From: Pseudoalteromonas piscicida
GTDB taxonomy: Bacteria > Pseudomonadota > Gammaproteobacteria > Enterobacterales > Alteromonadaceae
Assembly (NCBI RefSeq): GCF_000238315.3
Contig: NZ_CP011924.1
Location: forward strand, 3,183,001 to 3,247,000
DNA length: 64,000 nucleotides
Direction: 5' to 3'
Shown: one piece after another, positions 1 to 64,000 of the stretch
Layout: each line of letters starts with the position of its first letter
Position numbering within the stretch: position 1 is the stretch's first letter
Translations under genes and position numbers: made by a program
Notes under the pieces: generated by a model
Databases searched by the model: none
Told to the model about the DNA's origin: nothing
The model's input: the letters and a program-made list of their open reading frames with translations, nothing else

Positions 1-1733
1 AACAATCAAGTCCACATTATCAACTGACGGTCGGCAAAAATAACATCTCAATCCAAGCCAATAACAGCGCCGCTGCATTTTATGCGCTACAAAGCCTTGC
101 AGGACTGTTGGATATCAATGATTTGAGTATTCCCATGGTGGATATTATTGATACACCAAGGTATGACTTTCGTGGTTTACACGTCGATGTTGCCCGCAAC
201 TTCCGCTCCAAAGCCTTTATTTTACAAACCATTGAACAGATGGCAGCGTACAAGCTAAATAAACTGCACCTTCATTTAGCGGATGATGAAGGCTGGCGCT
301 TAGCCATCGACGGTCTTGATGAACTCACCTCTATCGGCGCTTATCGCTGCTTTGATTTGACCGAAACTCGCTGCCTATTGCCGCAATTAGGCGCAGGGAA
401 TGATAAAAACGCGCAAGTGAATGGCTTTTACTCTGCAGAGGATTATATTGAGATCCTGCGCTATGCCAAGGCGCATCATATCGAGGTGTTACCCTCATTA
501 GATATGCCTGGTCACTCACGTGCTGCAATCATCGCCATGGAGGCGCGATATAAAAAGCTGACGGCACAAGGCAAACCAGAGGATGCACAGCAGTACCGGT
601 TAGTAGAAGCTGCTGACAAGACGCGTTATAGCTCCATTCAACATTACAACGACAACACGCTAAATGTCTGTATTGCAAACACTTACACCTTTATCGACAA
701 AGTATTAAGCGAAGTAAAAGTGCTGCATGACCGTGCAGGTGTACCACTCAACACTTACCATATAGGTGCAGATGAAACCGCAGGTGCTTGGCTAGAGTCG
801 CCGGCTTGTAAAAAATTGCAGGCAAGCGTGAAAGATTTTACCAACTTTAACGGTTACTTCATTGAGCGGATCGCAAAGTTACTTGATAAAAAAGGAATAC
901 AGGTTGCAGGGTGGAGCGACGGTTTAGGTGATGTACGTGCTGCAAATATGCCAGCAAACGTACAGAGCAATGCTTGGGCGACATTAAGCGAAAACGGGCA
1001 CGCCGTCGCGCATCGCTTCGCCAATCAGGGCTGGCAGGTTGTCTTGTCTAGCCCTGATGTAACCTACTTTGACTTTCCATATCAATCTCACCCAGAAGAG
1101 CGTGGTAATCACTGGGCAAGTCGCGCTATCGAAAGCAAAAAGATGTTTGAATTTATGCCAGACAACCTCCCTGCGCATGCAGAGATCTGGAAAAATACCA
1201 ATCACCACGCCTACATAGCTAACGACAGCGACTCATCACTAAACAAAGGGGTTAAGTTTGCCGGGCTACAAGGGCACTTATGGAGTGAAATGCTGCGCAG
1301 TGATACACAAGCCGAATACATGCTTTATCCACGGCTATTGGCCCTTGCAGAGCGAGCATGGCACCATGCCGAGTGGGAATTACCGTACCAAGCAGGTCGT
1401 ATATACAGCCAGTCTAGCGGATATTTTACGGCTAAGCTACAGGCGCAACGTGAGGCTGATTGGCAACGATTCGTGGCTATTTTGGGCCTTCAAGAGCTGC
1501 CTAAATTAGCACAAGCCGGAATTGAGTTTCGCATCCCTGTCGTCGCCGCAAAACAGCTATCTGAAGCAAAACTCGACGCTTTTAGTGCCATCCCGGGTTT
1601 TGTTATCGAAGCACAGCTTGAAAACGGCAACTGGGTGCCCTTCAATACCTCACTTAATCAAGTACAGGCGCTTAGAGCAGCGCAGCCAAACTCCGGCCGC
1701 AAAGGACGAGCTTTGAGTTTAGAGAAAAAATAA
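1..1733 (+). CDS. Beta-N-acetylhexosaminidase (GH20, chitobiase-like), 5' end missing
   Basis: Glycoside hydrolase family 20 enzyme that removes terminal N-acetylglucosamine (or GalNAc) from chitooligosaccharides or glycans. The frame is open from base 3 to the left edge, so the gene begins outside the window; a TTG at 108 is only an internal codon. The first visible residues (YQLTVGKNNISIQA, then AFYALQSLAGLL) fit the end of the small domain that precedes the GH20 barrel. The catalytic Asp-Glu pair is in HIGADETAGAW, and the substrate-pocket motifs LDMPGHSRAA and GLQGHLWSE are present. The C-terminal tail is a short beta-rich segment. A substrate-assisted mechanism is expected for this family. 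In chitin-using marine bacteria such enzymes are periplasmic or lipoproteins, but the export signal is not visible here. It has no obvious link to the lanthipeptide genes that follow. Confidence 0.93.
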   Translation, partial: QSSPHYQLTVGKNNISIQANNSAAAFYALQSLAGLLDINDLSIPMVDIIDTPRYDFRGLHVDVARNFRSKAFILQTIEQMAAYKLNKLHLHLADDEGWRLAIDGLDELTSIGAYRCFDLTETRCLLPQLGAGNDKNAQVNGFYSAEDYIEILRYAKAHHIEVLPSLDMPGHSRAAIIAMEARYKKLTAQGKPEDAQQYRLVEAADKTRYSSIQHYNDNTLNVCIANTYTFIDKVLSEVKVLHDRAGVPLNTYHIGADETAGAWLESPACKKLQASVKDFTNFNGYFIERIAKLLDKKGIQVAGWSDGLGDVRAANMPANVQSNAWATLSENGHAVAHRFANQGWQVVLSSPDVTYFDFPYQSHPEERGNHWASRAIESKKMFEFMPDNLPAHAEIWKNTNHHAYIANDSDSSLNKGVKFAGLQGHLWSEMLRSDTQAEYMLYPRLLALAERAWHHAEWELPYQAGRIYSQSSGYFTAKLQAQREADWQRFVAILGLQELPKLAQAGIEFRIPVVAAKQLSEAKLDAFSAIPGFVIEAQLENGNWVPFNTSLNQVQALRAAQPNSGRKGRALSLEKK

Positions 1734-1751
1734 CGAATAAGATCGACATGT

Positions 1752-1780
1752 GATGCTAAGCCCACTTAGTGCTTAGCATC
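1752..1780 (+). terminator. Hairpin terminator after the hexosaminidase gene
   Basis: A perfect 10-bp inverted repeat (GATGCTAAGC / GCTTAGCATC) with a 9-nt loop lies 18 nt after the GH20 stop codon. The following tract (TCTATCACC) is only weakly U-rich, so efficiency is uncertain. It separates the hydrolase from the precursor gene downstream. Confidence 0.6.
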
Positions 1781-1968
1781 TCTATCACCATTATCAGACG
1801 CAAAAGAACGTTGAAAAAATGTAACTAATAGCAAAATATTGAAAAAGTAAGCAATATGTTTTAGCTTGGTTGTTATGTTGCTTTTTTGTTCATTTAAGAA
1901 TAAATCAGATGACATAACTACGACATAATGAGCTCAATCAGAGCCTATAATTTAGAAGGAATACTGAA

Positions 1969-2142
1969 ATGAAATTATCGTTAAACAAGAAGAAAATCAA
2001 AGCCCTATCAGCTGACAAGCAAACTGTACCTGCCGTAATGACTCCACAGGTTGCAGGCGGTGCGCTTCGTTTCAGCCAAGACAGGCTAACGCATTGTGTT
2101 GCCAATACGTGTGGTCGCCATACTTGCCCTGATATTTACTAA
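1969..2142 (+). CDS. Class I lanthipeptide precursor peptide 1 (LanA1)
   Basis: A 57-residue peptide. The leader starts MKLSLNKKKIKALS, a Lys-rich pattern typical of class I lanthipeptide leaders. It ends at a Gly-Gly site in TPQVAGG, residues 25-31. The predicted 26-residue core has Ser5, Thr10, Thr16 and Thr21 with Cys12, Cys17 and Cys22 (core numbering), enough for three (methyl)lanthionine rings. A good ribosome-binding site (AGAAGGA, 8 nt upstream) supports this start. A second precursor at 9138 shares leader, cleavage site and the C-terminal pattern [S/T]-C-x-x-H-T-C. LanB, LanC and a C39-peptidase exporter lie within 10 kb. Precursor identity rests on this context and the shared leader; ring pairing and activity are unknown. 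It lies about 5.5 kb from the LanB/LanC genes and on the opposite strand, so it probably has its own promoter. Confidence 0.9.
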   Translation: MKLSLNKKKIKALSADKQTVPAVMTPQVAGGALRFSQDRLTHCVANTCGRHTCPDIY

Positions 2143-2165
2143 TTGAGAGCAAATAACACAGTTCG

Positions 2166-2186
2166 GTGCCTCCAAGGAGGCACTTT
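2166..2186 (+). terminator. Hairpin after lanA1
   Basis: Inverted repeat GTGCCTCC / GGAGGCAC, 24 nt after the lanA1 stop, followed by TTT. The centre is tight, so the outer 6 bp with a CCAAGG loop is the likely stem. The short U-tract makes it a modest terminator between lanA1 and the convergent gene at 2192. Confidence 0.5.
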
Positions 2187-2191
2187 AAGGC

Positions 2192-2710
2192 TTACTTAAA
2201 TTTAACCTCTTTCTCACTTTTCGTGTAAACACGCGACTCAGGTTGAGTCCACTCGCCGTTTTTCATATATTGCGTCGACACCGTAAATTGACCACTCTCA
2301 AATTTACTGGTTGATTTCACCTTTGTAATGCCATCTTTATTATTAATGACATCTTCGTAAGCCACAAACTCGGTCTGGCTAAGGACTTCCATCGTTCCTT
2401 GGGTGTAAAACCCTGCCGTCGTAAAATAGTAAAACACTAGGCTGTTTTTACTTTTATCCCAGAAAATTAATGACTCGCCGCCGTACATGCCATCGTTGAT
2501 TGAATGTAAGGTACGAATGGCTGTGCCATTTAAAGCTCGTTCCCAGTGACTTACATCCTGCATCTTTGGTTTATCTGAAGGCACGTCAAAGTCCGATTGC
2601 CAAGTACCAAAATAAGGTGTAAACACCGAGAGTTCTTCACTTAATTTTTCATTAGCCCAAGATAGCGTACTGAATACTACCAATATGGCAAGTCCGAACT
2701 TTTTCATCAT
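2192..2710 (-). CDS. Small secreted protein of unknown function
   Basis: A 172-residue protein with a clear signal peptide (MMKKFGLAILVVFSTLSWA, then NEK), so periplasmic or secreted. The mature part begins with a FGTWQSDF-like motif and is rich in alternating polar and aromatic residues (LIFWDKSKNSLVFYYF), suggesting a small beta-barrel or lipocalin-like fold. I do not recognise the family with confidence. A start 12 nt upstream (2722) is open, but the GGAA box 6 nt before 2710 and the signal peptide favour the shorter form. It lies between lanA1 and the flavoprotein gene, divergent from the latter. A role in producer protection is possible but nothing in the sequence shows it. Confidence 0.7.
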   Translation of the reverse strand: MMKKFGLAILVVFSTLSWANEKLSEELSVFTPYFGTWQSDFDVPSDKPKMQDVSHWERALNGTAIRTLHSINDGMYGGESLIFWDKSKNSLVFYYFTTAGFYTQGTMEVLSQTEFVAYEDVINNKDGITKVKSTSKFESGQFTVSTQYMKNGEWTQPESRVYTKSEKEVKFK

Positions 2711-2947
2711 TTTTATTTCCATTGATTGTGTCTCACTCAGTATAAATCCTCATGCGTAGGTTGCGTACTTAAGGTAAACCTGTCGCTCCCTAATTGGTAA
2801 AAAAACATTGCGAATACACAATTAATACACATTTTAAAACAACAATTATACAACAAATTAATATCATAACTGCAATAGGGAAAGCGGGGAACGTTACCCT
2901 GTCTAGAGTAGTTGTTGCAGCACCAACACCAACAAGGAACAACGAAC

Positions 2948-4513
2948 ATGCTTGATTATCTTATTATTGGCGCAGGCCCAGCAGGAGTCCAAACCGCTTA
3001 CCACCTAAAACAAAGTGGCTTGTCCTACCTCATGTTGGAGTCAGGTCAGCGCGCAGGATGTTTTTTTGAAACATTCCCAATTCACCGGAAACTAATTTCA
3101 ATTAATAAAGTATTTACCGGCTCAACAAACCCTGAATTCAACTTAAGACACGATTGGAACTCCATTTTAACTGATGACTACAGCCTCAACTTTTCCAGTT
3201 TTGACCGCGACTTTTTCCCAAGTGCTGATAACTTAGTCAAATACCTCAACCATTATGTTGACCAAAATCAGCTAAATGTTGCTTATAACCAGCGTGTTAA
3301 GTCCGTCGAAAAGATTGCCGATCACTTCGTTGTAACCACAACTCATAATGAACAATATACAGCAGCCCGCGTCATCGTCAGCACAGGTGTCCCTAAACCT
3401 TATGTTCCGAAGATCGAAGGAATAGAGCTAGTTACACAATACTCAGACTTAAATATTGATTTGGCACCATATGAAAACAAACGCGTACTTGTTATCGGTA
3501 AAGGAAACTCAGCTTTCGAAACGGCTGATCACCTTATCCCTGCCACCAGCCTAATTCACGTTTGTAGTCCAAATCCTTTAGATATGGCATGGAAGACCCA
3601 CTATGTTGGCGACCTACGTGCAGTAAACAACAATATTCTAGATACTTATCAACTGAAGTCGCAAAACGCCATCTTAGACGCCGACATTAAGCGTATTGAG
3701 AAACAAGACAACCGTTTTATCGTGCACTTTAGTTATGCTCATGCTAATGGTGAGCAAGAAACCATAGAGTATGACGAGATCATTTGTTGTACTGGATTTG
3801 CCATGGACAGCAGTATTTTTACCGATAGTGCAAAACCTGATCTCATGATTGAAGGCCGCTTCCCATCTCTAGATTGCAGCTTTGAATCCATCAATGTAAA
3901 AGGCCTTTATTTTGCCGGCACGCTGACACAATCCACCAAATATCGAAAGTCGACCTCAGGCTTTATTCACGGCTTTAGATACAATAGCCGCGCCTTAGTC
4001 GAGATGCTAAAACAAAAGCATCATGATACTACGCTTGCATGCGACCAACACTTAGGTACGCCAGAAGCTATCGGCAGTGCAATCCTGAACCGTATCAATG
4101 AGACAAGCGCGCTATGGCAACAGCACGGCTTCATGGTGGATGCAGTTACGGTATCAAAGAGCGGTATGGCACAGTATTATAAGCACTTGCCGAGTCCGTA
4201 CCTCCATGCTCACCTAGGTGATCACTATCATTTGCAGATAGCATTAGACTTTGGTGCACCAATTGAAGGCGACCCGTTCAATCAGGTTCGAGTGCATAAA
4301 GACAACGCGACTGATGCGGAGTTAAGTAAATTCCTACACCCTATCATTGAACTTTGCTATCAGGGTGAAGTAATAGAGACTCATCATATTATTGAGGACT
4401 TAGAAGCGGACTGGACTGACGTAGAAGCGCACGTTAAGCCACTTCAACAGTTCATTGAGCGAGTATTACCAAAACTTGTTGGTGAGAAAATGCAAAATAA
4501 AGTGTCAGCATAA
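2948..4513 (+). CDS. FAD-dependent monooxygenase-like protein (FMO type) with extra C-terminal domain
   Basis: A 521-residue two-dinucleotide-domain flavoprotein. The N-terminal FAD-binding Rossmann motif is IIGAGPAGVQTAYHL near residue 5. A second NAD(P)H-type motif, VIGKGNSAFETADHL, lies near residue 184, and ICCTGFAMD closes the FAD domain. This layout fits flavin-containing or Baeyer-Villiger-type monooxygenases. The last 130 or so residues (around YKHLPSPYLHAHLGDHYHL) do not match the core fold and may be a separate substrate or partner module. The start at 2948 is chosen over 2912 because AAGGA lies 9 nt before it. The gene is convergent with lanB and shares a terminator with it. Its place inside the lanthipeptide gene set suggests peptide tailoring, but this is inference; a housekeeping redox role is equally open. 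Confidence 0.8.
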   Translation: MLDYLIIGAGPAGVQTAYHLKQSGLSYLMLESGQRAGCFFETFPIHRKLISINKVFTGSTNPEFNLRHDWNSILTDDYSLNFSSFDRDFFPSADNLVKYLNHYVDQNQLNVAYNQRVKSVEKIADHFVVTTTHNEQYTAARVIVSTGVPKPYVPKIEGIELVTQYSDLNIDLAPYENKRVLVIGKGNSAFETADHLIPATSLIHVCSPNPLDMAWKTHYVGDLRAVNNNILDTYQLKSQNAILDADIKRIEKQDNRFIVHFSYAHANGEQETIEYDEIICCTGFAMDSSIFTDSAKPDLMIEGRFPSLDCSFESINVKGLYFAGTLTQSTKYRKSTSGFIHGFRYNSRALVEMLKQKHHDTTLACDQHLGTPEAIGSAILNRINETSALWQQHGFMVDAVTVSKSGMAQYYKHLPSPYLHAHLGDHYHLQIALDFGAPIEGDPFNQVRVHKDNATDAELSKFLHPIIELCYQGEVIETHHIIEDLEADWTDVEAHVKPLQQFIERVLPKLVGEKMQNKVSA

Positions 4514-4520
4514 CTCATAA

Positions 4521-4555
4521 ATGAAAAAGGTTGGCAACCAAGCCAACCTTTTCAT
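4521..4555. terminator. Bidirectional terminator between the flavoprotein gene and lanB
   Basis: Inverted repeat with arms AAAAGGTTGGC and GCCAACCTTTT around an AACCAA loop, extending outwards as ATGAAAA / TTTTCAT with one extra A on the left. It has U-rich tails in both directions and sits in the 45-nt gap between two convergent stop codons. Confidence 0.85.
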
Positions 4556-4558
4556 TAT

Positions 4559-7500
4559 CTAAGAAACTTTAGATTCAGAGAAGTACTTTCGTCTCAACAT
4601 ATCATGAATAACAAATTCCTGTTCTCGACCATAAGCTTTAAACATACGGTTGTTATGCATATGCAAAAGAGAGCCGAGTAATGATTGTATACTCAAATTA
4701 AGTGAACCTGACTTTTCTAGTGTCAAAATTTCCTTCACCACTGGCTCTGCCTGCTTCTGCCACGCCTCTAAAAGCGCCAACATCGCTTGTTGCGTCTCAT
4801 CACATTGCGCTAGGCTCGCAATATTAAGCTTCGTAAAGTCATCATCGAGCTGCGTTTGGTGATCGCGATAACGATTACCGAGCTGCTTTCTAAGCGCGCT
4901 ACTCTCATTGAATTCTTTACCAAACCCCGCGCGTAATGAAGAGATCAGTGATAGCTTTCGTTCCGCATCATAATCAAATAGCGTCAGCAAACGGTTAGTA
5001 CAAGCCAATGCGATACGCCAACGGACATCTTCACCGAACGCTTCAACTAGTTGACAACTTTTCGCAATTAGCTCACTGTCAAACATAAACAAGCTTTCGA
5101 TCAAAGTCATCGATTGCGGACCGCCGTAGCGCTCTACTTCTCGCTCATAAGTCATTAATTCAACTTTATGCAGCTGAGAGCTCTCTATCATAGGTGACAA
5201 TAGCTGATTGAGTTTTGGCAATAACTCTCCACAAAGCACTGCTGGCTTGCCTTGGAAGCGTAAGCGTAGATGCCAATCCGGATCGCCATAGCGAATAAAG
5301 AACCACTTATCAAACAATTCACTATTTTCCTCAATAAGCGGCAATAACTGCTCATAAAGTAGCTGCTCAACAATGGTATTACCTGAATATATTTTTAAAC
5401 TAAGCCACTCGGAACCCGCACTGAAACGCCGAGAGATTGGTGTAGCGGTAATATTTTCTAGTGGCTTTTCTGCAAAGTGCGTATGAGGAGTCGCATTTTC
5501 ATTAAGTAAAGGGACAATGATTTCATTAGCATAATGTTGCCCTTTTGCATCCATTACCCGAGATGAGAATTGAGAGTTCAATACTTCATTAAGCTCAACT
5601 GTTTTTCTACCTTTGGTTTCCATCAATAAAATTTCAAGCATCGCACTTTGGCTTAAGTTCAGGGTGAGAATATTATCTCCTGCAGCAAAGCACACCCATT
5701 CGTCCAATAAGTACTTTTCTTTCAGCTGTTCAAGTTTATTAGCTTGAACACGCTGATTAACTAGCAACCCCTCTAACTCCTTACGTTCAATACGCCATGT
5801 CTTCTCATTCAAGATCAGGTTATCTAGCATAATGCGAGGTACATAAGTTGCTCTACTTAGACTCGAAGGCAATGAGAACTTGGGTGTTTCACTTTCTTGA
5901 TGCTGCAACATACAAAGGAATTTATACGCGCTTAAACTTCTTGCAGAGAAGTTATGAGCACTCGACAAACGCGGAATAATGCGTTTATTGAGTCGCTTAC
6001 TCCAGAGTTTTACCTGCTGGCTTTCGACCCAAACATACAGATCACTTAGTGGGATCTGGTATTCAAGGTCTAGTGAACTGTCTGCCATAAAAACGATTTC
6101 GTACTGCCGCAAATGTGGCCTCGCAATCACGTTACCAGGCCTTCCCTCTGGCATATGTACAATTTCTGCGAAGATAACCTCTTCACTGTGACTATGTTCT
6201 TGCTCTAAATGATGAATAACCGATTCTTTTAATGTTTCATCAAGGTGGCAAAAACGACCCAAAAGATTAGCTGCCGACGGTCCATAACAGCCATTGAACT
6301 TGAACACAGGATTAGACTTTTCGTCCTCAAATAAACTCAACATCACTGCCATTGAACGTGGCAAGTTAAGCTCTACTTTATCCTTAACTTTTTGCTTCAA
6401 TTCGCTACTGGTCAGGACCACACAGCTTTTGCCTAAATTACTTGGCAATGTCACAGCCTGCTCAATAATGCGATCCAGTTCGGTATATTCAGGGGCGCTA
6501 GCTTGTCCGCGACTCGCTCGACCCAACTGTAAACCACCTACTAGCGGGGCATCATAGCCAGTTTCAGTGGAGACACTAATACCCGACTCATCATCCAACA
6601 CCATATCCAAAGGTACAAATTGACCTTCAAACCGCATGTTGAACTTATTAATAAAGTTTTCAAGTGGGTTATGCTTAGCGCTGCGATTTAAGCTCGCAAT
6701 CAATTGCAGTTGTTTATTCACCCTTGCAACTTCTTGCTGTGACATCTCACAATGTAAAAAAGTGCGGTAGGTATCTGATTGGAAAAGCTTGTTTTCTTGA
6801 ACCTTAACCGGTAGCTCAGAAAGGTATTTAAAAATGGCTTGGTATTGCTCAGGCTTTGCCTCTCCCGCTTTATCTATCACCGCAAGATCATGGATCGCTT
6901 GCTCCAACTTGGCGTAAACTTCTACAGGCGCAACGTTTTTCAACGCTTTAATCAACGCAATGTCGGGGCTTTCACCTGTAAGTGGTAGCGGAATATCGGG
7001 AATTAATACCCCTTCACTAATGAGTTCTTCAAGGTATGCACTAACTTCCTCATATTCTGCTTCGCTATAGCGCAGACAAAATTGCTCAATGAGCTGAGAA
7101 AAACTTAGCTTCTGTTTCGCCAGCTCCAGCATAGTGATGAAGTACTCATCACTATCAACGGCACTCAGGCGATACTGCATGGTGTCATCAGAGAGGTAAG
7201 TTTCAATGTAGCGGCACTGATCTGCTATAAAGTAATGAGATGGATTAGGTAAATAAGACAAATTATCTGATTTTGCTTCAGTTTCTGCTAAATGAGAGCG
7301 AATTGCAGACAACAGAAACATATCTAATCGAGTTTTACGCGAATCATTTTCTGCGCTATCACTAACCAGACGAGTTTCTGAACCTACTTTACCAGTATGA
7401 ATACCAGAAAATAGACCGAACGGCGTAGGCCGAGAAGACATTCGAATTAGGTATCTTAAAAGCGCCAATGCCACTTTTTTGCCTTGCTTAGAGTCTGGCT

Positions 7501-7687
7501 TTTCACGCCATTGCTCCAGCCGCTCAAGCAGTGATGGGCTTGCAACGTAGAGCGCTTCTATTACTCCTGGCGTAGCAAGCCAGGCACTTAACATCGCATT
7601 ACTATCTTGTTGATTGAACAAGGTCTCAATTGGCAGCTTTGGAGTCCTTATTACAAAAAAGGAGCTTATTGTTATTTTGGCTGACAT
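4559..7687 (-). CDS. lanB: Class I lanthipeptide dehydratase (LanB)
   Basis: A full-length 1042-residue LanB. Such enzymes glutamylate Ser and Thr of the precursor using glutamyl-tRNA and then eliminate glutamate to give dehydroalanine and dehydrobutyrine. The N-terminal glutamylation domain shows LLRYLIRMSSRPTPFGLFSG near residue 80. The C-terminal elimination (SpaB-C-like) domain shows EWLSLKIYSG, WFFIRYGDPDWHLRLRF and YEREVERYGG. Both halves are in one chain, as in nisin-type LanB. The ATG at 7687 is preferred over 7723 because TAAGGA sits just upstream and the start then falls 8 nt after the lanC stop, giving a tight lanC-lanB unit. Substrates are presumably the two precursors at 1969 and 9138. 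Confidence 0.95.
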   Translation of the reverse strand: MSAKITISSFFVIRTPKLPIETLFNQQDSNAMLSAWLATPGVIEALYVASPSLLERLEQWREKPDSKQGKKVALALLRYLIRMSSRPTPFGLFSGIHTGKVGSETRLVSDSAENDSRKTRLDMFLLSAIRSHLAETEAKSDNLSYLPNPSHYFIADQCRYIETYLSDDTMQYRLSAVDSDEYFITMLELAKQKLSFSQLIEQFCLRYSEAEYEEVSAYLEELISEGVLIPDIPLPLTGESPDIALIKALKNVAPVEVYAKLEQAIHDLAVIDKAGEAKPEQYQAIFKYLSELPVKVQENKLFQSDTYRTFLHCEMSQQEVARVNKQLQLIASLNRSAKHNPLENFINKFNMRFEGQFVPLDMVLDDESGISVSTETGYDAPLVGGLQLGRASRGQASAPEYTELDRIIEQAVTLPSNLGKSCVVLTSSELKQKVKDKVELNLPRSMAVMLSLFEDEKSNPVFKFNGCYGPSAANLLGRFCHLDETLKESVIHHLEQEHSHSEEVIFAEIVHMPEGRPGNVIARPHLRQYEIVFMADSSLDLEYQIPLSDLYVWVESQQVKLWSKRLNKRIIPRLSSAHNFSARSLSAYKFLCMLQHQESETPKFSLPSSLSRATYVPRIMLDNLILNEKTWRIERKELEGLLVNQRVQANKLEQLKEKYLLDEWVCFAAGDNILTLNLSQSAMLEILLMETKGRKTVELNEVLNSQFSSRVMDAKGQHYANEIIVPLLNENATPHTHFAEKPLENITATPISRRFSAGSEWLSLKIYSGNTIVEQLLYEQLLPLIEENSELFDKWFFIRYGDPDWHLRLRFQGKPAVLCGELLPKLNQLLSPMIESSQLHKVELMTYEREVERYGGPQSMTLIESLFMFDSELIAKSCQLVEAFGEDVRWRIALACTNRLLTLFDYDAERKLSLISSLRAGFGKEFNESSALRKQLGNRYRDHQTQLDDDFTKLNIASLAQCDETQQAMLALLEAWQKQAEPVVKEILTLEKSGSLNLSIQSLLGSLLHMHNNRMFKAYGREQEFVIHDMLRRKYFSESKVS

Positions 7688-7695
7688 AATATTCC

Positions 7696-8901
7696 TTAAC
7701 TCATTAGTAGGCAGTCTGTCCAATCAAGATTGTCATCTAGCACACCTAGAAGTGCTAAACCGATACCAGCAAAGCCCATCAGAAAGCTGCAATCCTCTTG
7801 ATGAACCTTATCAAGGCCATTGTATGAATAGAGTGCTTTAAGCCCATGTTCTTGATACTGACTTAGGCCATAATCAAGCCAGGTTAAAGCCGCTTGTTGT
7901 AGCTTAGGGTGAGGCATAACCTTATTAAGCAACTGATACACAGTTACTAACCCAAAAAAACCATGGCAAAGTCCAGCGTCGTTGATATGACCCTGTTTTG
8001 CATCTCTGTCGACGTTGAACAAAGCAATATTTAATGCTTGTTCAACATAACTCGATTTATCCAACGCATGCCCAGCTCTTGCAAGTGTTAACGCAATCGT
8101 TAAGTCGCCATAGCACCAACCTAACCGAGAGTGGTGTTCGTCTCCTGCACATGAGCCAAAACAAGCGAGCCTATCAGCTGCATGACTCTGCTGTTCAAGT
8201 AGCCAATCACAACCCGCAACAACCAGTTTTTGCGCTCGCAGCTTTACTTTTTCGTCCTGAAGCGCAGGAATAAGAGCCGCGATAATGCCTGGGACACCAT
8301 GTGCCAGACCTAAATTAAATTCGTGACTTTCTGTATCTTCTTTATCGAATCGGTATACCGATTGCTTAGGCTGAGACCAAGCAACCTGCTGATCATCTAG
8401 TTCTACCGCAACCGACTCATACCCCGTAACAAGACGATCAAATAAAGTACTTTGTTGAGTCTTTTTTGCACGACGTGAGATATAAGGAGAATATCCGGCA
8501 AGACCTAACACCATTTCAATTTCTCCTGTCCAAGGAGAAAAGTCGAGTGCAGTGTCAAAGAAGTTATCTATCTCCCCCAGCAGCTCAGGATCATACTCTT
8601 CGTCGTCATACTGGTTAAAATACTCAAGCACCCAAGCTTGCCCAGCTAGCCCTGAACTCAGTTCAGGGGTTTGCTCTGCCAATTCATTTTGGAGCTTATC
8701 TAGCGCCAGATGAAATTTCTCCTCATCGACCCAAGCATCATTAAAGTTTGCAGCTCGAAATAAAAACAATAAGTGCCCAGCTAAACCACTAAGCAAACCG
8801 TTACTGTTCACGGCTTCAAGATTTGATTCAACCTGCTTGGCTAGTTTTTCCACTATAGTCAGGATTTGTTCTTTTTTTTCTAAATCTAACGCCTTTAGCA
8901 T
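7696..8901 (-). CDS. lanC: Lanthipeptide cyclase (LanC)
   Basis: A zinc enzyme that adds Cys thiols to dehydrated residues to form (methyl)lanthionine rings. It has 401 residues, normal for LanC. The zinc ligands are visible as GWCYGDL (Cys263) and GLCHGFFG (Cys312, His313), and the alpha-toroid repeats GLAHGVPG and MGFAGIGLALL are present. An upstream start at 9033 is open in frame, but it adds 44 odd residues resembling a signal peptide, which does not suit a cytoplasmic cyclase. AAGGA lies 5 nt before the ATG at 8901, so that start is chosen. lanB follows after 8 nt and is probably co-transcribed. Confidence 0.95.
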   Translation of the reverse strand: MLKALDLEKKEQILTIVEKLAKQVESNLEAVNSNGLLSGLAGHLLFLFRAANFNDAWVDEEKFHLALDKLQNELAEQTPELSSGLAGQAWVLEYFNQYDDEEYDPELLGEIDNFFDTALDFSPWTGEIEMVLGLAGYSPYISRRAKKTQQSTLFDRLVTGYESVAVELDDQQVAWSQPKQSVYRFDKEDTESHEFNLGLAHGVPGIIAALIPALQDEKVKLRAQKLVVAGCDWLLEQQSHAADRLACFGSCAGDEHHSRLGWCYGDLTIALTLARAGHALDKSSYVEQALNIALFNVDRDAKQGHINDAGLCHGFFGLVTVYQLLNKVMPHPKLQQAALTWLDYGLSQYQEHGLKALYSYNGLDKVHQEDCSFLMGFAGIGLALLGVLDDNLDWTDCLLMS

Positions 8902-9137
8902 ACTTATCCTTGTTTCAACTCTATTTATAAATTTTGTTTTTACTACAGGTAAGTTAACCTTTTGCTCAGCCAAACTCAAACTTTGATACACACAAAACAT
9001 AAAAACAAAACAAACTATGTGATTTGTTGACATTTAATTTTTTGAGTACTAGCTTTTTTGTACACGCTAAAAAAGCGTGTACAAAAAGGATTGAAAGAAA
9101 GGACTTTTATTAACCGCAAGTTAGTAAGGAAAAACGA
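8902..9137. promoter_or_regulatory. Divergent control region between lanC and lanA2
   Basis: A 236-nt AT-rich region from which lanC-lanB (leftwards) and lanA2 (rightwards) diverge, so at least two promoters should lie here. A TTGACA at 9027-9032 is a possible -35 box for lanA2, though no good -10 sits at the usual distance. A 14-bp inverted repeat occupies 9055-9087 and is listed separately. Confidence 0.5.
9055..9087. promoter_or_regulatory. Perfect 14-bp inverted repeat upstream of lanA2
   Basis: Arms TTTTTGTACACGCT and AGCGTGTACAAAAA flank an AAAAA spacer. It is symmetric and U-rich at both ends, so it could act as an intrinsic terminator or attenuator on either strand, or as an operator centred on TGTACACGCT. 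It stands 50 nt before the lanA2 start and between divergent genes, where a plain end-of-gene terminator would not be expected. Confidence 0.6.
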
Positions 9138-9326
9138 ATGAAACTAGCACTAAACAAAAAATGCATCAAAGCACTTTCCAACGATAGTAAATCTATTCCA
9201 GCTAATATGACACCACAAATCGCTGGTGGTCGTATGCAAGCTGACTATTTACTCACTGATCGCTTCGGAGATTGCTGGACGGGTCGCAATCATTCTTGCC
9301 GTGAGCACACTTGCCAGATCCCATAA
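9138..9326 (+). CDS. Class I lanthipeptide precursor peptide 2 (LanA2)
   Basis: A 62-residue peptide whose leader parallels LanA1: MKLALNKKCIKALS at the start and TPQIAGG before the cut. The predicted 31-residue core has Thr9, Thr17, Ser22 and Thr27 with Cys15, Cys23 and Cys28. Each of the first three hydroxy residues lies six positions before a Cys, giving a regular i to i+6 ring possibility. The C-terminal pattern S-C-x-x-H-T-C matches T-C-x-x-H-T-C of LanA1, while the N-terminal core halves differ. AGGA lies 9 nt upstream. It is divergent from lanC and convergent with lanT, and a strong terminator follows. Leader, GG site and neighbours make the assignment firm; final structure and bioactivity are unknown. 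Confidence 0.92.
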   Translation: MKLALNKKCIKALSNDSKSIPANMTPQIAGGRMQADYLLTDRFGDCWTGRNHSCREHTCQIP

Positions 9327-9340
9327 CGCTCTATGAATGC

Positions 9341-9383
9341 AAAAATAAACAAATCGAGCATGTAGCTCGGTTTGTTTATTTTT
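9341..9383. terminator. Strong bidirectional terminator between lanA2 and lanT
   Basis: A 19-bp inverted repeat with one mismatch or G-U position, arms AAAAATAAACAAATCGAGC and GCTCGGTTTGTTTATTTTT, loop ATGTA. A-rich and U-rich ends serve both strands. The lanT stop codon (9376-9378) lies inside the right arm. Confidence 0.9.
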
Positions 9384-11520
9384 GTTCGGATACCGAAGCC
9401 TGCTCTTCATCCTCATGATGTTGCGGCTTTTTAAGCTTAATCTCTCTATCCGCTGAAGCAATGGTCTCTTTCCGGTGCGCGATGATAATACGTGTTATCT
9501 TCAACCGAGATACTGCATCATTAATATCTTCTTCCAGCCCAGTATCAAGGTGACTCGTTGCTTCATCCATAAACAGTATTTTCGGATCTTTATATAGAGC
9601 ACGCGCCAAGATGATCCGCTGTTTCTGTCCTCCAGATAAGCTCGACCCCATATCACCAATCAAGCTGTCATACCCCATTGGCATATCGCTGATATCATCA
9701 TGAATGGCGGCAAGTTGGGCACAGTGCACCACTTTTTCCATATTGATTGGTGAATCAAAAAAGGCGATATTATCAGCCACAGTACCGGATAGGAGCTCAT
9801 CGTCTTGCATCACCGCAGCAATCTGCTGGCGATATTGCCTAGCGCCAATTTGGCTAAGAGATATACCATCCACCAAGATTTCACCATTAGATGGTTTATT
9901 TAGCCCCAGCATTAACTTAAGTAGCGTCGACTTACCGCAACCAGAAGGCCCTGTAATTGCTACTGACTCGCCCGCATTGATTGTTAAGTTTAGTTTTTCA
10001 ATAACATTTGGTGTTGCGTCTGAATATGCGAACGACAAATTTTTTACTTCAATTTTGCCTTCGATATTCAGTTTGCGATATTGATCTGGTTGTAACTCTT
10101 CTTTATCCGTTAAAGCAATATCAGCGATACGGTCAAAGTGGAGGCCTAACATCTTAAACTCAATGAGCTTTTCTATAAGATTTGCGGTCTTATCCATAAA
10201 CTGACGCTTGTAAGACATAAAAGCAAACAGCATACCGGTACTAAATCCACCAGCAATCACCAAGTGTGCCGCCAAATAAACCACAATGATATTCTCAACA
10301 CCAAATAGCGCGCGGTTAATCGCGTCATAGCCAATTTTAAAATTACCCAAGCGGATATTGTGGTTAATCGCACTAGCGTAGCGATTTTGCCACTGTCCTT
10401 CTCGCTTTACTTCTGAGCCAAATAATTTAATCGTTTGGATCCCGCGTACCGTTTCCATAAAGTTGGAATTTTCTTTTGCGCGCGCCATGATTTCTTGCTC
10501 ACTGATATTGCGAAATGGCTTATACATGGCCATTCTGATAATCGCGTAAGTGATCACAGCCACCAACACCACAGCGGATAGCATAGGACTATAAAAGAAG
10601 ATCATCGCTAAGGTAATAATCGCCATTAAGCCATCAATAATCGCCTCAATGACCCCAGTTGTAAGGAGCTGCTTTACTTGCTGAAGAGAGCCGAAGCGAG
10701 AAACAACATCCCCCATATGGCGCTTCTCAAAATAGGCGATGGGTAAGCGCACTAAGTGGTGAAATAGGTTCGCCCCCAATTGAATATTCATCTGATTACC
10801 AAAGTGCAGCAAGGTAAAGCCACGCAGTGCATTGGTGGCGATTTCAAAAAGCAGTACTAAAAAGAACCCAATCGCCAGCACCGTCAAGAGTGAGGTGTCA
10901 CCAGTGAGTATGACATCATCTATAACCAGCTGAATATAATAGGGTGCTGCTAGCGTAAATACTTGCAGCAAAATGGAAAGCATAAAAATAAGTAACAACG
11001 AGCGTTTTAAGCCCGTAATACGGCTCCAAAAATCGGAAAATCTAAGACTCGCTTTTTGCTCTTTCTTTTCGAAGTCTTTGGTTGGCGTTAACTCCAAAGC
11101 CACGCCAGTAAAATGCTTGGAGGCTTCTTCCATCGTAAAGGTTTTTTCGCCACCAGCGGGGTCATGGATCACAATGCGCTTTTCGTTGGCCTTCTTAAGC
11201 ACCACAAAATGGTTCATGTCCCAATGTAAAATTGCCGGTGTTTGCAGCGCATCTAGATCTTCAAGCTCAATTCGCAGAGGCCTTGAAGTTAAATGGAGCT
11301 TTTCAGCAAAGTGCATAATGTCGAGCAGCGTACAGCCTTCGATTGAAATACTAAAACGCTGCCTTAAGCGAGTTAAATCAGTGCGATAGCCGTGATATCC
11401 AGCAACCATAGCAAGACTCGCGAGGCCACACTCTGCCGCTTCTGATTGGATGATCACTGGTAAAGATTTCCGCGACCAAAACTCTAACTTATTGGCTGCG
11501 CCTTCATGTTCCATTTCCAT
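9376..11520 (-). CDS. lanT: Peptidase-containing ABC exporter (LanT, C39 bacteriocin-processing type)
   Basis: A 714-residue inner-membrane exporter that cuts leaders after Gly-Gly and pumps the peptide out. The N-terminal C39 cysteine peptidase shows QSEAAECGLASLAM (catalytic Cys about residue 31), MNHFVVL (His) and HDPAGG (Asp). A six-helix membrane domain follows at about 165-440. The nucleotide-binding domain has ITGPSGCGKSTLLKL (Walker A), LSGGQKQR (signature) and ILFMDEATSHLD (Walker B). Its specificity matches the VAGG and IAGG ends of the two leaders. Start supported by AAAAGGG. hlyD lies 17 nt upstream, so the two are probably one unit. A C39 exporter is the usual arrangement for class II lanthipeptides; with LanB/LanC it replaces a separate LanP protease. 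Confidence 0.95.
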   Translation of the reverse strand: MEMEHEGAANKLEFWSRKSLPVIIQSEAAECGLASLAMVAGYHGYRTDLTRLRQRFSISIEGCTLLDIMHFAEKLHLTSRPLRIELEDLDALQTPAILHWDMNHFVVLKKANEKRIVIHDPAGGEKTFTMEEASKHFTGVALELTPTKDFEKKEQKASLRFSDFWSRITGLKRSLLLIFMLSILLQVFTLAAPYYIQLVIDDVILTGDTSLLTVLAIGFFLVLLFEIATNALRGFTLLHFGNQMNIQLGANLFHHLVRLPIAYFEKRHMGDVVSRFGSLQQVKQLLTTGVIEAIIDGLMAIITLAMIFFYSPMLSAVVLVAVITYAIIRMAMYKPFRNISEQEIMARAKENSNFMETVRGIQTIKLFGSEVKREGQWQNRYASAINHNIRLGNFKIGYDAINRALFGVENIIVVYLAAHLVIAGGFSTGMLFAFMSYKRQFMDKTANLIEKLIEFKMLGLHFDRIADIALTDKEELQPDQYRKLNIEGKIEVKNLSFAYSDATPNVIEKLNLTINAGESVAITGPSGCGKSTLLKLMLGLNKPSNGEILVDGISLSQIGARQYRQQIAAVMQDDELLSGTVADNIAFFDSPINMEKVVHCAQLAAIHDDISDMPMGYDSLIGDMGSSLSGGQKQRIILARALYKDPKILFMDEATSHLDTGLEEDINDAVSRLKITRIIIAHRKETIASADREIKLKKPQHHEDEEQASVSEQK

Positions 11521-11537
11521 ATCAACCCTTTTACTTC

Positions 11538-12782
11538 TTATAACTGGCCTTTGATGCTAAACACTGGGTCAAACAGCCAACGCAATAAAGAGCGTTCTTC
11601 TACCACAATATCCGCATCAAGCGTCATACCTGCACGCAAGACTGTATCTTTACCATATGCTTTTACTGCTTGTTCATCCAACGCAACAACAACACGGTAC
11701 GCAGGCTCTTGAATTATACCTGGCATGTTGGTTTCCTCAGGCAAGATCACACTATTACTGAGCTCTACAATCTTTCCTTTGTAAATGCCAAATTTTTCGT
11801 AGGGAAACGCGTGATAGCGTAGCTTAGTCTCTTGCCCTTCTTTGATAAAGCCAAACGCTGATGTAGGTATATAAACGATTGCCTGCATGTCACTGTGTTC
11901 GGGGATCAAGGTCAGTAAATGCTGACCCATGGAAACATTTTTGCCAAGTTTAGCGAGCAATCCCGTAACTACCCCTGACTGAGCTGCGCGAACTTCACCA
12001 AGCCGCTCCTGCTCAATGGACGAGATTTGTATCAGTAGATCTGCTTGCTGCGATTGCAGCTGAGAAATTCTGTTTTGATGTTCAATCGGCAGTTTCGCCA
12101 ACTGATTTTTAATATTTTTCAGCTGTGACTCAAGCGCAATACGCTCTGAACGGATTGAAGACGCTTGTTGCTTGAGTGAAAGCAAAGTGTCTTTTTGACG
12201 TTGTAGCTCAAGTTCAGAAATATAACCAGTGCCTTTTAAGGTCGCAATTTGCGATACTAAATCTTGATTAAGTAGTAGCCGCTCTTGGAACGTACTTGCT
12301 TGGCTCTCAAGTTCTTTTAACTTTTCTTTTGCGGTCGTTTCTTGTTGCTGTAGCTCTTCAATATCAAGCTGGTACTGTCCACGCAGTTGCTCTATCTGCT
12401 GTAGTAAGTTCTTTTGCTGAAAGCGATATTGATTCAGCAATGCTTGATTCAACTCAGTGGCTTCGGTGCTATGTTTTGCAGATGCAATTCGCAGCAAAGG
12501 TTGCCCAGCAGCGACTTGTTCACCCTCTTTGACCAATACCTCAGACACCACCCCCTGTTGCATTGCAGCAACACGCAGCAGTCCACCACTGGGTTCAATA
12601 ACGCCAGATACTCTTTCCTTTCTGGTATAGCTACCACTTGATAGAAACACGATGCTTAAAATCACAACCGTTAAAATGAGTAACCCCAGAGTCTTAAATA
12701 CGGGCGGTTGGATTAAGCTAATTGTGCCCTCTAAGCGGTGCTGTTTATGCTCTAACACCTCACGGCGAAATAAATTTTCCAT
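11538..12782 (-). CDS. HlyD-family membrane fusion protein (lanthipeptide export)
   Basis: A 414-residue periplasmic adaptor linking the LanT exporter to an outer-membrane channel, as in type I secretion. A short cytoplasmic N-terminus is followed by one membrane helix (LGLLILTVVILSIVFLSSG, about residues 31-50). A lipoyl-like half follows (VSEVLVKEGEQVAAGQPLLR), then a long coiled coil rich in Gln, Leu and Glu (about 95-240), the second lipoyl half (QSGVVTGLLAKLGKNVSMGQ) and a beta-barrel C-terminus. Upstream of and probably co-transcribed with lanT. No TolC-like gene is in the window, so a housekeeping TolC is likely used. The ribosome-binding site is weak. Confidence 0.92.
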   Translation of the reverse strand: MENLFRREVLEHKQHRLEGTISLIQPPVFKTLGLLILTVVILSIVFLSSGSYTRKERVSGVIEPSGGLLRVAAMQQGVVSEVLVKEGEQVAAGQPLLRIASAKHSTEATELNQALLNQYRFQQKNLLQQIEQLRGQYQLDIEELQQQETTAKEKLKELESQASTFQERLLLNQDLVSQIATLKGTGYISELELQRQKDTLLSLKQQASSIRSERIALESQLKNIKNQLAKLPIEHQNRISQLQSQQADLLIQISSIEQERLGEVRAAQSGVVTGLLAKLGKNVSMGQHLLTLIPEHSDMQAIVYIPTSAFGFIKEGQETKLRYHAFPYEKFGIYKGKIVELSNSVILPEETNMPGIIQEPAYRVVVALDEQAVKAYGKDTVLRAGMTLDADIVVEERSLLRWLFDPVFSIKGQL

Positions 12783-12862
12783 AGCACTTATCGGGTAATA
12801 TTATTGTTAATATTTTTTTATTGAAAATACAATGTACCATGGGTGGTAACAGAAAGGAATGA

Positions 12863-12889
12863 AATAAGGCAAGTCATGCTTGCCTTATT
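12863..12889 (-). terminator. Terminator of glmU
   Basis: Perfect 11-bp inverted repeat AATAAGGCAAG / CTTGCCTTATT with a TCATG loop. Read on the minus strand it ends in TTATTTCATT and lies about 40 nt after the glmU stop codon, separating glmU from hlyD. Confidence 0.85.
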
Positions 12890-12931
12890 GGTGTCTAGAG
12901 GAACTTAAAGCTGTCCCTATAATAATAATTC

Positions 12932-14293
12932 TTAAGACTTTTTAATTGGTCGCTGCCAGCCATCCAAGTTACGCTGTTTTCCTCGCGCGACTGCCAATTG
13001 CTCATCTTTCACGCTTGAGGTAATCACTGAACCTGCGCCAATCGTTGCCGTACTACCAATTTCAACTGGTGCAACTAGTGATGAATTAGAGCCAATAAAG
13101 GCATTATCACCGATAATAGTTTTAGACTTATTCACACCGTCATAGTTACACGTAATGGTTCCGGCACCAATATTCACCTTTTCCCCAATTTCAGCATCTC
13201 CAAGGTAGGTCAAGTGATTAGCTTTTGAACCTTTACCCAAACGAGATTTCTTCATCTCGACAAAGTTACCAATATGAGAATCTTCTTCCATTATCGCGCC
13301 AGGACGCAAGCGAGCAAATGGACCTAAAGTGCACTTATCAGCGACCAGCGCATCTTCGATAAGCGTATTAGCTTTAATCACAACGCCATTACCGATTTTA
13401 CAGTTTTTAAGTACACAGTTTGGACCAATGACGACATCATCGCCAATTTCAACATGGCCTTCAAATATCACGTTAACATCAATCTGAACATCTTCACCAG
13501 TTGTTACAAGTCCACGCACATCAATGCGAGCAGGATCCGCTAAACTAGCACCATTAATCATCAAGGTTTCAGCTTGCCAAGTTTGATAAGCGCGCTCTAA
13601 AGCAGCAAGTTGTACCCGGTTATTGGCACCTTCTACTTCCATCTCATCATCAGGTTGTGCAGAAGTAATTTCTACCCCTTCGCTGTGCGCCATCGCCACG
13701 ATATCAGTGAGGTAATATTCACCTTGTGCGTTATTGTTCGATAACTGTCCAAGCCACTTTTTCAATAATCCACCGTTAGCCGCCATTATGCCTGTATTGA
13801 TCTCAGTAATAGCAAGTTGCTCCGCAGACGCATCTTTTTGTTCGACAATACCAACCAATTTGCCATTTTCTCGCAGCATACGGCCGTAACCTGTCGGGTT
13901 TACTAAATCAACAGTGAGTACAGCAAGGCCGTTATCAGGCGTCACATCCAGCAAACGCTGCAGCGTGCTCAGCTTTGTGAGAGGCACATCACCATAGAGG
14001 ATCAGTACTTTATCGTCATCACCAATATGCTCCTTTGCTACCGCGACAGCATGACCAGTACCCAACTGCTCAGCTTGATGCACCCAGTTCACTTCATTAT
14101 GTGATAACGCGGCTTGTAGCTGCTGCGCACCATGACCAAAAACTAAATTGGTAGACTGCGCGCCTAACGACACCGCATTGTCGATGACATGCTGTACCAT
14201 GGGTTTTCCTGCGATAGGATGAAGGACCTTTGGTAACTTAGAGCGCATGCGAGTGCCTTTACCCGCAGCTAGAATAATTGTATTTAACGGCAT
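12932..14293 (-). CDS. glmU: Bifunctional GlmU (GlcN-1-P acetyltransferase / GlcNAc-1-P uridylyltransferase)
   Basis: Makes UDP-N-acetylglucosamine, the precursor for peptidoglycan and lipopolysaccharide, in the cytoplasm. It has 453 residues, the normal length. The N-terminal nucleotidyltransferase domain shows the signature [26 protein letters not shown] and EINTGIMA are further active-site motifs. The C-terminal half is a left-handed beta-helix of hexapeptide repeats, with [20 protein letters not shown] and [11 protein letters not shown] typical of the acetyltransferase site. ATG at 14293 is preferred over GTG at 14299 by spacing from AGGA. The gene stands alone with its own terminator between the two biosynthetic clusters, not beside ATP synthase genes as in many gammaproteobacteria. 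It looks like an intact housekeeping gene. Confidence 0.97.
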
Positions 14294-14479
14294 GAACACA
14301 GGATCCTTTTTCTTGTGTCAAAAAACATACGTACAGTTCAATACTCTTGTCTTTAATCCGGTCACTTCATTGTGCACCGTAATACTGAAATGGCTTTAGC
14401 AGACAACAAGCACTTACTAAGTACAAATTGCGCAATATTGTAGCGGGGTTTGTTTGGAAAAGTAAGGGTCAAAAAAGTA

Positions 14480-14519
14480 GAAATAAAAAATGATATAAGG
14501 CTCATTAGAACCTTATATC
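14480..14519 (-). terminator. Intrinsic terminator of the lipopeptide/RND operon
   Basis: Perfect 9-bp stem GATATAAGG / CCTTATATC with a 10-nt loop. On the minus strand it is followed by ATTTTTTATTTC. It lies about 30 nt after the RND pump stop codon and probably ends the long leftward operon. Confidence 0.88.
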
Positions 14520-14546
14520 GAGTTGTGTCCATGACCAAACTTACCC

Positions 14547-17500
14547 CTAACTACCTAGGACCTGCTGATCTTTCAAATTATCTTTTGTTGCACCAAACAT
14601 ACGTACTTTTTGTTTCAAGCGATAACCGACTACATACAGGATTGGAATTAAGAAGAGTGTCACTACTGTTGAAACCAGCACAGCAAAACCAAGAGATATT
14701 GCCATGGGAGATACAAACTTCGCCTGAACACTGGTTTCAAACATTATTGGTAACAACCCAAAAAACGTTGTCAATGAAGTTAATATGATAGCTCTAAACC
14801 TTTCATGAACAGCCTGTGTTGCACTTTCGATGATCTCAATGTTACTTCGCACTTTTTCGTTAATCCTGTCAACAAGTATAAGACTATCATTGACAACAAC
14901 ACCCGCCGCCGCGATTAGACCAAAATTTGAAACTAAGCTAAAATCCTCCGAAAAAATCCAATGTCCCCATATCGCACCAACAACACAAAATGGGATAACC
15001 GACATTATCAGCAGCGGCTGAATATAACTTTTTAACGGTATTGCCAATAGAATATAGACTGCGAGCAAAGAGGCTACAGTGAAAATCAACATTTGGTCTT
15101 TCTCGTTGCTGACTTCCTTTATTTTTCCGCCTAAATCAGTGGTTATCGAAGGGTATTGCGCCCTCACTTTAGGAATTATTTCCTTATTCACATGCTTGAT
15201 AACTTTTGTGGCATTCACTTCTTGATGATCTATAGAAGCAAAAACATATAGACTGCGCTTACCAGCCTCGCGACGAATTGTTGTTACTGCTTGGGTCTCT
15301 TTAAAGTTAACCACATCTCCTAAGAATACTTCTTCTCCAGAACTCAGTCTAATACGAACATACTGTAACTCGCTGATACTCGTGCGACTAGCTTGAGGAT
15401 ACCTAAGCATCACTCTAATCTCTTCTCCTAAACGACTAAACCTATCAGCCTCTGCGCCATAATGAGTTTGCTGTAACTGCAGAGCTACATCAGCAAGCGT
15501 TAGATTTAACTGATGAGCTAATGGCTTTAATTCCATTAATAGCTCTTTTCGCCCGACGGATATCGTAGAGCCAACTTCATATAATCCTTTTTGTTGCTTT
15601 AACTCCGCTGCAAATAGTTTTGCGGCTGCATTTAGTTCATCAATATCATCACTAAAAAAGAAATAACCAAAGTCCCCATATAAATTATGCTGGCCTAATA
15701 CATCATCTTTAATTCTAACTGCTTTAAGTGCCACAATATCAGGAATATTCTCTCTCCAGCGCTGAGATAGCGCAAACGTATCATAAGGTCTATGGTTTTC
15801 ATCGACGAGAATAACAGTAAACTTCAGGCTAGTTTCTCCAACGCTTTCAATCAAAATATCTTTGATCATTCCCTTGCCAAACAAGGAGACTGTTTTTTGC
15901 TCTTCTTCTTTCAGCATTTTTTCAAAGGCTTGTGCCGCTTGTTTAACCACCAACGCAGAGGCATTATCGTTAAGTTCAAGTGTAATCTCTGGTTGATCAA
16001 TTGGGACCATAGGATCAGGTATAGACTTAACGTGGCCTAATACTATCAAGGCAAGAGAAAGTACGAAAATAACAACAAATAATAATAGCACGCTCCATTT
16101 ATGTCGTATGCTCCAGACAACTCGATCAGTCAACCACCCCTGACTAAACCCACTGATTGCTTGATTCAACTTATATTTAAATCCACTTTGAGAAGTCTGT
16201 TTTGAGGGCATGCTGGCTAAATGGGCAGGTAGAATCAACTTAGACTCAACAATGCTGAATAGCAGACAAAAGATTACGATAATCGAAACCCCTTTGAATA
16301 ACTCACTTTGTGAGCCGTCACTAAAGATGAAAGGAAAAAATACCGCTATGGTCGTTAATACGCCAAAAACCGCAGGCTTAGCGACTTTCTTTACGCCTTG
16401 AGCAACTGCTCGCTTATTATTTCCCATTGTCTCTATTTGTTCATGTACACTCTCGCCAACTACGATAGCGTCATCAACAATCAATCCTAACACCATAATG
16501 AAGGCAAATAATGACACCAAGTTTATAGTGACACCAAACAATGGCATTATCAGTATTGCACCAAGAAAACACACCGGCAAGCCCACAACCACCCAAAATG
16601 CTAGTCTCATGCTTAGGAACAAAGATAAGACTAACATAACTAGAATAGCACCTTGGACCAGATTTTCTTCCATCATCGCCAAGCGCTGATCTAAATACGC
16701 AGTACCGTCAATAATCACCTCAAGTTTTAAGTCCTTTGGTAAATACTGATTTTTATACGCCACATATTGTTGCACCGAGTCAGCAACGGCAACAGCATCT
16801 TGATATTCCGCAGCCATCACTTCAAAAGCAACAGCAGGCTTTGCCGAAAAAGAAAATAAATGCACACCTTCAATAACCCCATCTCGGACACTGGCTATAT
16901 CTTCAAGCTTTATTTGTAAGCCAGACTCAAAAGTTTTAATCGGGATATTGGCAAATGCTCCTTCATCATATGCCTGATTTTCAACACGAAGAGGGATGGT
17001 ACCAGCTTCACTCCTCACGGCTCCCACACTCATATTATTTGAGTATTTTTGCAGTGCTAACCGGACATCTTCAATCGTCAATTTGTACATCTGCAGTGCA
17101 ACAGGGTTAACCTCTATCGCGACTTCCCCTTTTGGTAAGTTATTACTCACTATTGAAACATTATTTAAATTTAAAAGCTCATTTTGTACTTGAAGTGCAT
17201 AATGTCTTAAGGAGGATACCTCATTGTCTTGTATGAGAGCCAAGCGGATAACCGGTTGTAAGTTTTCACGCAGTTTAATGATAATTGGCTCTAAGTCAGC
17301 GGGAAAGCCTGGTGTTGCGTCGACTGCAAGTTTCACTTTGTCTAACACACTGGCAGGGTCCGCATTTTTCAGTATTTCAAGCACAATCCTACCTGAATTG
17401 TCATTGGACCAGGAGCGCATACGCTTTATATCTGGCAGACTAACTAAGCTGTACTCTATTTTACTTATCACATTCTCTTCGAGTTCTTTTGCAGAGGAGC

Positions 17501-17678
17501 CAAACTGAGTAACATTAATTTCTATCGTATCAATCTGAATGTTGGGGAATATTTGCTTGTTTATAGATTGATAAGAAACTGCACCTATAATGATGACAAA
17601 TACCATCAACAAGTTTGCAGCTACAGGATTATTAATAAAAAAATTGATGATGCCGTGGTTAAAGCTTTCTTTGTTCAT
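14547..17678 (-). CDS. RND efflux pump inner-membrane transporter (AcrB/HAE family)
   Basis: A 1043-residue proton-driven trimeric transporter with the usual RND length. An N-terminal helix (NPVAANLLMVFVIIIGAVSY) is followed by a large periplasmic domain, a helix block (GAILVMLVLSLFLSMRLAFW; VLGLIVDDAIVVGESV with the paired Asp of the proton relay), a second periplasmic domain and a second helix block (AAAGVVVNDSLILVDRIN; TSLTTFFGLLPIMFE). ATG at 17678 has GAGG 7 nt upstream and is preferred over GTG at 17681. It directly follows its adaptor gene (10 nt) and ends the biosynthetic operon, suggesting self-resistance or product efflux. The subtype shown by NPVAANLLMVF is common among marine gammaproteobacterial pumps not studied in detail. 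Confidence 0.93.
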   Translation of the reverse strand: MNKESFNHGIINFFINNPVAANLLMVFVIIIGAVSYQSINKQIFPNIQIDTIEINVTQFGSSAKELEENVISKIEYSLVSLPDIKRMRSWSNDNSGRIVLEILKNADPASVLDKVKLAVDATPGFPADLEPIIIKLRENLQPVIRLALIQDNEVSSLRHYALQVQNELLNLNNVSIVSNNLPKGEVAIEVNPVALQMYKLTIEDVRLALQKYSNNMSVGAVRSEAGTIPLRVENQAYDEGAFANIPIKTFESGLQIKLEDIASVRDGVIEGVHLFSFSAKPAVAFEVMAAEYQDAVAVADSVQQYVAYKNQYLPKDLKLEVIIDGTAYLDQRLAMMEENLVQGAILVMLVLSLFLSMRLAFWVVVGLPVCFLGAILIMPLFGVTINLVSLFAFIMVLGLIVDDAIVVGESVHEQIETMGNNKRAVAQGVKKVAKPAVFGVLTTIAVFFPFIFSDGSQSELFKGVSIIVIFCLLFSIVESKLILPAHLASMPSKQTSQSGFKYKLNQAISGFSQGWLTDRVVWSIRHKWSVLLLFVVIFVLSLALIVLGHVKSIPDPMVPIDQPEITLELNDNASALVVKQAAQAFEKMLKEEEQKTVSLFGKGMIKDILIESVGETSLKFTVILVDENHRPYDTFALSQRWRENIPDIVALKAVRIKDDVLGQHNLYGDFGYFFFSDDIDELNAAAKLFAAELKQQKGLYEVGSTISVGRKELLMELKPLAHQLNLTLADVALQLQQTHYGAEADRFSRLGEEIRVMLRYPQASRTSISELQYVRIRLSSGEEVFLGDVVNFKETQAVTTIRREAGKRSLYVFASIDHQEVNATKVIKHVNKEIIPKVRAQYPSITTDLGGKIKEVSNEKDQMLIFTVASLLAVYILLAIPLKSYIQPLLIMSVIPFCVVGAIWGHWIFSEDFSLVSNFGLIAAAGVVVNDSLILVDRINEKVRSNIEIIESATQAVHERFRAIILTSLTTFFGLLPIMFETSVQAKFVSPMAISLGFAVLVSTVVTLFLIPILYVVGYRLKQKVRMFGATKDNLKDQQVLGS

Positions 17679-17688
17679 CACAATAACC

Positions 17689-18828
17689 TCACAGCTTTGC
17701 TAGATTTGCAGCAACAATTTCAACAGGCATTCCTGTATAGGGGTAATCCGGCAATGCACTGACTATCTTATCATCTGTCTGAATACCGCTACTAACTATT
17801 GCAAAACCATTTTCATTTCGCAAAGTGGTCACCTCTCGTAATACGAGCGAACCTTTGTTCGCGACCCAAATACGGTTATTTTCAATTAGTTCTTCTGGCA
17901 CTTTATATACTTGCTCAAGCGTACGCCCAGAAAACTCCACTTCGACAAAGTCACCAAATTGTAAAAATGAATTACTACTGCGCCTATCTAGCAGCCCTGT
18001 CACTTGCGCGACAACTTTGTAAGCTCTGGTTTGTGTATCAACCAGCTGAATTCTTCGAATTAATTTACCTCTAGCTACCTGATCTGAGCCTGGTAACCTC
18101 ACCACCACCTCGGTTGCTAAAAGGTTCTCCGGCAAATATGGGCTATCAAATCGCGCAATAGGTAACTCCACTTCAGCACTTTCAATATTATATAATATCG
18201 CTACACTCGTACCTTGATTTACAAACTGTCCCGTGCCGATTGACTTCTCAACGACTAACGCGTCGAATGGTGCAACACCTGATGTATACTCTAAATTCTT
18301 CTGAGCAGATGATAATCTTGCTTCTGCAGATCTCACTGCTGCATAAGCACTTTTAATTTGTGGTTTTCTCAAGAACAGACTATTTTCTTGGTCTGATTGG
18401 ATCCGCTCTAATTCTATTTGAGCTACCTTTCCCATTCCCAACTCTTGCTCGAGTTTAGCTTTAGCGTTGAGCAACTCAGCTTCTGCATTTTTAAGCTCAG
18501 CTTGATATTGACTATCTTCTATTTTATACAGCTCCGTCCCTTTTTTAACCACACCGCCTTTTACGAGTTCTTTTGACCAAGACTCAATATTTCCGGCTAC
18601 TCGAGTAGATAAGCTCGTAATTTCGCTCGGCCGAAGCTCTCCGTACAGCTTAAAACGGACCGTATGGTTTTTTTGTTCAATGGGTATTGTCGAGATATGA
18701 TTTACTTTCACTTTCAGTGTCGATTCTTCATCTGCTGCACTGAGAGCGCTCATGACAAATAGCACGACTGCAGATAGCGATAGAATCATTGCAGGTAAAG
18801 CAATCGGTTGAATATGTTTTATCTTCAT
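17689..18828 (-). CDS. RND efflux periplasmic adaptor (membrane fusion protein)
   Basis: Adaptor partner of the RND pump that follows. It has a signal or anchor segment (ALPAMILSLSAVVLFVMSAL) and a lipoyl half-motif (VAGNIESWSKELVKGGVVKKG). A helical hairpin rich in Ala and Glu follows (AEAELLNAKAKLEQELG), then the second lipoyl half (GVAPFDALVVEKSIGTGQFV), beta-barrel and membrane-proximal domains. The frame is open to a GTG at 18912, giving 28 more residues, and also contains an ATG at 18858. I chose 18828 because the signal segment then sits at the N-terminus; no candidate has a strong ribosome-binding site. The gene starts shortly after the terminal NRPS gene, so it is probably in the same operon. 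Confidence 0.88.
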   Translation of the reverse strand: MKIKHIQPIALPAMILSLSAVVLFVMSALSAADEESTLKVKVNHISTIPIEQKNHTVRFKLYGELRPSEITSLSTRVAGNIESWSKELVKGGVVKKGTELYKIEDSQYQAELKNAEAELLNAKAKLEQELGMGKVAQIELERIQSDQENSLFLRKPQIKSAYAAVRSAEARLSSAQKNLEYTSGVAPFDALVVEKSIGTGQFVNQGTSVAILYNIESAEVELPIARFDSPYLPENLLATEVVVRLPGSDQVARGKLIRRIQLVDTQTRAYKVVAQVTGLLDRRSSNSFLQFGDFVEVEFSGRTLEQVYKVPEELIENNRIWVANKGSLVLREVTTLRNENGFAIVSSGIQTDDKIVSALPDYPYTGMPVEIVAANLAKL

Positions 18829-18935
18829 AATAGACCAACTTTTGTTTGTTCTCACCATCACTTCAGACGGCTTATATAGAGGGTTTATAGATTGAAGTGG
18901 GTAGTTATCCACCCACTTTGACTGCTCACCAACTG

Positions 18936-21900
18936 CTAATCTAGATATTGTTCGAGCATTAACTTAACCAAATCGTCAGACTTCAATATATCCATATGCC
19001 CAGCGTTTATACTTGTATATTCGACAGCTTTATCATGTTGCTTTTCAAAGTAGCGATGGTACGACTCTATGCAAAAATTAGATTGAGTTGCATACACGTA
19101 TTTGACTGTGACAGCTGAGTGGACTGATGGTATATAATCTCGTAACCACTGGCTTTGTCGTTGCTCCAAGGTTTCTAACTGACGCATCAATAAACTATCA
19201 ATTCCTGTGGGCAAGGGTTTATCACTACTTATTTCCCCACCATCTATAGTGGTATGCCTTTTTTGTTGTCGGTGCTGCTCAAAGTAACTATCGATTAAAA
19301 TTAATTCTACTTTAACTCCTTGTTCGCTCAGTTTATTAGCTGTTTCCAACGCTAAAAGCCCACCAAATGAGTGCCCAATCAGCCTGACCCCTTGAGAATG
19401 CTTAGATTTGTGTATAATGCCATTTGTGATTGCTGTTACGTTCTCTTCTACAGACTCATAAGGTGGTGCCCCGTCTAGTAATCCCTTATGAGGACAAGCG
19501 TAAACACGATAACCATGCGCCGATAATTGCGCTGCAAGCCAAGCAAAATCATTCTCTGTGCTGGCAACACCTGGGATCATAAATAGCTCATCTTTATCGC
19601 CATGAAGTGGTGAAATTGGTTTGATAACTTGATATGACTTTGCCGTATCATATCCCTCACACAGTTTCGCCATTGCCTCCACAGTTACCGCACTGAAAAA
19701 TCTATCTAGCGATATCTTGGTGTTACATCGCCTATTGATTTCTGTAGCTAGCTTAACCGTTAGCAACGAATGCCCGCCAAGTTCGAAGAAGTTTGCATTA
19801 CGACTGATTTTATTTGCTTCTATCCCTAACAGCTCTGACCAAATATGAACGATTTCCTGCTCCATTTTAGTTTGGGGTGCAATGTAATCTCCAATTAACA
19901 CATCCACATCAACACTAGGTAACGCTCGTTTATCTACCTTTCCATTAGGTGTAAGCGGCCACTCTTCGACAACCATAATCACACTTGGCATCATATATTC
20001 TGGTAGCTTTTCCTTTAATTCAGCTTTTAAGTAGCGGACAAAGTCATAGTGTTCATCACTTCCTTTAGCTACTAGCGGCTTAATATATGCCACCAACTGT
20101 AAACTGCCTGCAATATGAATTGCTCGTACCAAAGCAGAGTCAACTTCAGGTTGCTGCGCTAATTGCGCCTCAACTTCCCCAAGCTCTATTCTAAAACCGC
20201 GGATCTTAACTTGATCGACCGCACGACCCATAAAGGCGATATCTCCATTTTCAGTAAAGCAGACCAGATCTCCAGTGCGATATAATCGTGCAGTGCTATT
20301 TGGCTCATTTTGTTGGTAATACGGATTATCAATAAAACGCTCAGCGGTAAGCTCCGGACGATTTATATATCCTCGAGCCAAGCCATCCCCGCCGATATAC
20401 AGCTCACCGGGACAGCCGTAAGGTACTAAACGTTTATTATTATCTAAAATGAGTAGTTGATTATTGATATTAGCTTTACCAATTGTCACACTTTGCGCTT
20501 CAGCATCCGCCAAAGTGGTTGCATAAGTCGTAGCCGTAATAGTTGATTCTGTTGGTCCATAAGTATTCATGAGCGTAACTTGTTCAGAAAATCGGCTATA
20601 GTGTTCCCTCACGGTAGCAACGGTGAGTGCCTCTCCACCGACAATTACCAAACGCATAGTTGTGCTGACAAACTTTTGATTGTCACTAACAACTTGCGCC
20701 CAGAACGCGGTCGGTAAACTTACGACGGTTACACCATGATGCTCACAATACTCAACAAACTCAGCTAACCCTTGCCTGCAAGCAGATGTACTCAGTATCA
20801 ACTGTGCACCATGACATAATGCACCGAAAAATTCTTCAACGAAAATATCAAAGCAAATATTGGAAAATTGTAAAATTCGATCTGCTGCAGTCACTCCATA
20901 TGCATGTTGAATATGCAACTGATAATTACTCAGAGCTTTATGAGCAATCATCACCCCTTTTGGCTGCCCAGTCGAACCAGAGGTATAAATGACATAGGCT
21001 AAACTCGTTGCTTCTAATCCACTCTCTTGCTTCTCTATGTTCTCATGGCTTTGCGCCGCAAATAATGCCGCATCATCCAATGCCACCACATGCCCCGCAA
21101 ATTCCGCTAATACATCGACACCCGCGCCTTGTGCTAACACCACCTCTAACGCCGCATCTTCTAACATATAATCCAGTCGCGATTGAGGATAGCTCGGATC
21201 TAGCGGCACATACGCGCCTCCTGCTTTTAATATCCCCAATATACCCACTACCATCTCCAGTGAGCGCTCCACACATAGCCCCACCAAACTATCTGGCTTT
21301 ATATGGTGCTCCGCCCTTAAATAGTGCGCAACTTGGTTTGCTCTGGCATTCAACTCTCCATAACTCAGGCTTCTATCACCAAACACGACCGCTACCCGCT
21401 CTGGCTCTAAAGCCGCCTGCTCCTCAAATAGCTCATGGATACACTTATCCTTCGGATAAGCCTGCGCCGTATCATTCAATCCCTCTATTAAATAACGCTC
21501 TTCCGCCGCCGATAGCATCTTCAAATCATGCGGTGCGATATCTCCAACATGCTCCTCACTTAGCGCTGTCAGCAAACGACATAAGTGGTCGTTCAGCCGC
21601 TTAATCGACTCTTCACTGAATAGGCTTACATCATACGTCCAACTTAACCCTACCCCCGCATCACTCATGCTAAGGTCAACTTCTAAATCAAATTTCGCCT
21701 GTATCGTATCACTACCATAAGCGCTTATCTCTACACCCGGTAAACTAACCGCGCGCTCCCCCTGCTGCACACCATAGTCACTATTCGTCGTCAACATTAT
21801 CTGGAACAGTGGGCTATGCGCTGTACTTCTTGATACCTTTAACCTATCTACCAATTGCTCAAACGGCACATCTTGATTCGCTTGCGCATCTATATGCACT

Positions 21901-24900
21901 TGCCTGATATGCTTAAAATAACTCGCCAAATCCGCCTGCGCCGTATTCGCTCGCAGTACCAGTGTATTCACAAAAAAGCCTATCAATGGGCTTAATTCCG
22001 ACTGCGTTCGGTTCGCCACCGGTGTCCCCACCACGATATCACTACTGTGGCTATGTCTTGATAGTAATAATGACAGCGCACCATGTAGCAGCATAAAGGG
22101 TGACAGCTTATGTTTCGTCGCCAACTCTTGCAGTTTCTGCGATATCTCCGACGGTAATCTCCCTGACACTACCCCGCCTGCAAACGCCTTCTGCTTCGGC
22201 CTTGGATAGCTCAGCGGTAAACTATGTACCCCTGGGAGTGAATCTAACTGACTTTCCCAATAGCTCAGCTGCTCCTCTAGCACCGCGCCTTCTAAGTGCG
22301 TGCGCTGCCAATGGGCATAGTCCGCATATTGGATTTCAAGTGCACTCAGTGGACTCGGCTTGCCTTGACTAAAGGCATCGTACAATTGGAAGAACTCTTG
22401 ATTTAATACTTCCATCGACCAACCATCCGATGCGATGTGATGCATATTAAATAGCAGAACCCCTGCACGCTCCGACGTATGAATATAGCGTACTCGTATC
22501 ATGACATCCGATGCTAAATCAAATGGCTGTACAAACTCATCATTGACCAGCGCCGCTACCGCTTGCGCCTGAGACTCTCCTGATAAATGTCGCACGTCCT
22601 CTTGTGCTACCTTAATCTCTACCTCTGCTATATCCTTAATTTGCTGTTTTGCTTCGCCATCTACTTCAACATACACGCTACGTAACACTTCATGTCGTGC
22701 CACTATTTCGTTCAGTGCTCGCTCTACTACCATCAAGTCCAATTCACCTGACACTTCCAGTGCCATTGGCATATTGTACTCCGCCGAGCCTCCTTGTAGT
22801 TGATCTATAAACCACAATCGTCGCTGCGCAAAAGAAACTGGCTGGATACTTGATGTACGCGCAACCGCCTCTAAAGCTGGTCGCATGTCACTGCCTTGGC
22901 CCTGATTGATGAGTGTCGCAAGTGCTGCCAAATTCTCCGCATCAAATACTGCCTGCACTGGTAGCGCTACGGCAAATTGTTGTCTAATTTCTGACATTAA
23001 ACGAATGCTCAGTAGCGAGTGTCCGCCTAGTGTGAAGAAGTTCGCCGTGGTGCTTATTCTATCACTCGGTATATTCAGTAAGGCTGACCAAATATCAACT
23101 AACCTTTGCTCCACTTCTGTTACCGGTGCAACATATTCTCCTTGCAGTGCACTGCCTTCTGGCTCTGGTAAGGCTTTTCTGTCTACTTTACCATTGGCCG
23201 TTAGTGGCCATTCATCTATTGCAATAAGTATACTTGGCACCATGTGAGCGGGAAGATCGCCACTTAACTCCCTTTGTATATTTTCTATCAAGCTCTTTTG
23301 ATCAAAGTCGCCATGGTTATGCGATGGTTTAAAATAACCAACCAACTGAGTTGAACCTGCAACTTCTTTTGCTAGAACAAGCGCTGAATCAACACTATCT
23401 AGGCCACTTAACTGATGCTCGACTTCTCCAAGTTCAATACGTAAGCCTCTAATTTTAACTTGATGATCAATTCGACCTTGATATTCAATTTCCCCGTCGG
23501 CTCTTAAGCGTGCAAGATCGCCTGTTTTATATAAACGTGGAGAGCGGCTACCTTGTCCTTCATCATAAAAAGGGTTATGAATAAAGCGCTCAGAAGTTAG
23601 TTCTTCTTGGTTTAAGTACCCTCTCGCGAGGCCATCTCCACCTATATGTAACTCCCCTACAGCTCCCTTTGGCACTAGGTTTAAATTAGGGTCAAGAATA
23701 AGCAACTGAATATTGTCGATAGGTTTTCCTATCGGCACTCCTTTACTGATATCCCCCGAGCAATCCCAATAGCTTACATCAATGGCAGCTTCTGTTGGCC
23801 CATAAAGGTTATGCAGCTGGGTACTTGGTAAAACCTTTCTAAATTCTTCAACATGGCTTTGCTGCAACGCTTCGCCACTACAAAATACTTGCTCTAAGCT
23901 ATGACAATGTGAGAACTGCTTATTTTCCAATATAAGTCCCAGCATTGAAGGAACAAAGTGTAGCTTAGTAATTTGGCTCTGCTGGATTAGACGGCATAGA
24001 TACTCTGGGTCTTTATGCCCATCTGGACGAGCAACAACCAGTTTCGCCCCGTAGGCTAGAGTCCAAACGAACTCCCAAACCGAAACATCAAAACTGTACG
24101 GTGTTTTTTGTAGCACGTTATCACGATGAGTCATACCATACTTATTGTGCATCCAATGAATCCGGTTAAACAGAGCTTGATGCTCAACCATCACTCCTTT
24201 TGGTTTTCCTGTAGAACCAGAAGTGTAAATCACATAAGCTAAATGGTTCGCTGTCAAACCTAGTTGTGATTTAGGTCCATTTGTTATGTCATAAGGTGAA
24301 AATTGCGCATGCTGATCCAATGCAACAGCCGGTGTTCCCAAGCTTTTTGCTATCTCAATATTACTTCCTTGAGTCAACACAACTTTAAGTGCAGCATCTT
24401 CTACCATATAAGACAGCCGTGACACTGGGTAGCTAGGGTCAAGAGGGAGATATGCCCCTCCTGCTTTTAATATCGCAACGATACCGATGACCATTTCAAC
24501 CGAACGCTCAGCGCATAGGCCAACAATATCATCAGGCTTAATATGGTGCTCTTCACGTAAATAGTGCGCTACCTGATTTGCTCTCCTATTGAGCTCTGCA
24601 TAGCTGAGAACCTCGTCATCAAAAACCACAGCGGTCCGCTCAGGATGAAGCGAGGCTTGCTCTTCAATCAATTCATGAATGCACATGTCCTTAGTATAAG
24701 GAACTACTGTATCGTTCACTTCATTTAATAAGTAATGTGCTTCTTCCTGAGACAGCATAGGCAACGAAGGCAAGACATCATTACCCTCTGCAACCATACG
24801 AGCTAACCCATTAAGTAATTTACAAAAATGATCGTTTAAGACTTGGATCCGCTGCTCCATGAAGATGCTAGTATCATACTCCCATACTAAAGCAACACCT

Positions 24901-26297
24901 GAGTCACTAATGCTGATATCAATATCCAGATCAAACTTGGCATGAATGTAATCCGATTGATATGTCTGGAGTTCAACATTTGGTAACTTGAATGCTTGCT
25001 CCGAACCTGGCGTTAAAGCATAGTCACTATTTGTCGTTAACAATACTTGAAACAAAGGAGAATGACTTTGACTTCGCGGTATTTTTAAGCGCTCAACTAA
25101 CTGTTCAAAAGGGACATCCTGATTAGACTGAGCATCAAGGTGTAGTGCTCTAATATGTGCAAAGTACTCATCCATAGAAGCAAAACTGGTGTCAGCTCGA
25201 AGTACCAATGTGTTTGCAAAGAAACCAATAAGCGGCTCCAGTTCCGACTGCAGGCGATTAGCTATAGGCGTACCAATAACGATGTCATTACTATTACTGT
25301 GCTTAGCAAGCAAAAGTGAAAGCATTCCATGTAGTAACATAAATGGCGTTAATTGATACATCTTAGCGATATTGATAAGCTCTTTCGCCAATGCAGATGA
25401 AAGCTGGCCATGTACGATACCGACTCGGCTGGCCGTCCCTTCAGTGCGAGGCTTATCCAAAGGTAAAGAGTGAACAACAGGAAGATCATCTAGTTGCTTT
25501 TCCCAGTATGCTAATTGCTGCTCTAGAACCCCATTGCTCAAGTACTGTTTTTGCCAATGTGCATAATCTGAATACTGAATAGAAAGGGCAGGAAGTGGAT
25601 TAGGCATACCAGCTATATATGAATGATATAAGGTAAATAACTCCTTCAAAATGACTTCCATTGACCAACCATCAGACGCGATGTGATGCATATTGAATAA
25701 TAGAACGCCAGAATCATTCGTTCGTTTGATGTAGCTTACGCGAAGCATTAGATCTTGACTTAGATCGAATGGCTGGCCAATCAGTTCATCGATGTGGCCC
25801 TTTAATGCAGTTTGTAATGAATCACCACTGAGATTTGTAAGATCAACTTCTTGAATATCAAAAGCAAAAGCATCTATACCCTTTAATTGCTGTACAGCCA
25901 AACCATCGTGTTCATGGTAAGTAGTACGTAATACCTCATGCCTTGCTATGATGGTATGGAATGCTTTTTTCAACACCGCAATATTGAGTTCACCCGTTAC
26001 ATCAAAAGCCATCGGCATATTATATTCTTGAGTACTGCCTTTTAAATTATCAATAAACCACAGGCGCTGCTGTGCATACGATAAGTTATGTTTTTGATCC
26101 GTTTGAGTTGCTTTTACAACTTTTTTATATCCATCACTTCGGAGGTAGTACAGGATCCCTTCTTTATTGTCCTTAATTCGCTGTATTAACTCAGGGATGG
26201 CTTCCTCAAAGTTGATTTTGAGTTGGTCATTCTCCGCCAGCTCAAATGAGAACTGTGCCTCGGCACAATCGGCTATTAATTTTTTTATATTTTCCAC
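18936..26297 (-). CDS. Terminal NRPS, C-A-T-C-A-T-TE (modules 8 and 9 with release)
   Basis: A 2453-residue synthetase that adds two residues and releases the chain. Order: TubC-like docking segment (1-55), C (active motif HHIASDGWS near 205), A with intact YTSGSTGKPKG and YKTGD, T (GGHSL near 1085), a second C (HHIASDGWS), A (YTSGSTGQPKG), T (GGHSL near 2165) and a type I thioesterase (GHSFGG near 2307). Both C domains look LCL-type and no epimerase is present. Pocket codes read by eye are DVWHFSLIDK for module 8, the known Ser pattern, and DIESIGTITK for module 9, unassigned but closest to Lys-type codes. The start is a GTG with AAGG 9 nt upstream. Base composition rises between about 21040 and 23230. 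Whether TE cyclises or hydrolyses cannot be read from sequence. Confidence 0.94.
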   Translation of the reverse strand: MENIKKLIADCAEAQFSFELAENDQLKINFEEAIPELIQRIKDNKEGILYYLRSDGYKKVVKATQTDQKHNLSYAQQRLWFIDNLKGSTQEYNMPMAFDVTGELNIAVLKKAFHTIIARHEVLRTTYHEHDGLAVQQLKGIDAFAFDIQEVDLTNLSGDSLQTALKGHIDELIGQPFDLSQDLMLRVSYIKRTNDSGVLLFNMHHIASDGWSMEVILKELFTLYHSYIAGMPNPLPALSIQYSDYAHWQKQYLSNGVLEQQLAYWEKQLDDLPVVHSLPLDKPRTEGTASRVGIVHGQLSSALAKELINIAKMYQLTPFMLLHGMLSLLLAKHSNSNDIVIGTPIANRLQSELEPLIGFFANTLVLRADTSFASMDEYFAHIRALHLDAQSNQDVPFEQLVERLKIPRSQSHSPLFQVLLTTNSDYALTPGSEQAFKLPNVELQTYQSDYIHAKFDLDIDISISDSGVALVWEYDTSIFMEQRIQVLNDHFCKLLNGLARMVAEGNDVLPSLPMLSQEEAHYLLNEVNDTVVPYTKDMCIHELIEEQASLHPERTAVVFDDEVLSYAELNRRANQVAHYLREEHHIKPDDIVGLCAERSVEMVIGIVAILKAGGAYLPLDPSYPVSRLSYMVEDAALKVVLTQGSNIEIAKSLGTPAVALDQHAQFSPYDITNGPKSQLGLTANHLAYVIYTSGSTGKPKGVMVEHQALFNRIHWMHNKYGMTHRDNVLQKTPYSFDVSVWEFVWTLAYGAKLVVARPDGHKDPEYLCRLIQQSQITKLHFVPSMLGLILENKQFSHCHSLEQVFCSGEALQQSHVEEFRKVLPSTQLHNLYGPTEAAIDVSYWDCSGDISKGVPIGKPIDNIQLLILDPNLNLVPKGAVGELHIGGDGLARGYLNQEELTSERFIHNPFYDEGQGSRSPRLYKTGDLARLRADGEIEYQGRIDHQVKIRGLRIELGEVEHQLSGLDSVDSALVLAKEVAGSTQLVGYFKPSHNHGDFDQKSLIENIQRELSGDLPAHMVPSILIAIDEWPLTANGKVDRKALPEPEGSALQGEYVAPVTEVEQRLVDIWSALLNIPSDRISTTANFFTLGGHSLLSIRLMSEIRQQFAVALPVQAVFDAENLAALATLINQGQGSDMRPALEAVARTSSIQPVSFAQRRLWFIDQLQGGSAEYNMPMALEVSGELDLMVVERALNEIVARHEVLRSVYVEVDGEAKQQIKDIAEVEIKVAQEDVRHLSGESQAQAVAALVNDEFVQPFDLASDVMIRVRYIHTSERAGVLLFNMHHIASDGWSMEVLNQEFFQLYDAFSQGKPSPLSALEIQYADYAHWQRTHLEGAVLEEQLSYWESQLDSLPGVHSLPLSYPRPKQKAFAGGVVSGRLPSEISQKLQELATKHKLSPFMLLHGALSLLLSRHSHSSDIVVGTPVANRTQSELSPLIGFFVNTLVLRANTAQADLASYFKHIRQVHIDAQANQDVPFEQLVDRLKVSRSTAHSPLFQIMLTTNSDYGVQQGERAVSLPGVEISAYGSDTIQAKFDLEVDLSMSDAGVGLSWTYDVSLFSEESIKRLNDHLCRLLTALSEEHVGDIAPHDLKMLSAAEERYLIEGLNDTAQAYPKDKCIHELFEEQAALEPERVAVVFGDRSLSYGELNARANQVAHYLRAEHHIKPDSLVGLCVERSLEMVVGILGILKAGGAYVPLDPSYPQSRLDYMLEDAALEVVLAQGAGVDVLAEFAGHVVALDDAALFAAQSHENIEKQESGLEATSLAYVIYTSGSTGQPKGVMIAHKALSNYQLHIQHAYGVTAADRILQFSNICFDIFVEEFFGALCHGAQLILSTSACRQGLAEFVEYCEHHGVTVVSLPTAFWAQVVSDNQKFVSTTMRLVIVGGEALTVATVREHYSRFSEQVTLMNTYGPTESTITATTYATTLADAEAQSVTIGKANINNQLLILDNNKRLVPYGCPGELYIGGDGLARGYINRPELTAERFIDNPYYQQNEPNSTARLYRTGDLVCFTENGDIAFMGRAVDQVKIRGFRIELGEVEAQLAQQPEVDSALVRAIHIAGSLQLVAYIKPLVAKGSDEHYDFVRYLKAELKEKLPEYMMPSVIMVVEEWPLTPNGKVDKRALPSVDVDVLIGDYIAPQTKMEQEIVHIWSELLGIEANKISRNANFFELGGHSLLTVKLATEINRRCNTKISLDRFFSAVTVEAMAKLCEGYDTAKSYQVIKPISPLHGDKDELFMIPGVASTENDFAWLAAQLSAHGYRVYACPHKGLLDGAPPYESVEENVTAITNGIIHKSKHSQGVRLIGHSFGGLLALETANKLSEQGVKVELILIDSYFEQHRQQKRHTTIDGGEISSDKPLPTGIDSLLMRQLETLEQRQSQWLRDYIPSVHSAVTVKYVYATQSNFCIESYHRYFEKQHDKAVEYTSINAGHMDILKSDDLVKLMLEQYLD

Positions 26298-26502
26298 AGA
26301 AATTTTACCTTTTTACATAGTGCAAGGTCTACAGAGCGCACCTTACTTCTCAACGAGCTATTAAGTGCAAACGACCAATTACCAATCCATGACTGGAGTA
26401 CTAAAACTTTGTATTCAACCGAAGCTAGCGACTAGCTGCTTCATCCTCAAACTATTGAGACCTAAAATAACAGGGTAAATCCGAGCTATCCGACCTTGCC
26501 CG

Positions 26503-27501
26503 TTAACTTACATATAAAGTCGACTCTACTTTTTTATTCTTTGCTTTCCACCAGCTTTCCACCACAAGCGTTCTCAACAGCCAACGATCTTTGCCATCAA
26601 ATCTGGGACTGTAAGCATTACGAGAATGAACCACTCTACGATTGTCAAAGACCAGCATCTCGCCCTCAGCTAAGGTTAAAGTCAAACACCCTTTCACGAT
26701 AGAGTCTTTAAGAGACGAGAAAGCTTCGGCTGATGCGCTACTGCACGCTTCCATGTAAGCTGGGTCGTAAATAATTTCAGGATCTTCAGTACCATCCAGC
26801 ACTTTTACCTTGGTACTACGTAAATCACCCTCGTTGTTAAATGTGAGATCTTCCCAAATTAGATAGTCTAATTGGCTCAGTTGTACACGCTCTGCATCTG
26901 ACAAATTCAGGTGATTTGCCGGCATCAAATATGTTTTTACTTCAGGGTCATCCCTTAAACATAGCAGTGTAACGAAATCAGCTTTCGTTTCGTGAAATCC
27001 ATCTTCAACATGCCATTCAAGAAATACACTGTTGGTGCCTACTTGCTTGTTAGAATCTTTCTTTATCGGATAGATATCGTCTACCAACCCAGTGGTGATT
27101 TTATCTTTAAAGTTATATACATACCCTAATGATACGGAAATGATCGATTGTAATAGCGCGGCATAATCTCGCTGCTTACCCTTAATTTCATTTTTCGCGA
27201 GCGGTGTATCACGAAGCCCCTGTAGTAGCGGCAAATTCTTTATCAATAGATAGCTATGGTCACCGCCTTTAAACTTGAACTCAAGCAGCTTTCTTTTAAC
27301 TCTACGAGGAAATTTATTCCATGTTTCTAGATAGTTAAAAGTGATATCTGCACCATCTTTTGAGTTAACTGTATTATGCTGTCTGACTAGTTGTTCTATT
27401 TTTTCTTTTTCATCATCCAATAAGGTGAGGATCAAGCCTCCACAATCAGACTTCGCTTCTTGTTGATACTCAGCGGGGCTAAGCTCTTTTAATAGTTCCA
27501 T
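26503..27501 (-). CDS. Fe(II)/2-oxoglutarate oxygenase, VioC/AsnO (clavaminate synthase-like) type
   Basis: A 332-residue non-haem iron oxygenase related to amino acid beta-hydroxylases VioC (Arg) and AsnO (Asn). The first two iron ligands are in LEWHVEDGFH (His and Glu, near residue 162), followed by the family-typical FVTLLCLRDDP. The distal His and the 2-oxoglutarate Arg are in NRRVVHSRNAYSPRFDG and DRWLLRTLV. GGAG 6 nt upstream supports the start. It lies between the module 7 NRPS and the terminal NRPS. Characterised relatives mostly hydroxylate free amino acids at C3. Module 7 has an Arg-like pocket code, so supply of a hydroxylated Arg-type residue is a reasonable guess; Asn for module 3 is the other candidate. 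Confidence 0.85.
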   Translation of the reverse strand: MELLKELSPAEYQQEAKSDCGGLILTLLDDEKEKIEQLVRQHNTVNSKDGADITFNYLETWNKFPRRVKRKLLEFKFKGGDHSYLLIKNLPLLQGLRDTPLAKNEIKGKQRDYAALLQSIISVSLGYVYNFKDKITTGLVDDIYPIKKDSNKQVGTNSVFLEWHVEDGFHETKADFVTLLCLRDDPEVKTYLMPANHLNLSDAERVQLSQLDYLIWEDLTFNNEGDLRSTKVKVLDGTEDPEIIYDPAYMEACSSASAEAFSSLKDSIVKGCLTLTLAEGEMLVFDNRRVVHSRNAYSPRFDGKDRWLLRTLVVESWWKAKNKKVESTLYVS

Positions 27502-27522
27502 GTTTTTCTCCGAAAAGTTAGC

Positions 27523-27552
27523 GCCATCAAATCATTGATATCGTTTGATGGC
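27523..27552 (-). other. Intercistronic hairpin between module 7 NRPS and the VioC-like gene
   Basis: Perfect 9-bp stem GCCATCAAA / TTTGATGGC with a 12-nt loop in the 106-nt gap. On the minus strand it is followed by GCTAACTTTTC, which is not a strong U-tract. It could be a partial terminator, an mRNA processing point or simply spacer structure. Confidence 0.45.
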
Positions 27553-27607
27553 CAGAGCCATGCTGTAGTAGATTGCGCATAACTCTGACGAGAATAAGAT
27601 TTACTTT

Positions 27608-30600
27608 TTATATCACTATCGAATTTTTCTTTTCCGACACCGTTGTTTCTACTTGCTTAACTGCTGCCGCTTTCGACGCTTCCACAAGTGCTGCAATCCC
27701 TTTGATTGTAGGCAGTTCGAATACTTCTTTTAGCGCTAGACTAATCTCATACTGCTCATTGAGTGTAGCAACTAAGCGACTTATTAGCAAGGAGTGCCCA
27801 CCCAGCTCAAAGAAATTAGCTGTAGTGCTAATCTGTTGAACCTCAAGGTTAAGCAATTCAGACCACACTTTAGCTAGATGCTCTTCAACCTCTGTTTTTG
27901 GTGCAACATACTCTTGTCCGATTGATGCCCGGTCAGGTTCTGGCAATGCCTTTTTATCGACCTTTCCATTAGCATTCAATGGCCAGCTTTCTATAATCAT
28001 AACGATTGTGGGTAACATGTACTCTGGTAGTTTCTCTTTGAGTACACTCCTCAACGCCGCTTTAAACTGACTTTCTGAACTTTCCTCAGTGTTTGTCACC
28101 ATTGCTAGATCCAAAGGTTTTACATAAGCGACGATTTGCAGACTACCTTGCACTTCTTTGGCCATCACCACAGCAGAGTCTACATCGCTTAAGGCTGAGA
28201 TTTGTGCTTCAATTTCACTGAGCTCAATCCTGAACCCTCTAATTTTAACTTGCTCATCGACTCGCCCAACAAATTCTAAGCTACCGTCGGATAAGCGTCT
28301 TACAAGATCGCCTGTGCAATAGAGTCTCTGTTCTTTTATATCTGAACTTTCATTGCGCACAAACTTCTCAGCTGTAAGTTCAGAGTTGCCAAAATAGCCT
28401 TTAGCTAAACCATGGCCCGCAACATATAAAGTACCAGTTACTCCATTTGGTACCAATTGACGGTTATCATCTAACACATAAAGTGCAGTATTTGGGAATG
28501 GTGTGCCCAATGGGATCGACCCACTCCTTAAGTATTCAATTCCATACTTACTGGTATCAAAGTAACTAGCATCAATAACCGTTTCCGTTTGACCATATAA
28601 ATTGAAAATTCGAGTACTGTTATCAACGACTTGATTTAGTAATTCTAAATCATCAACTTTCCACGCTTCACAGCCTATTGATATGAACTTAAGTCCATGC
28701 AACTTCTGCTCATTATTCACAAGGTAATGTCCCAATTCTCTTACAACACTAGGGACAAAATCACCATAAGTTACTTGATGTATGTTTATCAAATTACAAA
28801 GTTCATGTGCTGAAATTAACGTTTCGTACGGGCAAACGATGAGCTTTCCAGCATTACTATAAAGCGCTTTGATTATATCACCCAGTAAAATATCAACCGA
28901 TAGTCCTGCCATTTGTAAAACAGTCAGCGGTGTCTTATCAATTTCAAAAATATGGTCCCAGCCAGCTTTTCTCGCAAGTAATCCGCAGTGCTGAACCATG
29001 ATCCCTTTAGGCTTACCAGTGGTCCCGGAGGTATACATTACATAAGCAAGGTGGTTTGTGGTTAATCCAATCGTGCTTTTATCTAAGTTATCAGTCGGAT
29101 ACTCAATAAATGGTGAATTATCTCCATCAATTAAATCATCAACAATCAACATCTTTGATTCTGATAATTCAAACTTATTGAGCAACTCAGATTGTGTTAG
29201 AACAACTTTAGGTTCTGTTTCTGAGATGATATCCATCAGTCGATTATTAGGGTGACTTGGGTCTAACGGAACGTATGCCGCCCCAGCTTTGAGAATCCCT
29301 AAAATACAAACTACCATCTCCAATGAACGCTCAACACACAGGCCGATCAAAGTATCTGGCGTAATCTCATGCTTAGCCCTTAAGCAGTGTGCAACCTGAT
29401 TTGCTTTCTGGTTTAGCTCAGCAAAAGTAAGCGCTTTGTCTGCAAACACCACTGCAGTTTGTTTTGGGGAGCTAGCTACTTGCTGTTCGAAAAGCTCATG
29501 AATGCACTTTTCATTATCATAACTTTGTTCGACGCCATTTAATTCATGAACTAAACGATTAATTTCAATTTCCGACATCATGGGTAATGAAGATGGTGCC
29601 ACCTGTTTGGGGTCATTAACAGAGCCTATGGCTTCAAATAATGAACACAGGTGTTGATTTAATTGTTCGATATGCTGAGTTTCAAACAATCCGTCATCAA
29701 AGGTCCAATCTAAGCTCGCACCAAGCTCACTAATACTGACATTGAGCTCAATATCAAACTTAGCCTGTACTTGATCAGAGAGATATGCTTTCAACTCTGC
29801 ATTTGGTAATGCTAACGTTTGGCTGTTTGAATTCTCATTGACCCCAAAGTCGCTGCTCGTTGTCAGCATAACCTGAAACAAAGGGCTATACTCTGAGCTA
29901 CGTGGAACATTCAAGCGCTCAACAAGTTGCTCAAATGGTACATCTTGGTTAGATTGAGCCCCTAAATGCACTTGGCGAATATGATCAAAGTATTCATGTA
30001 ACGATTTATGCTCTGTATTAGCTCGTAATATTAATGTATTTGTAAACAACCCAATTAGTGACTCTAATTCTGCCTGAGTTCGATTTGCTATTGGCGTACC
30101 GATAACTATATCGTTGCTATTACTGTGTCTTGCCAACAGAAGAGAGAATCCAGCGTGAACTAGCATAAATGGAGTAAGCTGCAACTTTTTCGCAGTATCT
30201 AGTAATGTTTTAGCAAGTTTACCGGAGAGCTGACCATGTACCAACTTGCCCATGGTCTGTTTGCTTTTTTGGCGAGAAAAGTCACAGGGTAAGCTGTGTA
30301 TCATCGGTATATCTTTGAGTTGACTTTCCCAATAGCGTAATTGACCATCTAAGACTTCACCAGCTACGTATTCCCGCTGCCAATGGCTATAGTCTGCGTA
30401 TTGCACTGGTAACTCAGGTAACGGATTTTGCTCCCCCTCACTGAACGCTTGGTATAATGTAATAAACTCTTTGATAAGTATCTCAGTCGACCATCCATCG
30501 GATGCAATATGGTGCATATTAAATAGCAGTACACCTGAGCCTTCAGCTTTATGAATATAGCTTACTCTTAGCATCAAATCTTGCGCTAAATTAAATGGGG

Positions 30601-31135
30601 TATTCATATCACATGAAATAATAGTTTGAACTTCAGATTCGAGCATCTCACCCGTGAGATGCTCGAGATTCTCCACAGTGATGCTAAAGTCAATTTCAGC
30701 CATATCACGAATGACCTGCTGTACTTCACCGGCATCTGATAAATACACTGTGCGCAATATTTCGTGACGCTCAATAATTGCTGCAAATACTTTGGTCAGC
30801 GTTGCAAGATCAAGTGTACCACTTACCTCAAAAGCAACAGGCATGTTGTACTCAGCGGATCCTTTTTGCATGCTATCAATAAACCATAACCTTTGCTGCG
30901 CAAATGAAGCAGGTTGAAGCTTATCATCCCGCTTTGGACGGCTAATGATAGTGGGAATACCTGTATTTTCCTGTTGTTGAAGCAAAGAAACAATTTCACT
31001 TTTCTTCGCTATAATTTGTGCTTTTATTTCATTATCCATCACTCCTGGCGGTGCTTTAAAAGCCAAGCTACCATTCTCAAGATATAAAATAATGCCCTTA
31101 TTCTTAACTTCTCTAAGCAACTCAACTACGCTCAT
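27608..31135 (-). CDS. NRPS, C-A-T (module 7)
   Basis: A 1175-residue single-module synthetase: TubC-like docking domain (1-55), LCL-type C domain (FAQQRLWFID; HHIASDGWS), A domain (MYTSGTTGKPKG; YCTGDL; NGKVDKKAL) and T domain (FFELGGHSLL). The pocket code reads DIGDSGLIDK, which I cannot match to a standard entry. The acidic residue at position 278 resembles Arg-type pockets, so a basic side chain is suggested. YGQTE replaces the usual YGPTE. The ATG at 31135 overlaps the upstream stop (ATGA) with AAGGTGG just before it, showing translational coupling; an ATG 21 nt upstream is rejected. The protein ends KKNSIVI, a possible docking tail for the terminal NRPS. Confidence 0.93.
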   Translation of the reverse strand: MSVVELLREVKNKGIILYLENGSLAFKAPPGVMDNEIKAQIIAKKSEIVSLLQQQENTGIPTIISRPKRDDKLQPASFAQQRLWFIDSMQKGSAEYNMPVAFEVSGTLDLATLTKVFAAIIERHEILRTVYLSDAGEVQQVIRDMAEIDFSITVENLEHLTGEMLESEVQTIISCDMNTPFNLAQDLMLRVSYIHKAEGSGVLLFNMHHIASDGWSTEILIKEFITLYQAFSEGEQNPLPELPVQYADYSHWQREYVAGEVLDGQLRYWESQLKDIPMIHSLPCDFSRQKSKQTMGKLVHGQLSGKLAKTLLDTAKKLQLTPFMLVHAGFSLLLARHSNSNDIVIGTPIANRTQAELESLIGLFTNTLILRANTEHKSLHEYFDHIRQVHLGAQSNQDVPFEQLVERLNVPRSSEYSPLFQVMLTTSSDFGVNENSNSQTLALPNAELKAYLSDQVQAKFDIELNVSISELGASLDWTFDDGLFETQHIEQLNQHLCSLFEAIGSVNDPKQVAPSSLPMMSEIEINRLVHELNGVEQSYDNEKCIHELFEQQVASSPKQTAVVFADKALTFAELNQKANQVAHCLRAKHEITPDTLIGLCVERSLEMVVCILGILKAGAAYVPLDPSHPNNRLMDIISETEPKVVLTQSELLNKFELSESKMLIVDDLIDGDNSPFIEYPTDNLDKSTIGLTTNHLAYVMYTSGTTGKPKGIMVQHCGLLARKAGWDHIFEIDKTPLTVLQMAGLSVDILLGDIIKALYSNAGKLIVCPYETLISAHELCNLINIHQVTYGDFVPSVVRELGHYLVNNEQKLHGLKFISIGCEAWKVDDLELLNQVVDNSTRIFNLYGQTETVIDASYFDTSKYGIEYLRSGSIPLGTPFPNTALYVLDDNRQLVPNGVTGTLYVAGHGLAKGYFGNSELTAEKFVRNESSDIKEQRLYCTGDLVRRLSDGSLEFVGRVDEQVKIRGFRIELSEIEAQISALSDVDSAVVMAKEVQGSLQIVAYVKPLDLAMVTNTEESSESQFKAALRSVLKEKLPEYMLPTIVMIIESWPLNANGKVDKKALPEPDRASIGQEYVAPKTEVEEHLAKVWSELLNLEVQQISTTANFFELGGHSLLISRLVATLNEQYEISLALKEVFELPTIKGIAALVEASKAAAVKQVETTVSEKKNSIVI

Positions 31136-34100
31136 AGTAAACCACCTTCCATACATTCTAATTCTTCATTATTTGCACTGTTTAACAGCAGTAATGGTTC
31201 GATGTGCGCTGCAAGTTCAGCAATTGTTTTATTTTGAAATAACACTCGAACACTAATGTTTATTTTGAACTCTTCTTGAATGCGATTTAGTACTTTCATT
31301 GCCAAGAGAGAGTGTCCTCCGATAGCAAAGAAATCATGCGTAGTGCCAATCAACATAGATGTATTCAAGAGCTCTTGCCAAATATGAGCAAGCTGTACCT
31401 CGACTTCCGTTTCAGGCTTTACATAGTCTGAATTAGTATGGTTTAACGCACTTTCAATTAGAGTTTTAGTATCTAACTTACCGTTGGATAAATAGGGGAA
31501 TGCCTCTAGCTCTATCAGCTGTTTTGGCTGCATATATTCAGGTAACTTATTGGCCAACAATTGCGTAAGCTCAGCTTCGGAGGCAGTAGGAGCAATAATA
31601 AATAGAGAAAGTCCACCTCCAGCAACAACACATTTTGCTTGCTCCGCAAGACCTGCATTCAAAATAATCATAGAAACTTCATCAGGTTCTATTCTAAAGC
31701 CATTAAGTTTTACTTGATTATCAAGACGCTCTAAGTACATTAAGTTACCGTCTGACAACACTTGGACATGATCACCGGTTTTATAAAAATCCAAGTGACT
31801 AGTATTACAATGAATCAGTGCTTTCGCCGTTAAAGCGTCTTGACCAAAGTAACCATTGAAAACGGAATCACCTGCGATTTGTAACTCACCGGTTTCACCT
31901 ATTTCGGCAAGACAACCATCTTCTTTCATGACCCGACACTGTAAGTTATCAATTGGGTATCCGATAGGCACAAAATCTGTTGCTGTCGCACGCTCATAGC
32001 GCCAAAATAAAGCATCAATACAGCACTCAGATGGCCCATATAGATTAATAACTTCACAATTAAAAGCTTGCATAGTTTTATCTGCGGTTGAGCTCTTCAA
32101 TGCCTCACCGCCACAAAATACACTTTTTAGCGCGAACGATACAGAACCATCAATGTGTTCAAGTAACAAGTCTAATAGTGATGGCACAAGCTGTAGTCGA
32201 GTGATCGAATAGTCATGCATCGTACGCTTGAACAGTGGTAGATCATAATTGATTTCACTTGGGGCAATAACCATCGTTGCGCCAACCATCAACGGTGCCC
32301 AAAACTCCCAAATTGATGCATCAAAACTTGCTGATGTTCGTTGCAGGAAACGATCGTCTTTTGCAAATGTAAATTCATCATTAATCCAGTTCATATGATT
32401 GAGCAAAGCTTTGTGACTGATACTTACTCCCTTGGCCTTTCCTGTAGAGCCAGAGGTAAATAAAATATATGCTAAATCTGTTTCTTGAATAGTTATATCC
32501 GGTGCTGTAGCAGCGTACTGCTCGAGCTTGAGCTCATTTAAATCAATGTTTTTACAGCCAGTGACCTCATACTCACCAACACTTATCACCGTACTTGCTT
32601 GCGCGTCTTTAAGCATATCGGTGATACGCTGATGCGGCAGGTCAATATCGATAGGAACATATGTTGCACCCGCTTTCATCGTCGCCAACATCGCAATGAC
32701 GAAGTCCACTGAACGGACCAGACATAGCGCAACGACATCACCTTTACCTACTCCTTGATGTTGTAAATAATTCGCCAGTTGGTTTGCTGCACAATCAACA
32801 TCTGCGAGTGTTTTTTCCTTACCATTTAACTCAAGCACGCTACCGTTGCCTGCAGCGACGACCTTATTAACGTGATCTAATACCGTTACTCCCGATGTAG
32901 TAACCACTTTACCATAACCTTGATATGTAGCATCAAGATGCTGAGTGACAATACCAACATGATTAGTTAACGCCACTTTTATCTGATTAAGTAAATAAGT
33001 GACGGCTTGAGCGTCAACATATTCGCTATCATACGTTAGTTGTAAACGACTTTCACTCTCTTGCTGAATATAAGTAAACTGTAACTTACACGCTTCAGTT
33101 AAGTGCTTTACCTGCTCGATTTGCAGTGTCGGCAGATCTAAATTAACTACGCTATCAAAGATAAAGCTAAAACCTGCGGACTCATGATCATGACTTTTAG
33201 CAAAACACTCAGCGTAATCAACACCGTGCTCACTACATTCAAGTTCGTTCTGTATAGCGTCATTAAAATTGTCAGCAACTTCTGGGAATAAAGGCACAGC
33301 CCGACTCAATGGTCCGATAGCATCCGCTAAATCACTGTCAGAACGGCTATCGAACATTCTAGCAAGTTCGGCCTTTGGTGCAAACTTCTTCAACGCCAAA
33401 CGCAAACTCGCACATACTACTTCAGCGCTCGTCGCTTGGTGTTGTTCAGCAAAACGTGAGATTTCACCTTGAATATCACCAAGGTTGATATAGTCAAATT
33501 TGTACTCTGATTTTCCATCATGCTTATATCGTTGCAACGTACATTTATTAACCAACGCGGCAACACTTTTATCCCTCGCCCAAAATTGACGAGCTTCTGT
33601 TAATTCCTCATCTAACAAGAAATCTGCTAACCAAGGTGCTAGCTCTTCATACTGGATGACTTCATTTTGCAGCCAAGTCTGTGCATCATTGGAACACTCG
33701 CTACCAGCGGCAAGAATCAACTGCATTAGATGAGCCAATGTAAAACTATCTGTGTTTAGAGCGCTCATTTCAAGGCAGCACCAGTAGCTATTGCTTTGCT
33801 GCGCAATGACTAATCGTAACCAAGGAGTGGTAAAGTCGCTTGATTGTTTTTCCCCGATTATAGTGTTTTCTAACTTACGCTGTGCTATTTGTGCGTCTGT
33901 ATAACCACGCCAATCCTCTGTCACCAATTCAATCGGATCAAGATCTCTGATATTTTGCCAGAGCCCACCAAATTCATCGACCTCATAGGCCGTGCGGATA
34001 ATATCCAAACGCTCTACTAAAGTGGTCAAATATGCACTGATAGCTTCAATATCTAAGCTACCCGTATGTAAAACACTAATTGAGCCAAGCTGAATTGACT

Positions 34101-34170
34101 TATCCATATTGTTGTTCAGCTGGATCCAATGCGCGTTTTGAATTGGAGACGCCAATACTTTTTTATTCAT
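31132..34170 (-). CDS. NRPS, degenerate C-A-T (module 6 adenylation and carrier)
   Basis: A 1012-residue protein with no TubC-like docking domain. The first 420 or so residues have the C-domain fold (QYEELAPWLADFLLDEELTE aligns with the usual QYADYAHW region). The catalytic HHxxxDG is replaced by MSALNTD, so it cannot condense by the normal mechanism. The A domain is intact (LFTSGSTGKAKG, YKTGD, SNGKLDTKTL) with the code DAWQFGLIDK, close to known Gln-type codes. T is intact (FFAIGGHSLL). The upstream 1217-residue protein has an active C but no working A or T, so the two may form one split module. AAGGA precedes the start; a 222-nt gap lies upstream. It ends EGGLL and overlaps the next gene by ATGA. 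Confidence 0.9.
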   Translation of the reverse strand: MNKKVLASPIQNAHWIQLNNNMDKSIQLGSISVLHTGSLDIEAISAYLTTLVERLDIIRTAYEVDEFGGLWQNIRDLDPIELVTEDWRGYTDAQIAQRKLENTIIGEKQSSDFTTPWLRLVIAQQSNSYWCCLEMSALNTDSFTLAHLMQLILAAGSECSNDAQTWLQNEVIQYEELAPWLADFLLDEELTEARQFWARDKSVAALVNKCTLQRYKHDGKSEYKFDYINLGDIQGEISRFAEQHQATSAEVVCASLRLALKKFAPKAELARMFDSRSDSDLADAIGPLSRAVPLFPEVADNFNDAIQNELECSEHGVDYAECFAKSHDHESAGFSFIFDSVVNLDLPTLQIEQVKHLTEACKLQFTYIQQESESRLQLTYDSEYVDAQAVTYLLNQIKVALTNHVGIVTQHLDATYQGYGKVVTTSGVTVLDHVNKVVAAGNGSVLELNGKEKTLADVDCAANQLANYLQHQGVGKGDVVALCLVRSVDFVIAMLATMKAGATYVPIDIDLPHQRITDMLKDAQASTVISVGEYEVTGCKNIDLNELKLEQYAATAPDITIQETDLAYILFTSGSTGKAKGVSISHKALLNHMNWINDEFTFAKDDRFLQRTSASFDASIWEFWAPLMVGATMVIAPSEINYDLPLFKRTMHDYSITRLQLVPSLLDLLLEHIDGSVSFALKSVFCGGEALKSSTADKTMQAFNCEVINLYGPSECCIDALFWRYERATATDFVPIGYPIDNLQCRVMKEDGCLAEIGETGELQIAGDSVFNGYFGQDALTAKALIHCNTSHLDFYKTGDHVQVLSDGNLMYLERLDNQVKLNGFRIEPDEVSMIILNAGLAEQAKCVVAGGGLSLFIIAPTASEAELTQLLANKLPEYMQPKQLIELEAFPYLSNGKLDTKTLIESALNHTNSDYVKPETEVEVQLAHIWQELLNTSMLIGTTHDFFAIGGHSLLAMKVLNRIQEEFKINISVRVLFQNKTIAELAAHIEPLLLLNSANNEELECMEGGLL

Positions 34171-34392
34171 TGGGTTATTCCTTGTTTTTTCTGCATGAAT
34201 ACATGCAAAAACGGTTTACCATTATTCACTTTTAGTTATTTAAAATGCAGCGAACGACTAATAATGCCCACTTTTATTTGCTTGTTCTTTAAGTTGTAAA
34301 GCAAAATAGCCAGAAACTACTTTCATCAATACGATTTCTAAAACGGTATGTACTAATTATTAATACCTACCAAAAAATATTTGTTCTCGTCC

Positions 34393-35424
34393 CTACAGAA
34401 ACCCGACCTCCATTTCTTGCTCTGCTTGATGAGCGAGAGAAGGAAAGCTGCCATGCTCAATATAGTGTGCCAACTCTTGTTCTATTTCACTTAGTACTAC
34501 ACAGATGTTATTCAATTTATCTTGATTGTTGCGAAGCTCTAGCTGTTCCCCGACGATGCTAAAGTCAATATATTTTTTGAATGAGGTAAAATCTTTAAAT
34601 TGCGCATAACAGCCGGTAAACAAACCTTCCCATCCCGCAAATGGTGGTGGAAATCTAAATTCATCATGCTCTTTGAAGCCGTATTTCGGGTTGGTAATAA
34701 TGAACTTCATAGCAACACCAATACGCTCAAACTCCGAGGGGCCTGATGAATGGAACTGATTTGCTCTGAAAATGTAAGCATCACCTAACTGCGGTTTCAC
34801 AACTGTAGTGCTCTGCATATCACTTTTTGGCAAAATATTAATTTTCCCTTTTGCGTCATGGTACAGGTAGCTATCGCGTAATTTTTCGATTTCTATGCCT
34901 GTAAACTCTTGAGCCAAACCGAGATAGTCAGGTGCCTGAGTCGCTCCATCAATGAGAAAGTTAGTCTTTGGTATATTGTTATTCCCATAGAGGCTTGGCA
35001 CCTGCTCTGACGTCATCACTTCAAATAGTGGTTGTTCACTTAACTTCTCAAGCGCAGATTGACGATATAACGGGATCCAGAGGTTATAGCAAGGCCCTAA
35101 CCATTGGTCAATTGAGTCTACGTGCCACTGATATTTATTAGCTTTGTTTAATTCAGTAACCGGCCTCACTGCTGAGTTCTTCAGATTAACGGGTGCAACA
35201 AAATCATTGACGTAAGCAATGTCATCTCGACAAATACCGGGATGAATATCCTGTAACGCTGCAACGACAATATCGAGTAGCGCGTTAGCATGAACTTCAA
35301 CAAACTTCCGATTAACGTAATGAAGTTGGTTGTAAAAACAATCCTTAGCTTCAATTCCTCGAATGGTAGAGCGCACAAGCCCAAATAAAAGCTCATCAGA
35401 GATAGCTTTATCTAGTTTTAGCAT
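34393..35424 (-). CDS. Putative Fe(II)/2-oxoglutarate oxygenase (PhyH-like) with NRPS-style C-terminal tail
   Basis: A 343-residue protein with a plausible non-haem iron facial triad: His-x-Asp in YQWHVDSID near residue 99 and a distal His in NQFHSSGPSEFERIG near residue 223, with the following Arg as 2-oxoglutarate anchor. The pattern HxD...H...R with a GDAYIFRA strand fits the phytanoyl-CoA dioxygenase-like superfamily, but I do not recognise a named enzyme. ATG at 35424 has AAGGA 9 nt away; an ATG at 35430 is open but only 3 nt from it. The C-terminus QEMEVGFL resembles the short tails that end the NRPS proteins here and may dock it to the line. It sits between a SyrP-like oxygenase and module 6, with gaps on both sides. 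Confidence 0.72.
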   Translation of the reverse strand: MLKLDKAISDELLFGLVRSTIRGIEAKDCFYNQLHYVNRKFVEVHANALLDIVVAALQDIHPGICRDDIAYVNDFVAPVNLKNSAVRPVTELNKANKYQWHVDSIDQWLGPCYNLWIPLYRQSALEKLSEQPLFEVMTSEQVPSLYGNNNIPKTNFLIDGATQAPDYLGLAQEFTGIEIEKLRDSYLYHDAKGKINILPKSDMQSTTVVKPQLGDAYIFRANQFHSSGPSEFERIGVAMKFIITNPKYGFKEHDEFRFPPPFAGWEGLFTGCYAQFKDFTSFKKYIDFSIVGEQLELRNNQDKLNNICVVLSEIEQELAHYIEHGSFPSLAHQAEQEMEVGFL

Positions 35425-35430
35425 AAACAT

Positions 35431-35877
35431 AGATCCTTTTTATATCGTAAAATTCTTTATTTTTGACTCAATGTCGATCTGTTCCATGGTATGTGTAGCA
35501 ATAACACGTAATCTCTACGCCCATCCACTTCAACTTTCAAAGAAGTAGTGCCAACCAAGCATGTCCTTGGTCGTTGGATATAGTCGTGGGCAAGCCCACC
35601 AAGCAAAACAAATAGCTCTATGAGTTTAGATTTTCACAAACTAACAAAAACAAGGTATTAGTATAAACCAACGCCATTTAGGAATGCGCATCACGCTTCT
35701 ACCATTCAGGCTATTGCTAGCTCAATATTAAAGTGTTTCGATTATTAAATATATTTAAATTTTTACACCGAGTCAATTAACAAAGGTATAAAAATGACTA
35801 ATTTACAAACAAAGCTCCTTTGGTCGATATATTATCATCTCATGCGTGAGACGATAATATATCTCGACAAGGCTCAC
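35431..35877. other. Intergenic region between the two oxygenase genes
   Basis: About 447 nt of AT-rich sequence without a convincing gene on either strand. An imperfect hairpin lies at its right end (35828-35861). Being upstream of the PhyH-like gene and unusually long for this operon, it probably holds an internal promoter, but I cannot point to clear -35/-10 boxes. Confidence 0.5.
35828..35861 (-). other. Hairpin just after the SyrP-like gene
   Basis: 15-bp arms TATATTATCATCTCA / TGAGACGATAATATA with one mismatch and a TGCG loop, about 17 nt after the stop codon of the SyrP-like gene on the minus strand. No U-tract follows, so it may slow transcription or protect the 3' end rather than terminate fully. 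Confidence 0.5.
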
Positions 35878-36879
35878 TTAGCCCATGGCCACAAGCACTC
35901 TACGAGCACCAGTAAATGGTTTTCGGCCATGTGCAACCAACCAATTATCTATCAGTAATACATCCCCTTCACGCCAGTCAAACTTCACTTCCTCTTTCGT
36001 ATACGCCAGCCTCAGTGCTTCGACTGTCTTGTCATCAATGTCGCTACCATCACCATAGCGCGTTGAATAGGGAAAATCCTCAAGAGCTAAGTCTTCTTGC
36101 ATTTTTGCTCTCACATCTGGGCATAGGTTATTTGTATGCCAAAAAGAGATATGGTTAAACCAGACTCTTTCTCCACTAATTGGATGTTGATGCACAGCCT
36201 TTCGAACCTGTTCAGTGACTACTTTTTCATCCGAAATTGGTGTCACTTTTAAATCAACCTTTTCTCCATAAGCTTTTATGTCTGCAATATCTGTCATACC
36301 GAACGCTTTCGCCACTGTTGGTCCATATCCATTGCCATAATTCCTACGTAATAACCAGCCTTCTCGCTTTTCGAATTCGGATACGATATCACTGTCAATT
36401 CGATTCAGCACTTTACGTACATCGACCAGTTGAGTTTGACCACCACTTTCAGGGGCGGTCAAACAGCAAAATGCTAACTTACTTGGTGGCTCTGTGACAT
36501 ACGATAACTCGTTATGCAAAGCAATTTCTTGATCAGAAGGAAACTCTGTGGCCGTATAAACCCCTTTTGATAGCTTTGTCCTCGGCGTTGCCCCTTCCAC
36601 ATACTTAGCGGTCTGTTTGATGCTAGTGGCAACAAACTGCTGGAAATCATCTTCGCTATGTATGTTAAAACCGCGGAATAACACAGCGCCATATTTAGCA
36701 AGCTCTTGCACTATTTCCGACTCATTCTGATTATACCAAGTCGGTAAATCAACGTTTGCCGTATTGCACTTATACACTACAGGCAATGTAGGTGATTCTT
36801 CTAAAAAAACCTTTGAAACTAATGAACTTATCGGCGTTGTAGTTTCACTTTTTTTATTACGCCATTTATTAAAACTCAT
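35878..36879 (-). CDS. TauD/SyrP-like Fe(II)/2-oxoglutarate oxygenase
   Basis: A 333-residue member of the TauD/TfdA superfamily, closest in layout to SyrP-type beta-hydroxylases that act on carrier-bound amino acids. The first two iron ligands are in ALHNELSYV (His-x-Glu, near residue 121); the distal His and 2-oxoglutarate Arg are in LVAHGRKPFTGARRVLVAMG at the C-terminus. YGAVLFRGF is the usual TauD N-terminal strand. The ATG overlaps the stop codon of the 1217-residue NRPS (ATGA) and GAAGGA lies 9 nt upstream, so the two are coupled and probably work together. Substrate is unknown; Gln at module 6 or another line-bound residue fits the position. Some SyrP-family hydroxylases use catalytically dead C-like interface domains, and such domains flank this gene. 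Confidence 0.88.
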   Translation of the reverse strand: MSFNKWRNKKSETTTPISSLVSKVFLEESPTLPVVYKCNTANVDLPTWYNQNESEIVQELAKYGAVLFRGFNIHSEDDFQQFVATSIKQTAKYVEGATPRTKLSKGVYTATEFPSDQEIALHNELSYVTEPPSKLAFCCLTAPESGGQTQLVDVRKVLNRIDSDIVSEFEKREGWLLRRNYGNGYGPTVAKAFGMTDIADIKAYGEKVDLKVTPISDEKVVTEQVRKAVHQHPISGERVWFNHISFWHTNNLCPDVRAKMQEDLALEDFPYSTRYGDGSDIDDKTVEALRLAYTKEEVKFDWREGDVLLIDNWLVAHGRKPFTGARRVLVAMG

Positions 36880-39800
36880 GCTACGTTTCCTTCAACTGAG
36901 AATTGACTCTTATTTCTCACTGATTTAAATTTTCGCTTCGCTGAACGCAACTTGCTGCGGGCATCTTCGTTCAATATTGTTTTCACTTCCGCAAGCGTTT
37001 TGCTCTGCAACTCATGGGATGCCAACATCGCTATTATTTTTTCCAATCGACGCAACGTTGATTGATCAAAACAACTATTTTGCAAGCGCCATTGACCCTC
37101 TATTTTTTCTGTGCTCAGTCTGTCTGAAACCAATAAGCTCACTGAGCTGTCTGTCACAAGCTCTTGCTGCATCATAGTATCCGACACAAACTTTAACTGA
37201 TAGGCAAAAATAGTCTTCCAATCGGTGCCGCATTTTTGATTGTATTGTTGCGTTATCCAATTTTTATCAACAAATTCGTATTCTACACCTTGTGATAAAT
37301 TATCTAGAATGATTTTCAGGTTGTCTTGAACTCGTGCATCTTTACAAAATGAACTAGACAAAACGCCACTACCGACTGTAGATGAAGATACTCCAGACAC
37401 CGTACTTAAGATACAATCACTTTCAGAGTTAATCACTAGGGCCAAATTAAAAATTGCAGAAAAGGCCTTTGCAATTGTCACATTATACTGACACGCTAAA
37501 TTTCGCAATGCAAATGATACTTCTTTATCGAGGAAAAAATCAACTGTTTCTGTTGTGGAACCTTGCAGTTGTAAGTCAGCCTCCAATAATTCCGGTTGAG
37601 GTAACGCAGCTAAGTTGTCTTGCCAACTTTGTGTATGGTGCCACAGCGCTTCACGATTGACCGTACCTCCATTTCGAATCGGCATATTTGATACTATTAC
37701 GTATAACTTTGGTAATAGATATGTAGGTACCAATTGTTTTAAATTATGCTGAACTGCTTTCAGTTGCTCTTGCTGTGCAGCACTGCTACCCGACAATCTT
37801 AGGTAAACCACTTTTTCTATCACCGCAACTTGAATCGTTTGCGGCTGAGCTGAGATAATATTTTCTAGAAATACATCATCACGGCTCATTTTCAAAGCTC
37901 CATAGTGAATAGCTTCGATAGTTCCAGCATTAGTTTCTCGCACCAACATATTAGTATTTTCAAAGTTATTATTTGCATCAACGGTATAGAGATAACCAAT
38001 AGCACCTGTGGGAGCAAGATTCTTATCGTCAAACATCACTTTCGCTTGATGCTTGTCAAAAGCTCTCCCCAACGAGATAGCCTTACCAGCAATCACTTTC
38101 TCTGCACAAATATAACCTTGTAGGCCAAGACTCAAGACAGATGTTACCGAGTATAGCTCACTCCATCGCCACAGTAATGAATCAGCACCAGACTCTGCAT
38201 GAATGATAAGCTGCTGAATAGCATAATCCTTACATAAAGTCACATCAGCAAGCAGTGCAGCTGTTAGCGTCAAGTGTGTCACTTCTTTAGTGATTAAAGT
38301 ATCTTCAAGGTCTCGAGCAGCCTCTAACAACACCAGTTTAGCTCCTGACGCGAGTCCTGTAATCCAATCTATACGATTGGTTTTCTCTGTTTCCGGATGA
38401 ATTAACAAGTTTGCATTCTTATTTAGCTGCATCGTTTGCTGCTGCCTGAGCACCTGTTGTAACAAAAGTGCATGGCTTACTCTACCATTATTCAGTCGAC
38501 TATCCATTATCGCTCGGTCAAAAGACCTGATAGAGACCTCATCCTGTCGCATATTTGCTGAAGAAAATGCCTTAAGCTCATCATCTGAAGGCACTCGTAA
38601 TGCGTTACCAGATAGGCGGCTTACCGTGCACTCTGAAAATAGCAAGACGCTACCTTGAGCTACGATGTTGTTGAACCAGTCTGTACTTTCAAAGATGTCA
38701 TGACATTCATATATCGCCCCAGCTTTTAATACAGCCAACTTGGCAACATAACGGGACACCCCTTGGATTGCACACAGATGTATTTGCTGTCCCTGCACAA
38801 CCCCATTTTGAATTAAATATCTCGCCAGTTGATTTGCCTTTTCATTTAACTCCTTATAAGTGAGTGAACAATCGCCACTGTCGATAGCCGTCGCATCCCC
38901 TTTCGTCTCAACCATATTCTCAATCAACGAGTGGACCGACGTAAATGACTCCAATGGAAGCAACTTCGGAGTTAGTGCTTCAGTCGTGTTTGCCAATGCT
39001 AACTTATCTACCGCTATATCCACATTCACAGATAATTGACGCAATATCATATCAAAACTATTGGACATTGATTGAACCGTTTCAAAGTCAAACAGATCTG
39101 TTGAGTAGGTCAGATTTAACCAAAGCCCACCCTCACCTTCTTCAGCAACCATTTGCAAATCGTACTTAGTTAGTGAGTTTTCGCCCATCACAGGATAAGT
39201 CTCCAACCCGTTCAACTCAAAATCAGACTTTTCTGTGTTTTGTAGCGTAAACATCACCTGAAATAGCGGGCTATGACTCAGCTCTCTCGGTATTTTCAAA
39301 CGATCAACCAACGAATCAAAAGGTATATCCTGATGATCAAATGCAGATAACGTATTCTCTCTATTGCGACCAAGTAGGGAGCGGAAACTTTCTCCTTCAG
39401 TCCATTCGCTACGATATGTCATGCTGTTAATGAAGTAACCGATCATAGGGGACACCTGAGGGTGAGTGCGACCCGCAATAGGACTTCCAATAACTACATC
39501 TCTTGTCTGGCTCCAACGCCCAATCAATACTGAAAATGCGGTATATAGCATCATAAAAAATGTTGCTTGATTTTCTTTTGCTCTTGCTTTTAATCCCTGG
39601 ACCTGTTCATTATCAACAAACCAAGAATGTGTCTTTCCAGCGAACTTTTGCTGTGCACCTCGAGGCCTATCGAACGGTAGTGCATGGGAATAAGGCGCAC
39701 CTTTGAGCATTTTTTCCCAATACACTAACTGCTCAGATATGCGAGTTTCGGTATAGTAGTTGCGTTGCCAGTGAGCATAGTCGCAATACTGAATATCTAA

Positions 39801-40529
39801 CATAGGCAGTGGATCTGGCAGCTGTTTGCAATAACTTTCGTAAAGTGTCGCAAATTCTTGGATCATGATGGCCTGTGACCAAGCATCAGAGGCTATATGA
39901 TGCAATGTAAAAAACAATACATGATCGTGTTCTGTTCGTACGACTACTTTTGCTTTCAACATTAAATCAGATTGCAAGTTAAAGACTTGGTTCATCTCTT
40001 GGTTCGAGATCTGAAGTATTCTTTCCTGTTGTTCTTGCGGCGAAAAGCCTTTTAAATCAACAATCGGCAGCTCCATGTACTGAAGAGGCTGAACTTCTTG
40101 GCAGACTTCTCCTTCTTTCTCAATATATACAGTACGCAATACTTGATGGCGCTCAATTAATTTATTAACAGCCCACTGTACTGCCGCCAAATTTAGCTCT
40201 CCTTTGAGGCCAAACGCTGCATGTATATTATATTGATTACTTCCCCCTTCTAGCTGGTCAATAAACCATAGACCTTGCTGCGCAAAGGTAAGTGGCAATA
40301 TTTTACTCTTATCTACTGGCGTGATCAGTGTTTCATTCTCCGCTTTCTGCTTTAGCAGTTCCTGTTCTCGTAGATAGGCACTTATTTGATCTTTGTTCTC
40401 ACGGATCAATGTTTTCAGTTCATCAGGAAAGCCGCCTTCCTCGCTGATATAGGCTAGCTGCTCGCCTTTTAAATAAAGCACAATATTACAAGCTTCTGCG
40501 TGGGCGATAATTTGTTGTGGTGAATTCAT
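36876..40529 (-). CDS. NRPS-like protein: active C, degenerate A-like domain, C-domain remnant, no carrier
   Basis: A 1217-residue protein. It has a TubC-like docking domain (1-55) and a C domain with the catalytic His retained (TLHHIASDAWS; Ala replaces the usual Gly). Residues of roughly 510-1000 follow an A-domain plan at first (YKELNEKANQLARYL, VLKAGAIYE). They lack the ATP-binding TSGSTG, the YGPTE and the YRTGD motifs, and the A10 Lys region reads NGGTVNREAL. The last 200 or so residues resemble the second lobe of a C domain (FFLDKEVSFALRNLACQYNV). No GGHSL carrier motif exists. The frame is open throughout, so this is not a recent pseudogene. The start overlaps the preceding stop (TAATG) and the end overlaps the SyrP-like start. 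It probably supplies the condensation step for module 6 and may scaffold the oxygenases. Confidence 0.88.
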   Translation of the reverse strand: MNSPQQIIAHAEACNIVLYLKGEQLAYISEEGGFPDELKTLIRENKDQISAYLREQELLKQKAENETLITPVDKSKILPLTFAQQGLWFIDQLEGGSNQYNIHAAFGLKGELNLAAVQWAVNKLIERHQVLRTVYIEKEGEVCQEVQPLQYMELPIVDLKGFSPQEQQERILQISNQEMNQVFNLQSDLMLKAKVVVRTEHDHVLFFTLHHIASDAWSQAIMIQEFATLYESYCKQLPDPLPMLDIQYCDYAHWQRNYYTETRISEQLVYWEKMLKGAPYSHALPFDRPRGAQQKFAGKTHSWFVDNEQVQGLKARAKENQATFFMMLYTAFSVLIGRWSQTRDVVIGSPIAGRTHPQVSPMIGYFINSMTYRSEWTEGESFRSLLGRNRENTLSAFDHQDIPFDSLVDRLKIPRELSHSPLFQVMFTLQNTEKSDFELNGLETYPVMGENSLTKYDLQMVAEEGEGGLWLNLTYSTDLFDFETVQSMSNSFDMILRQLSVNVDIAVDKLALANTTEALTPKLLPLESFTSVHSLIENMVETKGDATAIDSGDCSLTYKELNEKANQLARYLIQNGVVQGQQIHLCAIQGVSRYVAKLAVLKAGAIYECHDIFESTDWFNNIVAQGSVLLFSECTVSRLSGNALRVPSDDELKAFSSANMRQDEVSIRSFDRAIMDSRLNNGRVSHALLLQQVLRQQQTMQLNKNANLLIHPETEKTNRIDWITGLASGAKLVLLEAARDLEDTLITKEVTHLTLTAALLADVTLCKDYAIQQLIIHAESGADSLLWRWSELYSVTSVLSLGLQGYICAEKVIAGKAISLGRAFDKHQAKVMFDDKNLAPTGAIGYLYTVDANNNFENTNMLVRETNAGTIEAIHYGALKMSRDDVFLENIISAQPQTIQVAVIEKVVYLRLSGSSAAQQEQLKAVQHNLKQLVPTYLLPKLYVIVSNMPIRNGGTVNREALWHHTQSWQDNLAALPQPELLEADLQLQGSTTETVDFFLDKEVSFALRNLACQYNVTIAKAFSAIFNLALVINSESDCILSTVSGVSSSTVGSGVLSSSFCKDARVQDNLKIILDNLSQGVEYEFVDKNWITQQYNQKCGTDWKTIFAYQLKFVSDTMMQQELVTDSSVSLLVSDRLSTEKIEGQWRLQNSCFDQSTLRRLEKIIAMLASHELQSKTLAEVKTILNEDARSKLRSAKRKFKSVRNKSQFSVEGNVA

Positions 40530-43500
40530 TAAAATACTCCTTCTTCTACAGCTTTACCTGCTTCTAATATTTGCGCTTTCTTACTTTCGACTTCAGCATT
40601 TTCTAGTTCAGCCGCTATTTTTTCTGATAACTGGCTAATAATTGGCTTCTCAAAGAACTCTTTAATAGATAATGCAGATTCATTTACTGAGAATATTTTT
40701 CTTATTTCACTAATGACACGGGTTACTACTAAAGAATCCCCGCCTAAATCAAAGAAATTATCCTCAATCCCGATTTGCTCAATACCTAGCACCTGCTGCC
40801 AAATAGCAACGAGCTTCTCTTCAACCTCATTACGAGGTGCGATATAGTCACTCTCCAAGTCAGGGCGCTCATATAAAGCTTGCTGCGACTCAGCAACCTT
40901 TTTGTCTATCCACTGGCTTAGTCGCTTCTCCAATGCACCAGTTGAATTCACTAATTGTGGGTAATAAGCGATTGACATCATGGCTGAAAACGCTTCTATT
41001 CCCTCTTCAGGTGTCATCGAGAAATCATCTTGGGTGGCCTCTGTAAAACTCCACCCATCCCAGTTAACACTTACCCAGCGCTCGTCACCTTGCTCATGCT
41101 TACTTTGCACAAATGCGTCCATAAATTGGTTACCTGCGGCATAAGCCGAGAATCCAAGGCCGCCAAGTACTGAAGATAATGAAGACATCAATATACAAAA
41201 ATCAACTTGTCGCTTTTGTAGCAAGGTTTCTAACACTATGACGCCATTCGCTTTGGCACGATATTGTTTTTCGAAGTCATCTTCAGTGGTCTCAATGAGT
41301 GCTGTCATTGAACCGTGTAGCTGGCCCGCTGCGTGGATCACCCCAGAAATCGCGCCAAACTGACTTTCTACGAAATTCATAGCATCTTGCATTTGTTGTA
41401 AATTTGCTGAGTCGGCACTTAGAATTATTACTTCTGCACCACTTTTTTCCACTTGAGTAATTTGCTCAATTTGCTTACAAAGGTCTGGGTCAACTTTACC
41501 TTCCAGTAAGCTTGGCCATATCGCGCGCTCGGGAAATTCAGAGCGTCCCACAAGTACCAGCTTAGGAGCTGCCACGGCTTGACTAATATATTTAGCAAGC
41601 AAAAGACCAATGTTACCCAAGCCACCAGTAATAAAGTAAACACCTCCATCTACTAAACGATGGGCAGCTGGCGTCTCTGTATCGATTAGCTCAGTTTCAT
41701 AATCAGGTTCCCAACGTTGATTACCACGCAGTGCAACAAGTGGTGCTCGCTGTTGTGAATGTAACTCCAATGATAAACGCTGGCACAATTTAGCAATTGC
41801 ATGATCACACGTAGCTTGATTCAAATGTACGTCAATATGATGGCAACTCAGCTCAGGATATTCCTGTGGTGCGACCTTACATATCCCTTTAATCGTTGAC
41901 TTACCTATGTTAAGAGTTTCATCACCAGTGACTCGCTCAACATCATTGGTTATGAAATCAATACTCAATTTATCATCTAGACCCGCTTTAACAATTGCTT
42001 GAACAGTATATAGAGCACTATACGCGCCATACCGTTGTGCTTGATTAAATTGTGTCATACTTAGCATATTCTCAGTTGGTGTAAGCGCAACACCTAACAG
42101 GTGTACAACGCGATCCAACTGTACCTCTTTATTGATGACTTCTAGAAGCGTTTCATAATCTTGACTATTGCCAATATCAATATTGAAACTCTGATCATCT
42201 AGACGGTTGAAGCCCTCTCCTGAATATGCTCGATATACAGTGTGACCGTTCAACATAAGCTGAGAGGCTAACTCTTCCGCGACACCATGACCGTCCATAA
42301 TTAACAACCAATGTTGCTTATCTGTGTTAAGTTGCGCCTTGGCTTTTTTCATTGCGGTACTTTGCTTCCATATAGGCACCGACCACCATTTATCAGCAGC
42401 TAACTTAGCACCATGAGAGGATACGCTCGTCAACGAGTCTGTTTTGGCATCCACCCAGTAACGAACTCGTTCAAATGGATAGGTCGGCAATGGCACACGA
42501 CGACCAACCTGCGCTAAGTTGAGCGCGAGCCAATCTATATCCACACCATGACTCCAAAGAGAACCTACCGCACTTAACAATTTTTGTTGATCACAGATAG
42601 CTTCGTTCGCATGGCGCGTAACCGATAGCACCACTTGTTGCTGCGCATCACGGTTTTTCTTCACGAGTGTTGTTAAACTTCTACCAGGCCCCACTTCTAC
42701 AAATATCTTTTGATCAGCAAGAGAATTTGTATCAGATAGGACTGTCTCAATACCATCAGCAAATAACACTGTGCCTCTTAGGTGTGCGAGCCAATACTCT
42801 GGGTTTTGTGCTTGCTCATTAGTAATGAACTTCCCTGAAACATTCGATACATAGCGAATTTTCGGCGCATTCAACTCCACTCGTTCAAATACCTTCGAGA
42901 ATTCATCTAAAATCCCATCCATCATTTTTGAATGGAAAGCATGGGATGTATGCAGCGGACGATAATCGATGCCACGTTCTATTAATAGCGCTTGTAACTG
43001 CATAAGCGCTTGTTCAGAGCCAGCTGCAACACAGTTGTTAGCAGAGTTCACCGCTGCTAGGCAAGTATCACTTAGCTGCAACAACGGGCGAAGATGCTCA
43101 ACTGGCATCGCAATAGATAACATACCGCCGGGTTGAGCCTGCTGCATTAAGGAACCTCTAGCACATACCAGCTTTAAAGCATCTTCTACCGTGAATACCT
43201 CAGCCAAACAGGCAGCAACATACTCACCGATACTGTGTCCAATCATGACGTCAGGCTTGATACCCCAAGACTGCATCAATGTTGCTAAGCTATATTCAAT
43301 GGCAAATAATGCAGGCTGTGTTACACGAGTTTGCGCCAATAAAGACTGTGCGGCTTCAGGCGTTAACTGCCCGGTAAGTTGAGGATAAAGAACCGCTCTT
43401 AAATCTACATTGATCTGCTCACTTATCGTATCGGCACATTGATCAAATACCGATTTAAACTGCGGCTCATTAAGATAGAGCTGCTGCGCCATTTCAATAT

Positions 43501-46500
43501 ATTGCGCACCTTGGCCCGGGAACATAAATACCACCGAGCGATCATCTGCTTCATTACGAACCACTTTTGGATGGCTGTCCAGCTGCGTAATTGCATCTTC
43601 CAGCGATGAACAAGAAATATGAGTACTGTATTCGTACTGTGCACGACCCACTTGCAGAGTATAAGCAATATCATGCAAGTTCACCTGGTCGTCTGCTTTC
43701 GTCGCCAAGTAGGAACGTAAGTTCTCACATGCCGCTTTGACCGCGCTACTGGATTTTGCTGAAATCGGCAACAGCCAAGTCTTACGTGGTGATGAACTGG
43801 GTTCGACCTCAGGAGCTTGCTCTAATATCACATGAGCATTAGTTCCTCCGATCCCAAATGAGCTCACACCGGCACGCCTGCTTTGATCAGTGTCACAATC
43901 CCAATATTTACTTTCGGTATTTATATAGAATGGAGATTGTTCGAAGTTAATCTGGGTATTACTCTGTGTGTAATTAATTGTCGGTGGTAGCTGTCGATGC
44001 TTCATCGCCTCAATGACTTTGATCATACCAGCAGCACCAGCCGCAACATCTAAATGGCCGATATTCGCTTTGACGGAACCCAATGCACAATAACCCTTTT
44101 GTTCGGTCGCAAAGGCATTTTTGAGTGCTTTAACTTCTATTGGATCACCAATTTTAGTACCTGTGCCATGTGCCTCGAGGTACTGAATAGAATTCGCTTC
44201 GACATTAGCGTTTTTCAACGCTTGTTTAATTACTGCAGCTTGGCCCGAAATACTCGGCGCCATATAACCCACTTTTTCTGCCGCATCATTATTCACTGCA
44301 GTGCCTTTAATTACAGCATGGATGGTATCTTTATCTGCAAGCGCTTTATCTAAGCGTTTCAGTAAAAGAACACAGCCACCACTGCCACCACGTGTTCCTG
44401 TTGCCTCAATGTCAAAAGGTCGACAATGACCATCTGCAGAGTTCACCCCCCCTTCTTGGTAAAGGTAACCATCAACCTTCAATGAAGCGATACGAGCACC
44501 ACCAGCAAGTGCCATCTCACACTCATTTAACAATAAGCTATTACATGCTTGGTGCACATTCACCAATGAAGATGAACAAGCTGTCAGTACGTTTACACTT
44601 GGCCCTGTTAGATTTAATTTATAAGACAGTTTGGTCGCCAAAAATGATGCACTGGTGCTTGCCACCAAACTCTGAGATGCACTACTGACAACATCTGGAT
44701 TGCGTAACAAGTTTTCAATCAAATAAGCACTATCCGTTACACCAACGAAGACACCTACATTTTGTGGTTTTGAGTGATCTCCATACCCTGAGTGCTCTAA
44801 TGCATCGGAGGACACTTCTAGCATGAGACGGTGTTGTGGGTCTAACAACTCAGCTTCTCTAGGAGTGTAATCAAAGCGCTTTGCATCGAAGTCAGCCACG
44901 CCACTTAGGACATCCATTGATTTGATATAACGAGGATCTTTCAGCATTGCAGGCGCGACACCAGCAGCCACCAACTCCTCATCGGTAAAGAAGGTAATAG
45001 ATTCTTTCCCAGCACTAATATTTTGCCAGAATTGGTCAACATTAGTGGCATCTGGGAACCGACCAGCCATACCGATAACCGCTATATCTGTACACTCTTG
45101 TGTGAGGCTTCTGGTCATTAACGTTGCACCATGCTCAACCCCATCATCGTGTTCACCAGACAGGAACTTGGCAAGTGCCCCTATGGTCGGATATTCAAAT
45201 AGATCTGTTAGCTCAACGTCTACTTCCATGTGTTGTTGAATTGCCTTCTGTAGCTTAATACTAAGCAGTGAATTCCCTCCGATCTCGAAGAAGTTACTAT
45301 TCACCGATACCTTGTCGAGCTGCAATACATCACACCACACTTTCACTAGCGCTTGTTCAGTATCATTGGCAGCTGCAATAAAGTTATCTTTCGACGCCAT
45401 TTCAGATGGGTTTGGTAGTGCTTTGCGATCCATTTTACCATTGGCAGTTAAAGGCCATTCCGTCATCGGGATGATCATACTTGGGATCATATGCTCAGGT
45501 ACACGCTTCCCAAGCAGAACTCTGACCTTATTAGTAAAGTGCTCAGGCAGCTCATCTGTCATACCATCGCTCGCTTTCACGTAGCCAACGAGCTGGTTAG
45601 CACCGCCAATCTCATAGGTAGTCACCAGTGCTGAGTTAACACAGTCCAACTTCTCCAGTTGCGCTTCAATTTCACCTAGTTCGATCCTAAATCCACGAAC
45701 TTTTACTTGATCGTCCGCACGGCCAATAAACTCCAAATTCCCGTCTGGCAAATATCGCACGAGATCACCTGTTTTGTACAAGCGCTTAGAACTATTCTGA
45801 TTGCCAGCTTGATAGAATGGATTAGCAACGAATCGCTGCGCTGTTAAGTCTGAGCGATTTAAATACCCACGCGCAAGCCCTTGGCCTCCAATGTAAAGCT
45901 CTCCTACACTGCCATAAGGAACAAGCATATCGTTATGCATGATAAACAGTGACTTTCCCGGTAACGCTTTACCAATGCTAACCGTTTCATCGCATTTCAA
46001 TAGCGCCACACTGCTCCATACCGAAGCTTCCGTTGGTCCATACTCGTTGAATAACTTGACTCCGGTTAGTGCAAACTTCTGATAGTGCTTTTCAACGACA
46101 TTTTTCGAACAACTTTCTCCTGCGACAATCGCACCGCGCAAGGCTGGCAGTGCGGTACTGTCGACCTCATTTAGGATCAAGTCATAAAAACTTGGGACCA
46201 TAAGCAAGTGACTAATTTCATGGCGTTTAAGCTGACTCACAATATAATTAGTGTCAGCTTTCTTATGAGCACTAAGCAAACATAGTTTTGCGCCACTAGT
46301 TAGAGAAGAGAATATTCCCGCAATGGAACTATCAAACGACATTGAAGAAATCAGTAAAAAGCTAGAGAACTCTTCATAAATATCAAATCGACATACCGTT
46401 GAATACACCAATGATTGATGCTCAATCATCACACCTTTCGGTTGCCCAGTGGATCCTGACGTATAAATTACATAAGCAAGATTATTTGAGGTTAAGCCAG

Positions 46501-48586
46501 TTTCCGCGGAGGAAAGGTTGTGGCTGTCATACTGTGAGAATAAATGTGTAGTACCCTGGTTGGTTTCCGCCACGTGATCAAGGGACACTATAGTACCTTT
46601 AAAATCACTTAATACCGAATCAAGATGCGATTGGCTAAGTACTACCTCTAATGAAGCATCATCAAACATGTAGCTCAAACGTGATTGAGGGTAATCAGGA
46701 TCTAGAGGGACATACGCAGCTCCCGCCTTTAGGATTCCCACAATACCAATCACCATTTCTAGTGAACGCTCTACACACAAACCGACAAAAGTATCAGGGC
46801 GAATATCATGGTTTGCACGCAGGTAACGCGCCACCTGATTCGCTTTTTCATTAAGCTGCTGATATGTCAGAGCTTGCTCATCAATGACCACAGCAATATT
46901 ATTTGGGTGCAACTCCGCCTGTTGTTCAAATAGCTCATGAATACAATGATCTGTTGAGCGAGTAAGTTCAGAGTCATTGATACTATGTACCAATTGGTGT
47001 GTCTCTGAGTCACTTAACATCGCAATTTCCGACAGAGCAACGCCACGGTCACTTTGCAATGTAGAGATCTCGGTTAACAAGCGGCATAAATGTGCATTTA
47101 GTTGCTCAATATGATGCGCTGAGAACAGGTTCAGATCGTAAGTCCAGCGAAGTCCAACACCTTGCTCACTTATATTTAGGTCAATATCCAAATCAAATTT
47201 CACTTGGATTAAATCAGAGGCATTCGCCTGTAACTCAACACTTGGTAGAGAAAAAGCATCCATTCCACCATCATCAATGCCATAACTCGTACTCGTCGTC
47301 ATCATAATTTGAAATAAAGGGTTGTAGGCTTTGCTACGCGGCACCTTCAGATGATCAATGAGTTGTTCGAACGGAACATCTTGATTAGTTTGTGCACCTA
47401 GATGCACTGTTTTAATATGGCTAAGATAGTCTGCCAATGTTTTATGTGCTGTATTTGTACGCAATACCAATGTATTGACGAAAAAGCCTATAAGTGATTC
47501 AAGCTCACTTTGCTTACGGTTCGCAACAGGTGTACCAATAACGATGTCATTACTATTACTATGGCGAGATAGCAACAGTGCTAAGGCACCGTGAAGAAGC
47601 ATAAATGGAGTCAATTCATAAGCCTTGGCAACCGCTAACAATTTCTGTGCGATATCCTCAGGTAGCGAGCCCCGCACAACATCCGCCTGTTGCTGCTTAG
47701 TAACTGGCCGTGTTTTGTCTAGCGGTAACGAGTGTACCGCAGGCGCTTCATCTAACTGGGTTTGCCAATAACTCAGCTGCTTTTCAAGTACGTCACCTTC
47801 CAGATAGTCTTTTTGCCACTGAGCATAGTCTGCATACTGCACATCAAGTGGCGGCAACGGATTAGGTAGCTGCGCGTGGTATGCATGGTAGAGCGTAACA
47901 AACTCTTTAGTCAGCACTTCCACGGACCAGCCATCAGATGCAATATGATGCATGTTAAATAGCAGCACACCGGTATCCACCGTTTTCTTCAAGAAACTAA
48001 CTCGCAACATTAAGTCAGACTCAAGATTGAAAGACGTGGTTATATCCGCATCCATTCTTTGTGTCACAGCATCAGTTAACGCATTACCACTCAAATGACT
48101 CAAATCTTCGACTTGAATTGTAAAGTTAACTTCGTCCATAGTGTGGATCTGCTGAACGATACGACCTTCATGTTCAACATATACTGAGCGGAGTACTTCA
48201 TGGCGCTCTATGATTGTAGCAAATACTTGATGAAGCACTTGTAGATTCAGCTCACCTTTAGTATCAAATGCCATGGGCATATTGTATTCTGGCGAACCAC
48301 TCTGGAGATTATCAATAAACCACAAGCGTTGCTGGGCAAAAGAAATATCAGCTTTCCCATCTACCCGCTTTGCAGCCTCAATTTTCCTATTATTATCACG
48401 CTTAGTATAAATCGCATCTAATTGCTCAAGATAAGCAACCAAACTCGCTTTGTGCTCTTTGATTAGCGTTCGAAATTCTTCTGTGATCGCACCTTTTGGC
48501 GCTTTTGCTTTAAGCTGATTGCTTTCGTCTAGATAAAGATCGATATCTGATTTAGCTAATGTATTTAGTATTGTTTTCGCATTCAT
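40529..48586 (-). CDS. Hybrid NRPS-PKS, C-A-T-KS-AT-KR-ACP (module 4 plus ketide extension)
   Basis: A 2685-residue hybrid. TubC-like docking domain, LCL-type C (HHIASDGWS), A (YTSGSTGQPKG near 705) and T (GGNSL near 1102) add residue 4. The PKS part has KS (Cys in TACSSS near 1334, plus EAHGTGT and NIGHL), AT (GHSIGEY near 1782 with HAFHS near 1880, indicating malonyl-CoA), KR (TGGLGNIG near 2318 and SAYAAGN near 2480, active by motif) and ACP (GGDSL near 2613). No DH, ER or methyltransferase was seen. This predicts a gamma-amino-beta-hydroxy (statine-like) unit. Pocket code DSALIAEVWK is unassigned, probably hydrophobic or aromatic. ATG at 48586 directly follows the preceding TAA and is preferred over 48622. 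The tail is EEGVF. Confidence 0.94.
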   Translation of the reverse strand: MNAKTILNTLAKSDIDLYLDESNQLKAKAPKGAITEEFRTLIKEHKASLVAYLEQLDAIYTKRDNNRKIEAAKRVDGKADISFAQQRLWFIDNLQSGSPEYNMPMAFDTKGELNLQVLHQVFATIIERHEVLRSVYVEHEGRIVQQIHTMDEVNFTIQVEDLSHLSGNALTDAVTQRMDADITTSFNLESDLMLRVSFLKKTVDTGVLLFNMHHIASDGWSVEVLTKEFVTLYHAYHAQLPNPLPPLDVQYADYAQWQKDYLEGDVLEKQLSYWQTQLDEAPAVHSLPLDKTRPVTKQQQADVVRGSLPEDIAQKLLAVAKAYELTPFMLLHGALALLLSRHSNSNDIVIGTPVANRKQSELESLIGFFVNTLVLRTNTAHKTLADYLSHIKTVHLGAQTNQDVPFEQLIDHLKVPRSKAYNPLFQIMMTTSTSYGIDDGGMDAFSLPSVELQANASDLIQVKFDLDIDLNISEQGVGLRWTYDLNLFSAHHIEQLNAHLCRLLTEISTLQSDRGVALSEIAMLSDSETHQLVHSINDSELTRSTDHCIHELFEQQAELHPNNIAVVIDEQALTYQQLNEKANQVARYLRANHDIRPDTFVGLCVERSLEMVIGIVGILKAGAAYVPLDPDYPQSRLSYMFDDASLEVVLSQSHLDSVLSDFKGTIVSLDHVAETNQGTTHLFSQYDSHNLSSAETGLTSNNLAYVIYTSGSTGQPKGVMIEHQSLVYSTVCRFDIYEEFSSFLLISSMSFDSSIAGIFSSLTSGAKLCLLSAHKKADTNYIVSQLKRHEISHLLMVPSFYDLILNEVDSTALPALRGAIVAGESCSKNVVEKHYQKFALTGVKLFNEYGPTEASVWSSVALLKCDETVSIGKALPGKSLFIMHNDMLVPYGSVGELYIGGQGLARGYLNRSDLTAQRFVANPFYQAGNQNSSKRLYKTGDLVRYLPDGNLEFIGRADDQVKVRGFRIELGEIEAQLEKLDCVNSALVTTYEIGGANQLVGYVKASDGMTDELPEHFTNKVRVLLGKRVPEHMIPSMIIPMTEWPLTANGKMDRKALPNPSEMASKDNFIAAANDTEQALVKVWCDVLQLDKVSVNSNFFEIGGNSLLSIKLQKAIQQHMEVDVELTDLFEYPTIGALAKFLSGEHDDGVEHGATLMTRSLTQECTDIAVIGMAGRFPDATNVDQFWQNISAGKESITFFTDEELVAAGVAPAMLKDPRYIKSMDVLSGVADFDAKRFDYTPREAELLDPQHRLMLEVSSDALEHSGYGDHSKPQNVGVFVGVTDSAYLIENLLRNPDVVSSASQSLVASTSASFLATKLSYKLNLTGPSVNVLTACSSSLVNVHQACNSLLLNECEMALAGGARIASLKVDGYLYQEGGVNSADGHCRPFDIEATGTRGGSGGCVLLLKRLDKALADKDTIHAVIKGTAVNNDAAEKVGYMAPSISGQAAVIKQALKNANVEANSIQYLEAHGTGTKIGDPIEVKALKNAFATEQKGYCALGSVKANIGHLDVAAGAAGMIKVIEAMKHRQLPPTINYTQSNTQINFEQSPFYINTESKYWDCDTDQSRRAGVSSFGIGGTNAHVILEQAPEVEPSSSPRKTWLLPISAKSSSAVKAACENLRSYLATKADDQVNLHDIAYTLQVGRAQYEYSTHISCSSLEDAITQLDSHPKVVRNEADDRSVVFMFPGQGAQYIEMAQQLYLNEPQFKSVFDQCADTISEQINVDLRAVLYPQLTGQLTPEAAQSLLAQTRVTQPALFAIEYSLATLMQSWGIKPDVMIGHSIGEYVAACLAEVFTVEDALKLVCARGSLMQQAQPGGMLSIAMPVEHLRPLLQLSDTCLAAVNSANNCVAAGSEQALMQLQALLIERGIDYRPLHTSHAFHSKMMDGILDEFSKVFERVELNAPKIRYVSNVSGKFITNEQAQNPEYWLAHLRGTVLFADGIETVLSDTNSLADQKIFVEVGPGRSLTTLVKKNRDAQQQVVLSVTRHANEAICDQQKLLSAVGSLWSHGVDIDWLALNLAQVGRRVPLPTYPFERVRYWVDAKTDSLTSVSSHGAKLAADKWWSVPIWKQSTAMKKAKAQLNTDKQHWLLIMDGHGVAEELASQLMLNGHTVYRAYSGEGFNRLDDQSFNIDIGNSQDYETLLEVINKEVQLDRVVHLLGVALTPTENMLSMTQFNQAQRYGAYSALYTVQAIVKAGLDDKLSIDFITNDVERVTGDETLNIGKSTIKGICKVAPQEYPELSCHHIDVHLNQATCDHAIAKLCQRLSLELHSQQRAPLVALRGNQRWEPDYETELIDTETPAAHRLVDGGVYFITGGLGNIGLLLAKYISQAVAAPKLVLVGRSEFPERAIWPSLLEGKVDPDLCKQIEQITQVEKSGAEVIILSADSANLQQMQDAMNFVESQFGAISGVIHAAGQLHGSMTALIETTEDDFEKQYRAKANGVIVLETLLQKRQVDFCILMSSLSSVLGGLGFSAYAAGNQFMDAFVQSKHEQGDERWVSVNWDGWSFTEATQDDFSMTPEEGIEAFSAMMSIAYYPQLVNSTGALEKRLSQWIDKKVAESQQALYERPDLESDYIAPRNEVEEKLVAIWQQVLGIEQIGIEDNFFDLGGDSLVVTRVISEIRKIFSVNESALSIKEFFEKPIISQLSEKIAAELENAEVESKKAQILEAGKAVEEGVF

Positions 48587-48587
48587 A

Positions 48588-51500
48588 TTAAAACTCGACC
48601 TCTTCAATTTCACAGTCAACACGTTGAGTTAATCGTTGTTGTAATTCTTTTTTCGTTATAATTACGTCGCAAAGTTGCGCCAGTTCACGGATATAAGGGC
48701 TCTCATATAGTGCTTGCAGCTCCAAAGTAATATCAAACTCCCTTTGGATATGGCTAAATAAACGCACCATCAGCAATGAATGGCCACCAATTTCAAAGAA
48801 GTTGGCAGTCGTACTGATCGAGCCCACTTCCTGATTCAATAGTTCAGCCCAAATAGCAACAAGGGCATGCTCAGTTTCAGACTCAGGCGCGGTGTACTCG
48901 CCAATGACAGCATTATTTTCTGGTTCTGGTAATGCGCGCTTATCTATTTTTCCATTAGGTGTCAGTGGCCAACTAGGTACCACAACCAAAGCACTTGGTA
49001 CCATGTAGTCAGGTAAATATGCTCCCAACAGAGATCTAAGCTGAGTAATAAAGTCGCTGTGGTTATCGGAATCAATAGCCTCACTTGGCTTCACATATCC
49101 AATAAGCACTTGTTGAGAATCAACTTCTCTCACCAGCACTGCAGCCGAGTCGACACCGTTCTGTTTCGTCAAATGCGCTTCAACTTCACCTGTTTCAATC
49201 CTAAATCCGCGGATTTTCACTTGGTCATCAACGCGACCGATATACTCTAAGTTGCCATCGTTTAAATAGCGCACTAAGTCACCGCTGCGATAAATACGTT
49301 CAACTTTGCCGAACGGCGAGGTAAATGTAGTGAATTTTTGCTCATTAAGTTCCGGTCTGTTCGGATAACCTCGGGTGACACCAACCCCAGCAATACATAG
49401 CTCCCCAACAGCCCCCATCGGCGCAGGCATATCGCCGTTCAGCACAAAGTGTTTAGTATTACTAATTGGTCGTCCAATAAGCACACTGCTACCACAAGTC
49501 TGTAGCGAAGCCTCATTACTAATAGTGAAGGTCGTACATCCCACCACCGTTTCTGTTGGTCCATACTCATTAATATATGACGCGTTGGGCAGGCAATGCC
49601 GCTGCCACTTTGCCACAACATTTGTCGTTAATTGTTCACCACCAATCACTAGGCTATGAGCTTGCTGACAAGGTGAGCTATCTTCAAATAAAGGGAATAA
49701 ACCATCTAGATGAGTCGGTGTTAGCTTAAATAACCAGCTATCTCCTTGTTCAAACAAATACCACGCTAATTGCTCGAACATGCTAAGCAAATCTTCAGCG
49801 AGTACGACTAATTGTTTACCTGATATAAGCGGAACAAATAAGCTGGTGACTGTTGCATCAAAGTTCAGCGGCGTACTCATTACAGCACCTTTATGACGAG
49901 GCTGTAAGTAATGCAGTCCATATGTGAGATAATTCACTACTCCATGGTGTTCTACTAATACGCCTTTAGGCTTGCCTGTAGAGCCTGATGTATAGATGAC
50001 GTAGGCCAGATGCTGAGGAGTTAGCTCAATCATTTTCTTATCTAGATTATGATCCGATAGGTGTCTAATCAGACTATAGCTCTCATGCTTTTCATCTAAT
50101 AATGTATCAAGCGTAAGTAGCGTACATGCGTCATTTTCGAATACAGATTGGAATCGACTTTGCGTCAAGATCAAAGTTAACTCCGCGTCATTAACCATAA
50201 ACTCTAAGCGATCCCTAGGGTAACTTGGATCAAGTGGTACATAAGCGCCACCCGCTTTCAAAATCGCTAAGATAGCAATTATCATCTCTGGCGATCTTTC
50301 AACACTGAGTCCGACCAAGGTATCTGGTACCACTTTACAGCTTTCGACTAAATAGCGAGCAAGTTTGTTGGCTTTGTCATTTAGCTGCTTGTATGTCAAC
50401 TGTGACTGTTGATACTGAATTGCTATCCGCTCTGGATATTGCTCTGCCTGTATTTCGAATAACTCGTGAATACAGCAGGTGTCATCGTACTCGACTTTCG
50501 TATGATTAAAATCATCTAATAAAGTGTTAAGCTCAGCCTTTGGAATAACCGATACTTGCTTTAACTCTACACTCTTTTCAATACTGGTGAGAATGTTAGT
50601 CAACGCCTCGATAAAGTAGCTGTGCAATCTCTTTGCGCAAACGCCATTGGCTGTTTGCACCGTCACATTAAAAGCGCCCGAAAGGTCGTAATCATCAACA
50701 TTTACAAAGATTGAGTAGTTGTTTCTTTCGTGAGCGCCTAATACCTCCCAACCGTCAATAAATTCACCTTCGCCTTCCATTTCCAATGAATGGCGATAGT
50801 TCAGAACCGAGTTAAATAGGTCACCACCAAATGGCGTTAAATTAAGTACTGAAGAGAGTGGTGTTTGCTCAACATCAATTAGCGCTTGTAACCCACTGGC
50901 GACATCTCCAATCATAGAACGTACATTGGTCTTTGCGATCTGTACTTTGAGTGGTAGGGTGTTTATTGCCATGCCCATTGTTCTTTGCGTACTCGCAAAA
51001 TTATTCAATCGACCCGATAACACTGTACCGAATACCACTTCCGGCTCTCCCGTACATTGTGCTGCAACTTGTGCCCAAACCGTATGGAAAATAGCAGAGA
51101 TACTATGACCAAGATGTTTTGAGGTTTTACGAAGTTGCTCCCCGAGTGCCATATCAATACGGCCGCTGTAGGTATCCTCAGGTGCCGCTGTGGAGCCTGA
51201 AAATAATGTAGTTTTATTTTCCAAGTCACCTAGTAGTTCCTGGAAATACCCGATTCCTTGATCATCACTATTTTTCATCTTCGCATAGGCAACCATATTT
51301 CTATATGGTGTCGGTGTCAGTAAATGCTCATCATTGCCCGACATTACTGCGCTGAGCTCTTCAACAAGAATATCTAAACCAATATGATCAATGATGAGAT
51401 GATGATGCTCTACCAGCACAAGGTATTCATCTGACCCGTTGCTCTTGCCTACTTTCAACTGTAGCAGCGGCCCTTGGTGTAACGAAATTCGAGTAGATTT

Positions 51501-54500
51501 ATGCTGCTCCAACAGCGCACGACCTTCCGCTGTCGTGTCGTAGTTTTCTAACACGACATGTTCGACACAAAGCTCGCCCTGATTCAGTACAACCTGTACA
51601 GGCTCAGGTAACCCCTCCCAGAAAAATACGGTTCTTAACGTGTCATGACGCGCAACTAAACTCTGTAGCGCCGTAATTAATTGCTCTACCAACTCTGCAT
51701 TAGCAAGCTTTAAAGTAAAGGAGGTTAAGTATAAGTCTTCCGTTTTGTCCATTATATGGTGAAAAAGCATCCCCTCTTGTAACGGGCTTAAAGGGTATAT
51801 ATCCGCGATGTTTTCCTTGCCACCAGGGACTTTGCCAATAAGGCTAGACAGCTCGACATTATTTAAAGACACCATGTTTAGTTTTTCAACCGTGACATCT
51901 TTCGGAGCTATTATCTGGTTTTTTGGTGCCACAAACTCGCTATTCTCGCTATCAAGCTGTGTTACCTTTTTCGCTAACTGCTGGATTGAAATTGGCTGCA
52001 GAATATCCGTGATAGTTACAAACAACCCTTGTAACTTAAGCTGTGCTTGCACATTAAGAGCCAATAGCGAATGGCCACCTAATTCATAAAAGCTACTCGT
52101 AGTACTAATAACGTCATATTCTTGTTGAAGCACCTCAGCGTAAACATCAACTATCGCCTTTTCATACATAGTACATGGCGCGACATAGTTACCATAGCTA
52201 GATGCAATGTCAGGTTTTGGCAATGCTTTCTTATCAATTTTACCGTTTACGGTAAGTGGCCACTCGTTGACCACTGTAATTACACTGGGCACCATGTAAT
52301 CTGGAAGCATTGCAGCTAACTGATTTCTTATCTCAGAGCCTGTAGCCACTAAGTCTCTATTATCTAAGGATCTCACAGACTTAACATAGCCCACCAACTG
52401 TTGGCTACCGGCTATGTCTAAAGCCATTACTAGCGCGGAATCGACAGCTTTAAGGTCACTGAGTCTAGACTCGATTTCCCCTAATTCAATTCTAAAACCA
52501 CGGATTTTAACTTGATCATCAGCTCGTCCAACAAATTCGATGTTGCCATCTGCCAAGTAACGAACAAGGTCTCCTGTACGATATAGGTGTACTGAACTGT
52601 TTGAACTAGATTGATCATAAAAAGGGTTCTTTATGAAGCGCTCAGCCGTTAGTTCCTCCCGCTTGAAATAACCTCTAGCTAAACTAGCACCACCAACATA
52701 CAACTCCCCGATGCAACCAAAAGGAACTAAGTTTTGCTCCTCATCAAGAATATATGCAGTATTGTTATTGATAGGACGACCTATTGGCGCACCATGCTCA
52801 ACCGCCGATAGTTCGCAAGCAGTTGCGTATACAACAGCTTCTGTTGGCCCATATACATGCATCAGGCTAACATTTGGATAGGCTTCTTTGAAACGCTCTA
52901 CGTTTTTAACATCACAACGCTCCCCGCCAAATAATACTTGCTCTATCTTTGTATTAGCAAAAGCATTATTTTCCACTAATACATTAAACAATGCCGTGGT
53001 TGTAAATAGGTTGGTGATCCCATCACGCGAGATTTGAGTATGAAATTGCTGTGCATCAAGCGCAATATCTTGCGGATAGATATACAAAGAAGAACCATTA
53101 GTCAGACTAAAAAACAAGTCATACACAAACGCATCAAAAGCATGTGAGGATAAACTCGCCACTTTTGTTGATAAACCTACTTCGGCATACGTAGGTGAGG
53201 AAACAAATGCGACTACCCCGTGATGTTCAACCATCACTCCTTTTGGCTGACCTGTAGAGCCAGAGGTATATATCAAGTACGCTAAGCTATCTGCAGCAAT
53301 ATCTACATTCGGATTCTTTCGGCTGTATTTGTTACTAAGCACAGCTTCCGTATTTGCCACAATTTCATCAAGGGCAAGTATCGCTCCATTAAAGTGTGTC
53401 AAAGCAGAGCAAAGATGCGCCTGGCTTAAAATCAGACTAATGCCAGTATCCTCGCACATATACGTTAGACGCTCTTTTGGATAGCTTGGATCTAATGGTA
53501 CATAGGCGCCACCAGCTTTCAGAATAGCCAAAATGCCTACAACCATTTCTAAAGAACGACCAACACATAGTCCAACAGGCATCTCGGCACAAACACCGTG
53601 TTCCTCAATCAAATAGTGAGCCAGCTCATTCGCTTTTTCATTTAATGCTTGGTAGGTCAGCTGCTCACGACCAAATACCACCGCTACCTTCTCTGGATGT
53701 AACTCAGCTTGATGCTCAATTAGTTCGTGAATACAAGCAGATTTTGAAAATTCAGTCGCAGTTTTATTCAACTCCTCAACCAAAAAGTGGGTTTCATTGT
53801 CACTCAGCAGATCAATTTGTGAAAGCGCACAATCATCATGATCAGCTGCAACAAGTTGCTCTAACACGGCAATAAAATGAGTTGCCATTGAGCTAATAAA
53901 CGATTGTTCAAATAACTTAGTTGCAAAATGCCACTGACAAGAAATCTCACCTTTGCTTTCAACACAATTTAAATGTAGCTGAAGGTCTGTAAGCTTTTGC
54001 TCAGGATCTAGTATTTCAATATCCATACCGCCAAGTTGCTGCACGCTGGACTCAAATGCTGAGTAAGTAAACATCACTTGAGTTAGCAATTCATTATCCA
54101 GAGAAGATACTTTAAGGATCTCATTCAAAGGCAAAGCTTTGTGAGTCATGACCTGATTTAACATGTCCTGATATCTAGGTAATGCAAGCGCTAGCGTTTC
54201 TGATTGCGCACATTCAAAGCGGATTGGAAGCGTGTTAACAAAATACCCAACTAATGGTTGCAGTTCCGCTTCGTCTCTATTAGCAACAGGTGTACCTATA
54301 ACTACATCTTTTTGCTGGCTGTATTTGGTTAGTAGCAACGTAAATGCAAACTGGAATAGGGTATACATAGTTGTGTTGTATTTGTTACACAGCTGTTTGA
54401 GTGTCTTACCCAGGTGAGAAGCAACAGGTACTGTCACAGTCTCGGCTACCAACGGTGAATTATTGGTGTGACTAAACTGCGCAAGATTTAGTGACTCACA

Positions 54501-55307
54501 CTCCCCACTGAGATAAGTTGACCAAAACTCTCTGTCAATTTCCGCATTTTCGTGGCTGAGATAAAAATCCTGCCATAGGCTAAAATGTCCATATTCATGG
54601 GTAAGTGTTGGTAACTCGAATTCTTTACCATTCACCAGTGCAGTGTAAACAGAATTCAACTCTCTGTTGATAAGTTCAAGAGACCACCCATCCGTCGCTA
54701 TGTGATGGCATTTAATAAGAAGATAATGTACCTCTTCAGACTGGCTCACTACAGAAGCTTTTAGCAAAACATCTTTATCCAACGCGAATTCATGTTGTTG
54801 GAACTCACTGATAATCGTATCAAGCAATTGCCCTTGATCTCCTTCACCTGCCGAATACACAGGCAGCGAAAATGCCGGCTGAGATTGGCAAGTTGTGGTT
54901 GGTACACCATTGTTATCGTGATACGTCATACGTAACTGTTTATGCCTCATAACCAGTAGACGCAACGCTTGCTCCAGTACATCGGTATTTAATGTTCCGT
55001 GTAAGCGCAGGATACGAAAGAAATTATAAGGCTGTCCGGAAGTCAATTGCTCCAGTAACCACATCTGGCGCTGTCCTGTCGAGATAACACCCGTATCATC
55101 AAGCGCTTTATCAAAAATTGCTGATTTTTCTTTTTTCAGATCTAGCGTCTTAATGATGTCTATAAGCTGCTGTTTATTCTCTTTAATAAAGCTAATCTGC
55201 GCTTGTTGTAGCACGCCTTGCGGGGCATTAACTTTCAGTTGCTCATTGTCCACACTCAAAGCAACATGATTGGTGACACAATAGTCTAAAAAGGTACTAA
55301 TATTCAT
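48588..55307 (-). CDS. NRPS, C-A-T-(dual E/C)-A-T (modules 2 and 3)
   Basis: A 2239-residue bimodular synthetase: TubC-like docking domain (1-53), C (HHIATDGWS near 199), A (YTSGSTGQPKG near 680), T (GGHSL near 1079), a second condensation domain, A (YTSGSTGKPKG near 1772) and T (GGHSL near 2172). The second C domain opens with IYPLSPLQEGMLFHHIM and an HHIMDKTED segment, the pattern of dual epimerisation/condensation domains, so residue 2 should be D. Its condensation motif reads HHLIIDHIG. Codes by eye: DAYFLGVVYK for module 2 (branched aliphatic, Ile-like) and DATKVGEVGK for module 3 (Asn). The protein ends EIEEVEF, a possible docking tail. It lies 18 nt downstream of the exporter gene. Confidence 0.94.
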   Translation of the reverse strand: MNISTFLDYCVTNHVALSVDNEQLKVNAPQGVLQQAQISFIKENKQQLIDIIKTLDLKKEKSAIFDKALDDTGVISTGQRQMWLLEQLTSGQPYNFFRILRLHGTLNTDVLEQALRLLVMRHKQLRMTYHDNNGVPTTTCQSQPAFSLPVYSAGEGDQGQLLDTIISEFQQHEFALDKDVLLKASVVSQSEEVHYLLIKCHHIATDGWSLELINRELNSVYTALVNGKEFELPTLTHEYGHFSLWQDFYLSHENAEIDREFWSTYLSGECESLNLAQFSHTNNSPLVAETVTVPVASHLGKTLKQLCNKYNTTMYTLFQFAFTLLLTKYSQQKDVVIGTPVANRDEAELQPLVGYFVNTLPIRFECAQSETLALALPRYQDMLNQVMTHKALPLNEILKVSSLDNELLTQVMFTYSAFESSVQQLGGMDIEILDPEQKLTDLQLHLNCVESKGEISCQWHFATKLFEQSFISSMATHFIAVLEQLVAADHDDCALSQIDLLSDNETHFLVEELNKTATEFSKSACIHELIEHQAELHPEKVAVVFGREQLTYQALNEKANELAHYLIEEHGVCAEMPVGLCVGRSLEMVVGILAILKAGGAYVPLDPSYPKERLTYMCEDTGISLILSQAHLCSALTHFNGAILALDEIVANTEAVLSNKYSRKNPNVDIAADSLAYLIYTSGSTGQPKGVMVEHHGVVAFVSSPTYAEVGLSTKVASLSSHAFDAFVYDLFFSLTNGSSLYIYPQDIALDAQQFHTQISRDGITNLFTTTALFNVLVENNAFANTKIEQVLFGGERCDVKNVERFKEAYPNVSLMHVYGPTEAVVYATACELSAVEHGAPIGRPINNNTAYILDEEQNLVPFGCIGELYVGGASLARGYFKREELTAERFIKNPFYDQSSSNSSVHLYRTGDLVRYLADGNIEFVGRADDQVKIRGFRIELGEIESRLSDLKAVDSALVMALDIAGSQQLVGYVKSVRSLDNRDLVATGSEIRNQLAAMLPDYMVPSVITVVNEWPLTVNGKIDKKALPKPDIASSYGNYVAPCTMYEKAIVDVYAEVLQQEYDVISTTSSFYELGGHSLLALNVQAQLKLQGLFVTITDILQPISIQQLAKKVTQLDSENSEFVAPKNQIIAPKDVTVEKLNMVSLNNVELSSLIGKVPGGKENIADIYPLSPLQEGMLFHHIMDKTEDLYLTSFTLKLANAELVEQLITALQSLVARHDTLRTVFFWEGLPEPVQVVLNQGELCVEHVVLENYDTTAEGRALLEQHKSTRISLHQGPLLQLKVGKSNGSDEYLVLVEHHHLIIDHIGLDILVEELSAVMSGNDEHLLTPTPYRNMVAYAKMKNSDDQGIGYFQELLGDLENKTTLFSGSTAAPEDTYSGRIDMALGEQLRKTSKHLGHSISAIFHTVWAQVAAQCTGEPEVVFGTVLSGRLNNFASTQRTMGMAINTLPLKVQIAKTNVRSMIGDVASGLQALIDVEQTPLSSVLNLTPFGGDLFNSVLNYRHSLEMEGEGEFIDGWEVLGAHERNNYSIFVNVDDYDLSGAFNVTVQTANGVCAKRLHSYFIEALTNILTSIEKSVELKQVSVIPKAELNTLLDDFNHTKVEYDDTCCIHELFEIQAEQYPERIAIQYQQSQLTYKQLNDKANKLARYLVESCKVVPDTLVGLSVERSPEMIIAILAILKAGGAYVPLDPSYPRDRLEFMVNDAELTLILTQSRFQSVFENDACTLLTLDTLLDEKHESYSLIRHLSDHNLDKKMIELTPQHLAYVIYTSGSTGKPKGVLVEHHGVVNYLTYGLHYLQPRHKGAVMSTPLNFDATVTSLFVPLISGKQLVVLAEDLLSMFEQLAWYLFEQGDSWLFKLTPTHLDGLFPLFEDSSPCQQAHSLVIGGEQLTTNVVAKWQRHCLPNASYINEYGPTETVVGCTTFTISNEASLQTCGSSVLIGRPISNTKHFVLNGDMPAPMGAVGELCIAGVGVTRGYPNRPELNEQKFTTFTSPFGKVERIYRSGDLVRYLNDGNLEYIGRVDDQVKIRGFRIETGEVEAHLTKQNGVDSAAVLVREVDSQQVLIGYVKPSEAIDSDNHSDFITQLRSLLGAYLPDYMVPSALVVVPSWPLTPNGKIDKRALPEPENNAVIGEYTAPESETEHALVAIWAELLNQEVGSISTTANFFEIGGHSLLMVRLFSHIQREFDITLELQALYESPYIRELAQLCDVIITKKELQQRLTQRVDCEIEEVEF

Positions 55308-55325
55308 AACGCGATTCTTCTTATT

Positions 55326-57029
55326 TTATGCTTGAGTCATACTTGGCATCCCAGGTTTTGCCAAACTAATTGCTGCGGTGTTCATCATGCTTTTTACCGC
55401 GCCAGATTCCATTTTGATAACTGAGTCTGCACAGTTGAAATATCTATCATCGTGTGTGATCGCGACCACTAACTTACCCTGAGCTTTTAGCTCTGGCAGC
55501 ACCTGGGTATAAAAGAAGTCTTTAAACTCAGGATCTTGATCTGCAGCCCACTCATCAAAGATGTAGATATCTTTATCTTCCATTAAAGCAACTAGTAATG
55601 CTAAGCGTCTTCGTTGACCATCAGAAAGTTTAGTTGTAGTGAAAATATTGCCGACAAGCTCAGTCTTCCCCGTCAATTTGAACGTTTCCATATATTGCTG
55701 AACTTTTTCCCTGTCGATTTTTTCCGTTGGAATATAGAGCTTCTTAAACAAATGATAGTTTGAGAAAATAACACCTACTTTTTCTCGCATTTGCATTAAA
55801 TTGTTTTCTGTAACAACCTTATCATCAAACTGAACGCAGCCTTTGGTTGGACGGTAGTGGAAGGAAATCAGCTTACTTAATGTTGACTTACCAGAACCAT
55901 TACCACCCACGATGAAGTATATTTTTCCCTTTTCGAAATTGAGGCTCACCGGCTTGAGCGCAAACGCTTCATCTACTTCATCAGATGTGTATTGATATTG
56001 AACCTCTGACAACGACAGTTTAGTCCATTCGGTGTTTTCAACCGTATTTTTGCTAGTACTGTAAACCTCAGGCTCTAGTAATTGTAGTTGGTGCACTCGC
56101 TCTAATGACACCTGAGCAATCTTAAGAGTTTGCATCATTGATAAAATACTCGCGATTGGTCCTGTGATGTAGAGCAATGCCATCACCACACCAAAAGCAC
56201 TTGTACCTGAGCTTAAATACCCAGTTGGTAACAAAAAGACCACTGCGCCAATTACGAAGAAGCAAATCATCTCACTGGCGTTACCCGCCAAGTGAATGAT
56301 CGCATCACCACGCTTTTCTTGCGATGTTGAGCTCGCTAGCGGCATGGCAATTTCTTCAGCTAAAAATTGCTTTCCTTTCTCATGACTCAGCTTCATTTCA
56401 TAAGCACCGAAAATCAGCCCTCGGATCCCTTCTTGTAATGCATCTTTATCGTTTCGAGAGCGGGTATACAGCCCTTTAGCAAACAATACGGGAAGTTGAA
56501 AAAGTAAAACTCCGATGACAATTGCAACACAAATAAAGGCAAACACTTGTAAGTCTAAATAAGCCAGATAAGTCAACATGCCCAATACGGTCACCAAAGA
56601 TACAATCATCATTGGTATAGCAACGGCAGCATTCGTTATTTTATTCACATCATCAACGACGATATTCAGAATCTTAGAAAAGCCTATACGTTCAACCGTA
56701 TCAACACCTAAAGCTTGGATGCGTTTTGCAACACTTAACTTTAAATCAGCAGAGGCTGATTTCGCGATGTTGTTGACAAAAATTACAGAAGCAACCTTAG
56801 TCAATAAAATAGCAGTAACAAAGATGAAAAAACCAGCACCTCCGTCTTCTAACAATACATAATCCGATACAGTAAGAGAATCATCCTCCAGTCCACTCAA
56901 AATAAATGGAATAATTAAGCTATATAGGGCACCTGACAACATCCCAAGCACGACAGCAAAAACAAGTTGTTTCGGCGAGTAATTAAAAAGGAGCCTACTC
57001 AGTGAGGTTAGCTTTCTATTTTTATTCAT
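55326..57029 (-). CDS. Cyclic/lipopeptide ABC exporter (SyrD/PvdE type)
   Basis: A 567-residue inner-membrane half-transporter of the cyclic peptide exporter family. The membrane domain (about 1-320) shows helices such as FAVVLGMLSGALYSLIIPF and FIFVTAILLTKVASVIF. The nucleotide-binding domain has VGGNGSGKSTLSKL (Walker A), LSDGQRRRLALL (signature) and IYIFDEWAADQDPEF (Walker B). That Walker B and the following FFYTQVLPELKAQGK are characteristic of SyrD-like exporters of NRPS lipopeptides. AAGG 9 nt upstream supports the start. Lying between two NRPS genes, it presumably moves the finished lipopeptide to the periplasm, from where the RND pump could expel it. Confidence 0.93.
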   Translation of the reverse strand: MNKNRKLTSLSRLLFNYSPKQLVFAVVLGMLSGALYSLIIPFILSGLEDDSLTVSDYVLLEDGGAGFFIFVTAILLTKVASVIFVNNIAKSASADLKLSVAKRIQALGVDTVERIGFSKILNIVVDDVNKITNAAVAIPMMIVSLVTVLGMLTYLAYLDLQVFAFICVAIVIGVLLFQLPVLFAKGLYTRSRNDKDALQEGIRGLIFGAYEMKLSHEKGKQFLAEEIAMPLASSTSQEKRGDAIIHLAGNASEMICFFVIGAVVFLLPTGYLSSGTSAFGVVMALLYITGPIASILSMMQTLKIAQVSLERVHQLQLLEPEVYSTSKNTVENTEWTKLSLSEVQYQYTSDEVDEAFALKPVSLNFEKGKIYFIVGGNGSGKSTLSKLISFHYRPTKGCVQFDDKVVTENNLMQMREKVGVIFSNYHLFKKLYIPTEKIDREKVQQYMETFKLTGKTELVGNIFTTTKLSDGQRRRLALLVALMEDKDIYIFDEWAADQDPEFKDFFYTQVLPELKAQGKLVVAITHDDRYFNCADSVIKMESGAVKSMMNTAAISLAKPGMPSMTQA

Positions 57030-57042
57030 TGTTTTAAGCCTT

Positions 57043-60000
57043 TTAAAATACTAATTCTTCATTATTTGTTTGATCAACCACAGCGGCGTTGAGTTGCTGC
57101 ATCTTTTGCTTATCCAGCTCAAGGTCGATTTGCTTCGCACACAAACGTATCGTCGGTGACGTCATAAACGATGCTATTGAGAGGTCGATAGAAAATAGAG
57201 CATTTGACTTTGCGACTAACTTACTAGCTAGTAGAGAGTGACCTCCGAGCTCAAAAAAGTTACCTTCCACAGAAATCTCTGGCATCTCAAATAGTTCACT
57301 CCATAAACCTTGAAGCGCGACTTCCGTTGCAGTTTCAGGTTCCACATAATCACTTTGTAATTGTGGTATGGGTAGTGACTTACGATCTACTTTTCCGTTG
57401 GCGTTTAACGGTAAAGCATCCAAACAACTAAATAGTGTTGGTCTCATTGAAGCTGGAAGTTGCTCATCCATCAGCTCTTTAATTTGCGCTAGTACTTGCT
57501 TTTCATCCGCTTCATCTCGGAGACAGAAATAGAGCACAAGAACCGTTTCTGTATCATTTATTGTTTGCGGGTGAACCACACAGCTTTTTACTGCGTGGAC
57601 TAAATTAACACAGCTTTCAATGTCCCCTAACTCAATACGCACACCTCGTAAACTGATTTGATTGTCTAAGCGGCCATAAAACTCGTAATAACCATCCGAA
57701 TTTCGCTTGGCTCTATCACCGGTCTTGTAGATACGTTGTGCTAATTTCTGCTCAAAAACAAAATGCTTATTGCTCTGTTCTACATTGTTAACATAGCCAG
57801 CAGCAAGCGATAGACCGGCAACACATAACTCACCACTGACGCCATCAGGCTGTCGAACTCCGTATGGGTTCATCACATAGTAATTGACGTTTGGATGTGG
57901 TTGGCCGATACAATAGCCCAATGACTCTACTCTTCTGGCATCATAGCTACTGCTGACCACTGACGATTCGGTCATTCCATACAGCACTCGAATCTCGACG
58001 TCGGGTCTCCAATCTCTCAGCTTCTTAAGCAATGCTTCTGGCACCGGCTCTCCACCAACCAACAGCAATCTTAGTGCTGGATAACAACTGTCACCTCGAT
58101 GCAGTACTTCATCAATCCAAGGAGACATCAAACTTGGTACAGCATGGAGTACAGAGACATTTTGAGTGCGATCTACGAGATTTGGTATTAGCGACACATC
58201 TTCTCTGGAAACAATTTCTACTCCTCCTCCGCTAAGCAGCGGCACAAGGATTTCTAGCAGTGATACACCAAAAGCCTGAGAACCTATCGTAGGCATGCTG
58301 TCGCTTGCCGAAAAGCCGAAAACATTGCGATTTGCTTCGATAGAGTAAAAGATACTTCCATGCGGAACAGCCACTCCTTTCGGCACCCCAGTTGAACCAG
58401 ATGTATATAACACGTAGGCAATATCATCCGCTGCTAGTACCGGTAGCTTTGTAGGCTTGCTCCCTTGTAATAGCTGAGAAATGGCTACGATCTCTGGTTG
58501 CCAATCCTCCAATACAACATCAAATTCTCCATGTGCAGTAACAATACAACTCAGTTCAGCGTTACTACAAATCTGAGCAATACGCGCTTGCGGATAACTC
58601 GGATCGATAGGTACATAAGTCAACCCTGCACGCATAATTGCGAGCATAGAAATCACCATCTCAATCGACTTGTCCATACATACACCTACACGACAACCTG
58701 GTGCATAGCCTCGTTGCAATAACGCGCCTGCAGAACGGCTAACACAGTCTTCGAGACTCTCGTAGGTTAATACGTCATCATGGTGACGAACAGCTATACA
58801 TTCTCTGCTTGTTTGCGCTTGTTCAGCAATCAATTCAGGAAGACTCTTAAAACAAGGAAAATCTTGCACTGTCGCGAGTGTCATATCGTCAGTCGCGACA
58901 AAGTCAACTTTTGCAAAAGCCCGTTCCGGTGCTGAAATTAACGTCGCAATAAACTGCTCAAAATACTTTCCTAGTTGGACGATCCACTTTCGACTAAACA
59001 GCTCGGTGTTATACTCCCAAACAAAAGCTAATTGCTTGCCTTTCGTAAATACATGGATAGAAAAGTCAAACTTTGAGACCTCCTGTTCATTCTTAATAAA
59101 CTCAACCTGACAATCCTCTAGCTCGAACTGTTCAAGCGCATTGTCTTGTGCAACCAGCATAATTTGCACCAGAGGCAAATGATTTGATTGATATTCAACC
59201 TCTGCGCACTTAACTATTTCATCAAACGGAATGTATTGATGTTGCTTTGCTTGCTGAACTAGTCCTTTACATTGCTGTAACGCATCCGCTAGGCCGTCTT
59301 CTGCTGAAAATTGAAAACGAAACGGCAAGGTATTTGCGAACATACCGACAGTGTGCCCTACATTATCACAACCGCGATTAGCGTAGACGGAGCCAAACAC
59401 AACATCTTGACTATCACTCATTCGTGATAGAAAACAAGCAAATAACGATTGCAACATAGAAAATCTAGACACACCATGTTGTTTAGCAGCCACTTTTATA
59501 GCGCTAGATAATTCAGGACTAAGCAGTTGTTCGGTTCGCTTACCTTTTACCGTCATCCCTGCTGGTCTTTGATTTTGCAGTGGGAAATTATGGCAACTTG
59601 GCGCTCCTTGTAATAGTGTCCGCCAATACGCAACACCTTCCTTACCGGCTTCTGAGTTCAGATATTGCTGCTGCCACTCACTAAAATCAGCATATTGGGC
59701 TTGGACAGGGTAATGCTGCACATCTCCTTTTGCATAAGCATCGGAAAGTGTTTGAAGTATTATTTTGGCCGAAAAACCATCCGCAGCAATATGGTGGACA
59801 TTGATACTCAGCACACTGTAGTCCGACAACTCAAAAACATGCGCTCTAATAGGCCACTCGGCCGTTAAATCGAAACGATAATTCGCTTCAACCTGCAGAG
59901 CATGCTGCAGCTCAGATTCACAGTCTAATTTAGTATGTGATAATACAAAATCACTCATATGCTGAACTTGCTGTGTGTTATTCGCTTCAACGTATACGGT

Positions 60001-60375
60001 TCTCAATACATGATGCTGTTCAACTAGTGTCGAAAATGCATGCTGTAATTGATGAATATTCAACTTGCCCACAATTTTGTATGCCACAGGCAAGTTGTAA
60101 TAAGACTGCTGAGCTAATGACTCCAACAAGTACATGTTTTTTTGGTGACTCGACATCGAAGCCGTATAAGTCTCTCCTCGCGCAATGGTGTTAATATCAA
60201 AAACACTATTTTTCGCACCACTTAAGGCAATGATTTCTTGTTTTCGCGCTCTCAACAATGCGATTTCAGATTCTGATAACGCGCTTACGTTACCTTCTAA
60301 TAACAGCTGACCATTTTGACAGCTCAGTACGACACCTTTACTTGCAAGTAAATCAAATAGCTCAGCTAACCTCAT
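57043..60375 (-). CDS. NRPS, C-A-T (module 1, accepts the fatty acyl starter)
   Basis: A 1110-residue single-module synthetase: TubC-like docking domain (1-52), C (HHIAADGFS), A and T (FFELGGHSLL near 1060). The C domain should join the fatty acid on the FAAL-linked ACP to the first building block. The A domain keeps the catalytic motifs (YTSGSTGVPKG, YGMTE, YKTGDR, NGKVDRKSL), but its pocket code reads GVLHLGLVVK. The Asp that normally binds the alpha-amino group (position 235) is Gly, in SQAFGVSLLEI. The substrate is therefore unpredictable and may not be an ordinary alpha-amino acid. No ketoreductase or methyltransferase is inserted. The start overlaps the FAAL stop (ATGA), and the C-terminal tail NNEELVF is acidic-hydrophobic. 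Confidence 0.92.
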   Translation of the reverse strand: MRLAELFDLLASKGVVLSCQNGQLLLEGNVSALSESEIALLRARKQEIIALSGAKNSVFDINTIARGETYTASMSSHQKNMYLLESLAQQSYYNLPVAYKIVGKLNIHQLQHAFSTLVEQHHVLRTVYVEANNTQQVQHMSDFVLSHTKLDCESELQHALQVEANYRFDLTAEWPIRAHVFELSDYSVLSINVHHIAADGFSAKIILQTLSDAYAKGDVQHYPVQAQYADFSEWQQQYLNSEAGKEGVAYWRTLLQGAPSCHNFPLQNQRPAGMTVKGKRTEQLLSPELSSAIKVAAKQHGVSRFSMLQSLFACFLSRMSDSQDVVFGSVYANRGCDNVGHTVGMFANTLPFRFQFSAEDGLADALQQCKGLVQQAKQHQYIPFDEIVKCAEVEYQSNHLPLVQIMLVAQDNALEQFELEDCQVEFIKNEQEVSKFDFSIHVFTKGKQLAFVWEYNTELFSRKWIVQLGKYFEQFIATLISAPERAFAKVDFVATDDMTLATVQDFPCFKSLPELIAEQAQTSRECIAVRHHDDVLTYESLEDCVSRSAGALLQRGYAPGCRVGVCMDKSIEMVISMLAIMRAGLTYVPIDPSYPQARIAQICSNAELSCIVTAHGEFDVVLEDWQPEIVAISQLLQGSKPTKLPVLAADDIAYVLYTSGSTGVPKGVAVPHGSIFYSIEANRNVFGFSASDSMPTIGSQAFGVSLLEILVPLLSGGGVEIVSREDVSLIPNLVDRTQNVSVLHAVPSLMSPWIDEVLHRGDSCYPALRLLLVGGEPVPEALLKKLRDWRPDVEIRVLYGMTESSVVSSSYDARRVESLGYCIGQPHPNVNYYVMNPYGVRQPDGVSGELCVAGLSLAAGYVNNVEQSNKHFVFEQKLAQRIYKTGDRAKRNSDGYYEFYGRLDNQISLRGVRIELGDIESCVNLVHAVKSCVVHPQTINDTETVLVLYFCLRDEADEKQVLAQIKELMDEQLPASMRPTLFSCLDALPLNANGKVDRKSLPIPQLQSDYVEPETATEVALQGLWSELFEMPEISVEGNFFELGGHSLLASKLVAKSNALFSIDLSIASFMTSPTIRLCAKQIDLELDKQKMQQLNAAVVDQTNNEELVF

Positions 60376-62405
60376 AGCACAAGCACTCCTTCATCCGTAG
60401 TTTTAGCTGTTGGCGCAACAAAGTTACGCATTAATGTTACGTAATCAGCCATCGCTCTCACGCTATCTTTTTCAAGTAAATCCCGTTCTTCTAGCTCTAG
60501 TTCAACAAATGCTTTTTTCACCTCTGCGGCAATTTCAATTGCAGAGATAGAATCACCACCTACTTGATAAAACTTGGCTTCAACTGAAACCTGTTCAGCT
60601 TCTAGGTGATTGCACCAAATTGCGTGGATTTGTTCTTCGATTTCATTTTCAGGCGCGATGTGGAGATCTTCGAAAGCATTTAGCTGAGCACTGAAAAGCG
60701 GTGACAATACACCCTGTTGCCAATTTGCCTTTGCTTGCTTTCTTTGGATCTTACCGCTAGAGGTCATTGGGATAGAATATGGTTTTAGCAATACAACCTC
60801 TGTGACCTTCGCTTCGCATTCACGATAAACATGCGCACGAATACTATCACTCACTTCTTGATAATCCGCTTTGCGAAAAGCCTCTCGAGTGAGCTCTGTT
60901 ACTAATACCAGCGCCTCTTCACCATTCTCTTCCACAGAAAAGGCTGCATTGTACCCGCTACGAACGGCAGGATGTGCTTGACTTGCTGCTAGCTCAATAT
61001 CTTGTGGATAATGATTTTTCCCTTGGAAGATCACTAAATCTTTATGACGGCCAGTAATGTAAATTTGGTTGTCTTTTAGTAAGCCTAAATCGCCCGTCCT
61101 TAGATAGAGAGGCTCACTTTGCTCTCCATTTAATTTTTGATAACTTTGTGCAAAAACCTCTGAAGAAATCTCATCTAATCCCCAGTAGCCACTGGCAACA
61201 CTAGGTCCTGCAAACCAAACTTCCCCGACAAAGCCATCTTCAAGTTCTCGCTTTGTATTTGGATCAACAATACATACATGGTGATCTCGTTCAGCAAAAC
61301 CACAACTGACTAATTTGCTGGTTAAGCCGTCTTTTTCAGCATCAGTTTGCTGTAATTTAAACTCCCCTAGTGCAACTTTGTCACAGATAATAATATTCGG
61401 CGCTTCATCCCGGGTAACGCCAGTAATAAATACGGTTGCTTCCGCCATACCATAGCCGGGATAAAAGCTATTATGCTCAAAGCCACACGCTGCAAACCTC
61501 TTAGAGAAAGCATAAAGCGTATCAGCATTTACTGGCTCAGCAGCATTATATGCAACCTTCCATGAAGACAGATCTAACTTACTAATTGCCTCATCAGACA
61601 CTTTTTTCGTGCAAAGGTTATAAGCGAAGTTAGGAGCACCACACATCGTACCTTTATAATCATGTATCGCTTGCAGCCAATTAATAGGCTCCCTAACGAA
61701 TGTTGCAGGCGACATCAAAGTCGAGCTCGTGCCAAGATAAACAGGCCATAAGATGGCTGTAATAAGCCCTAAGTCATGAAACAGAGGTAACCAATTTACA
61801 AATACATCGTTATCCGTTGCAACGGATGTCTCCGTTAAGTGAGTCACATTACCGATAATATTTTTATGTGAAATCATCACACCTTTTGGTGCACCCGTTG
61901 AACCGGATGTGTATTGCAAAAAAGCAACCTGTTCAAACTCTAGTTCACGATTTACGTATAACCCAGTCTCAGGCAGAGCATCCACAGCGACAGCCTTAAC
62001 CTGCGCTTGCAATGTGACATCATGAGCAAAGCATTCATTGATCTTATCAATTTCAGAGGCAATAGTAAGCGCAACTTTTGCGTTGCAACTCTGAGCAACT
62101 TTTGTAATTCGATCTACTTTGCTGCTTTTGCTTGGCTGGTATAGCGGTACCGCAATCACCCCAGCTGCCAAACAAGCGTAAAATGTCACAACATAGTCTA
62201 AACCTGATGGGAAAAGTAGCAGTACACACTCACCAGGTGTTGCCTGTTGACGCACTTGTTCCGCTCTCACCTGCACAGCATGCCAAAGCTGAGAGTGTGT
62301 CAAACTAACCGGAGATAGATCTTTATCATTCAAAAAACGAAATGCAACTTCGTTTGGTTTGGTTTGGCTATTTTTTTCTAAAAAATCAATAATCGTATAC
62401 TTCAT
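60372..62405 (-). CDS. Fatty acyl-AMP ligase fused to ACP (lipopeptide starter)
   Basis: A 677-residue loading protein. The ligase activates a free fatty acid as acyl-AMP and loads it on the C-terminal ACP, making the product a lipopeptide. Motifs: QYTSGSTGAPKGVMIS (ATP loop), NWLPLFHDLGLI (FAAL-typical), YGMAEAT, YLRTGDLG and GRHKDLVIFQGKNHYPQD, a strong mark of FAAL-type rather than CoA-ligase enzymes. NSFYPGYGMAE agrees. The ACP motif is YQVGGDSIS near residue 625. Start is supported by AAGAGG 5 nt upstream and lies 9 nt after the VOC gene stop. It ends DEGVLVL, a candidate docking tail for the next protein. Chain length cannot be read from sequence. Confidence 0.95.
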   Translation of the reverse strand: MKYTIIDFLEKNSQTKPNEVAFRFLNDKDLSPVSLTHSQLWHAVQVRAEQVRQQATPGECVLLLFPSGLDYVVTFYACLAAGVIAVPLYQPSKSSKVDRITKVAQSCNAKVALTIASEIDKINECFAHDVTLQAQVKAVAVDALPETGLYVNRELEFEQVAFLQYTSGSTGAPKGVMISHKNIIGNVTHLTETSVATDNDVFVNWLPLFHDLGLITAILWPVYLGTSSTLMSPATFVREPINWLQAIHDYKGTMCGAPNFAYNLCTKKVSDEAISKLDLSSWKVAYNAAEPVNADTLYAFSKRFAACGFEHNSFYPGYGMAEATVFITGVTRDEAPNIIICDKVALGEFKLQQTDAEKDGLTSKLVSCGFAERDHHVCIVDPNTKRELEDGFVGEVWFAGPSVASGYWGLDEISSEVFAQSYQKLNGEQSEPLYLRTGDLGLLKDNQIYITGRHKDLVIFQGKNHYPQDIELAASQAHPAVRSGYNAAFSVEENGEEALVLVTELTREAFRKADYQEVSDSIRAHVYRECEAKVTEVVLLKPYSIPMTSSGKIQRKQAKANWQQGVLSPLFSAQLNAFEDLHIAPENEIEEQIHAIWCNHLEAEQVSVEAKFYQVGGDSISAIEIAAEVKKAFVELELEERDLLEKDSVRAMADYVTLMRNFVAPTAKTTDEGVLVL

Positions 62406-62414
62406 GACAACCTC

Positions 62415-62906
62415 TTAATACGCCCCGGCGCGCTCTAACTGTTCAAATAAGTTCTGAATACTGGTTTTTTCAAATTGTGACGTTTGCTGTTTCTTCTCGA
62501 TAAATTCAAACATAGTTCCAGAGTTCTTATCTCTTAGTGTAAAGATCTGTTTTAGTTGGTCGCCAAAGATAACATCGGTAGAAAATGCCAGCCCGGCATC
62601 AAGCAGGCGATATCGAGTTTCTTCCAGATTTTCCACTTCGATAGCAACATGTTGCACACCTGGGCCGTATTCATTCACAAAGCGTGATACCTGTGAGGCC
62701 TCACTAGTTCCTTGCACTAAGACTATATTGAAACCGTTGCCACACAGCTCAGCAGCTAACATGCCAGAAAACTTACCTTCTACTTCGCGACGTTTTAGCA
62801 ATTCGAAACCGAGTATCCCACAATAGAAGTCAACGGCTTGATCTAGGTCTCGGACTGCGATAGCAAGATGATCAATACGAGTCGTATGGTCTAATATGTA
62901 TTTCAT
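62415..62906 (-). CDS. VOC-superfamily (glyoxalase/dioxygenase-fold) protein
   Basis: A 163-residue protein with paired beta-alpha-beta-beta-beta modules of the vicinal oxygen chelate fold. The first module opens with IDHLAIAVRDLDQAVDFYCG and the second with GVQHVAIEVENLEE. TMFEFIE near the C-terminus supplies the usual metal-binding Glu, with His in both module openings. The sequence recalls half of 4-hydroxyphenylpyruvate dioxygenase or an epimerase, but is too short for the former. Reaction unknown; precursor supply, tailoring or self-resistance are all possible. It is the first gene of the leftward operon, 9 nt before the FAAL, with AAGGA before its start. Confidence 0.82.
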   Translation of the reverse strand: MKYILDHTTRIDHLAIAVRDLDQAVDFYCGILGFELLKRREVEGKFSGMLAAELCGNGFNIVLVQGTSEASQVSRFVNEYGPGVQHVAIEVENLEETRYRLLDAGLAFSTDVIFGDQLKQIFTLRDKNSGTMFEFIEKKQQTSQFEKTSIQNLFEQLERAGAY

Positions 62907-63039
62907 TGTTATTTTCCTTTTTCACACATACCGGCGTATAACTAGCTGCCAGTTAAACTAACGTGAGTTTTGATTTTCTTTGTTGAGTATCTTGCTGAAG
63001 TGGTAGATCACTTTAACAAGGGTTAATGTTATTTGTTGC

Positions 63040-64000
63040 CTAGTGGTGGTTATCCCCTAAGCGCTTCCAGCGGTATACCCAGTTAAAATGCACTGGTTCC
63101 TCACCCGTTGTGAAAGGTTCTCCCCAAGCAGTTGCGTTATAGGTTGAAACAAGCTCACTGTTGTCGCTGTGTAAGAAGGTAAACTTTCGGATATGGCCAA
63201 ATTTTAGTTCGTTCTCGCTCGTGCCAATTCGTGACATATGATCCAAACAGCTATCTAGCTCAGTCACTACAGCGCCATCTTTCTTATCACATTCAAAGCT
63301 AACCACATCACCTTCATTGGTAATAACCCAGAATCCACTAAAGCTAATTGGTCCGGCTTTAATATCAATTTCACCGTTATCTTTAAAATCAACATCAACG
63401 AGTGACAAGCCGTCTGTATTTTCTAGCTTAAAGCGTCCCGGCACCAATGAACTCGGCTCGACATAGCTGCTTGTCAAAAAATCATGACCATATGCTTCAT
63501 TTTTCTCATTGTAAAAAATTACACTCGACCCACCGAGTACAGAACCAGTAAAGCCCATACTCCACACTGCTCCAGAGTCTAACTTAACCTCCATTTCTTC
63601 ATCATTCTTATGATTCCAAGTAAAAGGTTGCTCATTATTCAGCGTCATACCACTTGGATCCGTAAAAGCAATTACTCCTGTGTTATCGCTATTAAAGATC
63701 ACCTCACTTCCCGCACCATCCGCTGAGTGCGCAAAACCAGCAGGTAGCTTCGAGTAATAAGTTTGACCAAAGTTAATGTCAATATCATCTCGAAGTGAAA
63801 CCGCTTCTGTAAACAACATAGTGTGGCGTTGCCCTGTAATAAATTCGGATAAATCGACCTGAGCTTCTGTTAAATCAGTAGGTAGGTTCAACTCGCGCTG
63901 CACAAGGTAATCAATAATATAACCAGCGTTAACCCCTTTTCTCAATTTCACATCACTAATGGTGGTTTTCACATCTAACAATCTGTCCGACTCTCCGGGA
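63040..64000 (-). CDS. Unrecognised protein, 5' end beyond the window
   Basis: Open from the stop at 63040 to the right edge with no stop; the first in-frame TTG at 63981 is only one possible codon and the preceding residues (PGESDRL) continue the frame. The visible 300 or so residues are acidic, rich in Gly, Ser and Asn, and look beta-rich. There are two Cys (in FECDKKDG and DSCLDHM) that could form a disulfide, as in exported proteins. I do not recognise a family. It is on the same strand as the biosynthetic operon, 133 nt upstream of the VOC gene, and composition does not mark it as foreign. Membership of the cluster is doubtful. Confidence 0.6.
   Translation of the reverse strand, partial: PGESDRLLDVKTTISDVKLRKGVNAGYIIDYLVQRELNLPTDLTEAQVDLSEFITGQRHTMLFTEAVSLRDDIDINFGQTYYSKLPAGFAHSADGAGSEVIFNSDNTGVIAFTDPSGMTLNNEQPFTWNHKNDEEMEVKLDSGAVWSMGFTGSVLGGSSVIFYNEKNEAYGHDFLTSSYVEPSSLVPGRFKLENTDGLSLVDVDFKDNGEIDIKAGPISFSGFWVITNEGDVVSFECDKKDGAVVTELDSCLDHMSRIGTSENELKFGHIRKFTFLHSDNSELVSTYNATAWGEPFTTGEEPVHFNWVYRWKRLGDNHH

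Follow-up and report, generated by a model that had tools for sequence, protein, structure and literature searches.

A hydroxylating NRPS module probably split over two proteins in Pseudoalteromonas piscicida, with a dead half-protein retained under selection

Interface domains are dead domains of the condensation (C) superfamily that accompany an Fe(II)/2OG beta-hydroxylase beside a loaded adenylation-carrier (A-T) pair, and those of siderophore beta-hydroxylases were reportedly treated by Reitz et al. in 2019. In the kutzneride system (KtzN/KtzH and KtzO/KtzP), a separately loaded residue is beta-hydroxylated on a carrier, and SyrB2 is an enzyme of the Fe(II)/2OG type. In albicidin-type systems, the receiving module with the inactive A domain retains its carrier. 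The siderophore interface domains are also cited in PMC12230676 and PMC12971057. According to PMC8949500, the X domain of glycopeptide synthetases is a dead C fold that recruits oxygenases; the last module of the syringomycin line is split between SyrE and SyrB1, with the residue modified on a separate A-T; and the inactive A domains of the albicidin, ramoplanin and enduracidin lines are complemented by stand-alone A-T proteins.

In the present study, we analyzed a 64,000-nt stretch of the marine bacterium Pseudoalteromonas piscicida (NZ_CP011924.1, 3,183,001-3,247,000; this whole stretch is termed the window, and all coordinates are window positions). The open frames of protein B (36876..40529, 1217 aa) and protein E (31132..34170, 1012 aa) were confirmed on the minus strand, as for all features below, with two oxygenase frames between them. 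The first-pass annotation, a reading of the letters alone, had assigned to B an active C domain, an A-like domain devoid of ATP motifs, a C remnant and no carrier, and Pfam and alignment agree. Pfam recovers TubC_N at residues 6-55 (40365..40514; PF18563, E 2.9e-8), Condensation at 75-517 and AMP-binding over only its first ~70 positions (539-607), and no PP-binding domain is listed in B even at E <= 10. The active C domain (residues 61-519, 38973..40349, HHIASDAW) is identified by Pfam and by ortholog conservation, with 198 of 459 columns invariant in seven orthologs. The adenylation-like domain that follows (residues 520-985, 37575..38972) has motifs A3, A4, A5, A7 and A8 lost or unrecognisable in all seven orthologs when aligned to the A domain of E, and the A10 Lys remains only in G113 and G029. 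The C remnant can be narrowed to a C-terminal lobe (the C' lobe; residues 986-1185, 36975..37574), the profile of which aligns with positions ~204-430 of ordinary C domains (best match E 2e-7 among 145). This lobe adjoins the dead A domain directly, with the carrier and the catalytic N-lobe absent; the assignment comes from sequence and trees. Both AF2 models obtained are weak (mean pLDDT 62 and 55, seven sequences each). B closes with a basic tail (36879..36974; the final 30 residues carry a net charge of +6 to +9 in 7/7; RSAKRKFK in 6/7, RSVKRKFK in G125), a candidate docking feature. The TubC_N of B probably pairs with the upstream hybrid NRPS-PKS subunit.

Protein E had been described as a dead C-like domain followed by working A and T, and this description holds: Condensation, AMP-binding and PP-binding all pass the Pfam cut-offs, and TubC_N has no Pfam match in E. 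In the dead C domain (residues 1-425, 32896..34170), SALNTDS (33745..33765) replaces HHxxxDG, so that, like an interface domain, it has the C-superfamily fold without this motif. The second His is missing from this domain in 9/9 cassettes, with G094 reading PNHYADL, the His shifted one place further on; the loss goes beyond chance, the second His and Asp being kept in 143 of the 145 C domains gathered by the ordinary C profile, where a relative of the dead domain (G259) accounts for one of the two exceptions. A special acidity of this domain as a partner of basic tails was considered and rejected, the net charges (-25 to -32 in seven, -13 in G007, -31 in G094) not standing out from other C domains (median -19 per 400 aa; 24/145 at -25 or lower). 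The A domain (31426..32895) has motifs A3-A10 intact, and the carrier (31171..31425; PF00550, E 3.5e-16) reads GGHSLL. The A codes of the nine cassettes are DAWQFGLIDK (seven) and DAWQFGLVNK (two), and DAWQFGLIDK is given as Gln in a published table (PMC2866473). The substrate is thus most likely Gln, as predicted from the code, predicting hydroxy-Gln as the residue of the E module. The last residues of E, MEGGLL, resemble a docking tail whose likely partner is the TubC_N of the next subunit (1182 aa; TubC_N at 30974..31129, PF18563, E 9.2e-15).

The two oxygenases had been placed at the center of the module, and both frames do lie between B and E, but only one is conserved. The TauD-type Fe(II)/2OG oxygenase (35878..36879, 333 aa; PF02668, E 2.7e-45) carries the HxE...H triad H122, E124 and H317, invariant in nine, and its HxE aligns with 1y0z and 9yut; the PF02668 domain together with an HxD/E...H triad places it in the TauD/TfdA family. 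Its N-terminus, MSFNKWR (36859..36879), is a candidate docking motif: motif comparison finds this type in 9/9 cassette TauDs and in 0/22 other non-redundant TauDs at the loci at hand, and in a sample of 369 genomes of the class (E <= 1e-30) its own TauD alone matches the TauD profile from position 1. The second oxygenase (34393..35430, 345 aa) is Fe/2OG-like, with Pfam matches under the cut-off; H103, D105 and H227 are invariant in five orthologs, and the gene is absent from the cassette in 2/7 (G066, G035). The conserved unit includes one oxygenase, TauD, and the second lies outside the minimal cassette. The second oxygenase terminates in EMEVGFL (34396..34416), a candidate docking-like tail that resembles NRPS C-terminal docking tails, including that of E, and six of its last seven columns are invariant vs 4 of the preceding 22; the TubC_N of the next subunit is perhaps a partner of this tail also.

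Full-length B was found in 7 of 108 Pseudoalteromonas genomes, scoring about ten best candidates per genome, and is open in all seven. The order B-TauD-E is conserved in 7/7, including G066 and G035, where the flanking NRPS genes differ, so that the cassette occurs in two assembly lines. In G094, a C-A-T-C' protein is followed by TauD and then by a protein with the dead C domain, A and T; in G007, an A-T-C' protein, cut by the contig end, precedes the same two neighbors. In these two further species C' still has its second His (SHIAVDG, SHIATDG) while the dead C domain of the following protein is already dead. A cassette outside Pseudoalteromonas was looked for and rejected in the genome samples searched. 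With the profile of the dead C domain, a sample of 394 genomes of the order gave high scores only in G000 and G066, the others reaching 55 bits or less; a weak match within the genus was seen in G026 (68 bits). Among the matches listed for the profile of the dead A and C' lobe in a sample of 369 genomes of the class (best three candidates scored per genome), none outside its own genome extends beyond position 445/702. The sole match in a scan of named genomes was Pseudoalteromonas sp. S2755 (95%), and tblastn matches of E against plasmids were all under 60% identity.

Herein, we propose, as the probable though not assured reading, that B and E together form one hydroxylating elongation module, and that the dead half of B is a fossil module kept as a scaffold. 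The upstream NRPS-PKS subunit would dock onto TubC_N of B, and the N-terminal C domain of B would condense the growing chain with the residue carried by E, whose own A domain would charge the carrier, most likely with Gln. TauD may then hydroxylate the carrier-bound residue, probably at the beta carbon, with the catalytically dead C domain offering a surface for recruitment or docking in the manner proposed for interface domains. The dead A domain and the C' lobe would be the leftovers of an extra A-T-C' module still present in relatives, in which A lost its ATP motifs while deletion removed T and the catalytic N-lobe from C'; the remaining shell could act as a scaffold linking B to E, and perhaps to TauD, where an ordinary docking pair would otherwise stand. 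The lack of a TubC_N match in E and the basic tail of B were counted in favor of this reading. Because B has no carrier, we infer that the module functions in split form, C on B and A-T of the same module on E, as the domain order indicates; the proposal of the first-pass annotation that one module is divided over two proteins is supported in this respect, and the binding surfaces it proposed for the dead domains are putative.

Selection bears on a plain-relic reading, in which the dead half of B would drift as ballast until deleted, and which is very unlikely. For residues 520-1217, dN/dS is 0.173, 0.116 and 0.136 in three close pairs (upper bounds 0.17-0.26), compared with 0.02-0.07 for the active C domain of B. 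Some relaxation is real, the ratio of the dead half exceeding that of the active C domain by a factor of 1.7 to 7.5, and such faster evolution is what a relic would show, together with the lost ATP motifs and the wide bounds obtained when the half is cut into pieces (C' lobe alone 0.14, 0.29 and 0.25, upper bounds 0.29, 0.87 and 0.39; the bound for the A-sub piece reaches 0.93). However, the low values for the whole half, the absence of stops in 7/7 orthologs down to 29% identity, the conserved length of 1199-1221 aa, the near-invariant tail and the A-core fold preserved in the weak AF2 model all stand against ballast. The dead half of B is retained under selection, and the dead C domain of E gave 0.129, 0.229 and 0.239 in the same kind of comparison (three close pairs). 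The first-pass annotation had held that the dead domains are kept and had looked to relaxed selection or frequent stops in relatives as signs against this; across seven orthologs and three close pairs, neither was found to the extent that would overturn it. A second alternative, trans-loading as in albicidin and ramoplanin, would have stand-alone E pass the hydroxylated residue to another carrier and so complement the dead A. The dead A in line (7/7) and the separate A-T fit the pattern described in PMC8949500, but the inactive module has no carrier of its own to receive the residue, since B ends in a C lobe, and the MEGGLL tail of E suits direct hand-over to the TubC_N of the next subunit; we regard this alternative as improbable.

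The origin of the dead half can also be read without a fossil: an unrelated module, or a duplication, would have supplied it for docking alone, and G094 and G007 would have reached their C-A-T-C' layout in parallel. Several results lean this way. The nearest relative of the dead A in the tree has a support of 0.133 (161 A sequences), too low to trace the dead A to the A domains of G094 or G007; the profile of the lobe scores best against ordinary C domains rather than C'; and the cassette TauDs form no single clade, seven falling together (1.0) and those of G094 and G007 with two non-cassette TauDs (0.554) within a group of 11 (0.617). On the other hand, all nine loci have the same neighbors, TauD and the protein with the dead C domain, A and T; a single clade with a support of 1.0 unites the A domains of E with those of G094 and G007 (161 A sequences), and another the nine dead C domains (0.999; 159 sequences); and the basic C-terminal tail is common to the B kind and the intact-module kind. 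The lobe of B is sister to C' in two trees (FastTree 0.805 with 166 sequences; IQ-TREE aLRT 95.8 with UFBoot just 68, 60 sequences), a sisterhood with moderate support, and it does not group with the dead C domain of E, which argues against long-branch attraction. Because G094 and G007 hold an A-T-C' module intact at the same place, what is left of such a module is a better description of the dead A than, as had been supposed, an addition to an interface domain. Recruitment is rather unlikely on these grounds, and the fossil reading is preferred.

A further suggestion, put forward tentatively and with somewhat less than even confidence, is that this NRPS line was shortened by decay and not by excision, that the shell was selected as a scaffold by which the C domain ahead of it came to condense for a split module served by an oxygenase, and that the second oxygenase mimics an acidic docking tail. 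If true, one cluster would contain two oxygenase tethers, a pseudo-domain scaffold and docking-tail mimicry. Removing or swapping modules is difficult in NRPS engineering, and a series from the intact module (G094, G007) to the dead retained shell, as in the window and six orthologs, would illustrate the removal of a residue without breakage of the line and reveal surfaces that must stay. The TauD N-terminal motif, the basic tail of B, the dead C domain of E and the tail of the second oxygenase may offer handles for recruiting hydroxylases in trans.

In the accessible parts of the literature on interface domains, docking and modules split between proteins, we found no described case of the B-TauD-E layout, and no paper in the parts seen on Pseudoalteromonas NRPSs, lipopeptides and strain S2755 was tied to the cluster. 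Flavipulchrins were considered as its product and rejected: their line, according to PMC12819058, combines a starter C with a PKS module and carries an aminotransferase domain, whereas that of the window has a FAAL. The same paper reports markerless editing for Pseudoalteromonas. Among related systems, albicidin, ramoplanin and enduracidin share with the cassette an inactive A in line and an active A-T elsewhere, but the carrier has been lost from B. SyrE/SyrB1 resembles B/E in a module split over two proteins and a residue modified on a separate A-T; unlike B, SyrE (C-T-TE) retains a carrier, and the residue is shuttled by SyrC. The X domain (PDB 4tx2/4tx3) is likewise a dead C fold, matched by the profile of the dead C domain of E (4tx2, E 1.4e-4), whereas P450 recruitment belongs to the X domain; P450 had no Pfam match in any of the 22 window ORFs of at least 200 aa. 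A special kinship finds no support, as a tyrocidine chain scores better (3.5e-5 vs 1.4e-4), and the 50 matches listed by VIA-align do not include the X domain, which excludes nothing. Kutzneride synthesis also combines separate loading with subsequent beta-carbon hydroxylation on a carrier, but there Glu is hydroxylated on the main-line carrier. The siderophore interface domains and the cassette share a dead C-superfamily domain, an Fe(II)/2OG oxygenase and an adjoining A-T, but differ in that the nine cassette codes are predicted to be Gln-type where Asp or His loading is expected of the partner module, and in that the working C lies on a separate protein, which also bears the dead A and the C' lobe. 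The likeness to these domains, which the first-pass annotation had pointed out, gains some support from G259, of another genus in the same order, whose dead C is the nearest relative of that of E outside Pseudoalteromonas. There, an active C (HHIACDDW) is joined to TauD by a lysine-rich linker and the next protein is a dead C-A-T, giving the order C', TauD, dead C, A, T of the cassette; its 7.6-kb contig encodes no B-like protein, the TauD motif is lacking, and the A domain lies outside the A group of E (0.514). The dead C (PGLILDI) is among the weak profile matches and is placed beside that of E in the tree (0.937). The A code, DLTKVGHVGK, is Asp/Asn according to PMC12283262, and the layout is that of hydroxy-Asp siderophores in PMC7100376 (PtcB) and PMC12628792. 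With its C-TauD fusion followed by a dead C-A(Asp/Asn code)-T, G259 suggests that the dead C domain of E probably belongs to the interface type already known.

In the present study, B, the 1217-aa protein at 36876-40529 (minus strand), and E, the 1012-aa protein at 31132-34170 (minus strand), were analyzed within an NRPS-PKS line on the minus strand that is transcribed from 62405 down to 18936. This line begins with a FAAL-like A-T protein (677 aa), followed by a C-A-T subunit (1110 aa), an ABC transporter (567 aa), a C-A-T-C-A-T subunit (2239 aa) and, directly before B, a TubC_N-C-A-T-KS-AT-KR-T subunit (2697 aa). Next, B, a TauD (333 aa), a second oxygenase (345 aa) and E are consecutive, and a C-A-T subunit (1182 aa), a GntD/VioC-like oxygenase (332 aa) and a C-A-T-C-A-T-TE subunit (2453 aa) complete the line. 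This third oxygenase (26503-27501), ahead of the last NRPS subunit, is kin to GntD, VioC and clavaminate synthase, and its match to GntD (NCBIfam E 5.5e-48) is below the family cut-off. Ahead of the FAAL gene, at 62415-62906, is a frame of 163 aa that resembles, by eye, a VOC/glyoxalase-type protein.

The dead half of B (residues 520-1217), comprising an A-like domain without ATP motifs (A*), the C-terminal lobe of a C domain (C' lobe) and a basic tail, was queried against 108 Pseudoalteromonas genomes. Full-length orthologs were observed in 7 of these genomes (identities of 100, 95, 50, 39, 38, 29 and 29%), none of the seven with an internal stop. Among named genomes, the only match was Pseudoalteromonas sp. 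S2755, with 95% identity across the dead half. Taken as a whole, the dead half is under purifying selection, which is weaker than that on the working C domain of B. In the pairs G000/G116, G113/G029 and G066/G035 (G000 being the window genome), the Nei-Gojobori dN/dS was 0.173 (CI 0.102-0.255), 0.116 (CI 0.072-0.185) and 0.136 (CI 0.099-0.170), compared with 0.023, 0.069 and 0.034 for TubC_N and C of B; the pair G000/G125 was left out because synonymous sites were saturated. The dead C domain of E (C*) gave 0.129, 0.229 and 0.239, and the A domain of E 0.108, 0.123 and 0.144. The values for the C' lobe alone (0.141, 0.292 and 0.245) are less certain, with upper bounds of 0.288, 0.872 and 0.388.

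Gene order was identical in five genomes over the extent of the 39-kb stretches compared, and in G125 the last subunit is split into two frames. In G066 and G035, B, TauD and E retain their order despite different flanking genes, namely a 5270- or 5269-aa subunit before B and one of 3455 aa following E; the cassette there lacks the second oxygenase. When 107 genomes of the genus were scanned with profiles of TauD and C*, only two relatives with an intact module before TauD emerged, G094 and G007. In both, TauD lies between a protein ending in A-T-C' and a protein starting with C*-A-T; the former is a complete C-A-T-C' in G094, and the G007 copy is cut by the contig end. The A and T motifs appear intact by eye, and the second His of C' is present (SHIAVDG in G094 and SHIATDG in G007). 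Because C* already lacks its second His in these genomes (PNHYADL, with His one place on, and SCLSVDY, respectively), C*, judged from these motifs, was most likely dead before B decayed. In G094 and G007, the E-type proteins (L172, L173) have an extra C-like domain in the C-terminal ~430 residues (LHAIQDG), absent from E of the window. This domain groups (0.816) with the first of two tandem C-like domains (~1190-1601 and 1643-2059) in the 5270/5269-aa subunit (L070, L072).

All nine E-type A domains fall into a single clade (support 1.0) among 161 A sequences (145 distinct), as do the nine C* (0.999) among 159 sequences. On C-lobe columns, the lobe of B pairs with C' as its sister group (0.805, 166 sequences), a relationship also obtained in a second tree of 60 sequences (aLRT 95.8, UFBoot 68), and stays apart from C*, the other degenerate group. 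Based on these clades and this sister relationship, B most likely descends from C-A-T-C', with moderate tree support. However, the tree of A sequences gives A* no supported sister and the cassette TauDs form no single clade, both of which argue against this descent; seven of them form a clade at 1.0, and those of G094 and G007 join two non-cassette TauDs at 0.554.

In the C tree, the sister of C* (0.937) is a domain from G259, a genome of the same order but of a different genus and family. On a 7.6-kb contig of this genome (L199, G259:C136), a C-TauD fusion (5034-7559), in which a lysine-rich linker joins an active C (HHIACDDW) to TauD (HNE), is followed by a dead C (PGLILDI)-A-T protein (1851-5009) with the A code DLTKVGHVGK. 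PMC12283262 lists this code for Asp and Asn, and the G259 module probably makes hydroxy-Asp. In hydroxy-Asp siderophores, as described in PMC7100376 and PMC12628792, a C-TauD fusion precedes the Asp module; together with the G259 layout, these precedents suggest that C* is probably a branch of a known kind of hydroxylation module. We read the linker as a parallel to the basic tail of B, whose position it occupies. Only Pseudoalteromonas genomes yielded the dead half of B, the searches beyond the genus having covered samples of genomes.

Since B lacks a carrier, its C domain can condense only onto the carrier of E, and would join the chain to the residue held there. The A code of E reads DAWQFGLIDK in five of seven orthologs as well as in G094 and G007; G066 and G035 have DAWQFGLVNK. 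The former code is given as Gln in a published table (PMC2866473). Given this Gln-type code and the intact TauD residues (H122, E124 and H317, 9/9), hydroxy-Gln, probably 3-hydroxy, is predicted to form on the carrier of E. A candidate contact motif, MxF[ND]xW[KR], was observed at the N-terminus of 9/9 cassette TauDs versus 0/22 other non-redundant TauDs of the loci collected, although the nine are related and do not represent nine independent events. The tail of B, another candidate contact, is basic in 7/7 orthologs (net +6 to +9 over the last 30 residues) and reaches +8 in the B-position proteins of G094 and G007. The tails of the 2697-, 2239- and 1110-aa subunits carry -3 each, E -6, the FAAL protein 0, the 1182-aa subunit +1 and the GntD/VioC-like oxygenase +4. 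Because the tail of B is basic and no TubC_N match was found in E, B and E seem to lack the ordinary tail-to-TubC_N hand-over. EMExGFL closes the second oxygenase in 5/5 (6/7 last columns invariant versus 4/22 preceding), resembling MEGGLL at the end of E, and we consider this a candidate NRPS docking tail. The AF2 models were weak.

Elsewhere in the window, LanB- and LanC-like genes (4559-9033) were observed with a C39-peptidase ABC transporter (9376-11520). Two small frames, 1969-2142 (+) and 9138-9326 (+), share the leader MKL.LNKK.IKALS...P..MTPQ.AGG and have Cys-containing tails; they probably represent precursors of class I lanthipeptides. The region 9376-14299 encodes the transporter, HlyD and, at the cluster edge (12932-14299), a GlmU-like protein of 455 aa, which may be a housekeeping or a resistance copy. 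These proteins show 96-99.8% identity in G028, G080 and G014 (L175, L176, L177), and identity is 93-95% for LanC and portions of LanB in G028 and G080. Beside these counterparts, the three genomes carry another NRPS line, which has a TauD of its own, and this neighbourhood is likely an exchange spot for biosynthetic clusters.

Among known systems, the closest parallels are siderophore-hydroxylase interface domains and, as described in PMC8949500, the X domain, the split of SyrE/SyrB1 and the trans-complementation of inactive A domains. In the portions of the literature available on these systems, no case of a dead A and half C kept without a carrier was found. We place the B/E arrangement as a novel form of split, trans-tailored NRPS modules and do not assign it to the interface family.
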